In this document: piece by piece, positions 1 through 64,000 of the stretch
How positions within the stretch are numbered: the first letter of the stretch is position 1
Layout of the letters: each line of letters begins with the position of its first letter
Source of the DNA: Crossaster papposus
Taxonomy: Eukaryota; Echinodermata; Asteroidea; Velatida; Solasteridae
NCBI GenBank assembly: GCA_037893245.1
Contig: JBAIAA010000025.1
Location: 1,736,001-1,800,000 of the forward strand
Direction: 5' to 3'
Length of the DNA: 64,000 bases
Program-made: the position numbers and the translations under genes
Notes under the pieces: model-generated
What the model saw: the letters and a program-made list of their open reading frames with translations, nothing else
What the model was told of the DNA's origin: nothing
Database searches by the model: none

Positions 1-2
1 CG

Positions 3-101
3 TCATTGACTGACGAAGAACCTAAATACATTGTGCTGAATAAAGATGAAAAATCTACGAAGGCCGTTATCGACAAGGCAGTGAATATTGATGAGGTGTA
101 G
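3..101 (+). CDS. Possible C-terminal end of an unidentified protein
   Basis: Frame 3 is open from the window edge for 32 codons and ends in TAG at 99-101. The peptide is rich in Lys, Asp, Glu and Val, includes the stretch EEPKYIVLNKDEKS and ends NIDEV, which reads like ordinary protein rather than translated repeat DNA. I do not recognise the family. It could be the last exon of a gene lying mostly to the left, or chance. It runs opposite to the GGT gene that covers the next 40 kb. Confidence 0.35.
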   Translation, partial: SLTDEEPKYIVLNKDEKSTKAVIDKAVNIDEV

Positions 102-140
102 TAAAACAAATACAGCATGTTTTTTTTCTTCTGGAAAATA

Positions 141-237
141 GTGGGAATTACTGGCCTCCCCTTGGAGTAGGTCAGCTCGACGTTTCGCGGCTGGAGGTAG
201 TCAAGCTGACCTACACCTCGGAACCAGTAAATCCCAC
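141..237. repeat. Short hairpin (MITE-like inverted repeat)
   Basis: Arms GTGGGAATTACTGG (141-154) and CCAGTAAATCCCAC (224-237) pair with one mismatch. Inner stretches GTAGGTCAGCT and AGCTGACCTAC also pair. It looks like a small foldback transposon. Confidence 0.5.
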
Positions 238-414
238 TACTTCCCCTCAAACCATGCTTCGTATATTACAAAATGTTATGTCCTACTCATGTACAAAGAT
301 ATTCATCAATTTGATCATTATTAACTATACGGCACAGATTAAGCGACATTAATTTGTAACTTAAACTTATGATCATTTTACTAATTATCACTGGACAAAC
401 TTGCCTTATACAAC

Positions 415-801
415 TTAAAGGTAGGATACACCATTTGAAGATATCAAAATTGTTTACTACCAAATTATTAGGAAATATTTTACTTATTTGAATGTTAATA
501 ATGATTGCAGGCATCCAGCAAAAAGTATTGCGCCAGATATCCTGTAAATGTTCCGGGAAATTGAATTGTATTTATAACAAATTAATCACAATCGCCAAAC
601 TGCGATTGCGAAAAAAAAATATAATAATAATCTCTGCCTGACACCGGTTGAAAAGGAACGCCGTTTTTCTTGCTTTTTTCGGAATCCATGATTGTAACAC
701 TTTTGACAGGTCAGTTAAACGATATTTACTGTAAAATACAACCCCCAATTCACCTATTCATTATAATTCAAGCAATTACCAACGGTGTATCCTACCTTTA
801 A
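415..801. mobile_element. TTAA-flanked MITE, copy 1
   Basis: It is bounded by TTAA (415-418 and 798-801), with terminal inverted repeats AAGGTAGGATACACC and its reverse complement GGTGTATCCTACCTT. There is no coding capacity. TTAA targets are used by piggyBac and Kolobok transposases. The AAAGG start looks more Kolobok-like, but this is inference. Related copies lie at 1024, 14666 and, in pieces, at 33.3-34.1 kb. Confidence 0.7.
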
Positions 802-1023
802 GAATGCCTTAAAGGCTAAAGTAAAGGAGACAAAAGGCATAAACATTAGGCCAATTTCCAGGCTCATAGGCCAGTTTTGAACATACTTGTTTAATACCAG
901 CCAAACATATTTTCTTCCCCATTCATGAACATGTTTTGATCAAAAAGTCAAAACAAGTCAACAATTGACAATTTTCCAACGATTGTGATCAACAATTTTA
1001 CCTCGTGTTTGAAGGAACACACC

Positions 1024-1370
1024 TTAAAAGGTAGGATACACCATTGGTTATTATCACGAATGGGTGGATTTGTGGGGTTGTATTGTATAGTAAATATCGT
1101 CTAACTGACCTGACCGAAGTTTTACAATCATGAATGCTGAGAAAAGCAAGAAAAACGGTGTTCGTTTTCAACGGTGTTCGTTTACGATCGCTGGCGATTG
1201 TGAATTTGTTTTTATAAAATTCCATTTTTCGGAACAATTACAGGATATTTAGCGCAAACCTTTTGCTGGATGCCTACAATTATTATTTACTTTTAAATAA
1301 GTAAGATATTTCCTAATATTTTGGTAGTAAATTTGTTTTGATATCTGCAAAATGGTGTATCCACTTTTAT
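1024..1370. mobile_element. TTAA-flanked MITE, copy 2
   Basis: The left end carries TTAA plus AAAGGTAGGATACACC. The right end reads GGTGTATCCACTTTTAT, a decayed version of the same repeat. The internal sequence runs opposite to copy 1. Confidence 0.6.
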
Positions 1371-2122
1371 AGTGTAAGCTAATATTAGGGGGGACAATAC
1401 AAATTTTAATATTGCTTTTAGGAAGTTATTTGGGACTATTTCTTGAAGGGCTTGGTGAGTAGATTGCAAATCTCTTTCAACTTTCAAAATCGGTCAAAGC
1501 GTTGCCAAGTTATGGTCCGATAAACTTTTCAGATTGCGCTTTTTCCTAGACAACAAACGTATTAAGCAACAGTAATTAAAAAGTGTTTTTTGAACCATCT
1601 CATTTATTCTATTTACATCTTTCAAGCATTTCAAATCATCTTTTCTAGTATGTATGTTGCTCATATTTTTCATATAAGTCTTTCTTTTTTAGATGATACA
1701 TTTCATGAGATCTGCAAATTCTCATGTTGTTACTCGTTGTCTAGTGGGTCTGCACGGTGTGTATGACACCCCTACTAATATGGTATGTACCTCGTGCACG
1801 TGCCCTTGTATTTTTATGGAGATGGAAGCGCATTTCACCTGCTGCTTGATATGAAGTGATGTATGTTAAACTATTAATATGACTATTAATATACAGACTC
1901 ATCGGTAGTACTGCGCATGCCGTGTGAAGTTTTAACCATTGGAAGAGTCATGTAATAGATCATTATAGAAGTCCAAATTTAATGCGACACCGGAAAATGT
2001 GTTTTAAACTGGATGGACCATGTTTTATCGGCCACTTAAACATATCCACGTGTTGGGCTCTTGACTAATATAAATGGCTAAACTGTCTCAGGTATTTATG
2101 CATTTCTATCCTCGCGTTAATA
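1371..2122. other. AT-rich non-coding stretch
   Basis: I see no coding exon, RNA gene or clear repeat boundary here. Confidence 0.4.
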
Positions 2123-2795
2123 CAGCGTGTCCCTAAAATAATGCAAGTTGAACGCATATTTTGTTCATAAAAGTATGAAAATTGATTTTAAAAAGCTACA
2201 CCCTCAAAAAGACGGCAAATGTGGCTTTCAGATGATTTTTATTTCATCTCATTTGGTTTTGTCAGTCTAGAGATATATACACACCATTAACTGAAGATAC
2301 TCAAAATCGATGTTGTATACCACTTTGAATATTAGGTCTAATCCGAAGACAAAACATATCTTACACCTGCACGATTACACTTCAAAGAAGAACAAAATGG
2401 TTTGAAAATGTACTATATATAGCATAATTGCAGACAATGCTTTGCAGTTATACTCTGGTTAAAACAGGTTAAGTATCTTACAATGTATGTGTGTTGTGTG
2501 TGAATATTCTCTTATAATTCACATAGAAGAAATTAACCATATGTAAAATGCTGGTATCGTTTGGCGCTGAGAAGCATTCATTCTCTAAAAGTGGCAAACA
2601 CTCGATTTTGAGTGCTGGTGATTAATTCAACATATCTTTGAACAAAAGTAAACCGGGTATAACAAACGGTATTTAAAAGCTAATGTGGTTATCGTGAAGC
2701 TCATATAAACATCTACAGCAAATGATGAATATATGATGAATATTTAATGAGCAAAATGAGCGTTTCACTTGCACCATTTTGTTTGGGACACGGAG
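2123..2795. mobile_element. Tc1/mariner-type MITE
   Basis: The ends are imperfect inverted repeats: CAGCGTGTCCCTAAAATAAT at the left, and the complement of CCGTGTCCCAAACAAAATGG at the right. A GTGTCCC end is common in mariner-type elements. There is no transposase. The target duplication is unclear. Confidence 0.5.
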
Positions 2796-2978
2796 TTTAC
2801 ACAAGTTCTTCCTCCGATGTTGGACGAAGCAAAGCCACAATTGACCTAAATTATCATGACGACCCCCAACCTTTGATCACATGGGCTTTCCTATGTGAGC
2901 TAGATTAGGACAGAGCCACAAGGTTGATTACCACCATATAATTGTGCTTTAAATAGTGATGTGTACTGATGGTCCTAC

Positions 2979-3149
2979 CTTCCAGAATATTCAAGATGTA
3001 GTTCGTCAAAATACCACTGGACGGTGGAGGTGGGGCATAGACCTTAATACCCGCGGACACATACAACTGGCTGCCACCAAGCTCTATCGATACCGTGTCA
3101 TTAATGTGGGCGCTGTACTCCTCCAAATCTGCCAAACTGATGTTGCCTC
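2979..3149 (-). CDS. GGT: GGT exon 7 (last exon seen)
   Basis: It encodes GNISLADLEEYSAHINDTV and YAPPPPSSGILTNYILNILE, matching the family's GGxxTxEDLxxY and PPPxSGxxLxxILNILxG. Acceptor CCTCAG, donor GAAG|GTAGGA. The open phase requires at least one more exon at lower coordinates. Confidence 0.93.
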
Positions 3150-6100
3150 CTGAGGTTTTTTATTGGACAGTTCGAAAACGGAGAGTAACACAAAAAACAA
3201 TAAGTACAAGATACAAATTTTTTGTAGCACTGCTAAAATTCCTAGATCTAATAAAACGAAGGCACCGTTACGGTTTGTCAATCTACCAGTGTGCACTGAC
3301 TCATTAGATCACGACTTTTGGTCAGCTGACCACAGTAGCTTGGTCAAACTTTCCTGTGAGTACTGCGATAAATGCACACGAACCAAACGTGGGTAGTATG
3401 GAGCAGTCAATTTCCCTAGGGTTTTGATGTAAAGTTAATTCGAGTTCCCAACAAACACATAGCATTTTAAACCCATTTTTGAAAAGTTGTAGTCAAAACA
3501 TTGCGAAAATAATGTTATGAAAACGTTGAACTTCATGGTAATTAAAAACAAATGTTGTATAACATTTGAATAATGTTGTACCAATGTTTGAATGACACAT
3601 AATTGTGCCAGTTAAAGACGGCATTTTGATAACATTTTAAAAACATTTTTGCAAATTAATACTCACAATTCTTGTATAAAATAGTGTAAAATAATATCCT
3701 GCATTGCCTTTGCATAAACAACAGCCATGCCGGTGCGTGTCAACAAGGCTGGTTAAAACGTCCTAAATGTTTGAGTCCATAAGACTGACTATCAAAATGT
3801 TTTTAATTGTTATGTATCTTGGTACGCTGCTTGATAAGGTTGCCACAACATTCAATTTCATAACATGTATCTGTATCGCTATGTTTCAATACATGATGTA
3901 TGACATAAGGCTTTGAGAGAATCATTTGCTTTTCCGGTAATTTTTTTTAATGGATGAATTTGGGGGTTAGTATGATATTGTTTAACTGTCTTATTTGACG
4001 ATTTGGGTTTGTAGATACTAGAACAATCAAGTAAACCAATTATGTTCTTGTAGTCAGGTATTCTGACCCCACTTATGATGAAGCGGAGCAATTTGTAGAC
4101 GTTGGGGAATTGTAATGTCAGAAAATCAATTGCAAAGAAGAAAATGAAAAATTAGGAGCAGTATTTTAACAAAGTCATTTTTTGTCCAATGCTGGTCGGC
4201 CGACCAGTGCTGGAGACCGATACAAAAATACTTCTTTACTTGAAAATGTCAGCACACCAAAAGCCATAATGTGATTCAGACTATTATGACCTAACAGTCT
4301 AGTAAAGTGTTTTGCGATAATTTCGTCATGTATATCTTGATGTTTGCAAATTTTGTATATTCTCTTTAACCAGTTCGCGCCGGATGACGAATATAAACGC
4401 AAAAATTTCCCCAAATTCAAAACGGATGACGAATATATACGCCAAGTTCAAGTTCGGAAATGTATGTCAGCAGCGCGCAAGGCCGGAAATGCGTGGGTGT
4501 GCTACCCAGCACTATAGGCCTGAACACGCTTCGGATCGAGTTTCGTTAAAAATAATCCCGCCCGTCGGCTCGGCGATGTTAAAATAATCCCGGCGCGAAC
4601 TGGTTAATAACGAGTTATTCCATGATTTTGTTGAAAATGTATTGTATTTTGATGTTCTATTCACTCCTTTGTATTGTTGTAAACGTTGTTGCAATGTTGT
4701 ATGTTTTCTGCATGGCACTATTTCATGATGATTTTAGATACATATACATGTACAAGTTGTACCTGCATAACGTTGGGATGATGTTGGGACAACGTTATAG
4801 TGTTACTTTGACCTCGATATTTTTCATTTGTCACTTGAAACCGAAGCCAACACCAATACCTGGAGCTAATTCTCAACCAGAACACACAGCTGAAGCCATC
4901 AACAATCACTTTGCTCAAATCTGTAATCAGCTCCCTGCTTTGGACACAGAAAACCTACCTGCGTATCTGCCTGCAGACACCCCACCTCCTAAGGTTTATT
5001 ATGGTCAAGTACTCAAAGCTCTCAATGTTCTAAAAACAAACAAATCCAGTCATCCTTCAGACTTACCCATCAGATTAATTAAAGAATTTGCACCTGAACT
5101 CTCAAGACCTCCGACTCATATATTTAACTCATGCATTATTAATGGTAACTTTCCTGGTGTTTGGAAAACTGCAACCATTGTACCAATTCCCAAGGAAAAG
5201 AAAATGTTGTCATTTCATCAATTAAGACCTATCTCACTGACTCCGATTTTTGCTCGTATTCTTGAATCATTTGTTGTTAAGTGGATAATTGAAGATATTA
5301 CTGATAAACTGGATCTTAAACAATATGGTAATATTAAAGGTAGTTCTACTGTGCATTATGTTAAACTCCGTTTACGAGGGTCTTGATAAACCTAACCATT
5401 ACGCCCATCTTTCTGCTGTTGATTTCACCAAAGCTTTTGATCGTGTCAATCATACTATTGTTATCAAAAAACTAATTGATCTTGGGGTCAGGCGTTCTAT
5501 TATCCCTATTGTCTGTAACTTTCTCACCGGTCGCACACATAACACCAAAGTTAATAACCATGTTTCCTCTCTTGCTACCATCAGTTGTGGTGTTCCCCAA
5601 GGAACCAAGCTTGGGCCAATTCTTTTCCTTTTTTTAGTCAATGACGCTGCAGTTGGTAGCTGCAGGCGATGGAAATATGTGGACGACCTGACGATTGGAG
5701 AGATTGTCAATTTTGGTGAGCAATCCCAATTGCAAACCAATCTCGATGATCTGTCCAACTGGTGTAAAATTAATGATGTTGTTCCCAATCCTTCCAAATG
5801 CCACATTATGAAAATCAGGCGTCAAACACCAAACTACATCTTCAGCCTTATTTCATTTGAACTAAAGACTGTCACTCATATGAAGCTCCTTGGTGTTATA
5901 ATACAGAATGATCTTAAGTGGGATAGACATGTAGTATAATATAGTTTCCAGAGCGTCACGCAAGTTGTTTACTTTGTGTATTTTAAAGAAATCAGGTGTC
6001 CCTAGGTCAGACTTAGTCTCTGTTTTCATGTGTTATATTAGACCCATAGTTGAGTATGCCAGCCAAGTCTGGCATAGTTCTATTACTAAACAGCAGGCAG

Positions 6101-9100
6101 GTAAAATAGAAAGTGTCCAAGTACGGGCATGTCGTATCATAATAGGCTATCAGGAATATCAAAGTTACCGTACAGCGCTTGAAATTTTAGATCTTCCCTC
6201 TCTTGAAAATAGACGTGCTATACTTTTTGTTCAATGGGGTGAAAAACTGTTGAAATCCACCAGATATAGGAATATGCTTCCCCCTCTTAAAACTGACTTT
6301 AAACTTAGACATCTGAGAGAAAATTCTTTGAAAGGGTTAGTTCAACCACTCTGTAGAACTGACAGATATAGAAAATCCTCTATTCCAGCATTGTCCAGGA
6401 TTTTATAAATTTGTACATATACGTATCTGTTTGTAAATATGTTATACCAATTTCTTAACTAATAATGAATTTTTACTTGTAAACAAGGTTATTTCAGCCA
6501 TTGGCTGCCAACCATGTAATTGTTTTTAATAATAAACCAGAATATATATATATATTTACATGTTGACCGCGGGTGGGCGTGCTAAACTTTGGTGAAACAA
6601 TTGTGTCACTTTTTTGACATGAACGTTATGTTTTGTGTAATAGCGACATGTTTTAGGAAGTTTCCATAGGGATAATTGTGTAATATTTCATAACTCCAAG
6701 TCTCAAAGAAAATAATTGCCAAAAATGCAAATGGATTAGTAGTGCAAATGATAAATCCATGTTTATTTTATTTGATATTTGGAAGGTTTTGTTTTTCATT
6801 TCATTTTTAAGGTTATTAACAGGGAGCTCATGTAAGCTTATTGAGATTTTGTTAATTTTTATCTTCTTTGAATAAATTTTACCTTGAGTACCGATTAAGC
6901 GGTTATATTTTATTTTATTTCACAGCTTTGCTTATAGTTTAATGTATAATTAGCTTTAGAAGTTGCTAGTGACTTATTTAGAGTGCTGTATCAACATGTA
7001 TTTCCAACCACTGCTTTCTCGCTCTCTTGTTTGCAGCTCACCAGCAATCTGAGGATACTTGATCCCCTAAGCCCCATTACACTATACACCCGTAAAGCGA
7101 AAATATGTTGTTCCAGATTCAGCCACCAACAAACCCCAATCATCCCCACCAACATTCCATTTAATGTGTTCGTTGCTCCCCGTATAGTGTTTACCAGACC
7201 CAAAGTCATATTAAATTCAATTGGCCAATGCGAAAGATTGGATTGACAGGCAGGCAGAGTCTATTTGCATGTATTTACCCGTTTCATTTACATCAGCCAC
7301 GATCATCTCTGCAAGGTTTCCTTTATAGAACCCATCGGATCCCTTTGATGCGATGGTCTCCAGGGTTGCCGCTAGTTTGGGCAAAATGACTTCGTCCCCT
7401 TGCTGCTTAATTCCCTCATCAGTCAAAAATATTTCACTGCAAGGATGAAGCACACAATTGTAACCCACAGCAGAATTCTCGTCACAAAAAGACTGCGCTC
7501 GTCTCACTTGGTATTTCGGTGACTGGCGCGACAATTCCAGAATGTTTTTTTAAAACTGTTTTAGTACTGCAGCGAGAAACCCACCCAATATACCTTGTTT
7601 TGCTCTATGCTTTACTTCCGCCACGGATGATGCCCTCGAGCGTATTACTCGTGTTAACACAAGTACACTCTTGTGCCTACAAACGGCAAGAGAACGACTC
7701 GCTGATTAGCAAGAGAAAGCTCTCAATCAGACCGGGAGTACACTCTTGCACCAGACGATTCGTGCTTGAAATCACGTGATTGATTCAAGCTAACAGTATT
7801 ACAATTACAATTACGAAAAGAGTATTACAATTTTCGTAATATTTGCCATTCGTTTTTGGCTTCTGGACCGACCGTTACATTATATTTTGCCGAATATAAC
7901 ACTCGAGGAAAATTTAAAAATTATGCTGGCGCGCGTATCCTCATGAAACTCGGATAACAAGCCTAAAGTCTTGCGGTGAGTGTCGTCTAGCTGTTAAGAG
8001 TGTTCCGCGACACTGTTTATAAACATTAAACAGCCACTTTGCGCATGCCCAATACCGATGTTGCCGTTCGCACGATGTCATCCGAGAGTATGCGCACGAA
8101 ACATTTGTTACACTTGCGAGGATCAAGAGAAACCCTTCCGAACACACCCAAATACTTTTGAGTTTATGTGTTTTGTTTTCTCATGTGTTCATTACACTCG
8201 ATCTATATTTATTTTATAAAAAATACACCCCAAAAAATTCCGCAATCATAATGATGCGTTGCAAATGACAAAATTTATGTCGGTACGCAAGCAAACAGGT
8301 TTAAACAAACCTTATATGTAACAACCATAATCTGAACTCGCCAATGCAACCAGAATGGAAGAAAAAAATGTGGACATGTACACGGACGTACCTCAAACCT
8401 GCATCTGCACGAATGGCGATCTCGTTGTCTTTAATTGCTTTAGCCAGTGCCTCGCCGATCTCAAAACCGCCCTTTGCGAGACGGATGGACGGCTCGATGA
8501 GACTCGCCCAAGACAGAGCTCCACCAAAGGTTTGATGAGCACTAAAGAGACCTGCTACCTGTCCCGGGATTGCTATTGCAAGGCCACCTGTATGAAACAT
8601 AATTGATTGATTACATGATAATGTAACCCGTTCCACTTTCATTTGCTACAAGTTCTTTATGATCTAACCCCTGAAATACAAACTCCAACCTCTTTGGCCT
8701 TTTACAGTTTTGTGCCCCATTCTTGGGGCAAGTTCCGTCATATCAACAATCAGTGGGTAACTGGGTATATCGGCCCTACAGTATCTAAAGCTACGGTCAC
8801 AACCCCAAAAATTAGCCTGTTCGGAGGACGGGCGGTGAGTTTTTAGGCAATTTCGCACGGGCACTGAGCGGCGGCCTCCCTGGCACCGCTGGTTTAGAGC
8901 ATCGCTCGGTCGCCGCTGAAGTTAGCGCGGAGTTAAAATTCTGGCGGCGCCTGCCCAATTTTCACTCGCCGCCCAAAATACACTCGGTGACCGGGCGGTC
9001 GCCGCCCAGGCACCGACCTAATCGAGCGGTCGCCGTCGAGCGATTTAGGTCAAAAGTTTGAAGCGTCCCTTGGTCTCAGATCGTGCTTGGTGTACACTGT

Positions 9101-12100
9101 ATGGTGTACATGTTTTTATGTAAAGAATGTTTTTATGTAAATAATGGGCATGATTGATTTCGAACATTTAGGGCCAAATTCATAAACGGTGATGATCACC
9201 GGATTATTTTAGTCACGTACAACTATCGTACGGTGGCTAAAACAGAGAAGTGCGCGTGTGGATAAACTCCTGTGATCATCGCAATTCAGTAAGAAAATAA
9301 TCAGCTGATTATCCAGCCGTGTACAAGTTCCTGCTTAGCCGATGTTTAGGGCCCTAGTGGTCTAGCCGTACATCATTCTATTTACAGCGGATTACGTATA
9401 ATGTTTAATAAAAGAGCATATCTATCTTCGAAAACACGCATATCGCTGTGCTCTACTAATCAGCTCAGATGACACTAGTGGGAGGGTCGCCATGTCCAAA
9501 AAACGCACTGATATTTCACACATAACCAGAAAATGAGTCTCATTGATTATGTAAAAAGTAGGAAAACAGTGCTATTTCAATGAAACGCAGCAGATCCAAT
9601 GCCATACGTCCGTCCCACAAGCAAGCCAACACAAAAACTGTAAAAATGTACACTAGATAAACAAGCCCCTTGGGAAGATCAAAATGTCTTTTGTTACTTA
9701 GACGTATGTCACTATAACCATGTACGTTTGATAAACAGCAGCTGAGCTATACTCTTTATGAATTCGGGCCTAGATTTGTTCATCTAGTAAATCATGATCA
9801 AGGGGAAATTACCGTTTATGAATTTGGCCCCTAGAGATCAAACATATACTGGGTGTGGTTGCTATTAACATTACCTTTAACAGCAGATCCTTCTTGGCCG
9901 CTGAACATGTCCATGCTGGCACTAGAAGGCGCCACCACCTGTCCATCGATAGCCACCGTCGCGAGTCCGCCTTCGACGGTGGCGTTTGTTTTATTGTAAA
10001 AGGTCAGGTAGCCGCCTCCTCCCACCCCTCCAACGTGCAGGTTCAACACGCCCACACAGAAAGCGGTGCCTATTGCTGCGTCCAGGGCGTTGCCGCCGTT
10101 TAACATCAAGTCTCTGAAATCAGGATTAGTCATGAGTCAAGTGCAAAGTAATTTGCGGGGCGGGGCGGGGCGGGGCGGATTATTGTAGATTAAACTAACT
10201 CTCAGGGGCCTTACAAAAAGTGGTATTGCTGTATAGTATACCACACAATTACCGCACGACAGTTAAATACCACATACATTTTGCCATGTTGTTCAAATGT
10301 CAAATCTTGCGGACTTATCACATTATGTATATTATGTTATTACATTATGTATCGAAGATAGGCCTGGGGCAGAGTTGACTCGAAGAATCCAAAAATGATT
10401 CGAGTTGATGACTCAACTCGACTCGGACTAGAGTCAAATTTTTGGTCAACCCGACTAGTCTAGTCTCGATGAGTAAATTACTTGACTCGACTCGACTCGA
10501 CTCGACTCGACTCGACTCGACTCGACGTTATTAAATAAAACCAGAGTTACCAGAATAAGAGCAAAACTCGACTCGAGTCACTTCTTTAATGATGACTCGA
10601 CTCGAGTCACAAAAATCAGTGACTCATTACTCGTAAGCTCTGTAACGCTCCGTAGCTTGGGGGAAATGGCCGCCCACGGAGGCCCGGAACTCGGGGTGAT
10701 CCAAATGATTCCCAAATCCGAAGGCCGAAGAACCAGCTCACATTGCTAAGGACCTTGGCTGAAAGTTAAAGACGAGCGCTCTGAAACAGCAGTGAACGGC
10801 GGGTTGCACGCTGGATAAACGTTGACCGCTGAGGGGAAAACAGGCTGAAACATGGTTGTTTTTCTGTCAGTCATGTTCCCGTAAAAAATAAGTTGTTGTT
10901 GAAGACGCCTGGCTAACGCTAAACTGTGCGGGTGACATAGTGGTGTCGTCCTGATAAGATGAGGATAATGTCCACAGCTATAGGACGCCGTCCAGTTCGA
11001 ACCAGTTCTATACGAGTTTGTCCGTGGCCTTTAGGCGACATCTGATGCATAACAGTGTGGATGTAAAACTCTAAAGGCGATGGAGATCATTCAAATAATT
11101 TACACCATGTCCTTTACTTAGTTTTAGTAGGCTTTGATGTCTTCACCGTGTAAAGCGAGTCGTTTTCTTGAAATAATTTGTTATGACGTTATTCTTATAA
11201 CTAAAAGGTAGATAAAAACGCCTTGTACGTCATTCTATTGTTATCTCGTCCACGTGCTAGTGGTTTTGAAGAGTAGACTGTATGCCGTATAAGGCGTTCG
11301 TCCATATGTACATTATGTATATTCGTTTACGTCTGCACGCGTCAGCGCCGTGGCACGCAGTACAGGGATTTTGGGGGCCAGGCTTTCTCCTCTCGGCAAC
11401 GCAAGAAGCCAATCACGTTACAACCTGGGGCCAATTTCACGGAGCTGCTAAGCACAAAAATTTGCTTAGCACAAAAAAGTCTTGCTCATTAAAAACAAGT
11501 TATTAGCCAAAAATGTACGTGTTTTTCATGATAAGCAAAAAACCAGCTGATTATCAATCAAAAACAATAAAGATCTTGTGAAAATGTGGTCTGTAACCTT
11601 GTTTTTACCAAGGACAAATTTTCATGCTAAGCAAATTTTTGTGCTTAGCAACTCCGTGAAATTGGCCCCTGTACGCTCCGGTCAACATTTTGTTATACTT
11701 TTCTAAATAATTTACAGACAGCCATGAATGTTTTCATATATTCAAAAATTAATATTAGCCGTTTCATAGTTCAGATCTTCGTAAAAACAAAGTATTATAG
11801 AAAACAAAATCAACTACACGTACAAGTCATATAGCTGGCGGCTCAAAGGTAACCTTTATGTGCGAGACTTAAACAATTGTCAGCAGAATTACTTGCGCAT
11901 GCGCATTGGAAATGCATTTGTATGTATAGGAGTTGGCGTATTTTCTGTAAATGAATGATTAAAGCTTCTTAACCTGATATTACAGTATCACATTTCAAAA
12001 AATCTCTTCAAATTTGTGGGTTTGTTCTCAATGTAAGGGGTTGATTAAGAAGATAAGTCCAACCGTACTAGTGACGAGATCCAAGTGGTTGGTTGGTGCT

Positions 12101-15100
12101 TGAGGCAGACATGACAGAAATTTGGAAAGGATCAGCGAGCGTACAAAAACAGGACAATTGTATCATTGCTGACACGATCTAACAAACAGTACTCTTTAGT
12201 AAAACCCAGCGAAGAGGCCGTCCTATGACTTTTGTGTCATCATATGATAAATTACGACAAAACCTAAATTCTTATGTTAAAACAATTAACCCTTCTGATT
12301 TCTCTTACCCAGTCAAATTGGGCATAAATTGATTCCAAAATAAAACAATTTTGTATTACACTGCTGTTATTACTGATATTGCAAATTCTGGCTGGGGGCG
12401 AGGCACATGCCCCTGGACCTCCTCAGTAGGGCATTCCTCATTTGCTCACCTCCCTCGCCAGTTTGCTACCCAGATTTTAACATTTTTCGGGTGCATGCCC
12501 CTAGAGTTTAGGGCGTGTGATCAGCTGCTGGCCATAATTATGTAAAATAATAATTTGGGAGGCTGGGGTGCTGAATTGCGAAGGACGCGGCTACAACGCG
12601 GTCGAGCCGCTGGCACGTAAAGGCGCATCTGGCAGCCGACCACATCGACTCATATATGACTACGGAGCAGGGTCTGATATCGAAGGTGTTTCATTTGTCC
12701 AGAGGAAGGAAAACTGGAGGGCCCGGTGAAAAACCCTTGTGGCACAGGAGAGAACCAACGCACTACTCTACTCACATATGATCCGGGCCGGGAATCGAAC
12801 CAGGCCACCCATCCGTTCTTGGGCAAGCCACTTCACCCTAACTTACCCCTCTCCACATAGGAGTTTAAATTGGTACCGTCATTAGCTGGGGAGTAACCAC
12901 TGAAAAAAACCTAGCATCCCGTGCAGGGGGAATATCAATATTCTCAGTCGTTTTATGCTATTGAAACCGGAAATATGATTGACCGCATTGACTTGAGACA
13001 GACTTTAGTTTTTAAAGATGGAAAAGCATCATCAAGACAATTTAATATTAATATGTGGAAGTTAGCATCCAATGCTGAGAGCAGATAACCTCATGGACTG
13101 TTGTGATCAGTTTAATCAGTTTACCAAGTTTGGGTAAATATGCATGAGCTTTAACGATCTGAGTATACACATGTACAACATGTCTGCTAAAAAGGGATAT
13201 AGCTGAAATACAAAGGTATTACCTTCCAACCCTCGAACAGAGTTCTCGATCAGACGCCACCGCACCGTTGAAGAACTGATGAGGCTTCAACTTGGGGTCG
13301 GGGTGACCGAACCCCAGACCTAATCCAAGGGCCACAAAGAAACCAATTGCAAGTACAACCACCATAAAGATGAACAAGTAAGGCGGGACGGTGTGCTCGT
13401 CGTCTTTCTTTTTCTTGCCCGACTTTTCCTTCCCTGCAGCCTCTCTGTTGAGGGGATCAGAAGTTGGTCAAAATTAACAAGTATGCCTCTGGTGGAAAAC
13501 TGTACTATAGACCCACAGATCAGCTCTGTTACCTCCGATTGTTTTAGGTGAGGTTTCTTTAATACAGATAATGCCCATCTATTACCTGAAGTAACAACAA
13601 AAATGTATACAGTAAATGAAAATGTGCCATGTATTGTATTTGTTTGTGTTTTTAGGGTACCCTTTAATTTTGATCAAATTAGAGTCAATGGTGTTTTTAT
13701 CATTCCAAGGACCTTTTCTTCAACCTATAGCAGACCCTTCTTAATTTTAATTACACCCTTTTTGTAACTATAAACAATTTCTTTGGATAGAAATTGTGAT
13801 TTTAATATGCTGTTTAGAGCTGGTGATGTGCGTCTCAGCGCGGTATTAAATCCTGTGGATAACGATTTTATTAGATTCCTTGTGCCTTACCATTATGTTT
13901 ATACACTTACATGTATGATAGGTTATGATAAAATTGGACATTGGCAGCTATTTTGGACGTCATCTTGAATTTTGGAGAGAGCTGCATGGGAATTTTCGGG
14001 TACTATTTTTAAGTATGTTATTCTACTCATATTCCTCGACCTGTCCTGAACATTTTAGCTTGTTATGAGCCATTGCCAGGTTTTTACCTATTATGACCTA
14101 ATGCTCTTGTTTTAAACACACTGTATATGAAACTATTTTGTCATTTTGCAATCAATGTCATAGAGATTACATTTAAATTCGTAACGACTGTATGCTATCT
14201 TTGGTATTATTACATGTTCGTTATACGTTATACTGTGTCTTTGGTTGCCGGCCTCATGTGTCGTACATGTAAGTTTAATTTACATGCAGTTATGTGCCCA
14301 TGCCCCCCTTTTCAGTCGTACTTGTTTATTGTATTGTAGGATTGTATAAGTTTTTAGTAGCGTTAGGTTGTATTCATTTTGGAGGGGCTTTGCGTGTTAT
14401 CCAGCATGGATAACACGCCACGCAATTATATATTTGTTTTCATTGCTCAAATTGAATCCATACTGCCTAAATTGTATATAATAATTAAAAACCAAAAGAC
14501 ATGGCTTTAAGAAAGATAATTTATTTCTTCTTTCATTTTTGTTGCGAGTTTGGTTGTGAGTTTGGTTGTCCACTGGCGGATCCCAAGTGGGTTTCGTTAC
14601 AATACCAATGTTCTGCAATATATTCATACTAGTACTCAATTTATTTTTGATGCATAAAATGTGACTTAAAGGTAGGATACACCATTTGCAGATATCGAAA
14701 AAATTTAATACAGAATTATTAAGAAATATCTTACTCATCTGAAAGTAAATGATTCTAGGCATCCAGCAAAATGATTGCGCTAGATATCCTCTAATTATCT
14801 TGAAAAATATAATTCTATAAACAAAAAATCGCGATCGCCATCCGGCGATCGCGAATTTTTCTTTATAGAATAACATAAGAATAACTGCTCGACGCCGGTT
14901 AATAACAAACGCTGTTTTCTCGGCATTTAGATTCTAAAAAATCGGACAGGTCAGTTAAACGATATTTACTATAAAATACAACCCCCCAAAAACAAAAAAA
15001 AACATCCATTTATTATAATTCAAGCAATTACCAATGGTGTACCCTACCTTTAATTTCACAAACAAAATTTATAATACAACAAAATTCTTAGTAAATATCA

Positions 15101-18100
15101 CAATACACATTCTTTTTTAATAATTTACGAAACCAGAAAACACAATGTAATTAAACTTACACGTCATATTTTATCTTTCCTGTGTGTTCGTGTGCAGATA
15201 TGCTTAAGCTGTGGAAAATAGAAGAAGTTAAAAGTGTGTGTTTATAGGTTACAAGATAAGTAATAATACCATTTTGAAATGACATTCATACAAACCTGAG
15301 ACACTGTTTAGTAGATTAGCCATTCATATTGGTCGAGAGCTCGACATGTGGGTATGTCACCGCCGTTTCTTAAGCGACATACAGTTGTGCGCATGTGTCA
15401 TTTTCAAATCCAGATCAAATGAAATGCATAATTCAAGAGCAGTGACCCGCGACAGAGTTTATCACTTGCTGGGTTTGCCCTTTCGAAAACACATGATTCA
15501 AAGAGATCACAATTATCAGCTTTTTTATACAAACCATTTTTTGAGTTTGGAAAAACTCATCTTCACTGTTAAAATTGTCCTGAAAACCATCCTTTACTAA
15601 CGAAACGAAGCGTCTGTATTTAAGTTTAAATGTTGCGCTTGTCATTCCAATTTTGTTTGGTTTTGGGGGTTTATTAAATCACGGATATTCTTATGAATGA
15701 ACTCATAAAAAAAAAAAAAAAACTAATGTCAGTATTCATCGGTAATTTCCGTTTTTTGATCGTCCCTCTGTTGCGGGTCACCGCTCATGAATAATGCATT
15801 TTATTTAATCTAGATTTGAAAATGGCACATGCGCACAACTGTATGTCGCTATACACAATGGCAGAAACAGCGGTGATGTGTAAACGGCCGATAACACATG
15901 ATCCAGCCAGTTTTAAACGCTTTTTAGGTACCACATTAAATTTGGACTGATATGAAGTCTTGTCCATGACCATTTCATTGGTTAAAATTTCACAAAGCAT
16001 ATGCAGTACAACCAATGATTCCGTATAATTATTTAGTTCCAGTGCCATAACGCACCATAACACACACACAGCTTTACCTTACATACGTACTGTGGACATT
16101 CCTTTGTCTTCGTGTAGTTAAAAAACGTTGACTAAATACTAATTTTTCTCGCTTCCCCAAAACAAATTTACCCTCAAATTTTGATTCTGGGCCTCTCGGC
16201 TGTTCCTTCTATCTTTTAACCCTAACTCGTTTTTCCTCTAGTGCTCTTTTTCGGAAACTGAAAAACGGATTGTGGACCTGGGCAATAAAAAATTGACCCC
16301 CATTTGACCCCAAGTTATTGTGAGACTTGAGACCAAGTGACCAGTAGGCAGGTCACTTAAATTCAAAGTTACCACAGAACAGTAAATCTTAATGTCCTTA
16401 TCTCAGTTCAAGTTTCCACATAACTATAAATCTGAAATGTTAACCTTGATTGGTGAAATAAGTGAGTGAGTGAGTATTTAGGGTTTAACGCCGTACCAGC
16501 ATCAATGGCCATATTCACGGCGGGAACAAATTTCATTCAACAATTTTTTATTTCATTCAACAATTTTTTATTTCATTCAACAATTTTTTATTTCATTCAA
16601 CAATTAATGTGAAGAAGTTACAGTTTTAGAGGTGGGAGGAAAGCCCCAGAAGAATATCCTGGGGAAAAACCCACGGAGTCGGGCAGGGACTGAAAACCCA
16701 ATCCACATATTGGCCCAGGCCGGATTCGAACCCGGGTCATAGTGGTGGAAGGCGAGGAAAGAACCGCTACACCAACCCGACTCCCCTTGGTGAAATAAGC
16801 CTACACAGTGTGTACACTACACTGAATTGATAAAAGTAGGCGATTTTGCAGTGAACTGTTTAAGGCAATGATGTCCTGGTGTTGATCACCTTTTGATCAT
16901 GATGCCAGTTGTCCCCGCTCCCTTTATGAGTTCCGTTCAGTTATGCAATAAAAAATGCCAAGAAAAATTTAGCAAATTTGATTCAAAGAGTCCGAGGAAA
17001 GTAGCCTCAGATTGCACCACAGAGCAACTAGAATCCAATTTTCTCCGGGCCCCGGACCCCACGCCGTAAATGGCTTCGCGCTCGCTAGGCTCGGAGTCAG
17101 CAAATTCACTTCAACACACCCCCCCCCCCCCCCCCAATGAAAATGTCCTCGCTACGCCTCTGACAGTGCGTATGCAAGACTAACTCACCATATCACACCA
17201 TTCTCAAGCCATTCTTACGCCGTACCTATAGCAGGAGGTAAAACGCGCGGGCCTTAGTATAAGAGCATTTGTGTGGAACACATACATGTACCATAACAAT
17301 AACTTAAAGGGGTGTTGCTCAAAACATAAGGTGAAATTGTTGACTGAAAGATATTGATGAATAGGGGGGAGTGGTTGTTAAAGCCCTCGCTTTTCGCTTG
17401 GGGATTAAAATTAACTGGTTCTAAACATACTTGTTTTCAAAACCGGCCAACATCTTTGTTGTATATGTTCCTTGTTGTTAAAAACATTATGGTCAATAAT
17501 ACACCAATATGTTTAGTTACATAAATTCAAATATTGTTATAAAGGGAAGACTTACTCTACATCATCATAATCCCGTGATTCCCCTGTCTTCTTTGAAGTA
17601 TCGGGGCTGGGTTTTGGAGGTTCGTCTCCATTTTTATATCTGTAGAGATACAATAAAAATCCATTCATTAAGAAGTGGTAATTATAAAAGAAAGTGAACC
17701 AAATGAGGAAAAAACTAAACATTTAAAGAGAATTTAGCTCTCATTAAAAAAAAAAACCGGATTAAGAACATTATGTGTATGCATATTATATGAAAATGCA
17801 TATTATATTCGGACTCGCCTGTAATTTGAAACTCAAAACAGATTTGTCTGCTGCATATAAAGGCCCTGTCTTTTCCAAAGACGAATGTTGTATTAGTGTG
17901 CAAGGCCACGGATCTCAGGTATAAACTGTACCACCATGAAAGTCCATGGTTTTGAACAGCGACTCAATTGGTGCTGCCCTGTTTTTGGGAATCTAGATGC
18001 ACCCACAAAAGTAGTTTCTCTCTTCAGTTCAGGGACGTACAGGAATACAGTTTAATTGCCCGAGGTCAAACCTGCAGGGTGCTCTGCTATTTGGAGACAT

Positions 18101-21100
18101 CATATAAATAAAACCATAACTGAGCAAAATTTTAGAAGCAACGGGAGGCATTGACTACAAGGTGGACGTCATTTCAACGTTGGCGACAGCAGCATTTGCA
18201 ACACCGCTGTGGTTTGTCAAAAAAATGAAATTCGGTTGTTTTTTAATGGACTCTTTGTATAGTAGGCTTTGAAAATGTTCCTAATGTTTATGAGTAGGAA
18301 ACATGTAATAAGGTTTTTTTTTGCTTAAATCAATAAAGTATCATATTGACAACAACATTATGTGTGAGGTTGTGTTTATTTTCTGTGATAAATGGGAGAA
18401 AATAATTTTTGAAAATGTTTAGTCATACCACTCCGCCCCTCAAAGGGAAGCCTCATTAACATAAAACTTCGCGTGGGGTATGACAAAAATCGAGGCAGAG
18501 AATTGCCTCACTGCGGGGGGGGCGCTACCCGGGCCTGGCTTGCAATAAGCCACTTCGACATCTCACGCGCGCAGTGCACTATGGGTAATGTCAAGGGTTA
18601 TTGCAGATAAACAAATGGTGTCGCCGTTGGCAACGTACTCGTGTCGCGCGTGGAGAATGCCATTTTTCTATTTCTACTGTCGCGTTTTAGATTGTTTTTT
18701 TCTCAAATAACTTTGTCAATGTCCTCAGAGGATTCTTTTGCTTTGTCTTTAGATGTTATTGAACACTGGAATGTCGAGGCTTTGAAGGATTTTTTTTTAA
18801 TTAAGAGGAAATCCAGCGGGGGGAAGAAGGAAATCTGCTTGATCAGCTCAACGTTCCTCTATCTGAAAGTTGACGAACTGACCGAAGACAAACACAGAAC
18901 GAAGTTATATTCGGATGGATTATTGCCACAAAAGCAATTACAATTTCGTTTGTGTTAATTGGCAAAGCAGCTACCAATACCAGATTCCACTTTCAAAATT
19001 GAATTATGTTGTTCATTGATACCATTATTGAATTTACCATTTATAAATTATATTGATTTTATAACTAGCTGATGCAGAGGTTACACAAAATATAGTGGTG
19101 TTCAAACATTTGACAAATCTTGAATTGTTTTCGTATTTATGAAGGGTTAATTGCAGCTGCAAGTGGGTGTATAATAATATTGTTAATTAACTGAGCAGCT
19201 TAAACAATATTATTTTAGTCAGGCTTTTATATCTTTATTATTTTGTAATACATGTATGTTCACTTTTTTCTTCTTGCACCTGTTGATTAAAGCACGATAC
19301 CTTTAAAATACGTTCACAAACACATCAGCCGAGTGATTTTATATGCTTCGTGATAAAGAGTGAAAGCATTTTATTAATATTACATGTAAAAGGAAAGCCA
19401 CCAGCCCTATACAATCATTATTTCACGTATAGTGTACATTTATATCTGCACACTTTATTTGGTCAACGAGTTATTCACAGCTGTACAGAGATACATTGTA
19501 TACATTTACACAATGAGGTCTGGTTAAAGAATACTAGAACAGCAAAGACTAATTATATCATTGGCTGAAGATACAATGAAGTGTCTTGAGCATACACGAT
19601 CGACGATTTTGCAACCCAGTTCCTGTTTGTTCGGGGATATTTCCTGTTGATCATCTTGTGCCAGCGACGACTGGTGTCTTCATCACGCTTCTCAGTTGAG
19701 AATGGAATTGAGGTTCACAATCACATGTTCCGAAACCTAAATGGCATCCATGCTTTGTACATTGTCCTCCTTTTCATTTTTCAAGTTGATTATTGATGTT
19801 GCCGCAGTTTGCAACATAACATATATCCTCAGGTTCAGCAAAAGATGGTCCTCATCACCTTATGAAGGAAGACACATAAGAGAACAATAGAGTTGCTAAG
19901 TATATTATACATTGTACTTTATTTTCGTGTTGCATGTTGTCATTGTCATTATCACTTTGATCCCTAAATTTCCTTTAAAAAATAAAACCCCTAGACCTAC
20001 TTAATTAGGCCCTACCCTAATTAATTAGGCCCTCCTATAAAAAGGATAATGAAAACTCTACAAATACAATTAAAAAATACATTATCATGATGCAAATGAC
20101 ACTTTTTGGTACAAAATACATGCAAGTCTTTTATAGTTTTTCCTTTAGAAAAATGTTTCAGACAAAGATAAAGCTAAGTAGGTCGTGCCTGCACCCTAGA
20201 TAAATTATGCAGGCTGCCACATTTTTAATAATGGGCGCCCTAGATCCCAAACGTAGTTTACACACGTACACACTGCATAAAATGTGACTGTGACTGCGTG
20301 GTCGACCGTACAAGTTTACATTTTTAGCGAACTCGAAACGAGATTTGTTTTGCTCTATCTGAAGAAAAACAAAGTTAGGTAACATTAATTATCTCACCAT
20401 GATTAAATTCGAGTCAGGATTCTGCTGTATTGGGTTTAATAAACACGGGAAAAATTGTGTTTTTCCCCCCACACATGCTAACGAACGTCAGTTAAGCAGT
20501 ATGTTTACACGTACGTGTATCGTACCCGCGTTATGCACGTTGCAGTGTATCGTACCCGCGTTATGCACGTTGCATACGTGCAAGCGCGACTTTGTTTATC
20601 TCAAATTTCAGGTTGCCAAGGTAAGTAACGCATGCGCAGTTGGAATGTCGAAGTGGCTTATATGCGCGCATTGCATGCAACAAGTCTTTGTCTACGAGTT
20701 TACCATGCCGGTTTTTTATTCTAAATCAGGGTAAAAATACAACTGTTTTCAGTCATGCCGACTAGATGTGTAGCTGCTGGGTGTAGCAAAACTACCAAGG
20801 ATGGAGTAAGCCTTCATTTGTTTTCGGCTGATCCTAAATATCGGAAGATTTGGACAGCCAAAGTAAATCTTACCAGAGCGAAGTGGTCCCGCCGGGCCTA
20901 GTGATTTTTCGGCCCGATCTGCAGCGACCATTTTGAGCGGTCGTGCTTCGACACTGGTCTGTACAGCAACTTTGGCATGCCCTTAAAAAACATGCTGAAG
21001 TCAGATGCTGTCCTAACGATATTCCAATCGGACGAATCTGTACTGTTTTCGTCAGATTCACTAAAAACCGACGAAGAACTTTCACGATCGTCCATGTTTA

Positions 21101-24100
21101 GTCCGCGCCGATTACTGTACATGTACATGTACTTTGTACGGTATTGCTTTGGACAGCGTGCGTGTGGGTGATCGCGTTTACATGTACATGTACGTACGTG
21201 TGCACAAGGCATACGGGATTCGTTCACTCTCGTACACACAACAATGTGTGCGTACGTGGCCACGCGAACCCGTCTCGTACCTAGACGTCGCGTACCGACT
21301 ATCGATAATTTGTCCGGGTTCTGACTCGATTTACGTCACTCATTTTGAGTGGCCGCGAAATTTAAAAAGGGGGGGTCAATTTCTGGACGGCAAATTACCA
21401 CACTAAACGTACACTAGAACCAATTTTGCTTTTTATTCACATTTGATACACATAAATCTATTGATTTAAAACAAAAAATGCGTAATGAAGATGTTAGACT
21501 ACATGTTTCCTTTAAAGTAACAAGCGATGATTTAGAAAGGAATAACTGAATATAAAAGAAATTAGATAAGCCCATCAGCAATACATACACACATACATAC
21601 ACACAGGGCTTTACCTTACATACGCACTGTGGACATTCCTTTGTCTTCGTGTAGTTAACAAACTTTGACTAAATACTCATTTTTCTCGCTTCCCCAAAAC
21701 AAATTTACCCTCAAATTTGGATTATGGGCCTCTCAGCTGTCCCTTCTATCTTTTCTATATATAACCCTAACCCGTTTTTCCTCTAGCGCTCTTTTTCGGA
21801 AACGTGTGCAAGTCCACACACCGTAACCTCTTCCCGCATCGTGTGGACCTATATTGTTCGGAGGTCCACAGTGCGTATGCAAGACTAACTCACGCATACA
21901 TTAGGCCAGTGCGATTACATGGTGTATGACAGCAATTATTAACACTAGCTGAGTCGTAAAGTGACATGTTTTAAAATGTAAATGAAACAAAAGTGAAAAT
22001 GTTTCGAGACTACTGCTGCGCGCCGTCTATTTTTACAAGAATTGTAAGGAAAATAAAGCGAACCACTTTGGCATGTTTTTTCATTATCGTGAAAAACATG
22101 AGTTGAAAAACACAACACGGCAATTTGAGAAGGTAAGTAGTACGCAATCTGTGATTGAAAAACGTACCGCAATAACGCATGCACCCATCCTAAACGCAAG
22201 CCGGCTGGCCATCTGACAGTGCGCCCCTAGCCCAGGTTGGACGACGTCTTCATTGCACTACGACTAACGTCCAGGATTTAAGACCTCTGCCTGTGCAATA
22301 CGACTAAAAAAAAAAACTAATTTTACTCTCGTTTTTACCTTGTTGAAAAAGGCAATTTCTCGTCTATGCATTCTATGTGTCCTTATCTATGAGAACGGGG
22401 GGTTAAGAAATTCCATATGTTATGCTGGCCGACGTTTTTTCAGGAAAATAAACTCAAAACAACGTTAAACTTCAAAAACGTGTAGACTCTCTTCGTCAGT
22501 TTCACATCGAGTTCGTACGTGTGTGCACACGCGCGCCCAGGGCCGGGGGGGCGGAGGGGGGGCCCAAGAAAGTGCGCCACCAACGTTGAAATGTATCTCA
22601 TTCGTTCTTTCACGCTCATGAGCCACACATCTCACACAGTAAATACGTATAGATCGCTACCGCGAAGCGCACCGTTGAAACACGTACAAATTTGCTCCGT
22701 GTATCGCTCTCCACATTTAGTGATCCATGCAACGTCCGCAAAGCCAGGTACACAGGCACGATCTACACGGATTTTGTTTGGGGCGATGTCATTTTCTGCC
22801 ATTTTCGTTCGAAAACAACACGATAAAACGCAAGGGGGTCACAGGCAGATTTTTTTAAAAATTCAGTATATCACTGCTACATCCTTTTTTAACGTATCCA
22901 TGGAAAAAAATGAGTGGGGTCAAAGCACGATTTTTCACAATTTATCGATTATTATTGCCCTTTTTAGGGGAGGTATTTGTTAACGTCGTTTGAGTATTTG
23001 TGCACAATCTCCACGCGCATCAACGGTACGTCAAGGCTTTATTTTTTCGACTGCTTTTTTCATTTTCAATACAATTTTTGTCATTGGATGATAAACATTA
23101 AGGTAAATAACAACCTTGTACAACTACAAAATACAAGATGTTGAGATTGGATGCCAAAAACTCTTTATTTTTCGAGTGAGAAAATTGTTCCCCCCCTATT
23201 TTGAGAATGGACGGTTCCACAGCGTTTCGCAATCACAGCCTCGAGGTTAGGGAGTCCACCTGGGCTAAGTGCGCCCCCAACTTAACTGACGCAATACAGT
23301 CATGTTTGTAAATGCATGTGAATATTGTACGATCGGTGTACAATTTAGCGACATTTTGGTACCATCAACGTTCAGTTTTGCGTAATAGCGAAACGTTTTG
23401 GAGTGTTTTCAATGAGATAAAGCTGCAATATTTAAGTCAGGCATGAGAATGGGTTGTGTTAGAAAAAACTGGAAAAAAGCGATTCACCATTAATAAATAC
23501 CAAAGATCGTAGAGCGCCGTAGGCGCGGCGCTCTAGGGTCTTTGATAAATACCTAGGAGAGTTGAAGGCTTCTGATTGGCCGAGACTCGATCACGTGCAG
23601 GGCATTATATGTAGTAATATCATGGGTTTTCCAAGGGCCGTTTTCTAAACCCCGGCTTTGTGCTGCATTCTGGCCACATTACAGACGTTTTCCTAGTTCC
23701 GGATCGCAAACAATATTCAGGCAGTTTTCGGCAAGTCTAATCCTCGAAATTTAAATGAAATAGGCAGTGTTGTAGTCGAGTCACCTATGTCGAGTCCGAG
23801 TCCGAGTCCGAGTCCCGAGTCACTTGGTCCGAGTCCGAGTCACGAGTCACTTGGTTCGAGTCCGAGTCACGAGTCACTTGTTTAAATAATTAAATAGTTA
23901 AAATACTAGTTCCACCAGTTCACTTAGATGACTGGATCACTATTGATCTTTTTTTTTTTAGGTTTTACCAATACTCCTTGCCCCTTCTCCAGAATATCTT
24001 TTAATTTTTGTTTTCTTCAAAATAACAAATTATTTACTGATTTAGTTATTTCATAAAGGCAGGTAGGCAAGTTTTATATTTTTCGCTTGCAAAATTGGCA

Positions 24101-27100
24101 CATCGCCCTTGATTTTGAAGTTTCAAAATTTGTTTTAAAGTTGGTGTAACCAAAAGAAACAATACGAGGAACGACAGATGCCATGGTTTAAAAATTGTTG
24201 TAGCGACTAGCGAACTGACGTGACGTGCCAATTAGCGTGTGTGGTGGATATTGTTGTGTCGACATGTGTGAAAACTGGTGCAAACAACACACAGCCATCT
24301 CAGTGCAATATACAGGCGGTGTTTTTACACGTACCAGACATGCCAGACTATGGTCAGCTTCGGTTGCGTCTATGGCTAGATCAGCGCGTAAGCCGCCTAT
24401 GTTTTAACATTAAAAAGAGGTAGCGATATAGCCACAGCCAGCTAAAGCCGTCATTCGGATTCCTGAGACGAATTCCTATTTCCCTGGTAATATGCATCAA
24501 GCAGTGGCTATGGTGTTAAGGTTGACAGAATACCAGCGTTAATATTGATGTCGTGCACAATAATGCTTTTACAGAAATATATCCCAGTGTTATTATGCGC
24601 ATTGAACATACACATGTACATGTACGTGCGCTGTACACTACATGGCCATAGCAACACAGTAATCACGAACACTATTACTTGCAACATCAGTGCTGCTTAT
24701 TTCGTGTGCTAAACGTTAATATTCCTCCATGTGCATGACGATCGGATCATTGGAATTGTTTTTAATATTTACAAAAAAATAAAACAGGTATTGTTAGTGA
24801 AAATACGTGACACGAGTCACGAGTCCTTGAGGTCAAGTCCGAGTCATAGTAGTCGAGTCCGAGTCCAAGTCCGAGTCTTTTGCCGACGTGACTCGAGTCG
24901 AGTCCGAGTCACCAAAATTGTGACTCGAGTCCGAGTCCTGGACTCGAGTCATACAACTCTGGAAATAGGTTTAGTAGTTTCCTTGAGTGATGGAGAAACT
25001 ACAGTTTTTTTAAATATATTTATGCTCTTCTTTATTTGAAAATACGACGTCAAATATACCGACATCCTTTTTTCTAGTTGCGGATCGGTTTAACCAATTC
25101 CGGATCGAGTAAAAAACTGCTTCGTACATGAAAAATTATCACGCTAGAACCAACCCGAATCAAGCCTATATTTCTGATAAAGTATTCATTAATTTATATA
25201 AATACAGTTTAAAATAAATTTCAAATACTTTCACTTCCAATAAAGTTTAAAAAGAGGACTTGCAAGGAAATGCTTTGAAATGTTTTGTCCGTGTACGGCG
25301 CGCGGCATCAACGAGCCGATAAACTTTGACCCACAGAACACATCATATGAAATCGCTTGCGCACGTGTAGTTGATGCATGTATTTTACGGGCGATCCGGA
25401 ACTAGGAAAATACTGGAGACTTTTAGACTTATTTTATGTATCAAGAAGCTTGTATGTTTCTTTTCAAAATGCACTTCACCTAAACAAATAGTATTGGAGA
25501 CCAAGCCATAACAAGGTAGGTTTTTATTTGAAGCGATTGGGAACTAGGAAAAATCCGGAGCTAGGAAAACAACTGTACCACTGCTAAACTACATACGAAA
25601 ACGAAGCTGCGTTTGTAAAACGGACTAGAAGAAGCCGCGAAGTCGCGAAATTCGGAGTATTTTCACCATTTTTCTCGTTAAAAAGGTATTTATTAAAGGT
25701 AATAACAGTGCGAGAACCCGGTTATTACATAAAGGGTAATGGCTGAGGAACACGCCAATACCAGCAGGATAATCGGGCGAGGCGCGCAGCGCCGAGTCCG
25801 ATTATCCTGCTGGTATTGGCGTGTTCCGAAGCTAGTATTAGCCTATTAGTCAGGTGGCTTAGCGACAATTTTCAGGATTAACGTTACCGGCCGGACAAAA
25901 GTACCAAATTTGGCATGGAGTTTCTTTTCGACCTATCTATTGATTTTATCCGTGGAACCCACTTGACCGGTTCCGATTTTTCAAGATGGCGGCCAAAATC
26001 CAAGATGGCCGCCAGAAACAAAGGAAATGTCATATATCTGGCTGTAAAAATCGGAAATGAACAAATGAGGTGTCAATTCAGGGGTTTCTTGGGTCACTGA
26101 AACAGATGCTGGTCATGGCATTTTGCTCGGGTCACTCATTTCCAAGATGGCGGCCAAATGTAAAAATGGCCGCCAAAAAAAAGGAAATTACGTATATCTG
26201 ACTGTGAAAATCGGAAATAAACAAATGAGGTGTCAATTCAGGGGTTTCTTGGGTCACTGAAACAGATGCTGGTCATAGCATTTTGCTCGGGTCACTCATT
26301 TCCAAGATGGCGGCCAAATGTAAAAATGGCCGCCCAAAAAAAGGAAATTACGTATATCTGACTGTGAAAATCGGAAATAAACAAATGAGGTGTCAATTCA
26401 GGGGTTTCTTGGGTCACTGAAACAGATGCTGGTCATAGCATTTTGCTCGGGTCACCCATTTCCAAGATGGCGGCCAATATAACAAAAAATACACATCGTT
26501 ATTGTTAAGTACATACTGATAGTATTCCTGAATTATATCTACAATGTTTTAATACAATGTATTGTAACGGAACTGGGTAGGGCCTAAATGCCGACTCGTA
26601 TGCACGTCTAGTTAATCAAAAAATATATTGTAGAATCGTGTAGAATCACGCGCTCATACTGCATGATACATGGCGCAGCGGCCAATCATCAACGCGCGGC
26701 TGCATGATCAGGGTTAAGCAACCAATTACCGGTGCACGTAGCTTCTGCCCGGTAACTGTATAGATAATTAGCGCGTGCTGAAGCTGTGCTGAATCTAAAA
26801 ATGATTTTACACCTCTATATACAAATTTCTGTCATATATCTTAAATGTAGTATTGGCCGCCATTTTGAAATTTGGCAGCCATCTTGGAAATGGGCAACCT
26901 GAGCAAAATGCCATGGCCAGCATCTGTTTCAGTGACCCAAGGAACCCCTGAATTGACACCTCATTTGTTTATTTCCGATTTTCAAAGTCAGATATACGTA
27001 ATTTCCTTTTTTGGGCGGCCATTTTTAAATTTGGCCGCCATCTTGGAAATGGGTGACCCGAGCAACATGCCATAACCAGCATCTGTTTCAGTGACCCCGA

Positions 27101-30100
27101 AACACCTGAATTGACACCTCATTTGTTCATTTCCGATTTTTACAGCCAGATGTATGACATTTCCTTTGTTTCTGGCGGCCATTTTGGATTTTGGCCGCCA
27201 TCTTGGAAAAATCGGAACCGGTCAAGTGGGTTCCACGGATAAAATCAATAGATAGGTCGAAAAGAAACTCTATGCCAAATTTGGTACTTTTGTCCGGCCG
27301 GTAACATTAAATTTGCTAAGCCACCTGACTATATGTAAAATCCAGACTCCCATTGTTAATGGGAATGTGAACAACAAAGACCGAGTACAGTGAGGCTACA
27401 ATGTAAGTGCACTGCCAATCACACAGGCCCGTACGCAGGATTTGTTATGGGGGTGCGATTTTTGTTGTTGACATTATCGCCTAACCCAAGTCCATTTTGG
27501 GTGCCAATACCGTTATTTCTACATCAAAATACCATCATTTACCCCGGAAATTGTAGACCTTTCGGTAATTTTTGGGGGTGCGTACGTACCCGTCGCATCC
27601 CCCCTGCGTACGGGCCTGCGGTGTGGCTCATCGACGGCACCGCACAATGCCGCAGTGTGAACTATATAGAGTATCCATTCTATGACACACATTATGTTCA
27701 TTTGGTTGGCACCGAGATACAGTACTGTTTGTTTACTTGATAATGGACAGCAATTGTGTTTAAAATCATTGTATTGGTAATGATGAGTTATTGTATTGGT
27801 AACGATGAGTTGTTGTGTTGGTAACGACGAGTTACTGTGTTGGTTAATGATGAGTTTGTGTCCAACAAGCCATTACCGGCTAGTATTGTCGTGCAAGAAC
27901 AATAGGAATACGTCACTGCCTTCGGCTCGATCCATTACCACGCAGTAATAACCGGGTTCTCGCACTGTTATTACCTAATTAATGACCCAATCAAGCCGTA
28001 GGCTTGGCCCGAGCCGAAGGCGAGGCATGCCTGGGGTTTCAGGGGGCCGAGGCGCGTAATTATTTTTCCTAGGAGGGTTAGGGGTAATTATCATAAATGG
28101 GCGGCTCTAGACTGCTCGCGTCATGATTATTCAGTAGTTTTAACAAAGACTCTAATACATTGTTATTGCTCATTCAACTAGTTACACATATCCCCGAGGT
28201 ACATTAAAGCACTTTGAAAAACGGCTTCTGTCGACCTCTCTCATGGTGGCTTAGTGGATAATGGGTTAGGTTATAGATCGTTCGACTGGGTTTCGAATTC
28301 GCTCTCTGCCTATTTTTCATTGACTATTTTTGGTCTCCAAGTTTGTTGTTGGAGTGAGTTTAATTTAAGGGAAAGTAAGGATCTGAGAACATAAGTGTCT
28401 TCCACTCAGTGTGGTGTAGATACGCCCATTTATGATAATTACCCCTAAACCTCCTAGGAAAAAAATTACGCGGCCGGGGCCCCCTGGCGGGGGTTGAAGG
28501 GGCCCCCTTTAGAAAATTTTGACAATTTAGGTACTGAAAAGTACCTAACATCAACATGATTAATACAAACCTGCTTCTATAGGGATGATTGCCACTTTTG
28601 AAACTGGACCCGTACTATGGAGCGCCAAAAGTGGACAACCGTATTTTCTGGTTTTCTGCTAGTCGAATTTTAGGTTTTCAGGAATTGCGACACCTGTTTT
28701 TAAAAGAAATTAGGATTTTACTTTGACTACTATTTTGATGCCTCAAAAGTGGACAACTACAAATCTCGGATTCTTACTAGCACATAATATGATAGTCCAA
28801 AAGTGGACAACCGTATTTTCCGATTTTCTACTAGCGGAAATTTAGATTTTAGAAGTAGCAATACACGTTGTTAAAAATGTCAATTTTCTGCTAGCAGAAA
28901 TTTGGGTTTTACTTTGACGACTTTTCTTGACGCCTCAAAAGTGGACAACTGAAAATCGGTAAATTCTGTTAGTAAATATTCGGGTTGAACTTATTGTAGA
29001 AAACCAAAATCTCTTAGTTTTTGCTAGCAAAAATTTGGTCGTGACCAAACGAACCCTTCTGTTCGAAATAGATCAGTATGCGGGATGTTCACGTCGTCAC
29101 GTTCTCATGATGGGTTTACCTAACCCCTTCAAAGAGTGGACGATTCCGATCTGAGAAGGCTGGTCCAGTAGCCGCTAATCTGACGGCCGGCCCTTTGTAA
29201 TTATTGTACCATTTTTATTGGCGCTTCCCGCTCCAAGAATAAATTCCGCAACAGAAAAAAGGCGGTAAATTGTATTAGATCTTTTTTACTATGGTTTCAT
29301 CTGGGTCTGGATCCTTATACTCTGACAAAACGAATACCCGCACCGCATCAGCGTTTATGACATAAATGATTTTGAATTAACAACTGGACCGAAGCAAAAA
29401 ATGTACCTCAGGTGGTTCTTCACTGCATATTTGATTGCATGAAATGCACTGTAACAGGTACTAGTTAAACCATAGAGAAAGCTGGAATCGCCCAATTGGA
29501 CTACAAAACACGTTTTGAACTAAAATGATGTTCATCGAAAAGATAATTTAAAATAATAGTAGAATTAACATTCACACGACCATCCTTTAAAAACTGCGCG
29601 TTTTGTGTTATCTTGTGTACAACGAGTTTCTGGGGTCAGAAAAGTGACCCCGAAATTCGAGCTGTTTGGGTGTAGTCATGATTCCAGGAAAGTGTTCGCC
29701 TTTTGCGGACGTGTAACAAACTACATGTGTGCATTTGTGCCGTGTGCAAATCATGGGAAGCACACGGCGTGTATTGTACATTGAATGAAAACGACAGGAA
29801 ACATGACTTGTATATGCGTACAACCGGGTGGTTTTTCGTCTTTTCTCCGGAACGGTATAATGAATCAGGTTGGTTTAATTTCAACCAGATGTTTGAAAAA
29901 GGAAACAATCAAAAATATGATATTTGGGTGGATTTCAGATCATAGTTCTGTACCCCTTTAACTAGAACTCAAGACATTTTTGTAAACTGTTATTTTTAAT
30001 CATGTCTCGAACCATGGAGGAAGGTCCTCCATGCTCAACCAGATTCAGAACGTCGCGCGCCAGTATTCGAGAACTCATGCGCACAGCCAAAGGGAGGCAA

Positions 30101-33100
30101 ATTGAGAAAAATCACCCACCCATACTCACACCCTAGTTAAATATACTCTATAATAGTCTATTTCAAACAAAAGGCTCAGGTGTTTTGGGACAATAAATTA
30201 CAGGCCAGATAAACAAAAGAGTTGTTGATCTTTCTTGCCCGACCCTACGAAACACGCCCGACACTAAACTTTTTTGATTTTTGATTTTGAAAACAAAAAC
30301 CAAAAAAACGATCTTAAAAAAAGTCCCGAAATAAGCCCACTCCCATGATTTTGTGACAAACTTAAGTACAATCAAAAACCTGTTAAAAGACCAGTTAATA
30401 AATTCAATCCATTAATCAGAGCTCATTCACTCTGACCTTTTATTCACATGACAACTAAATGAAAGTCAAAGGCTAAATATGCCAAAGTGGGAAAATACAC
30501 ACTTGTACTTAAATAAGGAATATCAAGTTTGATAACGTTTTGTCCCCAAGTCGAGCACAGTGGGGGCGCATGATGATGCCGCCATGACTGAAGACGCGCT
30601 CTACACTGCAAAAACTGTGGTGTTAAATTGTACACCAATGGTGTAACATTTGATTATTTCCTGGTGTTTATTTTGGGCAGGGATTTGGGTGTTGAATAAC
30701 ACCAGTTTGGGAATCAAATTTTTTTAACACCAATTTTGGTGTACACTCTGATAGCAAAATTTAACATGGATATCACGTCATTTGCTCGTCATTCTAGCGA
30801 AAGGATGTACTGTTTTAACACTATAATTTTGTACATATTAACTGCATGGACAAATTACGTAATGAAATATTACCAAGAACTGACTTATTACACATAATAT
30901 GTATAGGCTACAATAATAACCTATTCCTACTGAATACGTACTACACACATAGCTATTGCCGTTGTTAGTTTTATACTACGCTTTTTTGTCCACGACGATG
31001 TCACAACCGTGTTTTTATGAATAATGTCAAAATTTGAAAACGAATAAAATGTAACGCGAATTTTTAACTATGTTTGCACAAAAATCAAAATTCAATCATG
31101 GAATCGTTTAAATAATTACATATTATGGTAAAAAAAATGAATTTTGGGACTAAATACAACAATTTAACATCGACTATTGTTAACATATCCCATAATTCCT
31201 TATCGACCAATCAGAGGGCTTTATTTCACACACGCATGCGCACTAGGTCAAATTTAACACCAAAAGTACGTAACACCAGTACTTGATTTGAAACTGATAC
31301 TTCAAGAATCATTTTACTTCATTTTAACACCAATTTTCATTCCAAAAGATTTAAAAAACATTGGTGTTAAAATTTTAACACCACAGTTGTTGCAGTGTAC
31401 AGATGAACTCGAAGCCGGTACCCCTAATAAACTATTGGTACCACTTTGGCACAAGGTACATGCCAAAATCATATGTTAATTTATCCATGCACGCCCAAGC
31501 CATGTGTAAACAATTTTCCCCTGTGAGTTAGAGTGAATAATACAATCATTTTGAGAAGAAAGTAGTCTTTATTTTATATTTTTACATGTCAACAAAACTC
31601 AATGAAAATTGGAAGAAAAAGAAAAAAAACTCCCTCCCTACCTGAACTTTTAAAAATAAAGGACGCTCAACAACTTTTTGTTACGACTAAAAAGACAACA
31701 AACAGATAACAAAAATAAACTGTGGCAAACAACTGTTCCGTATCTTCACTTATAAGTCGGCAAAACCTTTTGTTTTTCTTTATTTGTTTAGGGCCTACGT
31801 TCCCCTACTGGGGTTGGTTCATTCTAAAGGAAACAACATTTGAATAGGGCGTTTTGTAGATTGCATGCCCAAATGGAAAAAATGCCTACCAAATATACAT
31901 TTGAATTACCGAATATACAGGTACGTCTCGAAAAAGCTCATGTGAATTTGAATGCTGTTTTGTTGAATTGTTAAATTGAACGGTTATTTTGTAAAATTGA
32001 ATGACGCAACGGTACTTTTGACAAGTCATAAAACAAAATCAAATTATCATTTTTAGAAGCATTCGATTTTGCGCGAAAGAATAGCGCTGTGGTTAAATTG
32101 GCTACTCCTTTGCCGAAAATTGACCGGGAGAACCTCAACGACATGCAGTAATAGATAATCCAATAGGAATGTCCATAGCAGACGTAGGCGGGGACGCGTG
32201 ACGGAAGCAACGTCAATTACAAAGGGCCGGCCGTCAGATTAGCTGTACTGGACCAGCCTTCTCAGATCGGAATCGTCCACTCTTTGAAGGGGTTAGGTAA
32301 ACCCATCATGAGAACGTGACGACGTGAACATCCCGCATACTGATCTATTTCGAACAGAAGGGTTCGTTTAGTCACAACCAAATTTTTGCTAGCAAAAACT
32401 AAGAGATTTTGGTTTTCTACAATAAGTTAAACCCGAGAATTTACCGATTTTCAGTTGTCCACTTTTGAGGCGTCAAGAAAAGTCGTCAAAGTAAAACCCA
32501 AATTTCTGCTAGCAGAAAATTTACATTTTTAACAACGTGTATTGCTACTTCTAAAATCTAAATTTCCGCTAGTAGAAAATCGGAAAATACGGTTGTCCAC
32601 TTTTGGACCATCATATTATGTGCTAGTAAGAATCCGAGATTTGTAGTGTCCACTTTTGAGGCATCAAAATAGTAGTCAAAGTAAAATCCTAATTTCTGTT
32701 AGCAAAAAATTGAGTTTTTAAAAACAAGTGTCGCAATTCCTGAAAACCTAAAATTCTACTAGCAGAAAACCAGAAAATACGGTTGTCCACTTTTGGCGCT
32801 CCATACCCGTACGACCAATGAAATGACAATAACTCCGATCAACAACATCGCATCTCAACAATCGAGGTGTCAAAATTATGGTGGCCCTGAAGGGACTACG
32901 CAGATCGTGAATATTGACGTCAATATTCACGACTTTCCTCAAAGTCGCGAATATTGACGTCAAATTTGACGTCAATATTCACGACTTTCCCAAAAAGTCG
33001 CAAATATTGACGTCAAATTTGACGTCGATATTCGCGTCAAATTTCACGACTTTCCCCGAAAGTCGCGAATATTGACGTCAATATTCGCGACTTTCCCCGA

Positions 33101-36100
33101 AAGTCGCGAATATTGACGTCAATATTCGCGACAAAATTCACGACTTTCCTCAAAGTCGCGAATATTGACGTCAATATTGACGACAATATTCACGACTTTC
33201 CCAAAAAGTCGCGAATATGACGTCAAATTTGACGTCAATATTCACGACTTTCCCAAAAAGTCGCGAATATTGACGTCAAATTTGACGTCAATACAACCTA
33301 GGTTTTGGCTAGTCTTGTTCCGGGGCGATCCGGTGATCGCGAATTTATTTTTATAAAATTATATTTTCGGAATAATTACAGGATATCTAGCGCGATCATT
33401 TTGCTGGATGCCTAGAATCATAATTTACCTTCAAATTTACCTTTGAGTTCAGTTCACGAGATTTGTAAGCATTTATCACTTCGGTCACGTCAGTGCAGAA
33501 CTAATACACAGATATAACTGCGTGCAGAACACATGCTGTAAAGGGATATCCTTTTACAAATCAAGTGCTCAGCAGTGCCATAGAATCATAATTTACCTTC
33601 AAATAAAGTAAGATATTTCTTAATAATTCGGTAGTAAATATTTTTGATGGCTGCAAATGGTGTATCCTACCTTTAAGTTCAGTTCACGAGATATGTAAGC
33701 ATTTATCACTTCGGTCACGTCAGTGCAGAACTAATACAGGCAGGGGTTGCATTGACGTCACGCGCGCTACGCGTACGCGCTAATCGCACGAACAACCGGG
33801 CCGAGCGGCTTTTATTGAGGTTAAACAAAGTGCAGACAGTATATGCCGTGATTACGCAACTAGACCTCATTGGGGGCGCTGTCGGGAAGTGCGACGTGCG
33901 TGTGACATCATAATGCATTAACTTTATACACAGGTATAACTGCGTGCAGAACACATGCTGTAAAGGGATATCCTTTTACAAATCAAGTGCTCAGCAGTGC
34001 CATGTCAAATTTTACCTTAAATATTTTTGATGTCTGCAAATGGTGTATCCTATCTTTAAGTTCAGTTCACGAGATTTGTTTCTGAACTTGAAACAAATCC
34101 ACTGATCTCTCGTGACAATCGAGGGCGCCCTCAATAAGCCCGTTTTCTGAGTATGGATGATCGACGAACGGACGGCGCGCCCCCGACAAATGAAAAACTC
34201 AGTCTTGGAGCAAGACTAGCCAAAGCCTAGCTTGTGGAAAAAAATTCGCGTCAAAATATTTGCGACTTTGGGGGCAAGTCGCGAATATTGACGTCATATT
34301 TGACGTCAATATTCGCGACTTTTGGGGAAAGTCGTGAATATTGACGTCAAATTTGACGTCAATATTCGCGACTTTTGGGTAAAGTCGTGAATATTGACGT
34401 CAATATTGACGTCAATATTCGCGACTTTGAGGAAAGTCGTGAATTTTGTCGCGAATATTGACGTCAATATTCGCGACTTTCGGGGAAAGTCGTGAAATTT
34501 GACGCGAATATCGACGTCAAATTTGACGTCAATATTCGCGACTTTTTAGGGAAAGTCGTGAATATTGACGTCAAATTTGACGTCAATATTCGCGACTTTG
34601 AGGAAAGTCGTGAAATTTGTCGTGAATATTGACGTCAATATTCACGATCTGCGTAGTCCCTTCAGGGCCACCATACAAAATACACAGAACAAAAGTATGC
34701 ACTGGGTTATTGGCTTCGAGTAATCCATACCCATTAGCTCATTTTTAAGTGTCTCGGTTATTTTTGTGATGAGTTTATAATCGTGTCGTTAGCGGGCGCA
34801 CTGCGTGAAAAGAATACGCGATGTACACGATCGAGCAAACGCGTTCGTCTTCAGTTTGGCAAAAACGTAGGCCGCGGACTACTTACGCACTGCTAAACTT
34901 TCGTAAAACTGTCGTAAGCGAAATGTTGCACAGGGGGGGGGGGGGGGGGGGGGGGTTCTCTCCGTCCCATGTATTGCTTCATTATTATGACGGGTTAGTA
35001 AACTATAGAAGGCCCAGCGCTGTAAAGAATAGTTATTGATACAAAAAACCACCAATATTTATTGATACAACATAATCAATAAACGTTACAAAATACTTTC
35101 TCAACATAAAGTTGCCAACCACGGCTACAGCATTTTTTTGAATGCGCTCGTGACACTCCCATGTAAAATGGAGGCAATGTTTACAAAATAATACCAGTAC
35201 ATGTAGTATTTCTTTGTCTGTTTGTCGACTCTCTTAATTGCGTTTTCACACAAAAATATAACAGGAAACAGACACTTGAATTGAAGTAAGATGGCGTATG
35301 CGGTATAGACTCCCCAACGCTCAATTTCTTTCTGCTGAGATACTTGTGCACGGCCGAAGCACATACCTCGTTTCAGACTGTAGTACTTGTAGTGTAGTAT
35401 CTTTACCGTTAGTCTATAATTCGACGTGACTGAACGTTTGACTCCTGCTCCTATATAGGCCAAATCAATTCCACATATGAAATGTATTCCTTGTGTTCCA
35501 GACAGCATCATACAGCGGGAGCCATTCCACTGTTCCAATTAAAAATGTGTTTTGATAGGGCAGCCATGACCACAGCTTGGCCATGCAAGTAGGCGTATAC
35601 TACAATAATATAATGGCTATCACACACGCTGTTCTACCATGCTGATTTCCCTAGTCACAAACATGCGGTCATAAAAATAGTTTTGAGACGGGAGTGCGGA
35701 GTACACTTTTAAATTCAACCACTACCGTAGTACCGATTACTGACATTTCGTTTTCAATTTTACTATGCGTCATTGTTTTCAAGGCCAGGATCACAGCTCA
35801 GCGTGTGCCCATTTTCAAGCTGGTTTCCCAGATCGTCTGTTGGGCAAACAATATGATAAATTGTTCCTACCTGTTTGCTTGGCCGCCATGTCCATTACAA
35901 AGCACGTAACTCCCATTTATTCCCTTAGTCGTGTGCATTTTATCCAATTTCAAAGCTGGATCGTATCCAAAACGGCTGTCACGTGCGTGAAAAGTATCAA
36001 ACGCTATACCGGCCTTCACTATAGCACTGTTTATGCCCTTTAAATACACGTCCGATGCACAAATACCACAACAACGTACCCATGCACATGTATTTCCAGC

Positions 36101-39100
36101 TACGGTATAATATTCATAAAGGCCGCATACCCCTTGACGTCACAATTCTTTGAAAGGGGGAAGTATAATGGCCGTGGGTTTAACTAAGGTTTTTTTTCAA
36201 CTTCTCTGGCATTTCGGCTTCAGGGTCGGTTCTGCTTTAATTTACATCCTCTAAAACAAATGGAGTGACGCTATACTGAGACTTATCTCTTTTGATAGGA
36301 TGTCCCAGCTAAACAAGGTTCTTGTTTAAACAGACTGTATTTTGCGGAGTCACGGGGACTAAAAACATACGATGTCGTTTCAAAGCATATGACGAGTGAA
36401 TAATAGTTACGAAGATAATTTGTTTTTTGTTAATCTAAGTTAAATCTTGTCTGTATTGGTGTTTTTTTTATATAAATAACTGCTCTTTGCAGCGCTGGGC
36501 CTTCTATAGTTTACTAACCCGTCATATGAAGCAATACATGGGACGGAGAGATCCCCCCTCCTTTGTGGTGGTCATTGTGCTTGCGGAATGTTGTGGTTTC
36601 TTTTGAGGTTTTTGGTCTGCAGTCTGCGGTCTTTTATTTTATATAAAAAAATGATCGTTTTTGCCAACCGTAAATTTGTGACAGTAGGCCTATACCGTTT
36701 CAACCCATATTTGTATCGAATTATTATTATTATATTATTAACCTACTAGGCGGTCACCCGGGGTTTGTCGGTTCTCGGGTTTGTAGCTACTTCCCTGGAT
36801 GGATGGGGATTGTGGATACATGTTGACTCTATCATGGAGGTGCCAAATAAAAATGTTGAAAGAAACACATTCACAAATATCTATATTGTAGACTTCTTCC
36901 CGTGACACTACTACTTGTCAGTAACGAATCACTGCAATCCTGCAAAAAGCTTTAGCACTACCAACACTATTCCAATAATAAGTTTTGGTGACAGGATATA
37001 CATTATCATGTTCATATATTAAATGTATAGTTAAGCCATTTGAAACATGTCGAGGCACCTCGTGCCTCCAAAGGGGGGACGTTTTATGTTGGGGGTAATG
37101 AACTGTGTTTGGGGGTACAAATCTTTTTCTCACGGTCTCACTGGACACACATATCAAAGATTTAAACATTCTGGCTATTTTATGTATTTTTTTAAGGACA
37201 TCCATTGCAAGCATGTAAACATTGAAATAAGTATTGCGCAATACAGACATGAAACAGCCATATGATACAAATAACAACGACCAACAGCTCTAACTACCCC
37301 CCAGGGGATATCTGGGTGGCGATTGATAACAGCTGTGTTTGTTCTCTACCAAGGCCGCTCAAAGAGATGTCAGCGACTTTTTTTGACAGCGGCTAAACAC
37401 AAAGGGATCAGATTTCGATTTGTCTGCACAACTCTATGGCTTTTGGCCCAAACTATTATTTTGAAGGGATGTTTCACCCCCTGAATGACCTCCTGGGTTA
37501 GATTTTTTTCCCAGTCCATTAGCCCGATAGGACAAACTTTGAAAATTCGACCCTTAGACGACCTTTGACCCCAGAAGACCCGAAAAACGCTAACCCGTTT
37601 TATTTTTGGCACGCTCACCTCGCATCGAGCATGCATTGCGATCACCGAGTTTAAGCACGATCCGACCAACTTCAAAAAGGTGACCCCTAGATGACCTTTG
37701 ACCTCCCCCCAGGGGATATCTGGGTGGCGATTGATAACAGCTGTGTTTGTTCTCTACCAAGGCCGCTCAAAGAGATGTCAGCGACTTTTTTTGACAGCGG
37801 CTAAACACAAAGGGATCAGATTTCGATTTGTCTGCACAACTCTATGGCTTTTGGCCCAAACCATTATTTTGAAGGGATGTTTCACCCCCTGAATGACCTC
37901 CTGGGTTATAATTTTTTTCCCAGTCCATTAGCCCGATAGGACAAACTTTGAAAATTCGACCCTTAGACGACCTTTGACCCCAGAAGACCCGAAAAACGCT
38001 AACCCGTTTTATTTTTGGCACGCTCACCTCGCATCGAGCATGCATTGCGATCACCGAGTTTAAGCACGATCCGACCAACTTCAAAAAGGTGACCCCTAGA
38101 TGACCTTTGACCTCCCCCCAGGGGATATCTGGGTGGCGATTGATAACAGCTGTGTTTGTTCTCTACCAAGGCCGCTCAAAGAGATGTCAGCGACTTTTTT
38201 TGACAGCGGCTAAACACAAAGGGATCAGATTTCGATTTGTCTGCACAACTCTATGGCTTTTGGCCCAAACCATTATTTTGAAGGGATGTTTCACCCCCTG
38301 AATGACCTCCTGGGTTAGAATTTTTTTCCCAGTCCATTAGCCCGATAGGACAAACTTTGAAAATTCGACCCTTAGACGACCTTTGACCCCGGAAGACCCG
38401 AAAAACGCTAACCCGTTTTATTTTTGCCACGCTCACCTCGCATCGAGCATGCATTGCGATCACCGAGTTTAAGCACGATCCGACCAACTTCAAAAAGGTG
38501 ACCCCTAGATGACCTTTGACCTCGTACGCTCTAGCAAATGCAAACTGGTTCTTGCGGGGACCGAGCCGGACCCACCCACCGAGTTTGAACGCCGCACGAC
38601 CCCGGGAAGGGGACGAAAAAGCGCGCACAGACAGACACACAGACAGACAGACAGAGAGTAGCGTATTATTATATAGATATATAGATAGATAGATAGATAG
38701 ATTCACAATAGGTTAAACCTTAATATCAGTTTTAGCGAGAGAGTTATGCATACGTAGCAAATAAAAGAAAGCACGTTTGTGGAGGCTGCGCACAGACTGC
38801 TTGTAGCCTACTCTTTTTTTCACCTCAAGACATGTTTACATTTTGCATTCAGATGTCACTGCATATTTATAATGTAGTGGCAATAAGTAAAAATAAATGG
38901 GAACCATTTAGTAGAATATATAAATGCTATGACTACATTACTACACGTGGGCGATATTCCCGCCATGATGAAGTTACGGTTTCACAGAGGTAATTAGCTC
39001 AAATAAAAATGGCATTAATAAAAAAAGTAGTTGTCTGCATATGGCATTAGACGAATTTAATTTCTGAATAAAAAGATTGGGCATAGAGGAGACAAAATCG

Positions 39101-40900
39101 AATACTCAGACGAAAACGTATGCTCAATATATGTTCGAGTTTGTTCGAGTTTGTTTCAACTCAGTTACAAAACTTCGGAAGTGCACTAAATTTATGTTGC
39201 AGGATATTGGAATATTATAATCAGTGAATTCAAATGATAAACGTGAATAGCTGGGTAACCTATACTCAAAACGCGGAACTCATATTCGGAACTCCCCGAA
39301 TACAACCAGGTAATTAATGCAAATCCAACATTTAGAACATGGCTTTGTCCAACCGTTGAATAATATCAACCATTTTATTAGTTCAACCATGGATCGAGGG
39401 TTAAACTCAATGCACGGTTTGTTTTTTCATTTTTTGACGCCACAGGCCTATTTTTTATTTAAATTATGGGTGTGACGCAGAAACGCAGATGATGTCCAGA
39501 TAGCATTATAATTCGCACCAAAACCAAAGGCATAGGCCCTTAAAGTTAAAAAGGTTGGCGTCGCAATCAGCATAATGTGAAATAAACAACTTGGACCACA
39601 ATAATGTAAAGCAAAAAAAGCAAATCATTTCGTTGCAGTTGTAGGATTCGAGTCCAGGACTCGGACTCGAGTCTGTCTTGAGTCACAATTTCGGTGACTC
39701 AGACTTGACTCGAGTCACATCGACAAAGGACTCGGACTCGGACTCGACTATCATGACTCGGACTTGCCCCCGGGGACTCGTGACTCGCGAGTCAAGTATT
39801 TTCACGAACAATACTTTTGTGTGTAATATTAAAAACCATTTCGAGGATCCGATCGTCATGCACATGGAGAAATATTAATGTTTAGCACACGAAATAAGTA
39901 CGCTGTCGTATGGTGTTGCAAGAAATAGTTCGTGACTGAGGTATGGCCATGTACAGCGCATATTATAGGCCCCTATGTTCAATAGGTATAATAACACTCC
40001 GATATATTTATGTAAAAGCACAATTGTACCCGCCGACACCAATATTAATGCTGGTATTATGTCAACATTAACATCATAGGCACTGATTGATGCATACTAC
40101 CATGGAAATGGGAATTCGTCTCTAGAATCCGAATGACGACTTTGGCTGGCTGTGGCTATATCGCTTCCTTCCTCCATGATTAAACTTGACAGATTTGTTT
40201 CTCTAAACTATAAAACTGGTTGGCTACCTACCTTTCTGAAATACATAAATCAGTATATAATTGGTTATTTTGAAAAAAATATTAAATCATTAAAAGATAT
40301 TTTGGAGAAGGGGTAAGAATTATTGGTAAAAAAAATTAAGAAAAAGCTTTATTATGTCATTTTAAATTCTTATTTTACGACATTTAGTTTGCAATTAATA
40401 GTGATCCAGTCATCTAAGTGAACTGGTTCAAGTATTCTAACTACTGTAATATTTAAACAAGTGACCCGTGACTCGGACTTGGACCAAGTGACTCGAGACT
40501 CGGACTCGGACTTAACTCGGACTCGACCCAAGTGACTTGAGACTCGGACTCGATCGACACCTGTGACTCGACTACAACTCTGAAAACCGGGCGTGTTTCA
40601 GAGTTATTAAAGTCATGTTATTATCGCACGACGATTTATCCAACTATACACTGTACCTAATTAAGCCTTATCCTAACGTCACCCAATACTGCAAAAATAC
40701 TACTTGTGAGTAAACTGCAGGGTGAGTATGCAGTACTCTTACCACACTGGCCTTTGAGAATGAGTATAGTACAAAAATGTATTTTGTAGTATAGTACTGA
40801 CTATAATATCCCAAATGACGGCCCACATCCCTATCTCTAAACTATATCAATAACACTACTTGTATTTAGCATGATTTGAGACTCACCCTTCGTTTTCCAT
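2979..40900 (-). CDS. GGT: Gamma-glutamyltranspeptidase-like gene (7 coding exons, 3' part outside)
   Basis: GGT enzymes are type II membrane proteins that cleave the gamma-glutamyl bond of extracellular glutathione. Coding exons, 5' to 3', are 40900-40887, 17639-17556, 13444-13223, 10113-9875, 8587-8392, 7436-7279 and 3149-2979. All have AG/GT borders and matching phases, giving 361 codons plus one base. Residues 1-54 are a charged Lys/Asp/Glu tail and about 55-79 a membrane anchor. Then come family landmarks: FFNGAVASDRELCSRVGR, LNGGNALDAAIG, GGVGGGGYLTFYN, GGLAIAIPGQVAG, IEPSIRLAKGGF, SLADLEEYSAHI and APPPPSSGILTNYILNILEG. Sequons NKT and NAT lie near residue 150. The family Arg in (N/D)xREx(A)P is Gln (about residue 165). 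Exons for the self-cleaving catalytic Thr subunit are not visible in 1-2978. Exon 1 is the least certain. Confidence 0.88.
3150..4365. other. GGT intron sequence, AT-rich
   Basis: Many AACATT/AATGTT words between 3460 and 3900 suggest decayed repeat DNA. I see no exon or bounded element. Confidence 0.4.
4366..4607. mobile_element. TTAA-flanked MITE, piggyBac-like
   Basis: TTAA flanks both sides of the inverted repeats CCAGTTCGCGCCGG (4370-4383) and CCGGCGCGAACTGG (about 4590-4603). The CC start after TTAA fits piggyBac-type ends. It is non-coding. Confidence 0.65.
4838..6408 (+). pseudogene. LINE reverse transcriptase, frameshifted
   Basis: Coding traces occupy three frames. The first (to about 5360) has KTNKSSHPSDLPIRLIKEF and VWKTATIVPIPKEKK. 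The second (about 5360-5939) has VDFTKAFDRVNH (motif A), SCGVPQGTKLGPILFLFLVN (motif B) and KYVDDLTIGE (catalytic box, YVDD rather than YADD). It also has LKLLGV-like text. The third (about 5941-6408) has YIRPIVEYASQVWHSS, typical of the LINE C-terminal region. There are two frame changes, near 5360 and near 5937. It is a dead copy, moderately old. Confidence 0.88.
4838..6556 (+). mobile_element. 5'-truncated LINE (CR1/Rex/jockey-like)
   Basis: The element begins inside the linker before the reverse transcriptase, so the endonuclease is absent, as expected of a copy truncated during target-primed integration. The reverse transcriptase and C-terminal region are followed by a short 3' tail and an (AT)n tract at 6541-6556. 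It lies in a GGT intron, antisense to the gene. The clade is judged from RT wording only. Confidence 0.85.
6557..7278. other. GGT intron sequence
   Basis: AT-rich with no recognised exon, RNA or bounded repeat. Confidence 0.4.
7279..7436 (-). CDS. GGT: GGT exon 6
   Basis: It encodes EIFLTDEGIKQQGDEVILPK, then a helix resembling the family's LAxTLExIAxxGxxxFYxG pattern, ending in VADVNET. Acceptor CCTTGCAG, donor CGG|GTAAAT. Confidence 0.93.
7437..8391. other. GGT intron sequence
   Basis: It contains ACAAGTACACTCTTG-like inverted words near 7640-7760 and a small inverted repeat around 7800-7850 (TTACAATTACGAAAAG and complement). There is no gene. Confidence 0.35.
8392..8587 (-). CDS. GGT: GGT exon 5
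   Basis: It encodes GGLAIAIPGQVAGLFSAHQ, then a Trp-containing block and IEPSIRLAKGGFEIGEALA, all standard GGT sequence. Acceptor CATACAG, donor TTGAG|GTACGT. Confidence 0.95.
8835..9060. repeat. GC-rich repeat block
   Basis: Words such as GAGCGGTCGCCG, CGGCGGC and GGCACCG recur in both orientations in an otherwise AT-rich intron. It is likely a GC-rich foldback element, with boundaries not clear. Confidence 0.35.
9171..9830. mobile_element. MITE with GGGCCAAATTCATAAACGGT ends
   Basis: Perfect 20-bp inverted repeats at 9171-9190 and 9811-9830. Inner parts also pair weakly (ATGATCACC, GGTGATCAT-like). It is non-coding and lies inside a GGT intron. Confidence 0.75.
9875..10113 (-). CDS. GGT: GGT exon 4, glycine-rich core
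   Basis: It carries the hallmark GGNALDAAIG and a glycine loop VGGVGGGGYLTF, then AIDGQVVAP where the family has (L/I)(D/N)xREx(A)P. The codon at the Arg position is CAG (Gln). Acceptor TTTCAG, donor AAAG|GTAATG. Confidence 0.95.
10155..10178 (+). repeat. GGGGC repeat
   Basis: Four consecutive GGGGC units. Such a tract can form a G-quadruplex on the plus strand. Confidence 0.7.
10370..10642. mobile_element. Short ACTCG-rich hAT-type element
   Basis: It starts CAGAGTTG, ends AAGCTCTG, and is filled with ACTCG/GAGTC repeats. Ends and filling match the larger element at 23765-24961. No matching 8-bp flanks are seen, so its edges are approximate. Confidence 0.5.
10643..11426. other. GGT intron sequence
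   Basis: I see no exon, RNA gene or clear repeat. Confidence 0.35.
11427..11669. mobile_element. MITE with GGGGCCAATTTCACGGAG ends
   Basis: Inverted repeats GGGGCCAATTTCACGGAG (11427-11444) and CTCCGTGAAATTGGCCCC (11652-11669). They continue inward into CTAAGCACAAAAATTTGC and its complement. It is a classic short foldback element. Confidence 0.8.
11670..12589. other. GGT intron sequence
   Basis: Nothing recognised. The 12390-12480 stretch is GC-rich but has no supported reading frame. Confidence 0.35.
12590..12860 (-). repeat. SINE-like repeat with B-box
   Basis: On the minus strand GGTTCGATTCC (12791-12801) matches a Pol III B-box. Just upstream is GAAGTGGCTTGCCCAAGAAC, like the conserved part of MIR/CORE-type SINEs. 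There is no tRNA fold, so it is not a tRNA gene. Confidence 0.45.
13223..13444 (-). CDS. GGT: GGT exon 3, signal anchor and start of the ectodomain
   Basis: The exon encodes a Lys-rich stop-transfer stretch (EKSGKKKKDDEHTV), then a hydrophobic segment of about 25 residues starting YLFIFMVVVLAIGFF. The family's first conserved ectodomain motif follows (GAVASDRELCSRVG). The donor is AAG|GTAATA. Confidence 0.93.
13445..14665. other. GGT intron sequence
   Basis: AT-rich with no recognised element. Confidence 0.35.
14666..15053. mobile_element. TTAA-flanked MITE, copy 3
   Basis: TTAA at 14666-14669 and 15050-15053, with the AAGGTAGGATACACC inverted ends (one change at the right end). An internal palindrome around 14826-14852 pairs TCGCGATCGCC with GGCGATCGCGA. 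Confidence 0.7.
15054..16069. other. GGT intron sequence
   Basis: AT-rich. A phrase around 15370-15430 (ACAGTTGTGCGCATGTG) recurs inverted near 15810-15850, so an inverted-repeat element of about 480 bp may span 15370-15850. Confidence 0.35.
16078..16275. mobile_element. Partial copy of the ACTGTGGAC-end MITE
   Basis: About 190 bp match 21615-21805 closely, starting CTTACATACGTACTGTGGAC. The matching right end is missing here. An isolated right-end piece (CAGTGCGTATGCAAGACTAA) occurs near 17165, so a later insertion probably split the copy. Confidence 0.6.
16445..16786 (-). repeat. tRNA-derived SINE
   Basis: On the minus strand a tRNA-like head has an A-box region (GGTGTAGCGGTTC) and a B-box GGGTTCGAATCC (16722-16733). 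A non-tRNA body and a GTGAGTGAGTGAGT-type tail (near 16455) follow. The body phrase GTTTAACGCCGTACCAGCA is the sort seen in invertebrate SINEs. Four 20-bp tandem units lie inside (16531-16605). Confidence 0.6.
16531..16605. repeat. 20-bp tandem repeat, nearly 4 units
   Basis: The unit TTTCATTCAACAATTTTTTA is repeated at 16531, 16551, 16571 and 16591 (last partial). Confidence 0.9.
17120..17137. repeat. Poly-C run
   Basis: An uninterrupted run of about 18 C residues. Confidence 0.85.
17556..17639 (-). CDS. GGT: GGT exon 2, cytoplasmic tail
   Basis: The acceptor CTCTACAG and donor GTAAGT flank 84 bases. They encode a hydrophilic segment, YKNGDEPPKPSPDTSKK followed by TGESRDYDDV. Its two left-over bases (GA) join the first base of the next exon to make Glu. 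Confidence 0.75.
17640..18718. other. GGT intron sequence
   Basis: Mostly AT-rich. At 18540-18610 the pair TTGCAATAA and TTATTGCAG brackets CGCGCAGTGCACTATGGG, a possible small inverted repeat or promoter-like block just before the SAP-like ORF. Confidence 0.3.
18719..18958 (+). pseudogene. SAP-like N-terminal ORF
   Basis: From ATG 18719 the ORF reads MSSEDSFALSLDVIEHWNVE, then ALKDFFLIKRKSSGGKKE. The pattern W-x-VEALKDF-x-KR-x-GGKKE resembles a SAP DNA-binding motif. As I recall, such N-termini occur on several transposon-derived animal genes. The ORF loses similarity after about residue 45. It is probably a decayed first exon. It lies in the same intron and strand as the THAP fragment 2 kb downstream. 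Confidence 0.4.
18959..20514. other. GGT intron sequence
   Basis: AT-rich with no recognised exon. TTAATTAGGCCCT is duplicated near 20000-20030. Confidence 0.35.
20515..20574. repeat. 30-bp tandem duplication
   Basis: Two identical units containing CGTACCCGCGTTATGCACGT (at 20521 and 20551). Confidence 0.9.
20755..20901 (+). pseudogene. Truncated THAP domain
   Basis: The 48-codon ORF starts MPTRCVAAGCSKTTKDGVSL and continues HLFSADPKYRKIW. This is the N-terminal half of a THAP zinc finger: Cys5 and Cys10 as C-x4-C, the HxF-like core and the invariant Trp. The ORF stops soon after KWS, so the distal C-x2-H pair and the AVPxxF box are absent. An NRF1-like GCATGCGCA is 125 bases upstream. THAP domains occur in P-element-type transposases and host factors. 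It may be a first exon with a hidden donor, or a dead remnant. Confidence 0.65.
20898..21095 (-). CDS. Acidic Ser-rich small ORF, unrecognised
   Basis: From ATG at 21095 the 65-residue product begins MDDRESSSSVFSESDENSTD and ends in a basic stretch (KHDRSKW...GPKNH). Low-complexity acidic N-termini like this are common on transposon proteins. It abuts the THAP fragment tail to tail. I assign no function. Confidence 0.3.
   Translation of the reverse strand: MDDRESSSSVFSESDENSTDSSDWNIVRTASDFSMFFKGMPKLLYRPVSKHDRSKWSLQIGPKNH
21615..21883. mobile_element. MITE with CTTACATACGCACTGTGGAC ends
   Basis: Perfect 20-bp inverted repeats at 21615-21634 and 21864-21883. The interior is non-coding. A second, split copy starts at 16078. 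Confidence 0.75.
21884..23500. other. GGT intron sequence
   Basis: No supported gene. 22535-22565 is G-rich. Confidence 0.35.
23501..23544. repeat. GC-rich hairpin
   Basis: TAGAGCGCCG pairs with CGGCGCTCTA around a short loop. The flanks CAAAGA and TCTTTG extend the stem. Confidence 0.6.
23765..24961. mobile_element. hAT-type non-autonomous element with intact 8-bp duplication
   Basis: It starts CAGTGTTGTAGTCGAGTC and ends GACTCGAGTCATACAACTCTG. The 8-bp sequence GAAATAGG lies immediately outside both ends (23757-23764 and 24962-24969). CA(G)NGTTG ends and 8-bp duplications are hAT features. The subterminal regions are packed with GAGTCC repeats. No transposase ORF is visible. Confidence 0.85.
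24970..25697. other. GGT intron sequence
   Basis: A phrase of the form (C/T)GGATCG plus nearby GAACTAGGAAAA recurs around 25080, 25390 and 25540, suggesting decayed repeats. There is no gene. Confidence 0.3.
25747..25827. repeat. Perfect 30-bp-arm hairpin
   Basis: The arms at 25747-25776 and 25798-25827 are exact reverse complements around a 21-base GC-rich spacer. Confidence 0.9.
25848..27330. mobile_element. Foldback transposon with tandem ~180-bp subterminal units
   Basis: The ends AGTCAGGTGGCTTAGC and GCTAAGCCACCTGACT are inverted. The left arm has three tandem units (from about 26000, 26140 and 26320) with CAAGATGGCGGCCAAA and TGAGGTGTCAATTCAGGGGT. The right arm has two inverted units. 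The centre (26480-26850) is unrelated AT-rich DNA. No transposase. Confidence 0.75.
27425..27617. mobile_element. Small MITE with AGGCCCGTACGCAGG ends
   Basis: Perfect 15-bp inverted repeats at 27425-27439 and 27603-27617. Confidence 0.75.
27772..27857. repeat. 22-bp tandem repeat, about 4 units
   Basis: Units are of the form TATTGGTAATGATGAGTTATTG, with a few substitutions between them. Confidence 0.8.
28041..28490. mobile_element. Inverted-repeat element with AT-rich arms
   Basis: GGGGTAATTATCATAAATGG near 28082 pairs with the complement near 28440, and CCTAGGAGG lies in both arms. The centre carries a tRNA-like promoter (28241-28318). Confidence 0.6.
28241..28318 (+). repeat. tRNA-like SINE head
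   Basis: TGGCTTAGTGGATAA resembles an A-box and GGGTTTCGAATTC a degenerate B-box at the correct spacing. No full cloverleaf. Confidence 0.4.
28616..32805. mobile_element. 4.19-kb element with ~590-bp terminal inverted repeats
   Basis: The ends TATGGAGCGCCAAAAGTGG and its complement are flanked by CCCGTAC on both sides (28609-28615 and 32806-32812); an extra A may make this 8 bp. The arms run 28616-29201 and 32214-32805 and are about 97% alike by eye. The phrase AAAAGTGGACAAC recurs four times per arm. A 7-8-bp duplication with very long repeats fits Mutator- or P-like elements best. No transposase ORF was found between the arms. Confidence 0.85.
30604..31397. mobile_element. Nested TA-flanked MITE with CACTGCAA ends
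   Basis: The ends CACTGCAAAAACTGTGGTGT and ACACCACAGTTGTTGCAGTG are inverted, with TA on each side (30602-30603, 31398-31399). The word GGTGTTA/TAACACC recurs inside. It sits within the larger 28616-32805 element, so it is younger. Confidence 0.75.
32879..34673. mobile_element. Foldback element with arrays of TGACGTCA
   Basis: The ends TGGTGGCCCTGAAGGGACTA and its complement are flanked by TA on both sides. The arms (32879-33292 and about 34247-34673) are arrays of CGACTTTCC / AGTCGCGAATATTGACGTCAA units. Each arm holds 11 exact TGACGTCA palindromes by count. The centre holds broken copies of the TTAA MITE family (AGGTAGGATACACC ends near 33655 and 34045) and a ~100-bp direct duplication (33436 and 33675). 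Confidence 0.85.
34933..34955 (+). repeat. G-run (23 G)
   Basis: Uninterrupted G tract at the left edge of the next element. Confidence 0.9.
35871..36139 (-). pseudogene. Exon-like ORF in the TIR element, unrecognised
   Basis: An open frame on the minus strand runs to CAAACAG|GTAGGA, a strong splice donor. The peptide has a Cys cluster (CAWVRCCGICASDVYLKG), then FDTFHARDSRFGYDPALKLD and VLCNGHGGQAN. Composition is protein-like. A plausible acceptor (CCGTAG) lies near 36104. Another open block, with an acceptor at about 35537 (GGAACAG), extends to 35125. It may be a piece of transposase or captured host sequence. Confidence 0.35.
37298..38522. repeat. Three tandem copies of a ~408-bp unit
   Basis: The phrase AGGGGATATCTGGGTGGCGA starts at 37303, 37711 and 38120, giving periods of 408 and 409. 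The copies differ at only a handful of positions. The third copy runs into a related but diverged segment (CACCGAGTTTGAACGCCGCA), then CAGA and GATA microsatellites. The minus-strand frame (MKLVGSCLNSVIAMHARCEV) is open in each copy, but I take this as a property of the repeat, not a gene. Confidence 0.92.
38620..38702. repeat. (CAGA)n and (GATA)n microsatellites
   Basis: ACAGACAGACAGACAGAG is followed by GTAGCGTATTATTATATAG and a GATA run. The pairing of these with the upstream tandem array looks like one element's terminus. Confidence 0.85.
38703..39635. other. GGT intron sequence
   Basis: AT-rich with no gene or bounded repeat. Confidence 0.35.
39636..40582. mobile_element. Second large copy of the ACTCG hAT-type element
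   Basis: It ends GACTCGACTACAACTCTG and starts near CAGTTGTAGGATTCGAGTCC. The interior is the inverse of 23765-24961 (for example GCCAGCCAAAGTCGTCATTC-like and GATGACTGGATCACTATT phrases). The flanking 8-mers do not match, so the copy is older or truncated. Confidence 0.7.
40887..40900 (-). CDS. GGT: GGT coding exon 1 (start codon)
   Basis: ATGGAAAACGAAGG is followed by the donor GTGAGT. The context CCAGAATGG is acceptable for initiation. It leaves two bases (GG) that complete a Gly codon with the first base of the exon at 17639. The 5' untranslated region probably extends to about 41000. It was chosen because it is the only ATG exon found with the right phase and a strong donor; a 14-base exon is weak evidence on its own. 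Confidence 0.5.
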
Positions 40901-41538
40901 TCTGGTTTCTTGGTTTGTTCCTGTCGAGGTACTAGCCTCGGTGTCGTTTGTTGTTGGTGTACGTCGGGCAATCGCAAAAATGTACATAGGTCCGTGTTTT
41001 AACCCCGTGAAAATCAATACACAACGTTATGCCAGTATGTACAGTGTATAAGGAGTGTCACGGTATAACGTCTGGACTTTAAACCGATATTTTAAAACCC
41101 ATAATGTGACCTGCTAAGGTAAACAGGCTTTAACAATAGGCGAGCCTGGCAAAGACTGACAATGCTGCTTTTGTGTGTTTGGGAAGGCTATGCAAATTAT
41201 CAATTGAAGCTGAAGTGTATTTGGAAAACAACCATTTGAAATACACGTTGGGTAGGTATGCCCAGAGGGCCGCAGAAATTAACAGTGTGGAAGGTTTCAC
41301 GGTTGGGTGACTCGTGCTGCTCTATATTGCGCGCACACAACCCGTCACTGTTTTCATGAAAAGCCACACATGTAAACAATTACAATTTGTTCGATTTAGA
41401 TTTGTTTCAATATTTTGTTTTAAAACACTGTACCTAACCAATTTGACATACTTCGTATCTGTAATCAATTTTTTAATTGTTTTTATAGTAATCACATTAA
41501 CGTCGCAATAGTCCAGTCAAAATACCCTATTTTGTTTT
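40901..41538. promoter_or_regulatory. Region upstream of GGT exon 1 (5' UTR and putative promoter)
   Basis: It lies 5' of the proposed start codon on the minus strand. I see no clear TATA box or CpG island. The first ~100 bases are likely 5' UTR if exon 1 is right. Confidence 0.25.
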
Positions 41539-42588
41539 GTTGACCTCACACAAATTGCAACAAAAAGGATTTCACCACAGTGTCCTTCTTAAGGTCCCTA
41601 GAATGACATACTAAAAGTCTCTAAAAATCAAAGTGGTAGAAATATGCCTAATTTGCATAAATCGTTAATCCCTGCCGTGTAATATGTTTATTCCCATATT
41701 TGGGTATATATTTTATTGTAATTTTTTGAAAAGTTTATTTTGGTGATTCTATACTTACACAGCCTTGCTTCGATAACATTTCCTAAAGCATGTAAAAGAC
41801 TGAATATATTTTATGAAAATATAGTAATGGTCTAAAATGACTACTATTATACCCTCTAATTTGCACGCATTTACCTTGTCTCCAGATATCATCAAGTAGT
41901 CAGTATTGACGAGCTTCAAGTTGACCAAGTTGCTTACTGGCACAGTTATCATTATTACAACCTTATGGAAAACATGAACAATTATAACATTGTGATAGTT
42001 AGCCCAGCAAAAAACAAAAAGTAGTTAAAAGGTTGTCTAACATGGGATACTTGAACAAGTTCAATGAAATCCCTAAAATACATTTTAACGTAGATTTGAT
42101 TTTTGTAAGCAACACAAATTTTTAATTTGGGGGGTTTTCTTGAACTTGTTCAAGTCTCTCACCTTAGGCAACCCTTCACCTATCTTTTAGCCCAATTTAT
42201 GGACACACCATTTTTCCAATACTGACTTCTTGATGATATCTGGAGACAGTGTAATATGCGTACATTTATAGGGTCACGAAGTTGTAATTTTGGATAATTA
42301 CTATGTTCTCATAATTAATCAGTCACTTATATGCTTTAGAAAATGTTATTGAAGTAGGGATATTAATAAAGTAGAATCACACAAAAAAACACCTTTCCAA
42401 CAAAAAATAAAGAAATATATACCCAAATATGGGAATAAATATATTCAAGGCAGGGATTAACGATTTATGCAAATTAGTCATATTTTCACCACTTGAATTT
42501 TAAGAGACTTTTAGTATGTCATTGTGAGGACCTTTTAAAAATGCATTGTGGTGAAAAAAAATATTGTTGCAATTTGTGTGAGGTCAAC
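41539..42588. mobile_element. Foldback element with ~370-bp arms
   Basis: The ends GTTGACCTCACACAAATTGC and its complement are inverted. The arms 41539-41910 and 42216-42588 pair throughout (shared landmarks CCCATATTTGGGTATATA and GTCTCCAGATATCATCAAG) around a ~305-bp centre. No transposase. Confidence 0.8.
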
Positions 42589-43101
42589 TAATTTTTCCTG
42601 TACTACAAGGGACAGGAATCTCAATAATTGCATTTTGCGTTTTCACGAAGAGACGAGACACAAACATTACTGCCCCGCATACAAAACGTATGACACGGGA
42701 AGGCGTAAAAGTAGGTCAAGGGAGATTTTTGTTTTCACAAAGAGAGCCACACAACTTTGTTACAATTTCGGCCGCGCTCGCGTAAACACGTGCGCCCCTT
42801 CCATAATTTTGGAAAAACACATTGAACAAAAGAGCCGCAATATAGACAAACTTGAATTTGTGTTTTCACAAACAGCCACACATCTGTACTAATTAATTTA
42901 GACTAATTAACCACCGTGTTAATTCTAAACACTGGTTCATGGGAAAAAATCACCTTTCGTAGAATCATGTGAAGGTTTTCCCTCTGCAAAAATTCAAATG
43001 TTGCAAAGTACTGATATAAGTTTTAAAATATGAGAAAATCCTCTGGCAATTATCTCGAAAACGCTTTTTCTTCAAAATATACGTGTCACTCTTTGTAAAA
43101 A

Positions 43102-43121
43102 AGGTGACGATATCGTCACCT
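43102..43121. repeat. 20-bp perfect palindrome
   Basis: AGGTGACGATATCGTCACCT reads the same on both strands. Confidence 0.9.
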
Positions 43122-43391
43122 GTATATGGCTAACTATCACAGACATCATTATTCAAAATACACAAAAAACCTCTACATAAATATGACAAATAATGTCTTA
43201 TTTTGTACTTTTTTGGTGGCACGCGGTCATTATTATATAGCCTCAGCGTGATTTCAAGAACTCTTTCCCAAGCAAATTAAACCACTGTATTTTTCTTAAG
43301 CTTGTTATCTCTGTGAATCGTTTTTCCTTTAGATGTTCATGGTGTATATTAAATATAAATGGTATGTATTCTGAGTGTCAAAAATGTTGGG

Positions 43392-43660
43392 GGCCGCTCG
43401 GTAGTCCGAAAGTTTGACAGTCTGAAGGTTCAAAAGTCCGAAGGTTCGATATTAAGGTCCGACACTATTTTTGTTTTTACTGTATTACAGTACTTTACTG
43501 GCAGCACGGGCACCAGTAATGTACCTTAACAAAATAACAGTATTCGTTAAGTATACTGTAATAAAACAAATTTACGTTACCGCAAGGTTTATTTTGTAAT
43601 GTATTTAATTTCGAATTATCGAACCTAATTCGCACTTACGAACCTTCGGACTATCGCGTA
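43392..43660. mobile_element. MITE-like element with GTCCGAAGGTTCG arms
   Basis: AGTCCGAAGGTTCGATA near 43436 pairs with CGAACCTTCGGACT near 43637. Shorter versions of the word repeat in both arms. Confidence 0.5.
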
Positions 43661-44109
43661 AAATGCTCCGAATAACATACCTTATTTAATATCGGATGGG
43701 AAATATGTCTGTTCGGCCTATTGAACCTTCGGGTAAACCTTCGTACTTCCGTAATTTGTATGCGACGTGTGTCAGCCAAAAGAGTCGACTAATGTCATTT
43801 CTAGCAGAAATGTGGACTAACGGTATATATAAGCATTATACTGTAAACTCCACAATGATAATTGTCAAAAGAAAAATCCTTGACAGTTCATCAGTTCACC
43901 ACATCTTGAATGTTGTTATTATTCAAGGAACGCCTTTTCACCCCTTCATACGCATGCCATCTGTCCCCTGTCAAATATAACTGTGTACATTAACATTAAT
44001 TGATGAGGAAAAGAGCAATTCCAACGGTCTAAAAACGTTAGTCTATAAGCATTATAAGCGTTTTAAAAATGAGGGAAAAAAAGTCTAACGAGAATAATAA
44101 AAAATGTGG

Positions 44110-44181
44110 CTCCCATGCCGGGAATCGAACCCGGGCCGCGTGGGTGAAAACCACGAATCCTAACCACTAGACCACATGGGA
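44110..44181 (-). tRNA. tRNA-Glu(TTC): tRNA-Glu (anticodon UUC)
   Basis: A 72-base cloverleaf reads on the minus strand. The 7-bp acceptor stem is TCCCATG/CATGGGA. The D arm contains the A-box TGGTCTAGTGG. The anticodon arm GTGG-TTTTCAC-CCAC gives UUC. The T arm CCGGG-TTCGATT-CCCGG contains the B-box. The discriminator is G. TTTTTT follows about five bases after the 3' end and would terminate Pol III. No intron. It looks functional. Confidence 0.96.
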
Positions 44182-46343
44182 TCTCTGGCGAAACTGGAAA
44201 CATGTAGCGTCATTATTAATGAATCATCTCTCATGTTGCGCAATAGACTGACTGCATGTTGACCTTACATTTAGGCCGTTTTCCAATTCCAAGCTTCGGC
44301 TCCGTTTTGGCTGCGTTCTTGCAGTTTGGCAATGGTGATGGAGCCAGAAACAGATGCAGTCTAGCTGGGGTTTGTAAAGCGGCCCTGTTGTCACAGTGAG
44401 CAAGTTCAGGTGTAGCCTTTTGACAAGGCCTCGTGACTCTGGCTAAGCGGCTGAGATGAGTCTAGATAACTGGGATGAACGCGCGACCGAGTGACGAATG
44501 TCACGAGGCCTTTTGCAATGTAGGTTTCACTGCTCTGCATGAATTATTCATAGATACATATTAGCATGCCAATACGCCCAATCAGAACGTCGATCTCCCA
44601 GTTGGCTTCGTTCGTGATTCGTTCAATATCAAAGCATGTAAGGAAAGGTAAAAAAACGTAAATAAATGTTGCTTCTGAGTTGAATATATGAATGATAAAT
44701 ACAAGATATCACATTTAAATCTATTTTACATGCAAAATTGCAATAAATTAGGAAGCAACTAATAATTTGAGCTAAATATTGTAAGTGACATGATTGGACA
44801 TTCCTTGTTTGTAAAATGAACTAGTCCAACTCAAATATAAGCTGACGTCACGCAGAGATACGTTCGCTGATTGGACGCTACCATTTCGGTAGCGATTCCA
44901 GTTGGAAACAAAGGTTAACATAAGAAATCCAAACCAGATTGATAAAGGCCACTTGTCTGGGCAATTCGCACTGGCGTTCACTCAGGTTTTCGCGATTAGT
45001 CTCTTTTTAGTCGCTCGGCCTCTATCAGACATGTGGCCTTGTTTAAAGGCTAGTTCGGGTGCTGCTGAACGGCCTTTTGTCGATTTTCGATTCAACTTCA
45101 CGCAGTGCGTGGTCTGAACTCTGTTTTTCACTCAAGCGCATCTAGTCGATCAATGACATCAAATCTAGTTTGCTTGGGCAGACGACAGGCTTTCACGTTG
45201 TGAACGAAGCAACATTTTGGCACATAACTTGTTTTTGTTTTAATGATTTATTTATATTATTTTTTACACTTAATTTAGTGCAATAAATAATTATCTTATT
45301 GCAGAGAGTCATCATCATTGGAGATATTTATTGTAAACTTTGACAAAACATGCACCAGTTTGCCTTCCCTCCATCTTGAAACCGTGTTGTACTCGAGCGA
45401 CTATATAAACCAGTTGGGATAGTTGGTCAAACCGCACGTTAGAGTGACAACTAGATTGACTAATTAATGAATGGTTAAGTCTAGCGGTTCTCCTGGGGGG
45501 GAGGGGGGGGGGGGGGGAGGGGGGGTATGCGCTAGGGGGCTAGAGGGTTGGGGGGGGGGGGGGGGGGGCTTTAGCCAGAAAAGAAAAAGCCCCTCAAAAA
45601 AAATGAAATAAAAAGTTCATTCGAAAAAATGCGTATACTGGATCTGCGAAGGTTAGAAATTCCCCTAAAATTCTGGCTTTAGAACCGCTCCCGGCGACTA
45701 TTTTTAAATGATGCAACCATTCAAATTATAACGACCTTTTATCAGAAGGCACAACGCCTGCATAATTGGCCTTAGATGTTGAATTTAGCCAATGCGAGTT
45801 TTGATTTTCTGCAAATCAGAAAGAAAAACAGTCTTGACCGATGAGCATTTGGTTAACGGAATTGTTTAGCTGGAAACACTTGACCATCGCCAAGGTAAAC
45901 GATAATGCCTGAATGTAAATTCAACGTATTTGGAAAACTTGGGCATTCAGGTTTTCGGGAACTGAGTGAATTATTTTTTAAAAATACGCTGAAAAAACAG
46001 TTTTTGCGGCCCCCAAACTGGCAACGGGCCATATAAAAAAAAGTTATATTTTGGTTACTTGCTTACAAGTCCCTTCATATAAAAAAATAAATAATAAATG
46101 TCGAAGACACTTGTACGAAATATTGACGTGGACCCACTAATAATACGCATTCAAATAGTGGACGTTGAACAATAATTGAAGTCAATAATAGTATACTATT
46201 GACAAACGTTTACTGTTGAAATTCATGAACAAAACATAGAGGGATCCACGTTTGGAGGTATTTACAACACTGTGAGTATACATGTACATCAAGGTATGTA
46301 CGTTGTGTATAAATTAGGTGTTGAATTGATGTACTGTTTGTGA
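44182..46343. other. Intergenic sequence
   Basis: It contains the G-runs at 45493-45569. I see no gene. Confidence 0.35.
45493..45569 (+). repeat. Cluster of long G-runs
   Basis: Four G tracts of 7 to more than 20 bases lie within 77 bases. It is a strong G-quadruplex candidate on the plus strand. Confidence 0.85.
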
Positions 46344-46733
46344 ATGCATGGTGCGATACCGCCAAACCGACCTGTGCAACGATTGCGTCGTGGACTAGTC
46401 TTTGGGCAAGACGTAGCTATTTTAGATACGCGAGAGGGCGCTATTGCGACAAACTATTATCACCCACAAACCGATCAAAAACAACGCGTTTGGAAATTCG
46501 TAAAATGTCTTTCCGAAGCGGGGGGAACTAGTGCGCGTGCGCTATTTATGTATGTAATTAAAGGAAAATCCCTCTTCACGCACGCGCACATACGACAGCT
46601 GTTGCACAATATAGGTCAGGTGGCAAGTGCCGAACGTTTTAGTTCGCATTCGCGGAGTCGAGTCCGCAAGTCGTCGCCACGGTTTTCTCCGTGTGGGCCC
46701 CGAGATGGCAGAGGGACCAGGCAGGCATACTAG
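46344..46733 (+). CDS. Hypothetical 129-residue ORF
   Basis: The ORF starts MHGAIPPNRPVQRLRRGLVF. It contains a region that looks protein-like (KFVKCLSEAGGTSARALFMY, then HIRQLLHNIGQ) and an Arg/Ser-rich end. Codon usage looks less repetitive than in surrounding DNA. It could be the first exon of a gene continuing right. I recognise no family, and a chance ORF is possible. Confidence 0.3.
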   Translation: MHGAIPPNRPVQRLRRGLVFGQDVAILDTREGAIATNYYHPQTDQKQRVWKFVKCLSEAGGTSARALFMYVIKGKSLFTHAHIRQLLHNIGQVASAERFSSHSRSRVRKSSPRFSPCGPRDGRGTRQAY

Positions 46734-46893
46734 GCGACAATGTTTATATACCCAGCACGATATGTGGCAGAGGGATACCCCCCTCTTATCCCTATACCTT
46801 ATACACACTCAACACTATTGTTACCTGACACACCCCCCCTTGAAACCTAAAAAGAATTCCTGAGATTCCGGGTACATAATGGTCAACACAAAA

Positions 46894-46910
46894 TAGGGGG
46901 GGGGGGGGGG
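46894..46910 (+). repeat. G-run
   Basis: About 17 consecutive G. Confidence 0.85.
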
Positions 46911-47235
46911 GTTTCTCTGCCACATATCGTGCTTCATATGAATGTTTAATCTGCGGGAAATAACTTGTTACCTGCAAAAATACCAGGCTGTACGGGAGCC
47001 ACAATTTTTGCCACATTTTACCAGAATAGTTTAGAGCATGGAGGAATAAAAACCGATCTCACGAAGAGCGTCAACTTGTTTATTTGTTTTACCCAGCTTT
47101 TTAGCATCATCAAAAGCTGGTCGTCCTTTTTCACGATCCACGTTGAACACGTTTGGTGATACGCTGTAAAACGTACATTTGTACACGTACAAATTTAATT
47201 GTTCTACAATGTACTGTACTTGTAGATAAACATGT

Positions 47236-47416
47236 TGTACATGTACTGTACATGTACTGTACATGTACTGTACATGTACTGTACATGTACTGTACATGTA
47301 CTGTACATGTACTGTACATGTACTGTACATGTACTGTACATGTACTGTACATGTACTGTACATGTACTGTACATGTACTGTACATGTACTGTACATGTAC
47401 TGTACATGTACTGTAC
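47236..47416. repeat. Palindromic 11-mer array (TGTACATGTAC)
   Basis: About 16.5 head-to-tail copies of TGTACATGTAC with no visible variant. GTACATGTAC within each unit is its own reverse complement, so the array is nearly identical on both strands. Every frame on both strands is open (VHVLYMYCTCT-type peptides), but these are not genes. Confidence 0.95.
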
Positions 47417-47707
47417 ACCGAAACCAGATGCAACGCAATGTAGTCAGGGTGTTAGACCTATATGCATGTTGCAAAGTACGTAATGCGCGTTGCATTCATT
47501 ATGCAAAGCAGGTGCGTGCGCATTATATACTACCGCTACGAAGTTCCAAAGACGTTGTTTCCGATCTGCGCCATGTTTCCCCATCATGCTTTGCGCGTTT
47601 CTAACCCCTTGAATTGTCTAATTGAAATGTGCCATATATTGGCACATTTAAATTAGGACTGTAGTTGATGTATTTGACGTGCGACGCCATGTAATTGTTA
47701 TATTTTA

Positions 47708-47823
47708 TTCTTCCCTAAGATGCACAATTCACATAATAAAGGACAAACTGCACACCAGTTTGGGATTTGGTTGGTGTATTTCGGCCCGTAGGACGGCTGC
47801 CTACAAAGGCTATGCCTACTGAA
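47708..47823 (-). repeat. DIRS 116-bp repeat, outer copy
   Basis: Same sequence as 51893-52008. It contains GCACACCAGTTTGGGATTTG. Confidence 0.95.
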
Positions 47824-48077
47824 TTCACAATTTACTTAACACATTACACTTACACCTTTACATTAACATATATTACGCTAACAACTTGATATAAAACAAC
47901 CTGTAATCTTCAATCTTTCAGCCATTGCGCATGGGAGACCAGAAATTAAAGGCAGTGCTGATGAGCCGGCTACGAAAAACTCACCCCTTAGGATGAGAAA
48001 CGTAGGTCTGCCCCAAGCGTCACAGCCTCATCCCAGACCAGACTAGCCTTTATTCCTGACTACCCCGCCTGTTTCAT

Positions 48078-48884
48078 TCACAGGCCAAGTGATCTTGAAA
48101 CAGACAAAAGACTGTCAACATTGTCCTTAACATAACCATCTTTGAAATTCTCTCCCTTCCACCTGCCGTGCCTCTTAAACAATCTATCTGGGACACCAGC
48201 TTGGGCAGCCGCGGTTGCTCCACCTGCACGGAGACTATGCACTCCAAACTTAGACACATCATCCACGACTGGACGAAGAGCATCCAATATTACTTCCCTG
48301 ACACGGCTATAACTCATGGGTTGATTTAGGTCCCTTAGCTTGTAGCCTCCTTTAACTTTAGATAGACTACGGAAAATATATGAATCTGGACTTTGTATCT
48401 GTGCTACATTTACATAAGTCTGAAGGATCTGGACAGGGCAGTATTTTGTTCCTGCCTTACTTATAACAACTGACTTCCCTTCGTGATAGATATCTGTTTT
48501 GCTCGATGGGATGGAAATGTTTAAACTATCTATATTGAAGTGTAGATGCTCCAATCGGATATTGGATAGCTCATTGAACCTGAGAAAACTGGTATAGGCT
48601 AAAAGACACATTGTTATTGTCCTTAACTTCATAAGATCTACTTTTACTAGTTCTACAGCCTCTTTTATGTGCAGATCTATCATGTCTCTTAGCATCAAAG
48701 GCGTTACGGGCTCCTTTTTTACTACTGGCTTTGAGCATGTTCTTTTAAGACCTTCTAGTGTATATTTCACTAGCTGCACCTGTGCAGGATCGTTCACCCC
48801 AGCCATCTTATGTGCCCAAGATATGGCCGACAATGCTTTGACTAGGGGAGCTGGTGAACGACAAGAATGACTTAGATAAACCAA
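48078..48884 (-). CDS. DIRS tyrosine recombinase region
   Basis: It encodes a recombinase of the phage-integrase superfamily, used by DIRS elements to insert circular DNA. Visible landmarks are a fold with YTSFLRFNELSNIR (first Arg box), then FGVHSLRAGGATAAA (the H-x-x-R box), HGRWKGENF and a final Tyr in FKDGYV. Part of the fossil element above. Confidence 0.88.
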   Translation of the reverse strand: MVYLSHSCRSPAPLVKALSAISWAHKMAGVNDPAQVQLVKYTLEGLKRTCSKPVVKKEPVTPLMLRDMIDLHIKEAVELVKVDLMKLRTITMCLLAYTSFLRFNELSNIRLEHLHFNIDSLNISIPSSKTDIYHEGKSVVISKAGTKYCPVQILQTYVNVAQIQSPDSYIFRSLSKVKGGYKLRDLNQPMSYSRVREVILDALRPVVDDVSKFGVHSLRAGGATAAAQAGVPDRLFKRHGRWKGENFKDGYVKDNVDSLLSVSRSLGL

Positions 48885-49095
48885 ATACAGGGAAATATGC
48901 CCATTTTGCCCAATTATTGAATGCAGCCGAATACTGTTTCACTGTTGAATCTGCTCTTGACTTGAGAACGACTTGCGGTAACTCTCTTGCAAGTTCCTTG
49001 AGATCTTGGGTCATGTCCTCGGGTTTAGAAGCCCATATCCCGCTGTTGAATATTACCTACAATCAAAGGGAGAAAACCAATTATCTATGAACTAT

Positions 49096-51405
49096 TCAGC
49101 TGGCTCTGAAATCCAACCTTACTGCCAATACTTTACTCCTGACAATATTGTCAATAAATTCAACATTTCCTCCCCTGCCCGGGATAAATATCTCCTTATC
49201 TCTGGGAAGTTCATAAACTTCCAACACTGCTCTTATTGGGTTATAACCATCTGGGAAGAGCATAGGCCAATAAGGCGCTGAAAACCAACACGGACAAACT
49301 AGTGTCCCCACCACCTTTGTGTTTTCCATATGTCTGATAACTCTGGGTATCAGCGAGATCGGAGGGACAACCCAATTGTTGTCGAGCTCCCAATTAACTG
49401 TTAAAGCATCTATAGCTTCACAGCCTGGATTCCAATTCCTGGAATTAAACCTACTGATCTTTTTGTTGTAATAAGTGGCAAACCTGTCCACTGAATGTGG
49501 ACCCCACATGCTATCAAGCAATTGGAATACTTCATCTGTCACTGCCCAGTCATCTCGATCTATGATCCGACTAAGGCTATCAGCTTTCTCATTATTTGAC
49601 CGAGGGACCCATTCCATCTCAATATGAATATTATGTGAAAGACACGTCTTACAAATACTAAAGGCAATATGTTGCAATTCCCTTTTCATGCTCCCTCTCA
49701 CCGCTATACTTGCAACTGCCTGGTTATCTGTAAACCACTTTGTCCTTCGGCAGGACAGCTTAGTCACCAATGACTTGAGTACTATATCAACTGCCATAAG
49801 CTCTCTCCAAGTGGAACTCTTACTACAATCCCTACTGTCCTACATTCCATGTACCACCTGTTCACCTGTATCCACTACATAGCCTCCATAACCCGAGGAG
49901 CTTGCGTCCGAATAGACTATTTATGAACATTCCTTTCTAGCTCCTATCATACCTACATTCATGTTATCTATACTACTTTCCCAGAACTGCAGCTCTGCTC
50001 TGGCCTCTGGTGTAATCACAACCAATGAATCCCATCCTGACCTAATTTCGACACATAAGTGCAAGTATTTAGTCATGACATTGGCCACATTCCCTATAAC
50101 CAAATTAGCTGACATTACTTGTCCAATTAACTTCGCCACTAACCTTGCTCTTATTCGGTCCATTCTCATACTTTGAAGGGCTTGCTTTATTCCCTTGATG
50201 AGTCTCTGTGGTACACAAAATGTACCTCTGTCTACATTTATTTCATATCCCAACCATTCAATACATCTTGTTGGTATCCAAACACTCTTCTGGACATGCG
50301 GAATAAAACCTGCACTAATAATATCCCCTTTTACCGCTTCACTAGCTGCCAGTGCTTCTCCAAATGTGGGTGCAAACCCCAAACCATCATCTAGGTAGAC
50401 TACAATAGATTTACCTTCGCCTCGCCACTTTTTTACAAGGGGTCTTACAATTTTTGTGAATATAAATGGAGCCGTAGATAGGCCAAACGGCAGCTGCTTA
50501 AACATGTAAAATGACTGCACGCCCTGCTCTATCCAAGCGAATCCCAGGTATTTTACATGTTCAGAGCATATATCCACATGGTGGTAACCTGATTTGAGGT
50601 CGAACTTATAAACATACCCACCCTTATTCAAAAATAGAAGCGCAGTGCGCATATCTTCATATTTTACTGATAGTTTTTCCAAATATTCGTTAAGTAGTCT
50701 CAAGTCCAGAATCAGACGCTTCTTACTATTACTTTGAACAGAGACAGTCAAAGGGCTCACCACCTTGGGTTGAAACGTTGTTTTCTCTATTGTACCCAGC
50801 TGCATTAACTCATTAATAGCTGTATTGACAAAATCACTGTTATTTAAGGCAGATTTGTTATTTTTATTAAACATCGTCGGGGGTTCTGAAACAAACGGTA
50901 AGACATAACCATGTTCCACGATGTTCAAAACATGACTAGGCGGGGAAAGAGTCCGCCAAAAAGCACTATGACTTCTTAATCTACCAGCAACCTTGATATT
51001 TGGTATACCCTCATTTTGCTCGTATTCGTAGTAATCTTCAGCAACATAGGCCAACGAAGCATCTTTAGCTTTAATTCCCTGATTTAAGTTACACTTAACT
51101 TTATTGGCTTGTTGTTGCTGCGACCGAGGTTGCTGGCCTGCTGAAGGTAAATCTTCTTGGGCATGAAGCTTTCCAATGCGCGAAACTGCCGCATATGAAG
51201 CAGGCTCCTCCGCTCTTGGGTCGGCTGTAACTGGCGTTGGCTGTGTGGTTCTGGGTGAAGCGACGAAAATTACTAGAGCCAGAAGGATCAAGGTCTTCCC
51301 ATCTAGAACGCTTAGCCTGCTGAGTGGCCGTGGCCGACGCAGCTCGCTTCTGCTTGACCTTCTTTGCTGCCCGATTCTCTGCTCTTGTAATCTTGTTGTC
51401 GTCAT
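49096..51405 (-). CDS. DIRS reverse transcriptase / RNase H region
   Basis: The RT part has YVYKFDLKSGYHHVDI (motif A), QLPFGLSTAPFIFTKI (motif B) and IVVYLDDGLGF (catalytic box). The RNase H part has KWFTDNQAVASI and EWVPRSNNEKADSLSR. Part of the fossil element. Confidence 0.88.
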
Positions 51406-52334
51406 CTTGGTCGTCTGCTAGCTGGTGTGCCTCGTACTCCGTCACTGTGGCCCACCCATACGTACTGGAATCCGCCAGTCGAATCAACTTCTGACGCTTG
51501 TCGATTGCCTCCAGTGCTTTCGTCAGGGTAGCTTGTATCTCTACATCCGTCGTAGCGGAGGGATCCACCAACTCTTCTTTGGCCGTTTGAATCAACTCTC
51601 TAACCTCTCTGTACAAAAGAAAATTACAATCATTCATTATTTTTTTTTTATTTATTTTTTTTTTTTTTTTTTTTTTTTTTGACGATGCGCTGCTTGTGCC
51701 GAACCAACCTGAAGTGTCTCTCCTACCACACCCTGTACCAGGAATTCCACCCTGTAGCTGGAATTCCTATTTGCATATCAATATGGGCCCCTCGCCACCA
51801 CGCTGTTGACAGCGAATAGCGTGCCCATACAACGTGAAGAAAACAAATATGTTCTAATTCACACCTGGTCGTTCAACCGAACATATTTATATTTCTTCCC
51901 TAAGATGCACAATTCACATAATAAAGGACAAACTGCACACCAGTTTGGGATTTGGTTGGTGTATTTCGGCCCGTAGGACGGCTGCCTACAAAGGCTATGC
52001 CTACTGAAGGTTAAAGAAGGCCGGTAGCTGTCGAGCATGCACAAAATGTGCCTTAAAGTCATTATTGCATTTAATTGAAATTATATCAAAAAGCAAATAT
52101 GTATAACTTAGCTGACACTTGCAGATTAAAATCAAACTGCCTGTGATTGCCCTCCCGTCGCCACTTGGTTTTGGCCGAATCTTTCAGCTTCTGGTTCAGT
52201 GACGTCGCCGTCTTCGACTGTGAATCCAACACTTCTGCCTTGGTGCTCTTCAATTTTTGGTCGAATGCATGCGTAAGCTCGGATAACATAGCTTTGATAT
52301 CCTCTTTGGTGGCTGGCTGATCCTCAGGATTCAT
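51101..52334 (-). CDS. DIRS gag-like region (two blocks around the repeat joint)
   Basis: The block at about 52086-52334 begins MNPEDQPATKEDIKAMLSEL and has a Lys-rich helical pattern. The block at about 51101-51637 has a Lys/Arg-rich middle and a zinc knuckle, ACFICGSFAHWKASC (C-x2-C-x4-H-x4-C). The repeat joint lies between them. Part of the fossil element. Confidence 0.75.
51681..51892 (-). repeat. DIRS 212-bp repeat, inner copy
   Basis: Identical by eye to 52404-52615. It begins GACGATGCGCTGCTTGTGCC. Confidence 0.95.
51893..52008 (-). repeat. DIRS 116-bp repeat, inner copy
   Basis: Identical by eye to 47708-47823. It directly abuts the inner 212-bp repeat. Confidence 0.95.
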
Positions 52335-52403
52335 TATCGCTAAGGTATAGGCCTAGTTACAACGTAGGAGTACTGCCTGGTTGAAAACTGAGAGAGATTT
52401 TTT

Positions 52404-52615
52404 GACGATGCGCTGCTTGTGCCGAACCAACCTGAAGTGTCTCTCCTACCACACCCTGTACCAGGAATTCCACCCTGTAGCTGGAATTCCTATTTGCATA
52501 TCAATATGGGCCCCTCGCCACCACGCTGTTGACAGCGAATAGCGTGCCCATACAACGTGAAGAAAACAAATATGTTCTAATTCACACCTGGTCGTTCAAC
52601 CGAACATATTTATAT
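52404..52615 (-). repeat. DIRS 212-bp repeat, outer copy
   Basis: Outer partner of 51681-51892. It marks the 5' end of the element on the minus strand. Confidence 0.95.
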
Positions 52616-52914
52616 GAATCAATCCTTTCAAACATGATTATTTGACATCGCGTTATTTAGCAAGGATTTCTATTAAATGTACGTTACTCTGTCGTCCATT
52701 CATAACGTTTGGTTTTGGCAACACAAAACACGAGGTTTCTAAAATCCATATTGTACAGGTAAGGCGCAGACTTTCAAAAAATAAAAACATTCGTACGTGA
52801 CGTGCGTTCAGAAACACGCGCGCGCATTACATTCAGGGCGTGCACAGTTATTTTAATTCTACATGTATATCTATGGGCGTGCAGTTCACGAAATACGCGC
52901 GCAGTACGCACTGG

Positions 52915-53110
52915 ATAGCCAGTCAGTTGCGAATATGACTATTTCCAAACACAGATTGATGATATTGGTAATAACGGGCAAAACAATATCCAAGCAATTG
53001 ACAACAAACTGAGTAGGCATGGGGTCTAAAGAACAAGACTTTGTTGAGCCTTTATCAATAAGAGCTCTCACATTATACTCAGTAAGTGGTAACAATTGGT
53101 CAAGCGTTAC
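52915..53110 (-). pseudogene. LINE reverse transcriptase fragment
   Basis: On the minus strand the text STKSCSLDPMPTQFVVNCLD, then VLPVITNIINLCLE and DWLS, matches the linker just before RT motif A of CR1/Rex-type LINEs (pattern S-T-K-S-x-x-x-D-P-x-P). Only this short piece remains. Confidence 0.7.
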
Positions 53111-53125
53111 AAATACGTGTCTGTC

Positions 53126-53695
53126 CTGCACCCATGATTTCACTAAACTCTTCGTAACTTACGAGGCATCGCAGTTCTACGACGCGTCGCAGCTGCGAAA
53201 CACATCGTACGTGCGACGCATCGTAGGTGTATTTATAGCACAAAACAGTGACTGTTGTATGTACATATTTAACGCACAGTGAATAGCCGTCTTGTATTCA
53301 GCAAAGAGTCGTAGAATATCTTCTCGGAAAGCTTCAAAAATGTAAATCAAAATGGCTGACGTCTGTTGCATTTTTAACAAAAAACAATCTTCCTGTGAAC
53401 CTCTAGCAAATTTGAAATTTCAAGTGCAGGCTATTCAAGGTTTATTCATATGACTCCGATAAATGTTTCATTTACAACTTCCCACACATTGTCCGAGTAT
53501 TCTAGTCTCGTTTATTTCATTTCTGTGGCGTAAAACTGGCTATTGAAGGACGTATCTTATTTTACGACGACCCAAATACACTTCGTAACTTACGACGTGT
53601 TACTTGCCGTGAAATTTTAGTGAAATGGATCGTCGCGAGACGCGACGCGTTACTACGTCGCAACGTTTAGTGAAATCGGGTGCAGATACGTAAAA
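53126..53695. mobile_element. MITE with CTGCACCC-ATTTCACTAAA ends
   Basis: CTGCACCCATGATTTCACTA at the left pairs with TTTAGTGAAATCGGGTGCAG at the right. Both inner arms carry ACGACG(C/T)GT-type words and TTCGTAACTTACGA. It is non-coding. Confidence 0.65.
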
Positions 53696-54089
53696 ATAAC
53701 TACTCCTTCCTGATTGTTTCATTAAAGAGCGCCCTCGAAATAATTCCTATGTAAGTTCCAGTTTTCGCAGGGTGGTTTAGTCTCTCTGTGATTGAGAGAA
53801 GTCTGAATAAAACAGTCACAGTAATTATAACCAATCCCCAGAGTGCCGTATGGACTCAATGAAGCAAACACTTTATTTACCAATGTGACTTTACGTCACA
53901 CAAATTATACAATCGGCTTTCATTCCCACTACTCCATTATGGCGCATTGTCCTAACTCATTGAACTGAAATGAAAGAGCGCCCTCACTTTGGAGATCGGC
54001 CTCTAATTGGTGAGACCCACTGACCTCAACACCTGGACGGATCATTGTCCATATTCTGCTGTGCTAACACTTTAAGTCGGCGCGAACTG
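53696..54089. other. Intergenic sequence
   Basis: GAGCGCCCTC recurs near 53725 and 53975. No gene. Confidence 0.3.
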
Positions 54090-54235
54090 GAAGTGCAACA
54101 TGGCGTCACTGCTGTGAGCCAATGAAATGTCCAGTTGTAGAGGTCAGTGGATTTACCAACCAACTGAACTTTACACCTGGACATTTCATTGGCTCACAGA
54201 GTGACTTCGTGGGTCCGCCATGTTGCACTTCTCTG
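54090..54235. repeat. Foldback repeat with perfect 22-bp inner arms
   Basis: The arms at 54113-54134 and 54177-54198 (TGAGCCAATGAAATGTCCAG and complement) are exact. The outer AAGTGCAACATGGCG pairs with CGCCATGTTGCACTT through a few mismatches. Confidence 0.8.
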
Positions 54236-54715
54236 CATGCCGACTTCATGCTTTTTCCCCAAACCTTTGTATTTATTCTTGCCTTATTTCCAAAAATTCC
54301 AAATTTTTGCTCAAAAATTCTGAAATTTGCATTTAAATAGAACAGTAGGAGGGAGCACACAAATCAACATATTAATCACAATTTCTTATTCAGAAAATTA
54401 GTCTTCAAACAAACAGCGCCCTCACACATTTGTTAACCCTGGGAGAAGCGAAGCCCCTCCAACGGGTGGACCAAAAACATATTTTTGTTAATTAAAAATA
54501 ATTCCTTCATTCAAAGGTCATCCAGGGGGCAGGCCAACCATTCAAAATAACGGTTTTGGCAAAACGCCATAGACTTGTGCAGAACCTGATCCCTTTGTGT
54601 ATAGCCGACTGTCAATAAAGGTCCCTGGTCTCAGTGTTCGGCCTTGGATCAAAGGCAAGCCTAGCTGTTTCCAATCCTGACCCAGAAATACCATTACATG
54701 GGGGTAGTTATAGTT

Positions 54716-54757
54716 AGCTGTTTCGGCATTTCAGCCGAAACAGCTTTTTTTTTCGTT

Positions 54758-54795
<38 letters not shown>

Positions 54796-54994
54796 CTGTT
54801 TCGGTTTTTCACCGAAACAGCTTTTGTTTTCGTTAAAGTTTTTTTTAGCTGTTTCGGTTTTTCACCGAAACAGCTTTTGTTTTCGTTAAAGTTTTTTTTT
54901 TTCTTTTTTTAGCTGTTTTGGCCTTTCAGCCGAAACAGCTTTTGTTTTCGTTAAAGTTTTTTTTAGCTGTTTCGGCATTTCAGCCGAAACAGCT
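54716..54994. repeat. Hairpin-module cluster 1 (5 copies)
   Basis: Hairpins start at 54716, 54794, 54847, 54911 and 54965. Copies 1 and 5 have arms ending GGC/GCC with loop ATTTCA. Copies 2 and 3 end GGT/ACC with loop TTTTC. Copy 4 has one T.G wobble. Poly-T separates them. Confidence 0.92.
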
Positions 54995-55020
54995 ATTGTT
55001 TTCGTTAAAGTTTTTTTTAT

Positions 55021-55049
<29 letters not shown>

Positions 55050-55053
<4 letters not shown>

Positions 55054-57380
55054 CCACTTTCAGACTTTTTCTCATAGGATTTGTACACGTTTCGTTCAGC
55101 CAATACACTTTGACACTTTGGTAGATCCGATCGACTTTAGACTTGGCATACATTTAGACAACCACGCAAGGACGGTCCTAGAAGAAATTCGTCGCGATTA
55201 CGTCATTCATGGTCACGTGACGTCACGTTAAAGGTGCAATTTTTCCCCATAGGTTTTGTACACGTTTTCATCCAGACTATTGACTTTGACACTTTAGTAA
55301 ATCCGATTGACCTAAAAGTTAGCACACACCTCAACCACCATCCTCAGAAGGGCCAATATGAAAATCGCCATGATGACGTCATCGGGGGTCATGTGACGTC
55401 ACATTAAAGGTTCAGTTTTTAGGAGCCTCTAACTCTGGAAGTACAAGTCCGATTAGTGTCAAACTTGGTATACAGGTATTCCGGGATGTGTTATATACGA
55501 AAATTAAGGTGACGTCGTAATGACGTCATAACGACGTCATGTGACGTCACATTAAAGGTGTAGTTTTCCCCATACGATTTGTACACGTTTTTTCACCCGA
55601 TATATATTTGGCACTTTGGTAAATCCGATCGACTTCAGACTTGGCTAGCTACTCTTAGCATACTACCCACGGATGATTCTAGAAGAAATTCGTCACGATT
55701 ACGTCATTCATGGTCACGTGACGTCACGTTAAAGGTTCAGTTTTCCCCCTTAGGTTTTGTACACGTTTTCATCAAGACTATTGACTTCGACACTTTAGTA
55801 AATCCGATTGACCTAAAAGTTAGCGCACACCTCAACCACCATCCTCAGAAGGGCCAATATGAAAATCGCCATGATGACGTCATCGGGGGTCATGTGACGT
55901 CACATTAAAGGTCAGTTTTTAGGACCCTCTATCTCTGGAAGTACAAGTCCGATTAGTGTCAAACTTGGTATACAGGTATTCCGGGATGTGTTATATACGA
56001 AAATTAAGGTGACGTCATAATGACGTCATAACGACGTCGTGTGACGTCACATTAAAGGTGTAGTTTTCCCCATAAGATTTGTACACGTTTTTTCACCCGA
56101 TATATATTTGGCACTTTGGTAAATCCGATCGACTTCAGACTTGGCTAGCTACTCTTAGCATACTACCCACGGATGATTCTAGAATAAATTCGTCACGATT
56201 ACGTCATTCGTGGTCACGTGACATCACGTTAAAGGTGCAGTTTTTTCCCCATAGGTTTTGTACACGTTTTTCTTCAGACTATTGACTTTGACACTTTGGT
56301 AAATCCGATCGACTTCCGACTTAGCACACACTTCGATCGCCATCCCCAGGAGGGCCAAGATAAAAATCGTCATTATGACGTCTTCGTGGGTCATGTGACG
56401 TCACATTAAAGGTGCATTTTTTTGGACCCTCTATCTCTGGAAGTACAGGTCCGATTGTGCTCAAACTTGGTTTACAGGTATTCCGGGATGTGCTATAAAT
56501 ATAAATGGAGGTGATGGCATGATGACGTCATCGGGTGTAATGTGGCGTCACCTTAAAGGTGTAGTTGTTAAGACCCTCTATCTCTAGAAGTACAGGTCCG
56601 ATTGGGGTCAAACTTGGTATGCACGTATTCCGGGATGTGTTATAGGTATACATTGAGCTGACGTAATGATAACGACATCGGGTGTCATGTGACGTCACAT
56701 TAAAGGTGAGTTTTCAAGACCATCTATCTCTGAAAGTACAAGTCCGATTTGGGTCAACATTGATACGCAAGTATTTCGGGATGTGTTATAGGTATTAATT
56801 GGGGTCACGTCATGATTATGTCATCGGGTGTAATGAGATGTCACATTAAAGGTGTATTTGTTATAGTTTTAGATGAATGTTTTTGTCATTTTTGTCACTT
56901 TCAGACTTTTTCCCATAGGATTTGTACACGTTTTTTCAGCCAATACACTTTGACACTTTGATAAATCCGATCGACTTGAGACTTGGTATGCATTTAGACA
57001 ACCACCCAAAGACGGTCCTAGAAGAAAGTCGTCGCGATTACGTCATTCAAGGTCACGTGACTTCGCGTCAAAGTTGAAATTTTCCCCATAGGTTTTGTAC
57101 ACGTTTTTCTTCAGACTATTGACTTTGGCACTTTGGTAAATCCGATCGACTTGAAACTTGGCATACCTTTAGAACATCACTCACAGATGGTTCTGGAAGA
57201 AATTCGGCACGATTGCGTCATTCAAGGTCATGTGACGTCACGTTAAAGGTTCAATTTGGCCCCCATAGGTTTTGTACACGTTTTTCGTTAGACTATTGAC
57301 TTTGACACTTTCTTAAATTTAATCGACTTGAGACTTTGCACACACATAGACCACCACACACACATATTGAAAATAATGTA
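55050..57380. repeat. Longest monomer array
   Basis: Monomers of about 160-180 bp share TTTGTACACGTTTTT, TTGACTTTGACACTTT, AAATCCGATCGACTT and TCACGTGACGTCACGTTAAA. A second type (near 55430, 55920, 56410, 56570 and 56710) reads CTCTATCTCTGGAAGTACA. A higher-order duplication of ~490 bp links 55240-55720 and 55730-56220. Confidence 0.88.
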
Positions 57381-57436
57381 AGACACTCGAAACAGCTCTG
57401 TGTTTGTCCACAAACACATGTCTAGTTTTTCTTTGT

Positions 57437-57770
57437 AGCTGTTTCGGTTTTTCACCGAAACAGCTTTTGTTTTCGTTAAAGTTTTTTTAGCTGTTTCGGT
57501 TTTTCACCGAAACAGCTTTTGTTTTCGTTCTGGTTTTTTTTTTTTTTTTTTTTTAGCTGTTTCGGTTTTTCACCGAAACAGCTTTTGTAATCGTTAAAGT
57601 TTTTTTTTTTCTTTTTTTAGCTGTTTCGGTTTTTCACCGAAACAGCTTTTGTTTTCGTTAAAGTTTTTTTTTTTTTAGCTGTTTCGGTTTTTCACCGAAA
57701 CAGCTTTTGTTTTCGTTCTGGTTTTTTTTTTTTTTTTTTTTAGCTGTTTCGGTTTTTCACCGAAACAGCT
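57437..57770. repeat. Hairpin-module cluster 2 (6 copies)
   Basis: Hairpins start at 57437, 57489, 57555, 57619, 57677 and 57742. All have identical 12-bp arms and loop TTTTC. Spacers are the fixed tail plus poly-T of varying length. Confidence 0.92.
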
Positions 57771-57788
57771 TTTGTTTTCGTTAAAGTT

Positions 57789-57820
<32 letters not shown>

Positions 57821-58723
57821 TGTTTTTTTTTTTTTCACTTTCAGACTTTTTCCCATAGGATTTGTACACGTTTTTTCAGCCAATACACTTTGACACTTTG
57901 GTAAATCCGATGGACTTGAGACTTGGCATATACTTAGACAACCACCCAAAGACGGTCCTAGAAGAAATTCGTCGCGATTACGCCATTCAAGGTCACGTGA
58001 CTTTGCGTTAAAGGTTAAATTTTTCCCATAGGTTTTGTACACGTTTTTCTTCACACTATTGACTTTGACACTTTGGTACATCCGACCGACTTGAAACTTG
58101 GCATACACTTAGAACATCACCCACGGATGGTCTTGGAAGAAATTCGGCACGATTGCGTCATTCAAGGTCACGTAACGTCAAGTTAAAGTTTCAATTTTTT
58201 CCCCCATAGGTTTTGTACACGTTTTTCTTTAGACTATGACTTCGACACTTTCGTAAATTTGATCGACTTGAGACTTGGCACACACTTAGAACATCACTCA
58301 TATATGGTTCTGGAAGAAATTCGGCACGATTGCGTCATTCAAGGTCACGTGACGTCACGTTAAAGGTTCAATTTGTCCCCCATAGGTTTTGTACACGTTT
58401 TTCTTTAGACTCTTGACTTTGACACTTAGTAAATCCGATCGACTTGAGACTTGGCACACACATAGACCACTATCCACAGACGGTCGTAGGAGAAATTTGG
58501 CCCGATTACGTCATTCAAGGTCACGGGGCGTCACGTTAAAGGTTCAATTTTCCCCCATAGGTTTTGTACACGTTTTTCTTTAGACTATTGACTTTGACAC
58601 TAGTAAATCTGATCGACTTGAGACTTGGCACACACAAAAGACCACCACATACACATTGAAAGTAACTTTGGACACTCGAAACAGCTCTGTGTTTGTCCAC
58701 AAACACATGTCTAGTTTCTTTTT

Positions 58724-58887
58724 AGCTGTTTCGGTTTTTCACCGAAACAGCTCTTGTAATCGTTAAAGTTTTTTTTTTTCTTTTTTTTTTTTAGCTGTTT
58801 CGGTTTTTCACCGAAACAGCTCTTGTTTTCGTTCTGGTTTTTTTTTTTTTTTTTTTTTAGCTGTTTCGGTTTTTCACCGAAACAGCT
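58724..58887. repeat. Hairpin-module cluster 3 (3 copies)
   Basis: Hairpins start at 58724, 58793 and 58859. Tails alternate between CTTGTAATCGTTAAAG and TTGTTTTCGTTCTGG. Confidence 0.92.
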
Positions 58888-58901
58888 ATTGTTTTCGTTC
58901 T

Positions 58902-58945
<44 letters not shown>

Positions 58946-60454
58946 CTTTTGTTTTCCATAGGATTTGTACACGTTTGTTCAGACAATACACTTTGACACT
59001 TTGGTAAATCCGATGGACTTGAGACTTGGCATACACTTAGACAACCACCCAAGGACGGTCCTAGAAGAAATTCGTCGCGATTACGTCATTCAAGGTCACG
59101 TGACTTAGCGTTAAAGGTGAAATTTTCCCCATAGGTTTTGTACACGTTTTTCTTCAGACTATTGAATTTGACACTTTGGTCAATCCGACCGACTTGAAAC
59201 TTGCCATACACTCAGAACACCACCACCAGATTTTTCTGAAAGAAATTCAGCACGATTGCGTCATTCAAGGTCACGTGACGTCAAGTTAAAGGTTTAATTT
59301 GTCCCCCATAGATTTTGTACACGTTTTTCTTTAGACTCTTGACTTTGACACTTAGTTAATCCGATCGACTTGAGACTTGGCACACACATAGACCACCATC
59401 CACAGACGGTCGTAGGAGAAATTTGGCACGATTACGTCATTCAAGGTTACGGGGTGTCACGTTAAAGGTTCAATTTTCCCCCATAGGTTTTGTACACGTT
59501 TTTCTTTAGACTATTGACTTTGACACTTTAGTAAATCTGATCGACTTGAGACTTTAGTAAATCTGATCGACACATAAAAGACCATCACACACATATTGAA
59601 AGACACTCGAAACAGCTCTGTGTTTGTCCACAAACACATGTCTATTTTTTTTTTTTTTTTTTTCCTTTTGTTCTTCATAGGATTTGTACACGTTTGTTCA
59701 GACAATACACTTTGACACTTTGGTAAATCCGATGGACTTGAGACTTGGCATACACTTAGACAACCACCCAAGGACGGTCCTAGAAGAAATTCGTCGCGAT
59801 TCCGTCATTCAAGGTCACGTGACTTCGCGTTAAAGGTGAAATTTTCCCCATAGGTTTTGTACACGTTTTTCTTCAGACTATTAAATTTGACACTTTGGTC
59901 AATCCGACCGACTTGAAACTTGCCATACACTCAAAACACCACCACCAGATGTTTCTGAAAGAAATTCAGCACGATTGCGTCATTCAAGGTCACGTGACGT
60001 CAAGTTAAAGGTTTAATTTGTCCCCCATAGGTTTTGTACACGTTTTTCTTTAGACTCTTGACTTCGACACTTAGTAAATCCGATCGACTTGAGACTTGGC
60101 ACACACATAGACCACCATCCACAGACGGTCGTAGGAGAAATTTGGCACGATTACGTCATTCAAGGTCACGGGGTGTCACGTTAAAGGTTAAATTTTTCCC
60201 CATAGGTTTTGTACACGTTTTTCTTTAGACTATTGACTTTGACACTTTAGTAAATCTGATCGACTTGAGACTTTAGTAAATCTGATCGACACACAAAGGA
60301 CCATCACACACATATTGAAAGACACTCGAAACAGCTCTGTGTTTGTCCACAAACACATGTCTAGTTTTTAGCTGTTTCGGTTTTTCACCGAAACAGCTCT
60401 TGTAATCGTTAAAGTTTTTTTTTTTCTTTTTTTTTTTTTTCTTTTTTTTTTTTT

Positions 60455-61890
60455 CCTCTTTCAGACTTTTCTCCATAGGATTTGCACACGTTTTTTCAGA
60501 CAATACACTTTGACAGTTTAGTAATTCCGATCGACTTGAGACTTGGCATACATTTAGACAACCACCCAAAGACGGTCCTAGAAGAAATTCGTCGCGATTA
60601 CGTCATTCAAGGTCACGTGACTTCGCGTTAAAGGTGAAATTTTTCCCATAGGTTTTGTACACGTTTTTCTTCAGACTATTGACTTTGACACTTTAGTAAA
60701 TCCGACCGACTTGAAACTTGGCATACCCTTAGAACACCACCCCCAGATGTTCCTGAAAGAAATTCGGCACAATTGCGGCATTCAAGGTCACGTGACGGCA
60801 CCTTAAAGGTTCAATTTTCCCCCCATAGGTTTTGTACACGTTTTTCCTCAGACTATTGACTTTGGCACTTTGGTAAATCCGATCGACTTGAGACTTGGCA
60901 TACCTTTAGAACATCACTCATAGATGGTTCTGAAAGAAATTCGGCACGATTGCGTCATTCAAGGTCATGTGACGTCACGTTAAAGGTTAAATTTGTCTCC
61001 CATAGGTTTTGTACACGTTTTTCTTTAGACTATTGACTTTGACACTTTCGTAAATTTGATCGACTTGAGACTTGGCACACACATAGACAACCACACACAC
61101 ATATTGAAAATAATGGAAGACACTCGAAACAGCTCTGTGTTTGTCCACAAACACATGTCTAGTTTTTTCTTTTTTTTTTTTTCCTCTTTCAGACTTTTCT
61201 CCATAGGATTTGCACACGTTTTTTCAGACAATACACTTTGACAGTTTAGTAATTCCGATCGACTTGAGACTTGGCATACATTTAGACAACCACCCAAAGA
61301 CGGTCCTAGAAGAAATTCGTCGCGATTACGTCATTCAAGGTCACGTGACTTCGCGTTAAAGGTGAAATTTTCCCCATAGGTTTTGTACACGTTTTTCTTC
61401 AGACTATTGACTTTGACACTTTAGTAAATCCGACCGACTTGAAACTTGGCATACCCTTAGAACACCACCCCCAGATGTTCCTGAAAGAAATTCGGCACAA
61501 TTGCGGCATTCAAGGTCACGTGACGGCACCTTAAAGGTTCAATTTTCCCCCCATAGGTTTTGTACACGTTTTTCCTCAGACTATTGACTTTGGCACTTTG
61601 GTAAATCCGATCGACTTGAGACTTGGCATACCTTTAGAACATCACTCATAGATGGTTCTGAAAGAAATTCGGCACGATTGCGTCATTCAAGGTCATGTGA
61701 CGTCACGTTAAAGGTTAAATTTGTCTCCCATAGGTTTTGTACACGTTTTTCTTTAGACTATTGACTTTGACACTTTCGTAAATTTGATCGACTTGAGACT
61801 TGGCACACACATAGACAACCACACACACATATTGAAAATAATGGAAGACACTCGAAACAGCTCTGTGTTTGTCCACAAACACATGTCTAG
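60455..61890. repeat. 728-bp tandem duplication
   Basis: 60455-61162 and 61183-61890 match almost base for base at an offset of 728. Each unit runs from CCTCTTTCAGACTTTTC through four monomers to the CTAG terminal module. It is the most recent event in the array. Confidence 0.92.
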
Positions 61891-62447
61891 TTTCTTTTTT
61901 TTTCCACTTTCAGACTTTTTCCCATAGGATTTGTACACGTTTTTTCAGCCAATACACTTTGACACTTTGATAAATCCGATCGACTTGAGACTTGGTATAC
62001 ATTTAGACAACCACCCAAAGACGGTCCTAGAAGAAATTCGTCGCGATTACGTCATTCAAGGTCACGTGACTTTGCGTCAAAGGTGAAATTTTCCCCATAG
62101 GTTTTGTACACGTTTTTCCTCAGACTATTGACTTTGGCACTTTGGTAAATCCGATCGACTTGAAACTTGGCATACAATAAGAACACCACCCCAGATGTTT
62201 CTGAAAGAAATTTGGCACGATTGCGTCATTCAAGGTCACGTGACGTCACATTAAAGGTTCAAATTTTTCTCTCATTGGTTTTGTATACGTTTTTCTTTAG
62301 ACTATTGACTTTGACACTTTCGTAAATTTGATCGACTTGAGACTTGGCACACACATAGACCACCACACACACATATTGAAAATAATGTAAGACACTCGAA
62401 ACAGCTCTGTGTTTGTCCACAAACACATGTCTAGTTTTTTTTTTTTT

Positions 62448-62540
62448 AGCTGTTTCGGTTTTTCACCGAAACAGCTTTTGTTTTCGTTAAAGTTTTTTTT
62501 TTTTTTTTTTTAGCTGTTTCGGTTTTTCACCGAAACAGCT
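62448..62540. repeat. Hairpin-module cluster 4 (2 copies)
   Basis: Hairpins start at 62448 and 62512, with the standard arms and tail. A single hairpin of the same kind starts at 60370. Confidence 0.92.
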
Positions 62541-62584
62541 TTTGTTTTCGTTAAAGTTTTTTTTTTCTTTTTTTTTTTTTTTTT

Positions 62585-62612
62585 GGCTTTTTCGCTAAAA
62601 AGCGAAAAAGCC
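62585..62612. repeat. Variant hairpin, different sequence, same design
   Basis: GGCTTTTTCGCT and AGCGAAAAAGCC (12-bp arms) surround loop AAAA. It is followed by the same style of tail (TTTGTTTTTCTTCTG) and T-rich tract, then CCCATAAATCGCATAGACTT and TTTGTACACGTTTC as in the monomers. Confidence 0.9.
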
Positions 62613-62640
62613 TTTGTTTTTCTTCTGTTTGTTTTTTTTC

Positions 62641-64000
62641 TTCTTCTTGTTCTTGTCCCATAAATCGCATAGACTTTGTACACGTTTCTTCTGGAGGTCA
62701 CTTTTGTCATTAAACATACTTCAATTTCATTGAAACTTTGCACATACTCAGAACTCATACTGAGCTAGTGCCTAAAACTCGGATGTCATCATGACGTTAT
62801 AACGTGACACGTGACGTCATCTTAAAGTTTTAATAATTTAATCTTTGAAAATCTATACAAAATCAACCGCGAAAGACCGTAACTAGATGTTTGTGGGAAT
62901 CGATAGAATAATTAAGGATCTTCATTTTATCTCGTGTGCGTAAAATCACGTGACCCTTCCTTCCGGTCCAAACCGGAAGTGGCTTATAATTTGAAAGTGG
63001 AAAATGATTTGAACTTACTTTCAACGATGTTAGTCTCTAGCTAGGCTGCGCTCTCCAAAAAAGTGACCGGTGACGTCATAAATTGTTTTAGCGCCCTCTA
63101 GCGGCAGGTTGAAAAATGTTTAAAATGAATAATCAGTTGATGTGTGTGGCGAAGTTTGTTCAAATCACTTTATAACTGATGTATATAATCAGCTTCATGA
63201 TAGGAACAGGTTGACGGAAAGAAAAAAATATGACGTCACCAGACCGGAAGTTATAATGAAATTACCTCTTTTCCTTTAAAAATACCTAAAAAATTAACCC
63301 AGACAGATATAATCTTGTTTTTTGCTCTAAAGGTTAATGTAAAAGTACTTCTCAAACTTCCCTGTGTTTTGTAGCAAAAGGCGAACTTGGACATACCCTG
63401 AGACACCCTTGAAATTTCATGTTTTATGTCCTTGATTGCACGGCGCCAGTATACGTGTACATTGTATTGAGCGTACTTGCACGTACGATGTCAGTACGCT
63501 CCATACATTGTACAATAGAGAAGGGAAGGAGGGACACTGGTATCCATTTGTACGGTGACATGTGAAACACGAGAGTCATCAACATAGGCCACGAGGAAGG
63601 GCGCCGCTTATGGCAGGTAGGTAAACGTGCCTTCGGCAACGCAGAACTACGCGTGAATTATACATGTACCATATAATAGATGTACGCGAACTTTTGCACA
63701 AGTACTTTTAACAGAAAACAAATTGGTATTCTCATCAAACTTAACCTCCGTAAATACTCTATAGTGCACTCGTGCCTTGCGGACAGGCGTCGTGATGACG
63801 TCACCATGGGTCACGTGACGTCGTCTTAAACGTGCAATAGATTTAATGTTTGAAAATTAATAAAAAAATCAACCGCGTATGATCGGAACTTGAAGTTTGT
63901 GGGAATTGATATAATATTAAATCCATGATCTTCATTTTATCTCGTGTGCGTGAAATCCCGTGACCCTTCCTTCCGGTCGAAACCGGAAGTGGCTTATAAT
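62641..64000. repeat. Related repeat family with a ~1-kb direct repeat
   Basis: About 205 bp at 62790-63000 reappear at 63796-64000 with substitutions. Shared landmarks are CTTCATTTTATCTCGTGTGC, GTGACCCTTCCTTCCGGTC and AACCGGAAGTGGCTTATAAT. No gene is seen. The right edge is outside the window. Confidence 0.75.

Follow-up and report, generated by a model that had tools for sequence, protein, structure and literature searches.

The window, a 64,000-nucleotide stretch of a Crossaster papposus contig (JBAIAA010000025.1, positions 1,736,001 to 1,800,000), carries towards its right end an array of hairpins, repeats and terminal palindromes that begins cleanly at 54716, where TATAGTT is followed directly by AGCTGTTT. 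Within 54716-62476, 16 hairpins of the form AGCTGTTTCGG-loop-CCGAAACAGCT lie wholly inside the span and another occupies 62512-62540, which accounts for the 17 hairpins of the original prediction. The central repeats gave 33 matches to TTTG[TC]ACACGT, many at a spacing of 173-179 bp and some in double units of 322/323 bp, in agreement with the more than 30 monomers of ~175 bp expected. All seven expected terminal modules (CGAAACAGCT-CTGTGTTTGTCCACAAACACA-TGTCTAG) were found, with starts at 57388, 58677, 59608, 60327, 61125, 61853 and 62397; six have the CTAG end that had been claimed for every one of them, whereas the module at 59608 ends in CTAT. The right edge first placed at 62476 was too short: the array continues past 62585 with a second family, and it persists as far as 34.8 kb outside the window, where it is still running at window coordinate 98800.

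All features of the array, including every 3' end, lie on the plus strand. The array opens with a stack of five 5' (left) ends (54716..54994), each a palindromic subTIR hairpin with a ~16-nt tail and poly-T, followed by a tail and internal poly-T tract that we propose as a landing pad (54995..55053), the central repeats belonging to the stack's innermost element (55055..57387) and a 3' (right) end, R1, in which the 3' subTIR is followed by a palindrome and then CTAG (57388..57425). A stack of six left ends (57437..57770), an internal poly-T tract (57786..57835), central repeats (57837..58676) and R2 (58677..58714) come next. Three left ends form the following stack (58724..58887). The one at 58859 has as its direct partner the central repeats of the GCCTTTTGTT subtype (58945..59607), which precede the CTAT-ending variant R3 (59608..59645); the one at 58793 is the bracket partner of the repeats before R4 (59663..60326 and 60327..60364), and the one at 58724 that of the repeats before R6 (61183..61852 and 61853..61890). 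Between R4 and the last of these repeats lie a single left end (60370..60398), central repeats (60455..61124) and R5 (61125..61162); these repeats are part of a unit, 60455-61162, that is identical to the adjacent unit 61183-61890 at 707 of 708 positions. Central repeats (61904..62396), R7 (62397..62434) and a stack of two left ends (62448..62540) follow. By brackets, the repeats and 3' ends of these two lie to the right of a second-family element (right ends at 65730 and 85392, window numbering). This element, a family-B HINE with the subTIR GGCTTTTTCGC/GCGAAAAAGCC, fills 62585..64000 of the window, has its 3' end outside it (64899-64943, window numbering) and is nested in the poly-T of the family-A element that precedes it.

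The elements to its left are likewise non-autonomous Helentrons (HINEs), of family A, bearing out the Helitron- or Helentron-like design first suggested. They follow the HINE order, with a palindromic subTIR hairpin at the 5' end leading into poly-T and ~175-bp central repeats, and with a second subTIR, a palindrome and the CTAG terminus at the 3' end. The left end begins with AGCTGTTTCGG immediately after TT, so that the 5' subTIR copy lies within a few nucleotides of the end, and the 3' copy starts 38 nt from the CTAG end, within the ~38-60 bp of the HINE plan; the two copies pair over 10-11 bp in family A and as an exact 11-bp pair in family B. The 3' palindrome (TGTGTTTGT-CC-ACAAACACA) lies 3 nt ahead of CTAG and folds with DNA parameters. 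The elements are non-coding, with a longest ATG frame of 41-63 aa in seven solitary copies. Canonical Helitrons start with TC at the 5' end and insert between A and T. The elements described here share with them the 3' hairpin, the CTAG (CTRR) end and the Rep/PIF1 helicase, but start with AGCT or GGCT, insert in TT and are associated with an endonuclease, and we therefore rejected a canonical Helitron identity. Rolling-circle transposition of these HINEs and Helentrons is likely, judging from the protein family.

The prediction that the units are mobile and share two sharp ends was supported elsewhere in the genome. We counted 10,737 right ends (5,620 and 5,117 on the two strands) and 9,168 left hairpins under unequal criteria, with up to two mismatches allowed for right ends and none in the arms of left hairpins. 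Reversed control patterns gave 0 matches, compared with 10,737 for the right end and 5,681 for one left loop variant (up to two mismatches each), which excludes chance. When the unit 61183-61890 was used as a query, 35 of 101 matches, on 31 contigs and including the query itself, were 99-100% identical over at least 695 bp. Seven solitary copies with the same two ends were found (L012, L015, L016, L022, L034 and two in L014), all flanked by TT on both sides and all with a T run near the left end (longest pure run 8-22). At two right edges of arrays, CTAG is followed by just one T (L020/L021 in C3 and L005 in C725). Empty sites, which had also been predicted, were seen directly for two of the seven insertions whose joined flanks were queried, and these two took all 40 scored candidates: L016 flanks matched 11 places over 138 bp (10 at 100%), and L015 flanks matched 29 (25 over 138 bp and 4 over 136 bp). 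These sites are gap-free, consistent with TT insertion without target site duplication; the filled state has a net gain of two T, for which a 2-bp TT duplication and two element-borne Ts are indistinguishable.

These features suggest how the array may have formed. Because Helentrons insert between T and T, an element bearing a poly-T tract would carry its own preferred target, and the T-T preference of the enzyme is the probable reason that poly-T was chosen. An older element whose poly-T received a new copy would be split into its left end, the new copy, and its repeats with their right end. Repeated nesting would then stack left ends at the left and repeat-plus-right-end units at the right, and nested copies would all face the same way, as dictated by the T strand. 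The same poly-T pad would serve families B and C as well as at least one autonomous-looking Helentron of ~34 kb, and unequal exchange would later duplicate multi-element blocks into satellite-like arrays. Left and right ends thus act as brackets, so that insertion order can be read from the array and tested statistically.

Nesting pairs every left end with a right end, and the numbers of the two were balanced in 10 of 11 loci with both edges in view (7:7, 3:3, 2:2 and seven singles); the unbalanced locus, C3 near 1.79 Mb, has 2 left and 5 right ends. This count omits C7b, whose right edge is outside view, and C18 near 0.78 Mb, which has 1 left and 3 right ends and its left edge outside view. 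None of the missing left ends in C3, C18 and C7 came to light when hairpins followed by T-rich tails were sought. Stacks of 5' ends without intervening 3' ends could also arise by rolling-circle tandemisation, a model credited to Xiong et al. 2016 (PMC12628747) in which a circular template lacking a 3' terminator is copied repeatedly and inserted as a concatemer whose numerous 5' ends share a single 3' end; for Fusarium Helitrons, PMC5148889 describes both circular forms and multiple 5' ends. However, the ten balanced loci and the near parity of left and right ends genome-wide (by the unequal criteria above) argue against this model, as do elements of other families inside the poly-T. Moreover, left-end subtypes vary within one stack, and outer left ends match repeats farther right. 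We thus consider tandemisation of this kind extremely improbable. A second model, drawn from the account in PMC5148889, adds composite transposition to nesting: a stack would move as a unit bounded by its leftmost 5' end and the first 3' end, and many stacks would be copies of stacks. This model predicts an excess of left ends, and the window array indeed has 9 left ends open at 85.5 kb, its right edge lying beyond the stretch examined (to 98.8 kb); yet the ten balanced loci show no such excess, and the genome-wide left count is not above the right count under the same unequal criteria. Composite transposition is therefore unlikely as the source of the stacks, and it may act at a low rate.

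If left ends and distant repeats are halves of split elements, as nesting implies, their repeat subtypes should agree. We scored the repeat-subtype match of outer left ends with their bracket partners against 20,000 shuffles. For 23 nested pairs the score was 0.792 versus 0.752 (sd 0.009), a value reached by 1 of 20,000 shuffles; for the 12 pairs of the window alone it was 0.765 versus 0.700, again reached by 1 of 20,000. With three possible duplicates removed, the counts were 38 and 129 of 20,000 shuffles. The first test, on 18 sources, omitted loci that overlapped one another at the same place, together with several others that did not overlap; it took the window array as far as 85.5 kb, short of the tandem duplicates, and L018 minus 850 bp that contained an antisense array. 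Adding the other non-overlapping loci gave 6 of 20,000, and extending the window array to 98.8 kb gave 163 of 20,000. All runs skipped unmatched ends and pairs with less than 80 bp of repeat. Where alternative assignments existed, the bracket pair scored above their mean in 14 of 18 cases (13 of 18 and 15 of 24 in wider sets); the window pair starting at 57677 showed no advantage over rival assignments. Of the nested pairs, the 11 that lie outside the window lent no support of their own, their score being reached by 5,037 of 20,000 shuffles. A bracket test stripped of all window data is powerless.

Ordinary satellite growth, by which a single insertion was followed by unequal crossing-over and segmental duplication of blocks, would explain the two adjacent units differing at 1 of 708 positions and a ~4.1-kb block at 86.4-94.6 kb (window numbering) that repeats at 99.8% over 3,564 bp. 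It does not fit the thousands of copies, the solitary copies with both ends or the empty sites; in addition, several subtypes are interleaved in bracket order, elements of other families are nested among them with TT boundaries, and the bracket test holds after removal of the three possible duplicates. As the sole origin of the array, this process is very improbable. Unequal crossing-over and segmental duplication clearly add to array growth and do not start it, and growth of the array is in part recent tandem duplication, a contributor that the original prediction did not foresee. Together, these data strongly support the view, anticipated in that prediction, that the array is a stack of HINEs nested by insertion into their own poly-T, with later tandem duplication.

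HINEs of families B and C are both located within the poly-T of family A. The predicted Rep/helicase element sharing both HINE ends was found for the sister family B, one HINE of which is nested in the array; none turned up with family-A ends. The family-B partner, in C553, is ~34 kb long, has ends matching family B and carries an antisense frame of 3,428 codons with matches to PF14214 (8.5e-35) and PIF1 (1.6e-30) in 3,333 of 3,428 aa and to Exo_endo_phos (3.5e-9) in the last 231 aa. It thus has the domain fusion that defines a Helentron, in which Rep and a PIF1 helicase are joined to an AP-like endonuclease at the C-terminus. This Helentron itself sits in a family-A poly-T; both halves of the A element that it splits match a copy in C7 that is unsplit. 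Family A is probably moved by a Helentron protein, either B-like or of an unseen A type. Another giant frame, in C890 (L054/L055), contains Rep, PIF1 and endonuclease plus OTU and PHD domains; it was set aside because 20 kb of sequence contained, by our search patterns, no ends of family A, B or C. Family-A ends were likewise absent from twelve Helitron_like_N loci (L039-L050, 12 of 150 scored matches), an absence that carries little information at ~3.5 kb per locus.

The element type is known, and the clarity of its nesting is unusual. Cg_HINE of Crassostrea gigas, as described in PMC7492417, has the same plan of a 5' subTIR with a complementary inverted repeat, a simple-sequence tract, 140-180-bp central repeats, a 3' subTIR and palindrome, and TT insertion without target duplication. 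Its simple tract consists mostly of 4-base motifs, whereas the poly-T tract found here is itself what the elements insert into; as described there, Cg_HINE is mostly dispersed, with arrays of at most five monomers. The authors were unable to connect an autonomous Helentron with their elements, whereas family B is linked to one here. Shuffled Helitron/satellite loci of C. gigas contain elements that are likewise truncated, tandemised and inserted within others, in an account (PMC12628747) that describes neither a bracket rule nor a poly-T target. DINE-1/HINE elements and Helentrons, in the treatment of PMC4067079, share palindromic subTIRs, a 3' stem-loop, T-rich sites with variable T number, clustering and a partner protein with a C-terminal endonuclease. 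One Drosophila partner there has its ORF in minus orientation, like the C553 frame, and a mite partner has 1,881 aa, compared with 3,428 codons in a ~34-kb element here; the present family is further set apart by its ends, which number about 10,000, many of them within nested arrays. For the FoHeli Helitrons of Fusarium oxysporum, PMC5148889 proposes self-insertion, multiple 5' ends and a reversed ORF orientation; these are few cases in a fungus, whereas the starfish has many copies, a two-sided bracket structure and mixed families. In literature searches on echinoderm Helentrons, the word Helentron was absent among the matches listed, and joint mentions of "Helentron" and "echinoderm" were few. 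"Helitron" and "self-insertion" were rarely mentioned jointly. HINE repeats and Helitron self-insertion are thus already published; what is new is the bracket test, together with the landing-pad reading.

The conversion of transposons into satellite DNA has so far mostly been inferred from static sequence, and here the ends of the elements make insertion order readable. A HINE family bearing tandem repeats, family B, is now tied to a full Rep-helicase-endonuclease element. We favor, with reasonable confidence, the reading that poly-T beside the 5' end makes each insertion a new landing pad, so that the family would grow by nesting into itself and its relatives, leave a bracket record of insertion order and seed satellites of more than 100 kb. 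This suggests a simple positive feedback, in which an element bears its own target.

The array begins at a sharp left edge at 54716 (TATAGTT, then AGCTG) and is built rightward from three types of part. The left end (L, the 5' subterminal inverted repeat) is a hairpin, AGCTGTTTCGG-loop-CCGAAACAGCT, followed by a ~16-nt tail and a T tract; the middle (M) is a block of ~175-bp repeat units; and the right end (R) consists of CGAAACAGCT, then the palindrome CTGTGTTTGTCCACAAACACA, then TGTCTAG. The original prediction had placed 17 hairpins, seven terminal modules and more than 30 monomers within 54716-62476. We found seven R ends and 33 repeat motifs, with 16 L hairpins inside these bounds and a 17th immediately beyond. 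The predicted extent of ~7.8 kb was too short: with adjoining stretches fetched, the array extended to 98.8 kb or beyond, counted in window numbering, and a ~4.1-kb block within this rightward extension is repeated (99.8% over 3,564 bp).

The window also holds other repeats. A short distance left of the array lies a 42-nt inverted repeat with a 4-nt spacer (54112-54199). A 218-bp direct repeat has two identical copies 723 bp apart (51675-51892 and 52398-52615), LTR-like or a small duplication, and a 409-bp unit occurs three times at 99% (37297-38523). A GACGTC-rich unit of ~53 bp forms two arrays (32914-33293 and 34255-34647) in apparently opposite orientation, like foldback arms, and ~160-bp tandem units, also apparently opposed, flank a short spacer (25978-26477 and 26855-27209).

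The published order of a HINE (non-autonomous Helentron) is 5' subterminal inverted repeat, complementary inverted repeat, simple tract, central repeats, 3' subterminal inverted repeat and palindrome (PMC7492417, PMC4067079). The parts of the array element (family A) stand in the same order as in the available text of these sources, and the longest ATG frame in seven solitary copies is only 41-63 aa. Judged by its sequence, family A is thus a HINE, in keeping with the Helitron- or Helentron-like design first proposed.

Across the 1.02-Gb genome (1,841 contigs), R occurred 10,737 times with up to 2 mismatches (5,620 and 5,117 per strand; reversed control, 0) and L with exact arms 9,168 times, although both haplotypes may be present in places of the assembly (e.g., the near-identical rows of contigs C725 and C88) and copy numbers may be inflated. 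Because the L pattern is palindromic, its forward and reverse matches are the same places. Judged by eye at conserved positions, COX1 on contig C1841 is best translated with the echinoderm mitochondrial code (AAA as Asn, ATA as Ile), which makes an echinoderm host likely. A CTAG-bearing R end was followed by TT and then a non-T base at 805 sites. A 708-bp unit from the window had at least 101 matches in the best 40 candidates, which were scored; at least 35 of these matches (query included), on 31 contigs, were 99-100% identical over at least 695 bp. Near-identical copies on so many contigs indicate that the family moved recently.

The seven solitary copies (595-1276 bp) were all preceded and followed by TT, a target preference already published for HINEs, with a variable number of Ts (PMC7492417, PMC4067079, in the text available). 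A single T was seen at two array right edges elsewhere (L005 and L020/L021). One solitary copy, L034, has a 16-bp direct repeat on each side (TTGTCTTAGATGTTAT), perhaps a pre-existing local repeat; none was seen by eye at the other six. We joined the flanks of all seven insertions, removed one TT and queried the genome with the joins together. The best 40 candidates all belonged to two of them: L016 was gap-free over 138 bp at no fewer than 11 places (10 at 100%, 1 at 99%), and L015 at no fewer than 29 (25 over 138 bp and 4 over 136 bp, at 99%). These two insertions therefore have exact ends and brought a net gain of two Ts. Together, these data indicate that the units are mobile, as predicted.

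Insertion of copies into the T tract immediately right of an L would oblige L and R ends to match up as opening and closing brackets do. A locus on contig C17, with 7 L, 7 R and no family-A repeats outside, reads (((()(())))()); one on C1 reads (()()); one on C3 near 1.76 Mb, with an antisense array alongside, reads (()); and each solitary element reads (). Among the loci visible from edge to edge, a single one was unbalanced (C3 near 1.79 Mb, 2 L to 5 R). Two loci, each lacking a visible edge, were left out of the count: that near 0.78 Mb on C18 (1 L to 3 R, repeats also leftward) and that near 2.61 Mb on C7 (2 L to 2 R, repeats continuing rightward). The loci were drawn from the top of the contig list, some for their moderate size, and are therefore not a random sample. 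In L018, two arrays lie back to back: five L hairpins, their tails antisense, are stacked at 385-652 (reverse strand), and an ordinary nest of two elements is found ~220 bp away.

L tails, L loops and repeat starts fall into subtypes. The pairing of L with repeat start was learned from 29 uninterrupted elements, with the locus being scored always excluded, and then used to score the 23 interrupted pairs that the brackets predict. Their score was 0.792, against 0.752 (sd 0.009) in within-locus shuffles and 0.733 for reversed pairing, and was reached by 1 of 20,000 shuffles. The window array alone gave 0.765 against 0.700 (12 pairs; 1/20,000), while the 11 pairs outside it offered little to shuffle (5,037/20,000); in a set free of any window data the test had no power. 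Shuffles reached the score in 67/20,000 cases on the tail alone, 1/20,000 with the first 25 nt of repeats dropped, 38/20,000 (all pairs) and 129/20,000 (window) without three possible tandem-copy pairs, 6/20,000 with other non-overlapping loci added (24 pairs), and 163/20,000 with the window extended to 98.8 kb (30 pairs). The bracket partner exceeded the mean of the alternatives in 14/18, 13/18 and 15/24 pairs of three sets. Bracket partners thus tend to match in subtype, a fit that is real but imperfect.

PF14214 profile matches, among the best 150 of 273 candidates, often lay within open frames of >3,000 aa. One frame (L051/L052/L064; C553:1384925-1395208, minus strand; 3,428 codons, no stop) carries Helitron_like_N, PIF1 and a C-terminal Exo_endo_phos domain (3.5e-9), an endonuclease placement published as a Helentron mark (PMC4067079, available text). 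Long PRT/TMN-rich repeats lie near its N-terminus; a related C890 frame also has OTU, Herpes_teg_N-like and PHD domains. A second Helitron_like_N group within the same 150 scored higher (191-217 bits; C17:878247, C259:1497934 and others, L039-L050) and perhaps represents canonical Helitrons. The C553 frame is antisense to its element's ends, L_B (GGCTTTTTCGC...GCGAAAAAGCC) on its left and R_B (GCGAAAAAGCC...CTGTTCACAGAACAG...TTTCTAG) on its right, which by arithmetic span ~34 kb (C553:1378966-1412926) with other repeats inside; a sister copy, or an allele, is present on C206. The element's left part matches the first ~0.9 kb of window-side family B (86%) and the first 1.4 kb of family C (91%), and 1.43 kb of it is common to other genomic copies (up to 97%); pieces of its right part are common to family B (~87-90%). 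We read HINE-B as a probable internal-deletion relative of this element. The anticipated Rep/helicase element sharing both ends was thus found for family B, but none with family-A ends was found among the Rep matches followed up.

Other families also occupy family-A poly-T. Between L_A and M_A R_A of the array lie both HINE-B and HINE-C. In C553, R_A and a T tract lie left of L_B, and a T tract and then family-A repeats lie right of R_B. Of the left ends still open before L_B, the innermost carries the tail ATTGTAATCGTTAAGA. An unsplit element on C7 shares this tail and runs on into CTCCTTCAGACTCTTCTCCATAGGGTTTGTACACG, equal to the repeat start after R_B. The simplest reading of the C553 flanks is thus that they are two halves of a single family-A element, in whose poly-T the partner would sit. 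CTCCTTCAGACTCTTCTCCATAGGGTTTGTACACG also accompanies a second L subtype. On C18, where ends are scattered over about 160 kb among the positions listed, two more Rep matches (among those listed), on the opposite strand, are enclosed by family-A ends belonging to the same arrays. In C206 (L069, 380-424), R_B is followed by (TTC)n and the apparent onset of family-B repeats, a sign that family B may nest within its own T/TTC tract as well.

Bracket pairing, subtype match and the other families within A poly-T all support the proposed insertion of units into their own poly-T. HINE central repeats, TT targeting, clustering and endonuclease-bearing partners (PMC7492417, PMC4067079), reversed frames and self-insertion giving multiple 5' ends (PMC5148889), and Helitron-derived loci inserted in one another (PMC12628747) are already in print, in the text available. 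Neither a two-sided bracket analysis of nested arrays nor the idea of an element-internal tract as its own target appeared in the related literature searched, whose coverage mostly excluded subscription papers. The sequences themselves show the ends, the target of two insertions, the nesting and the subtypes. As a mechanism, we propose that the Helentron protein cuts between Ts, so that the T tract within each element would present many cut sites. Insertion into older copies would be favoured because of these many T-T sites, with the orientation of nested copies set by the T strand. Each insertion would bring a new T tract, and targets would therefore multiply along with copies, in arrays that may then be enlarged by block duplication.
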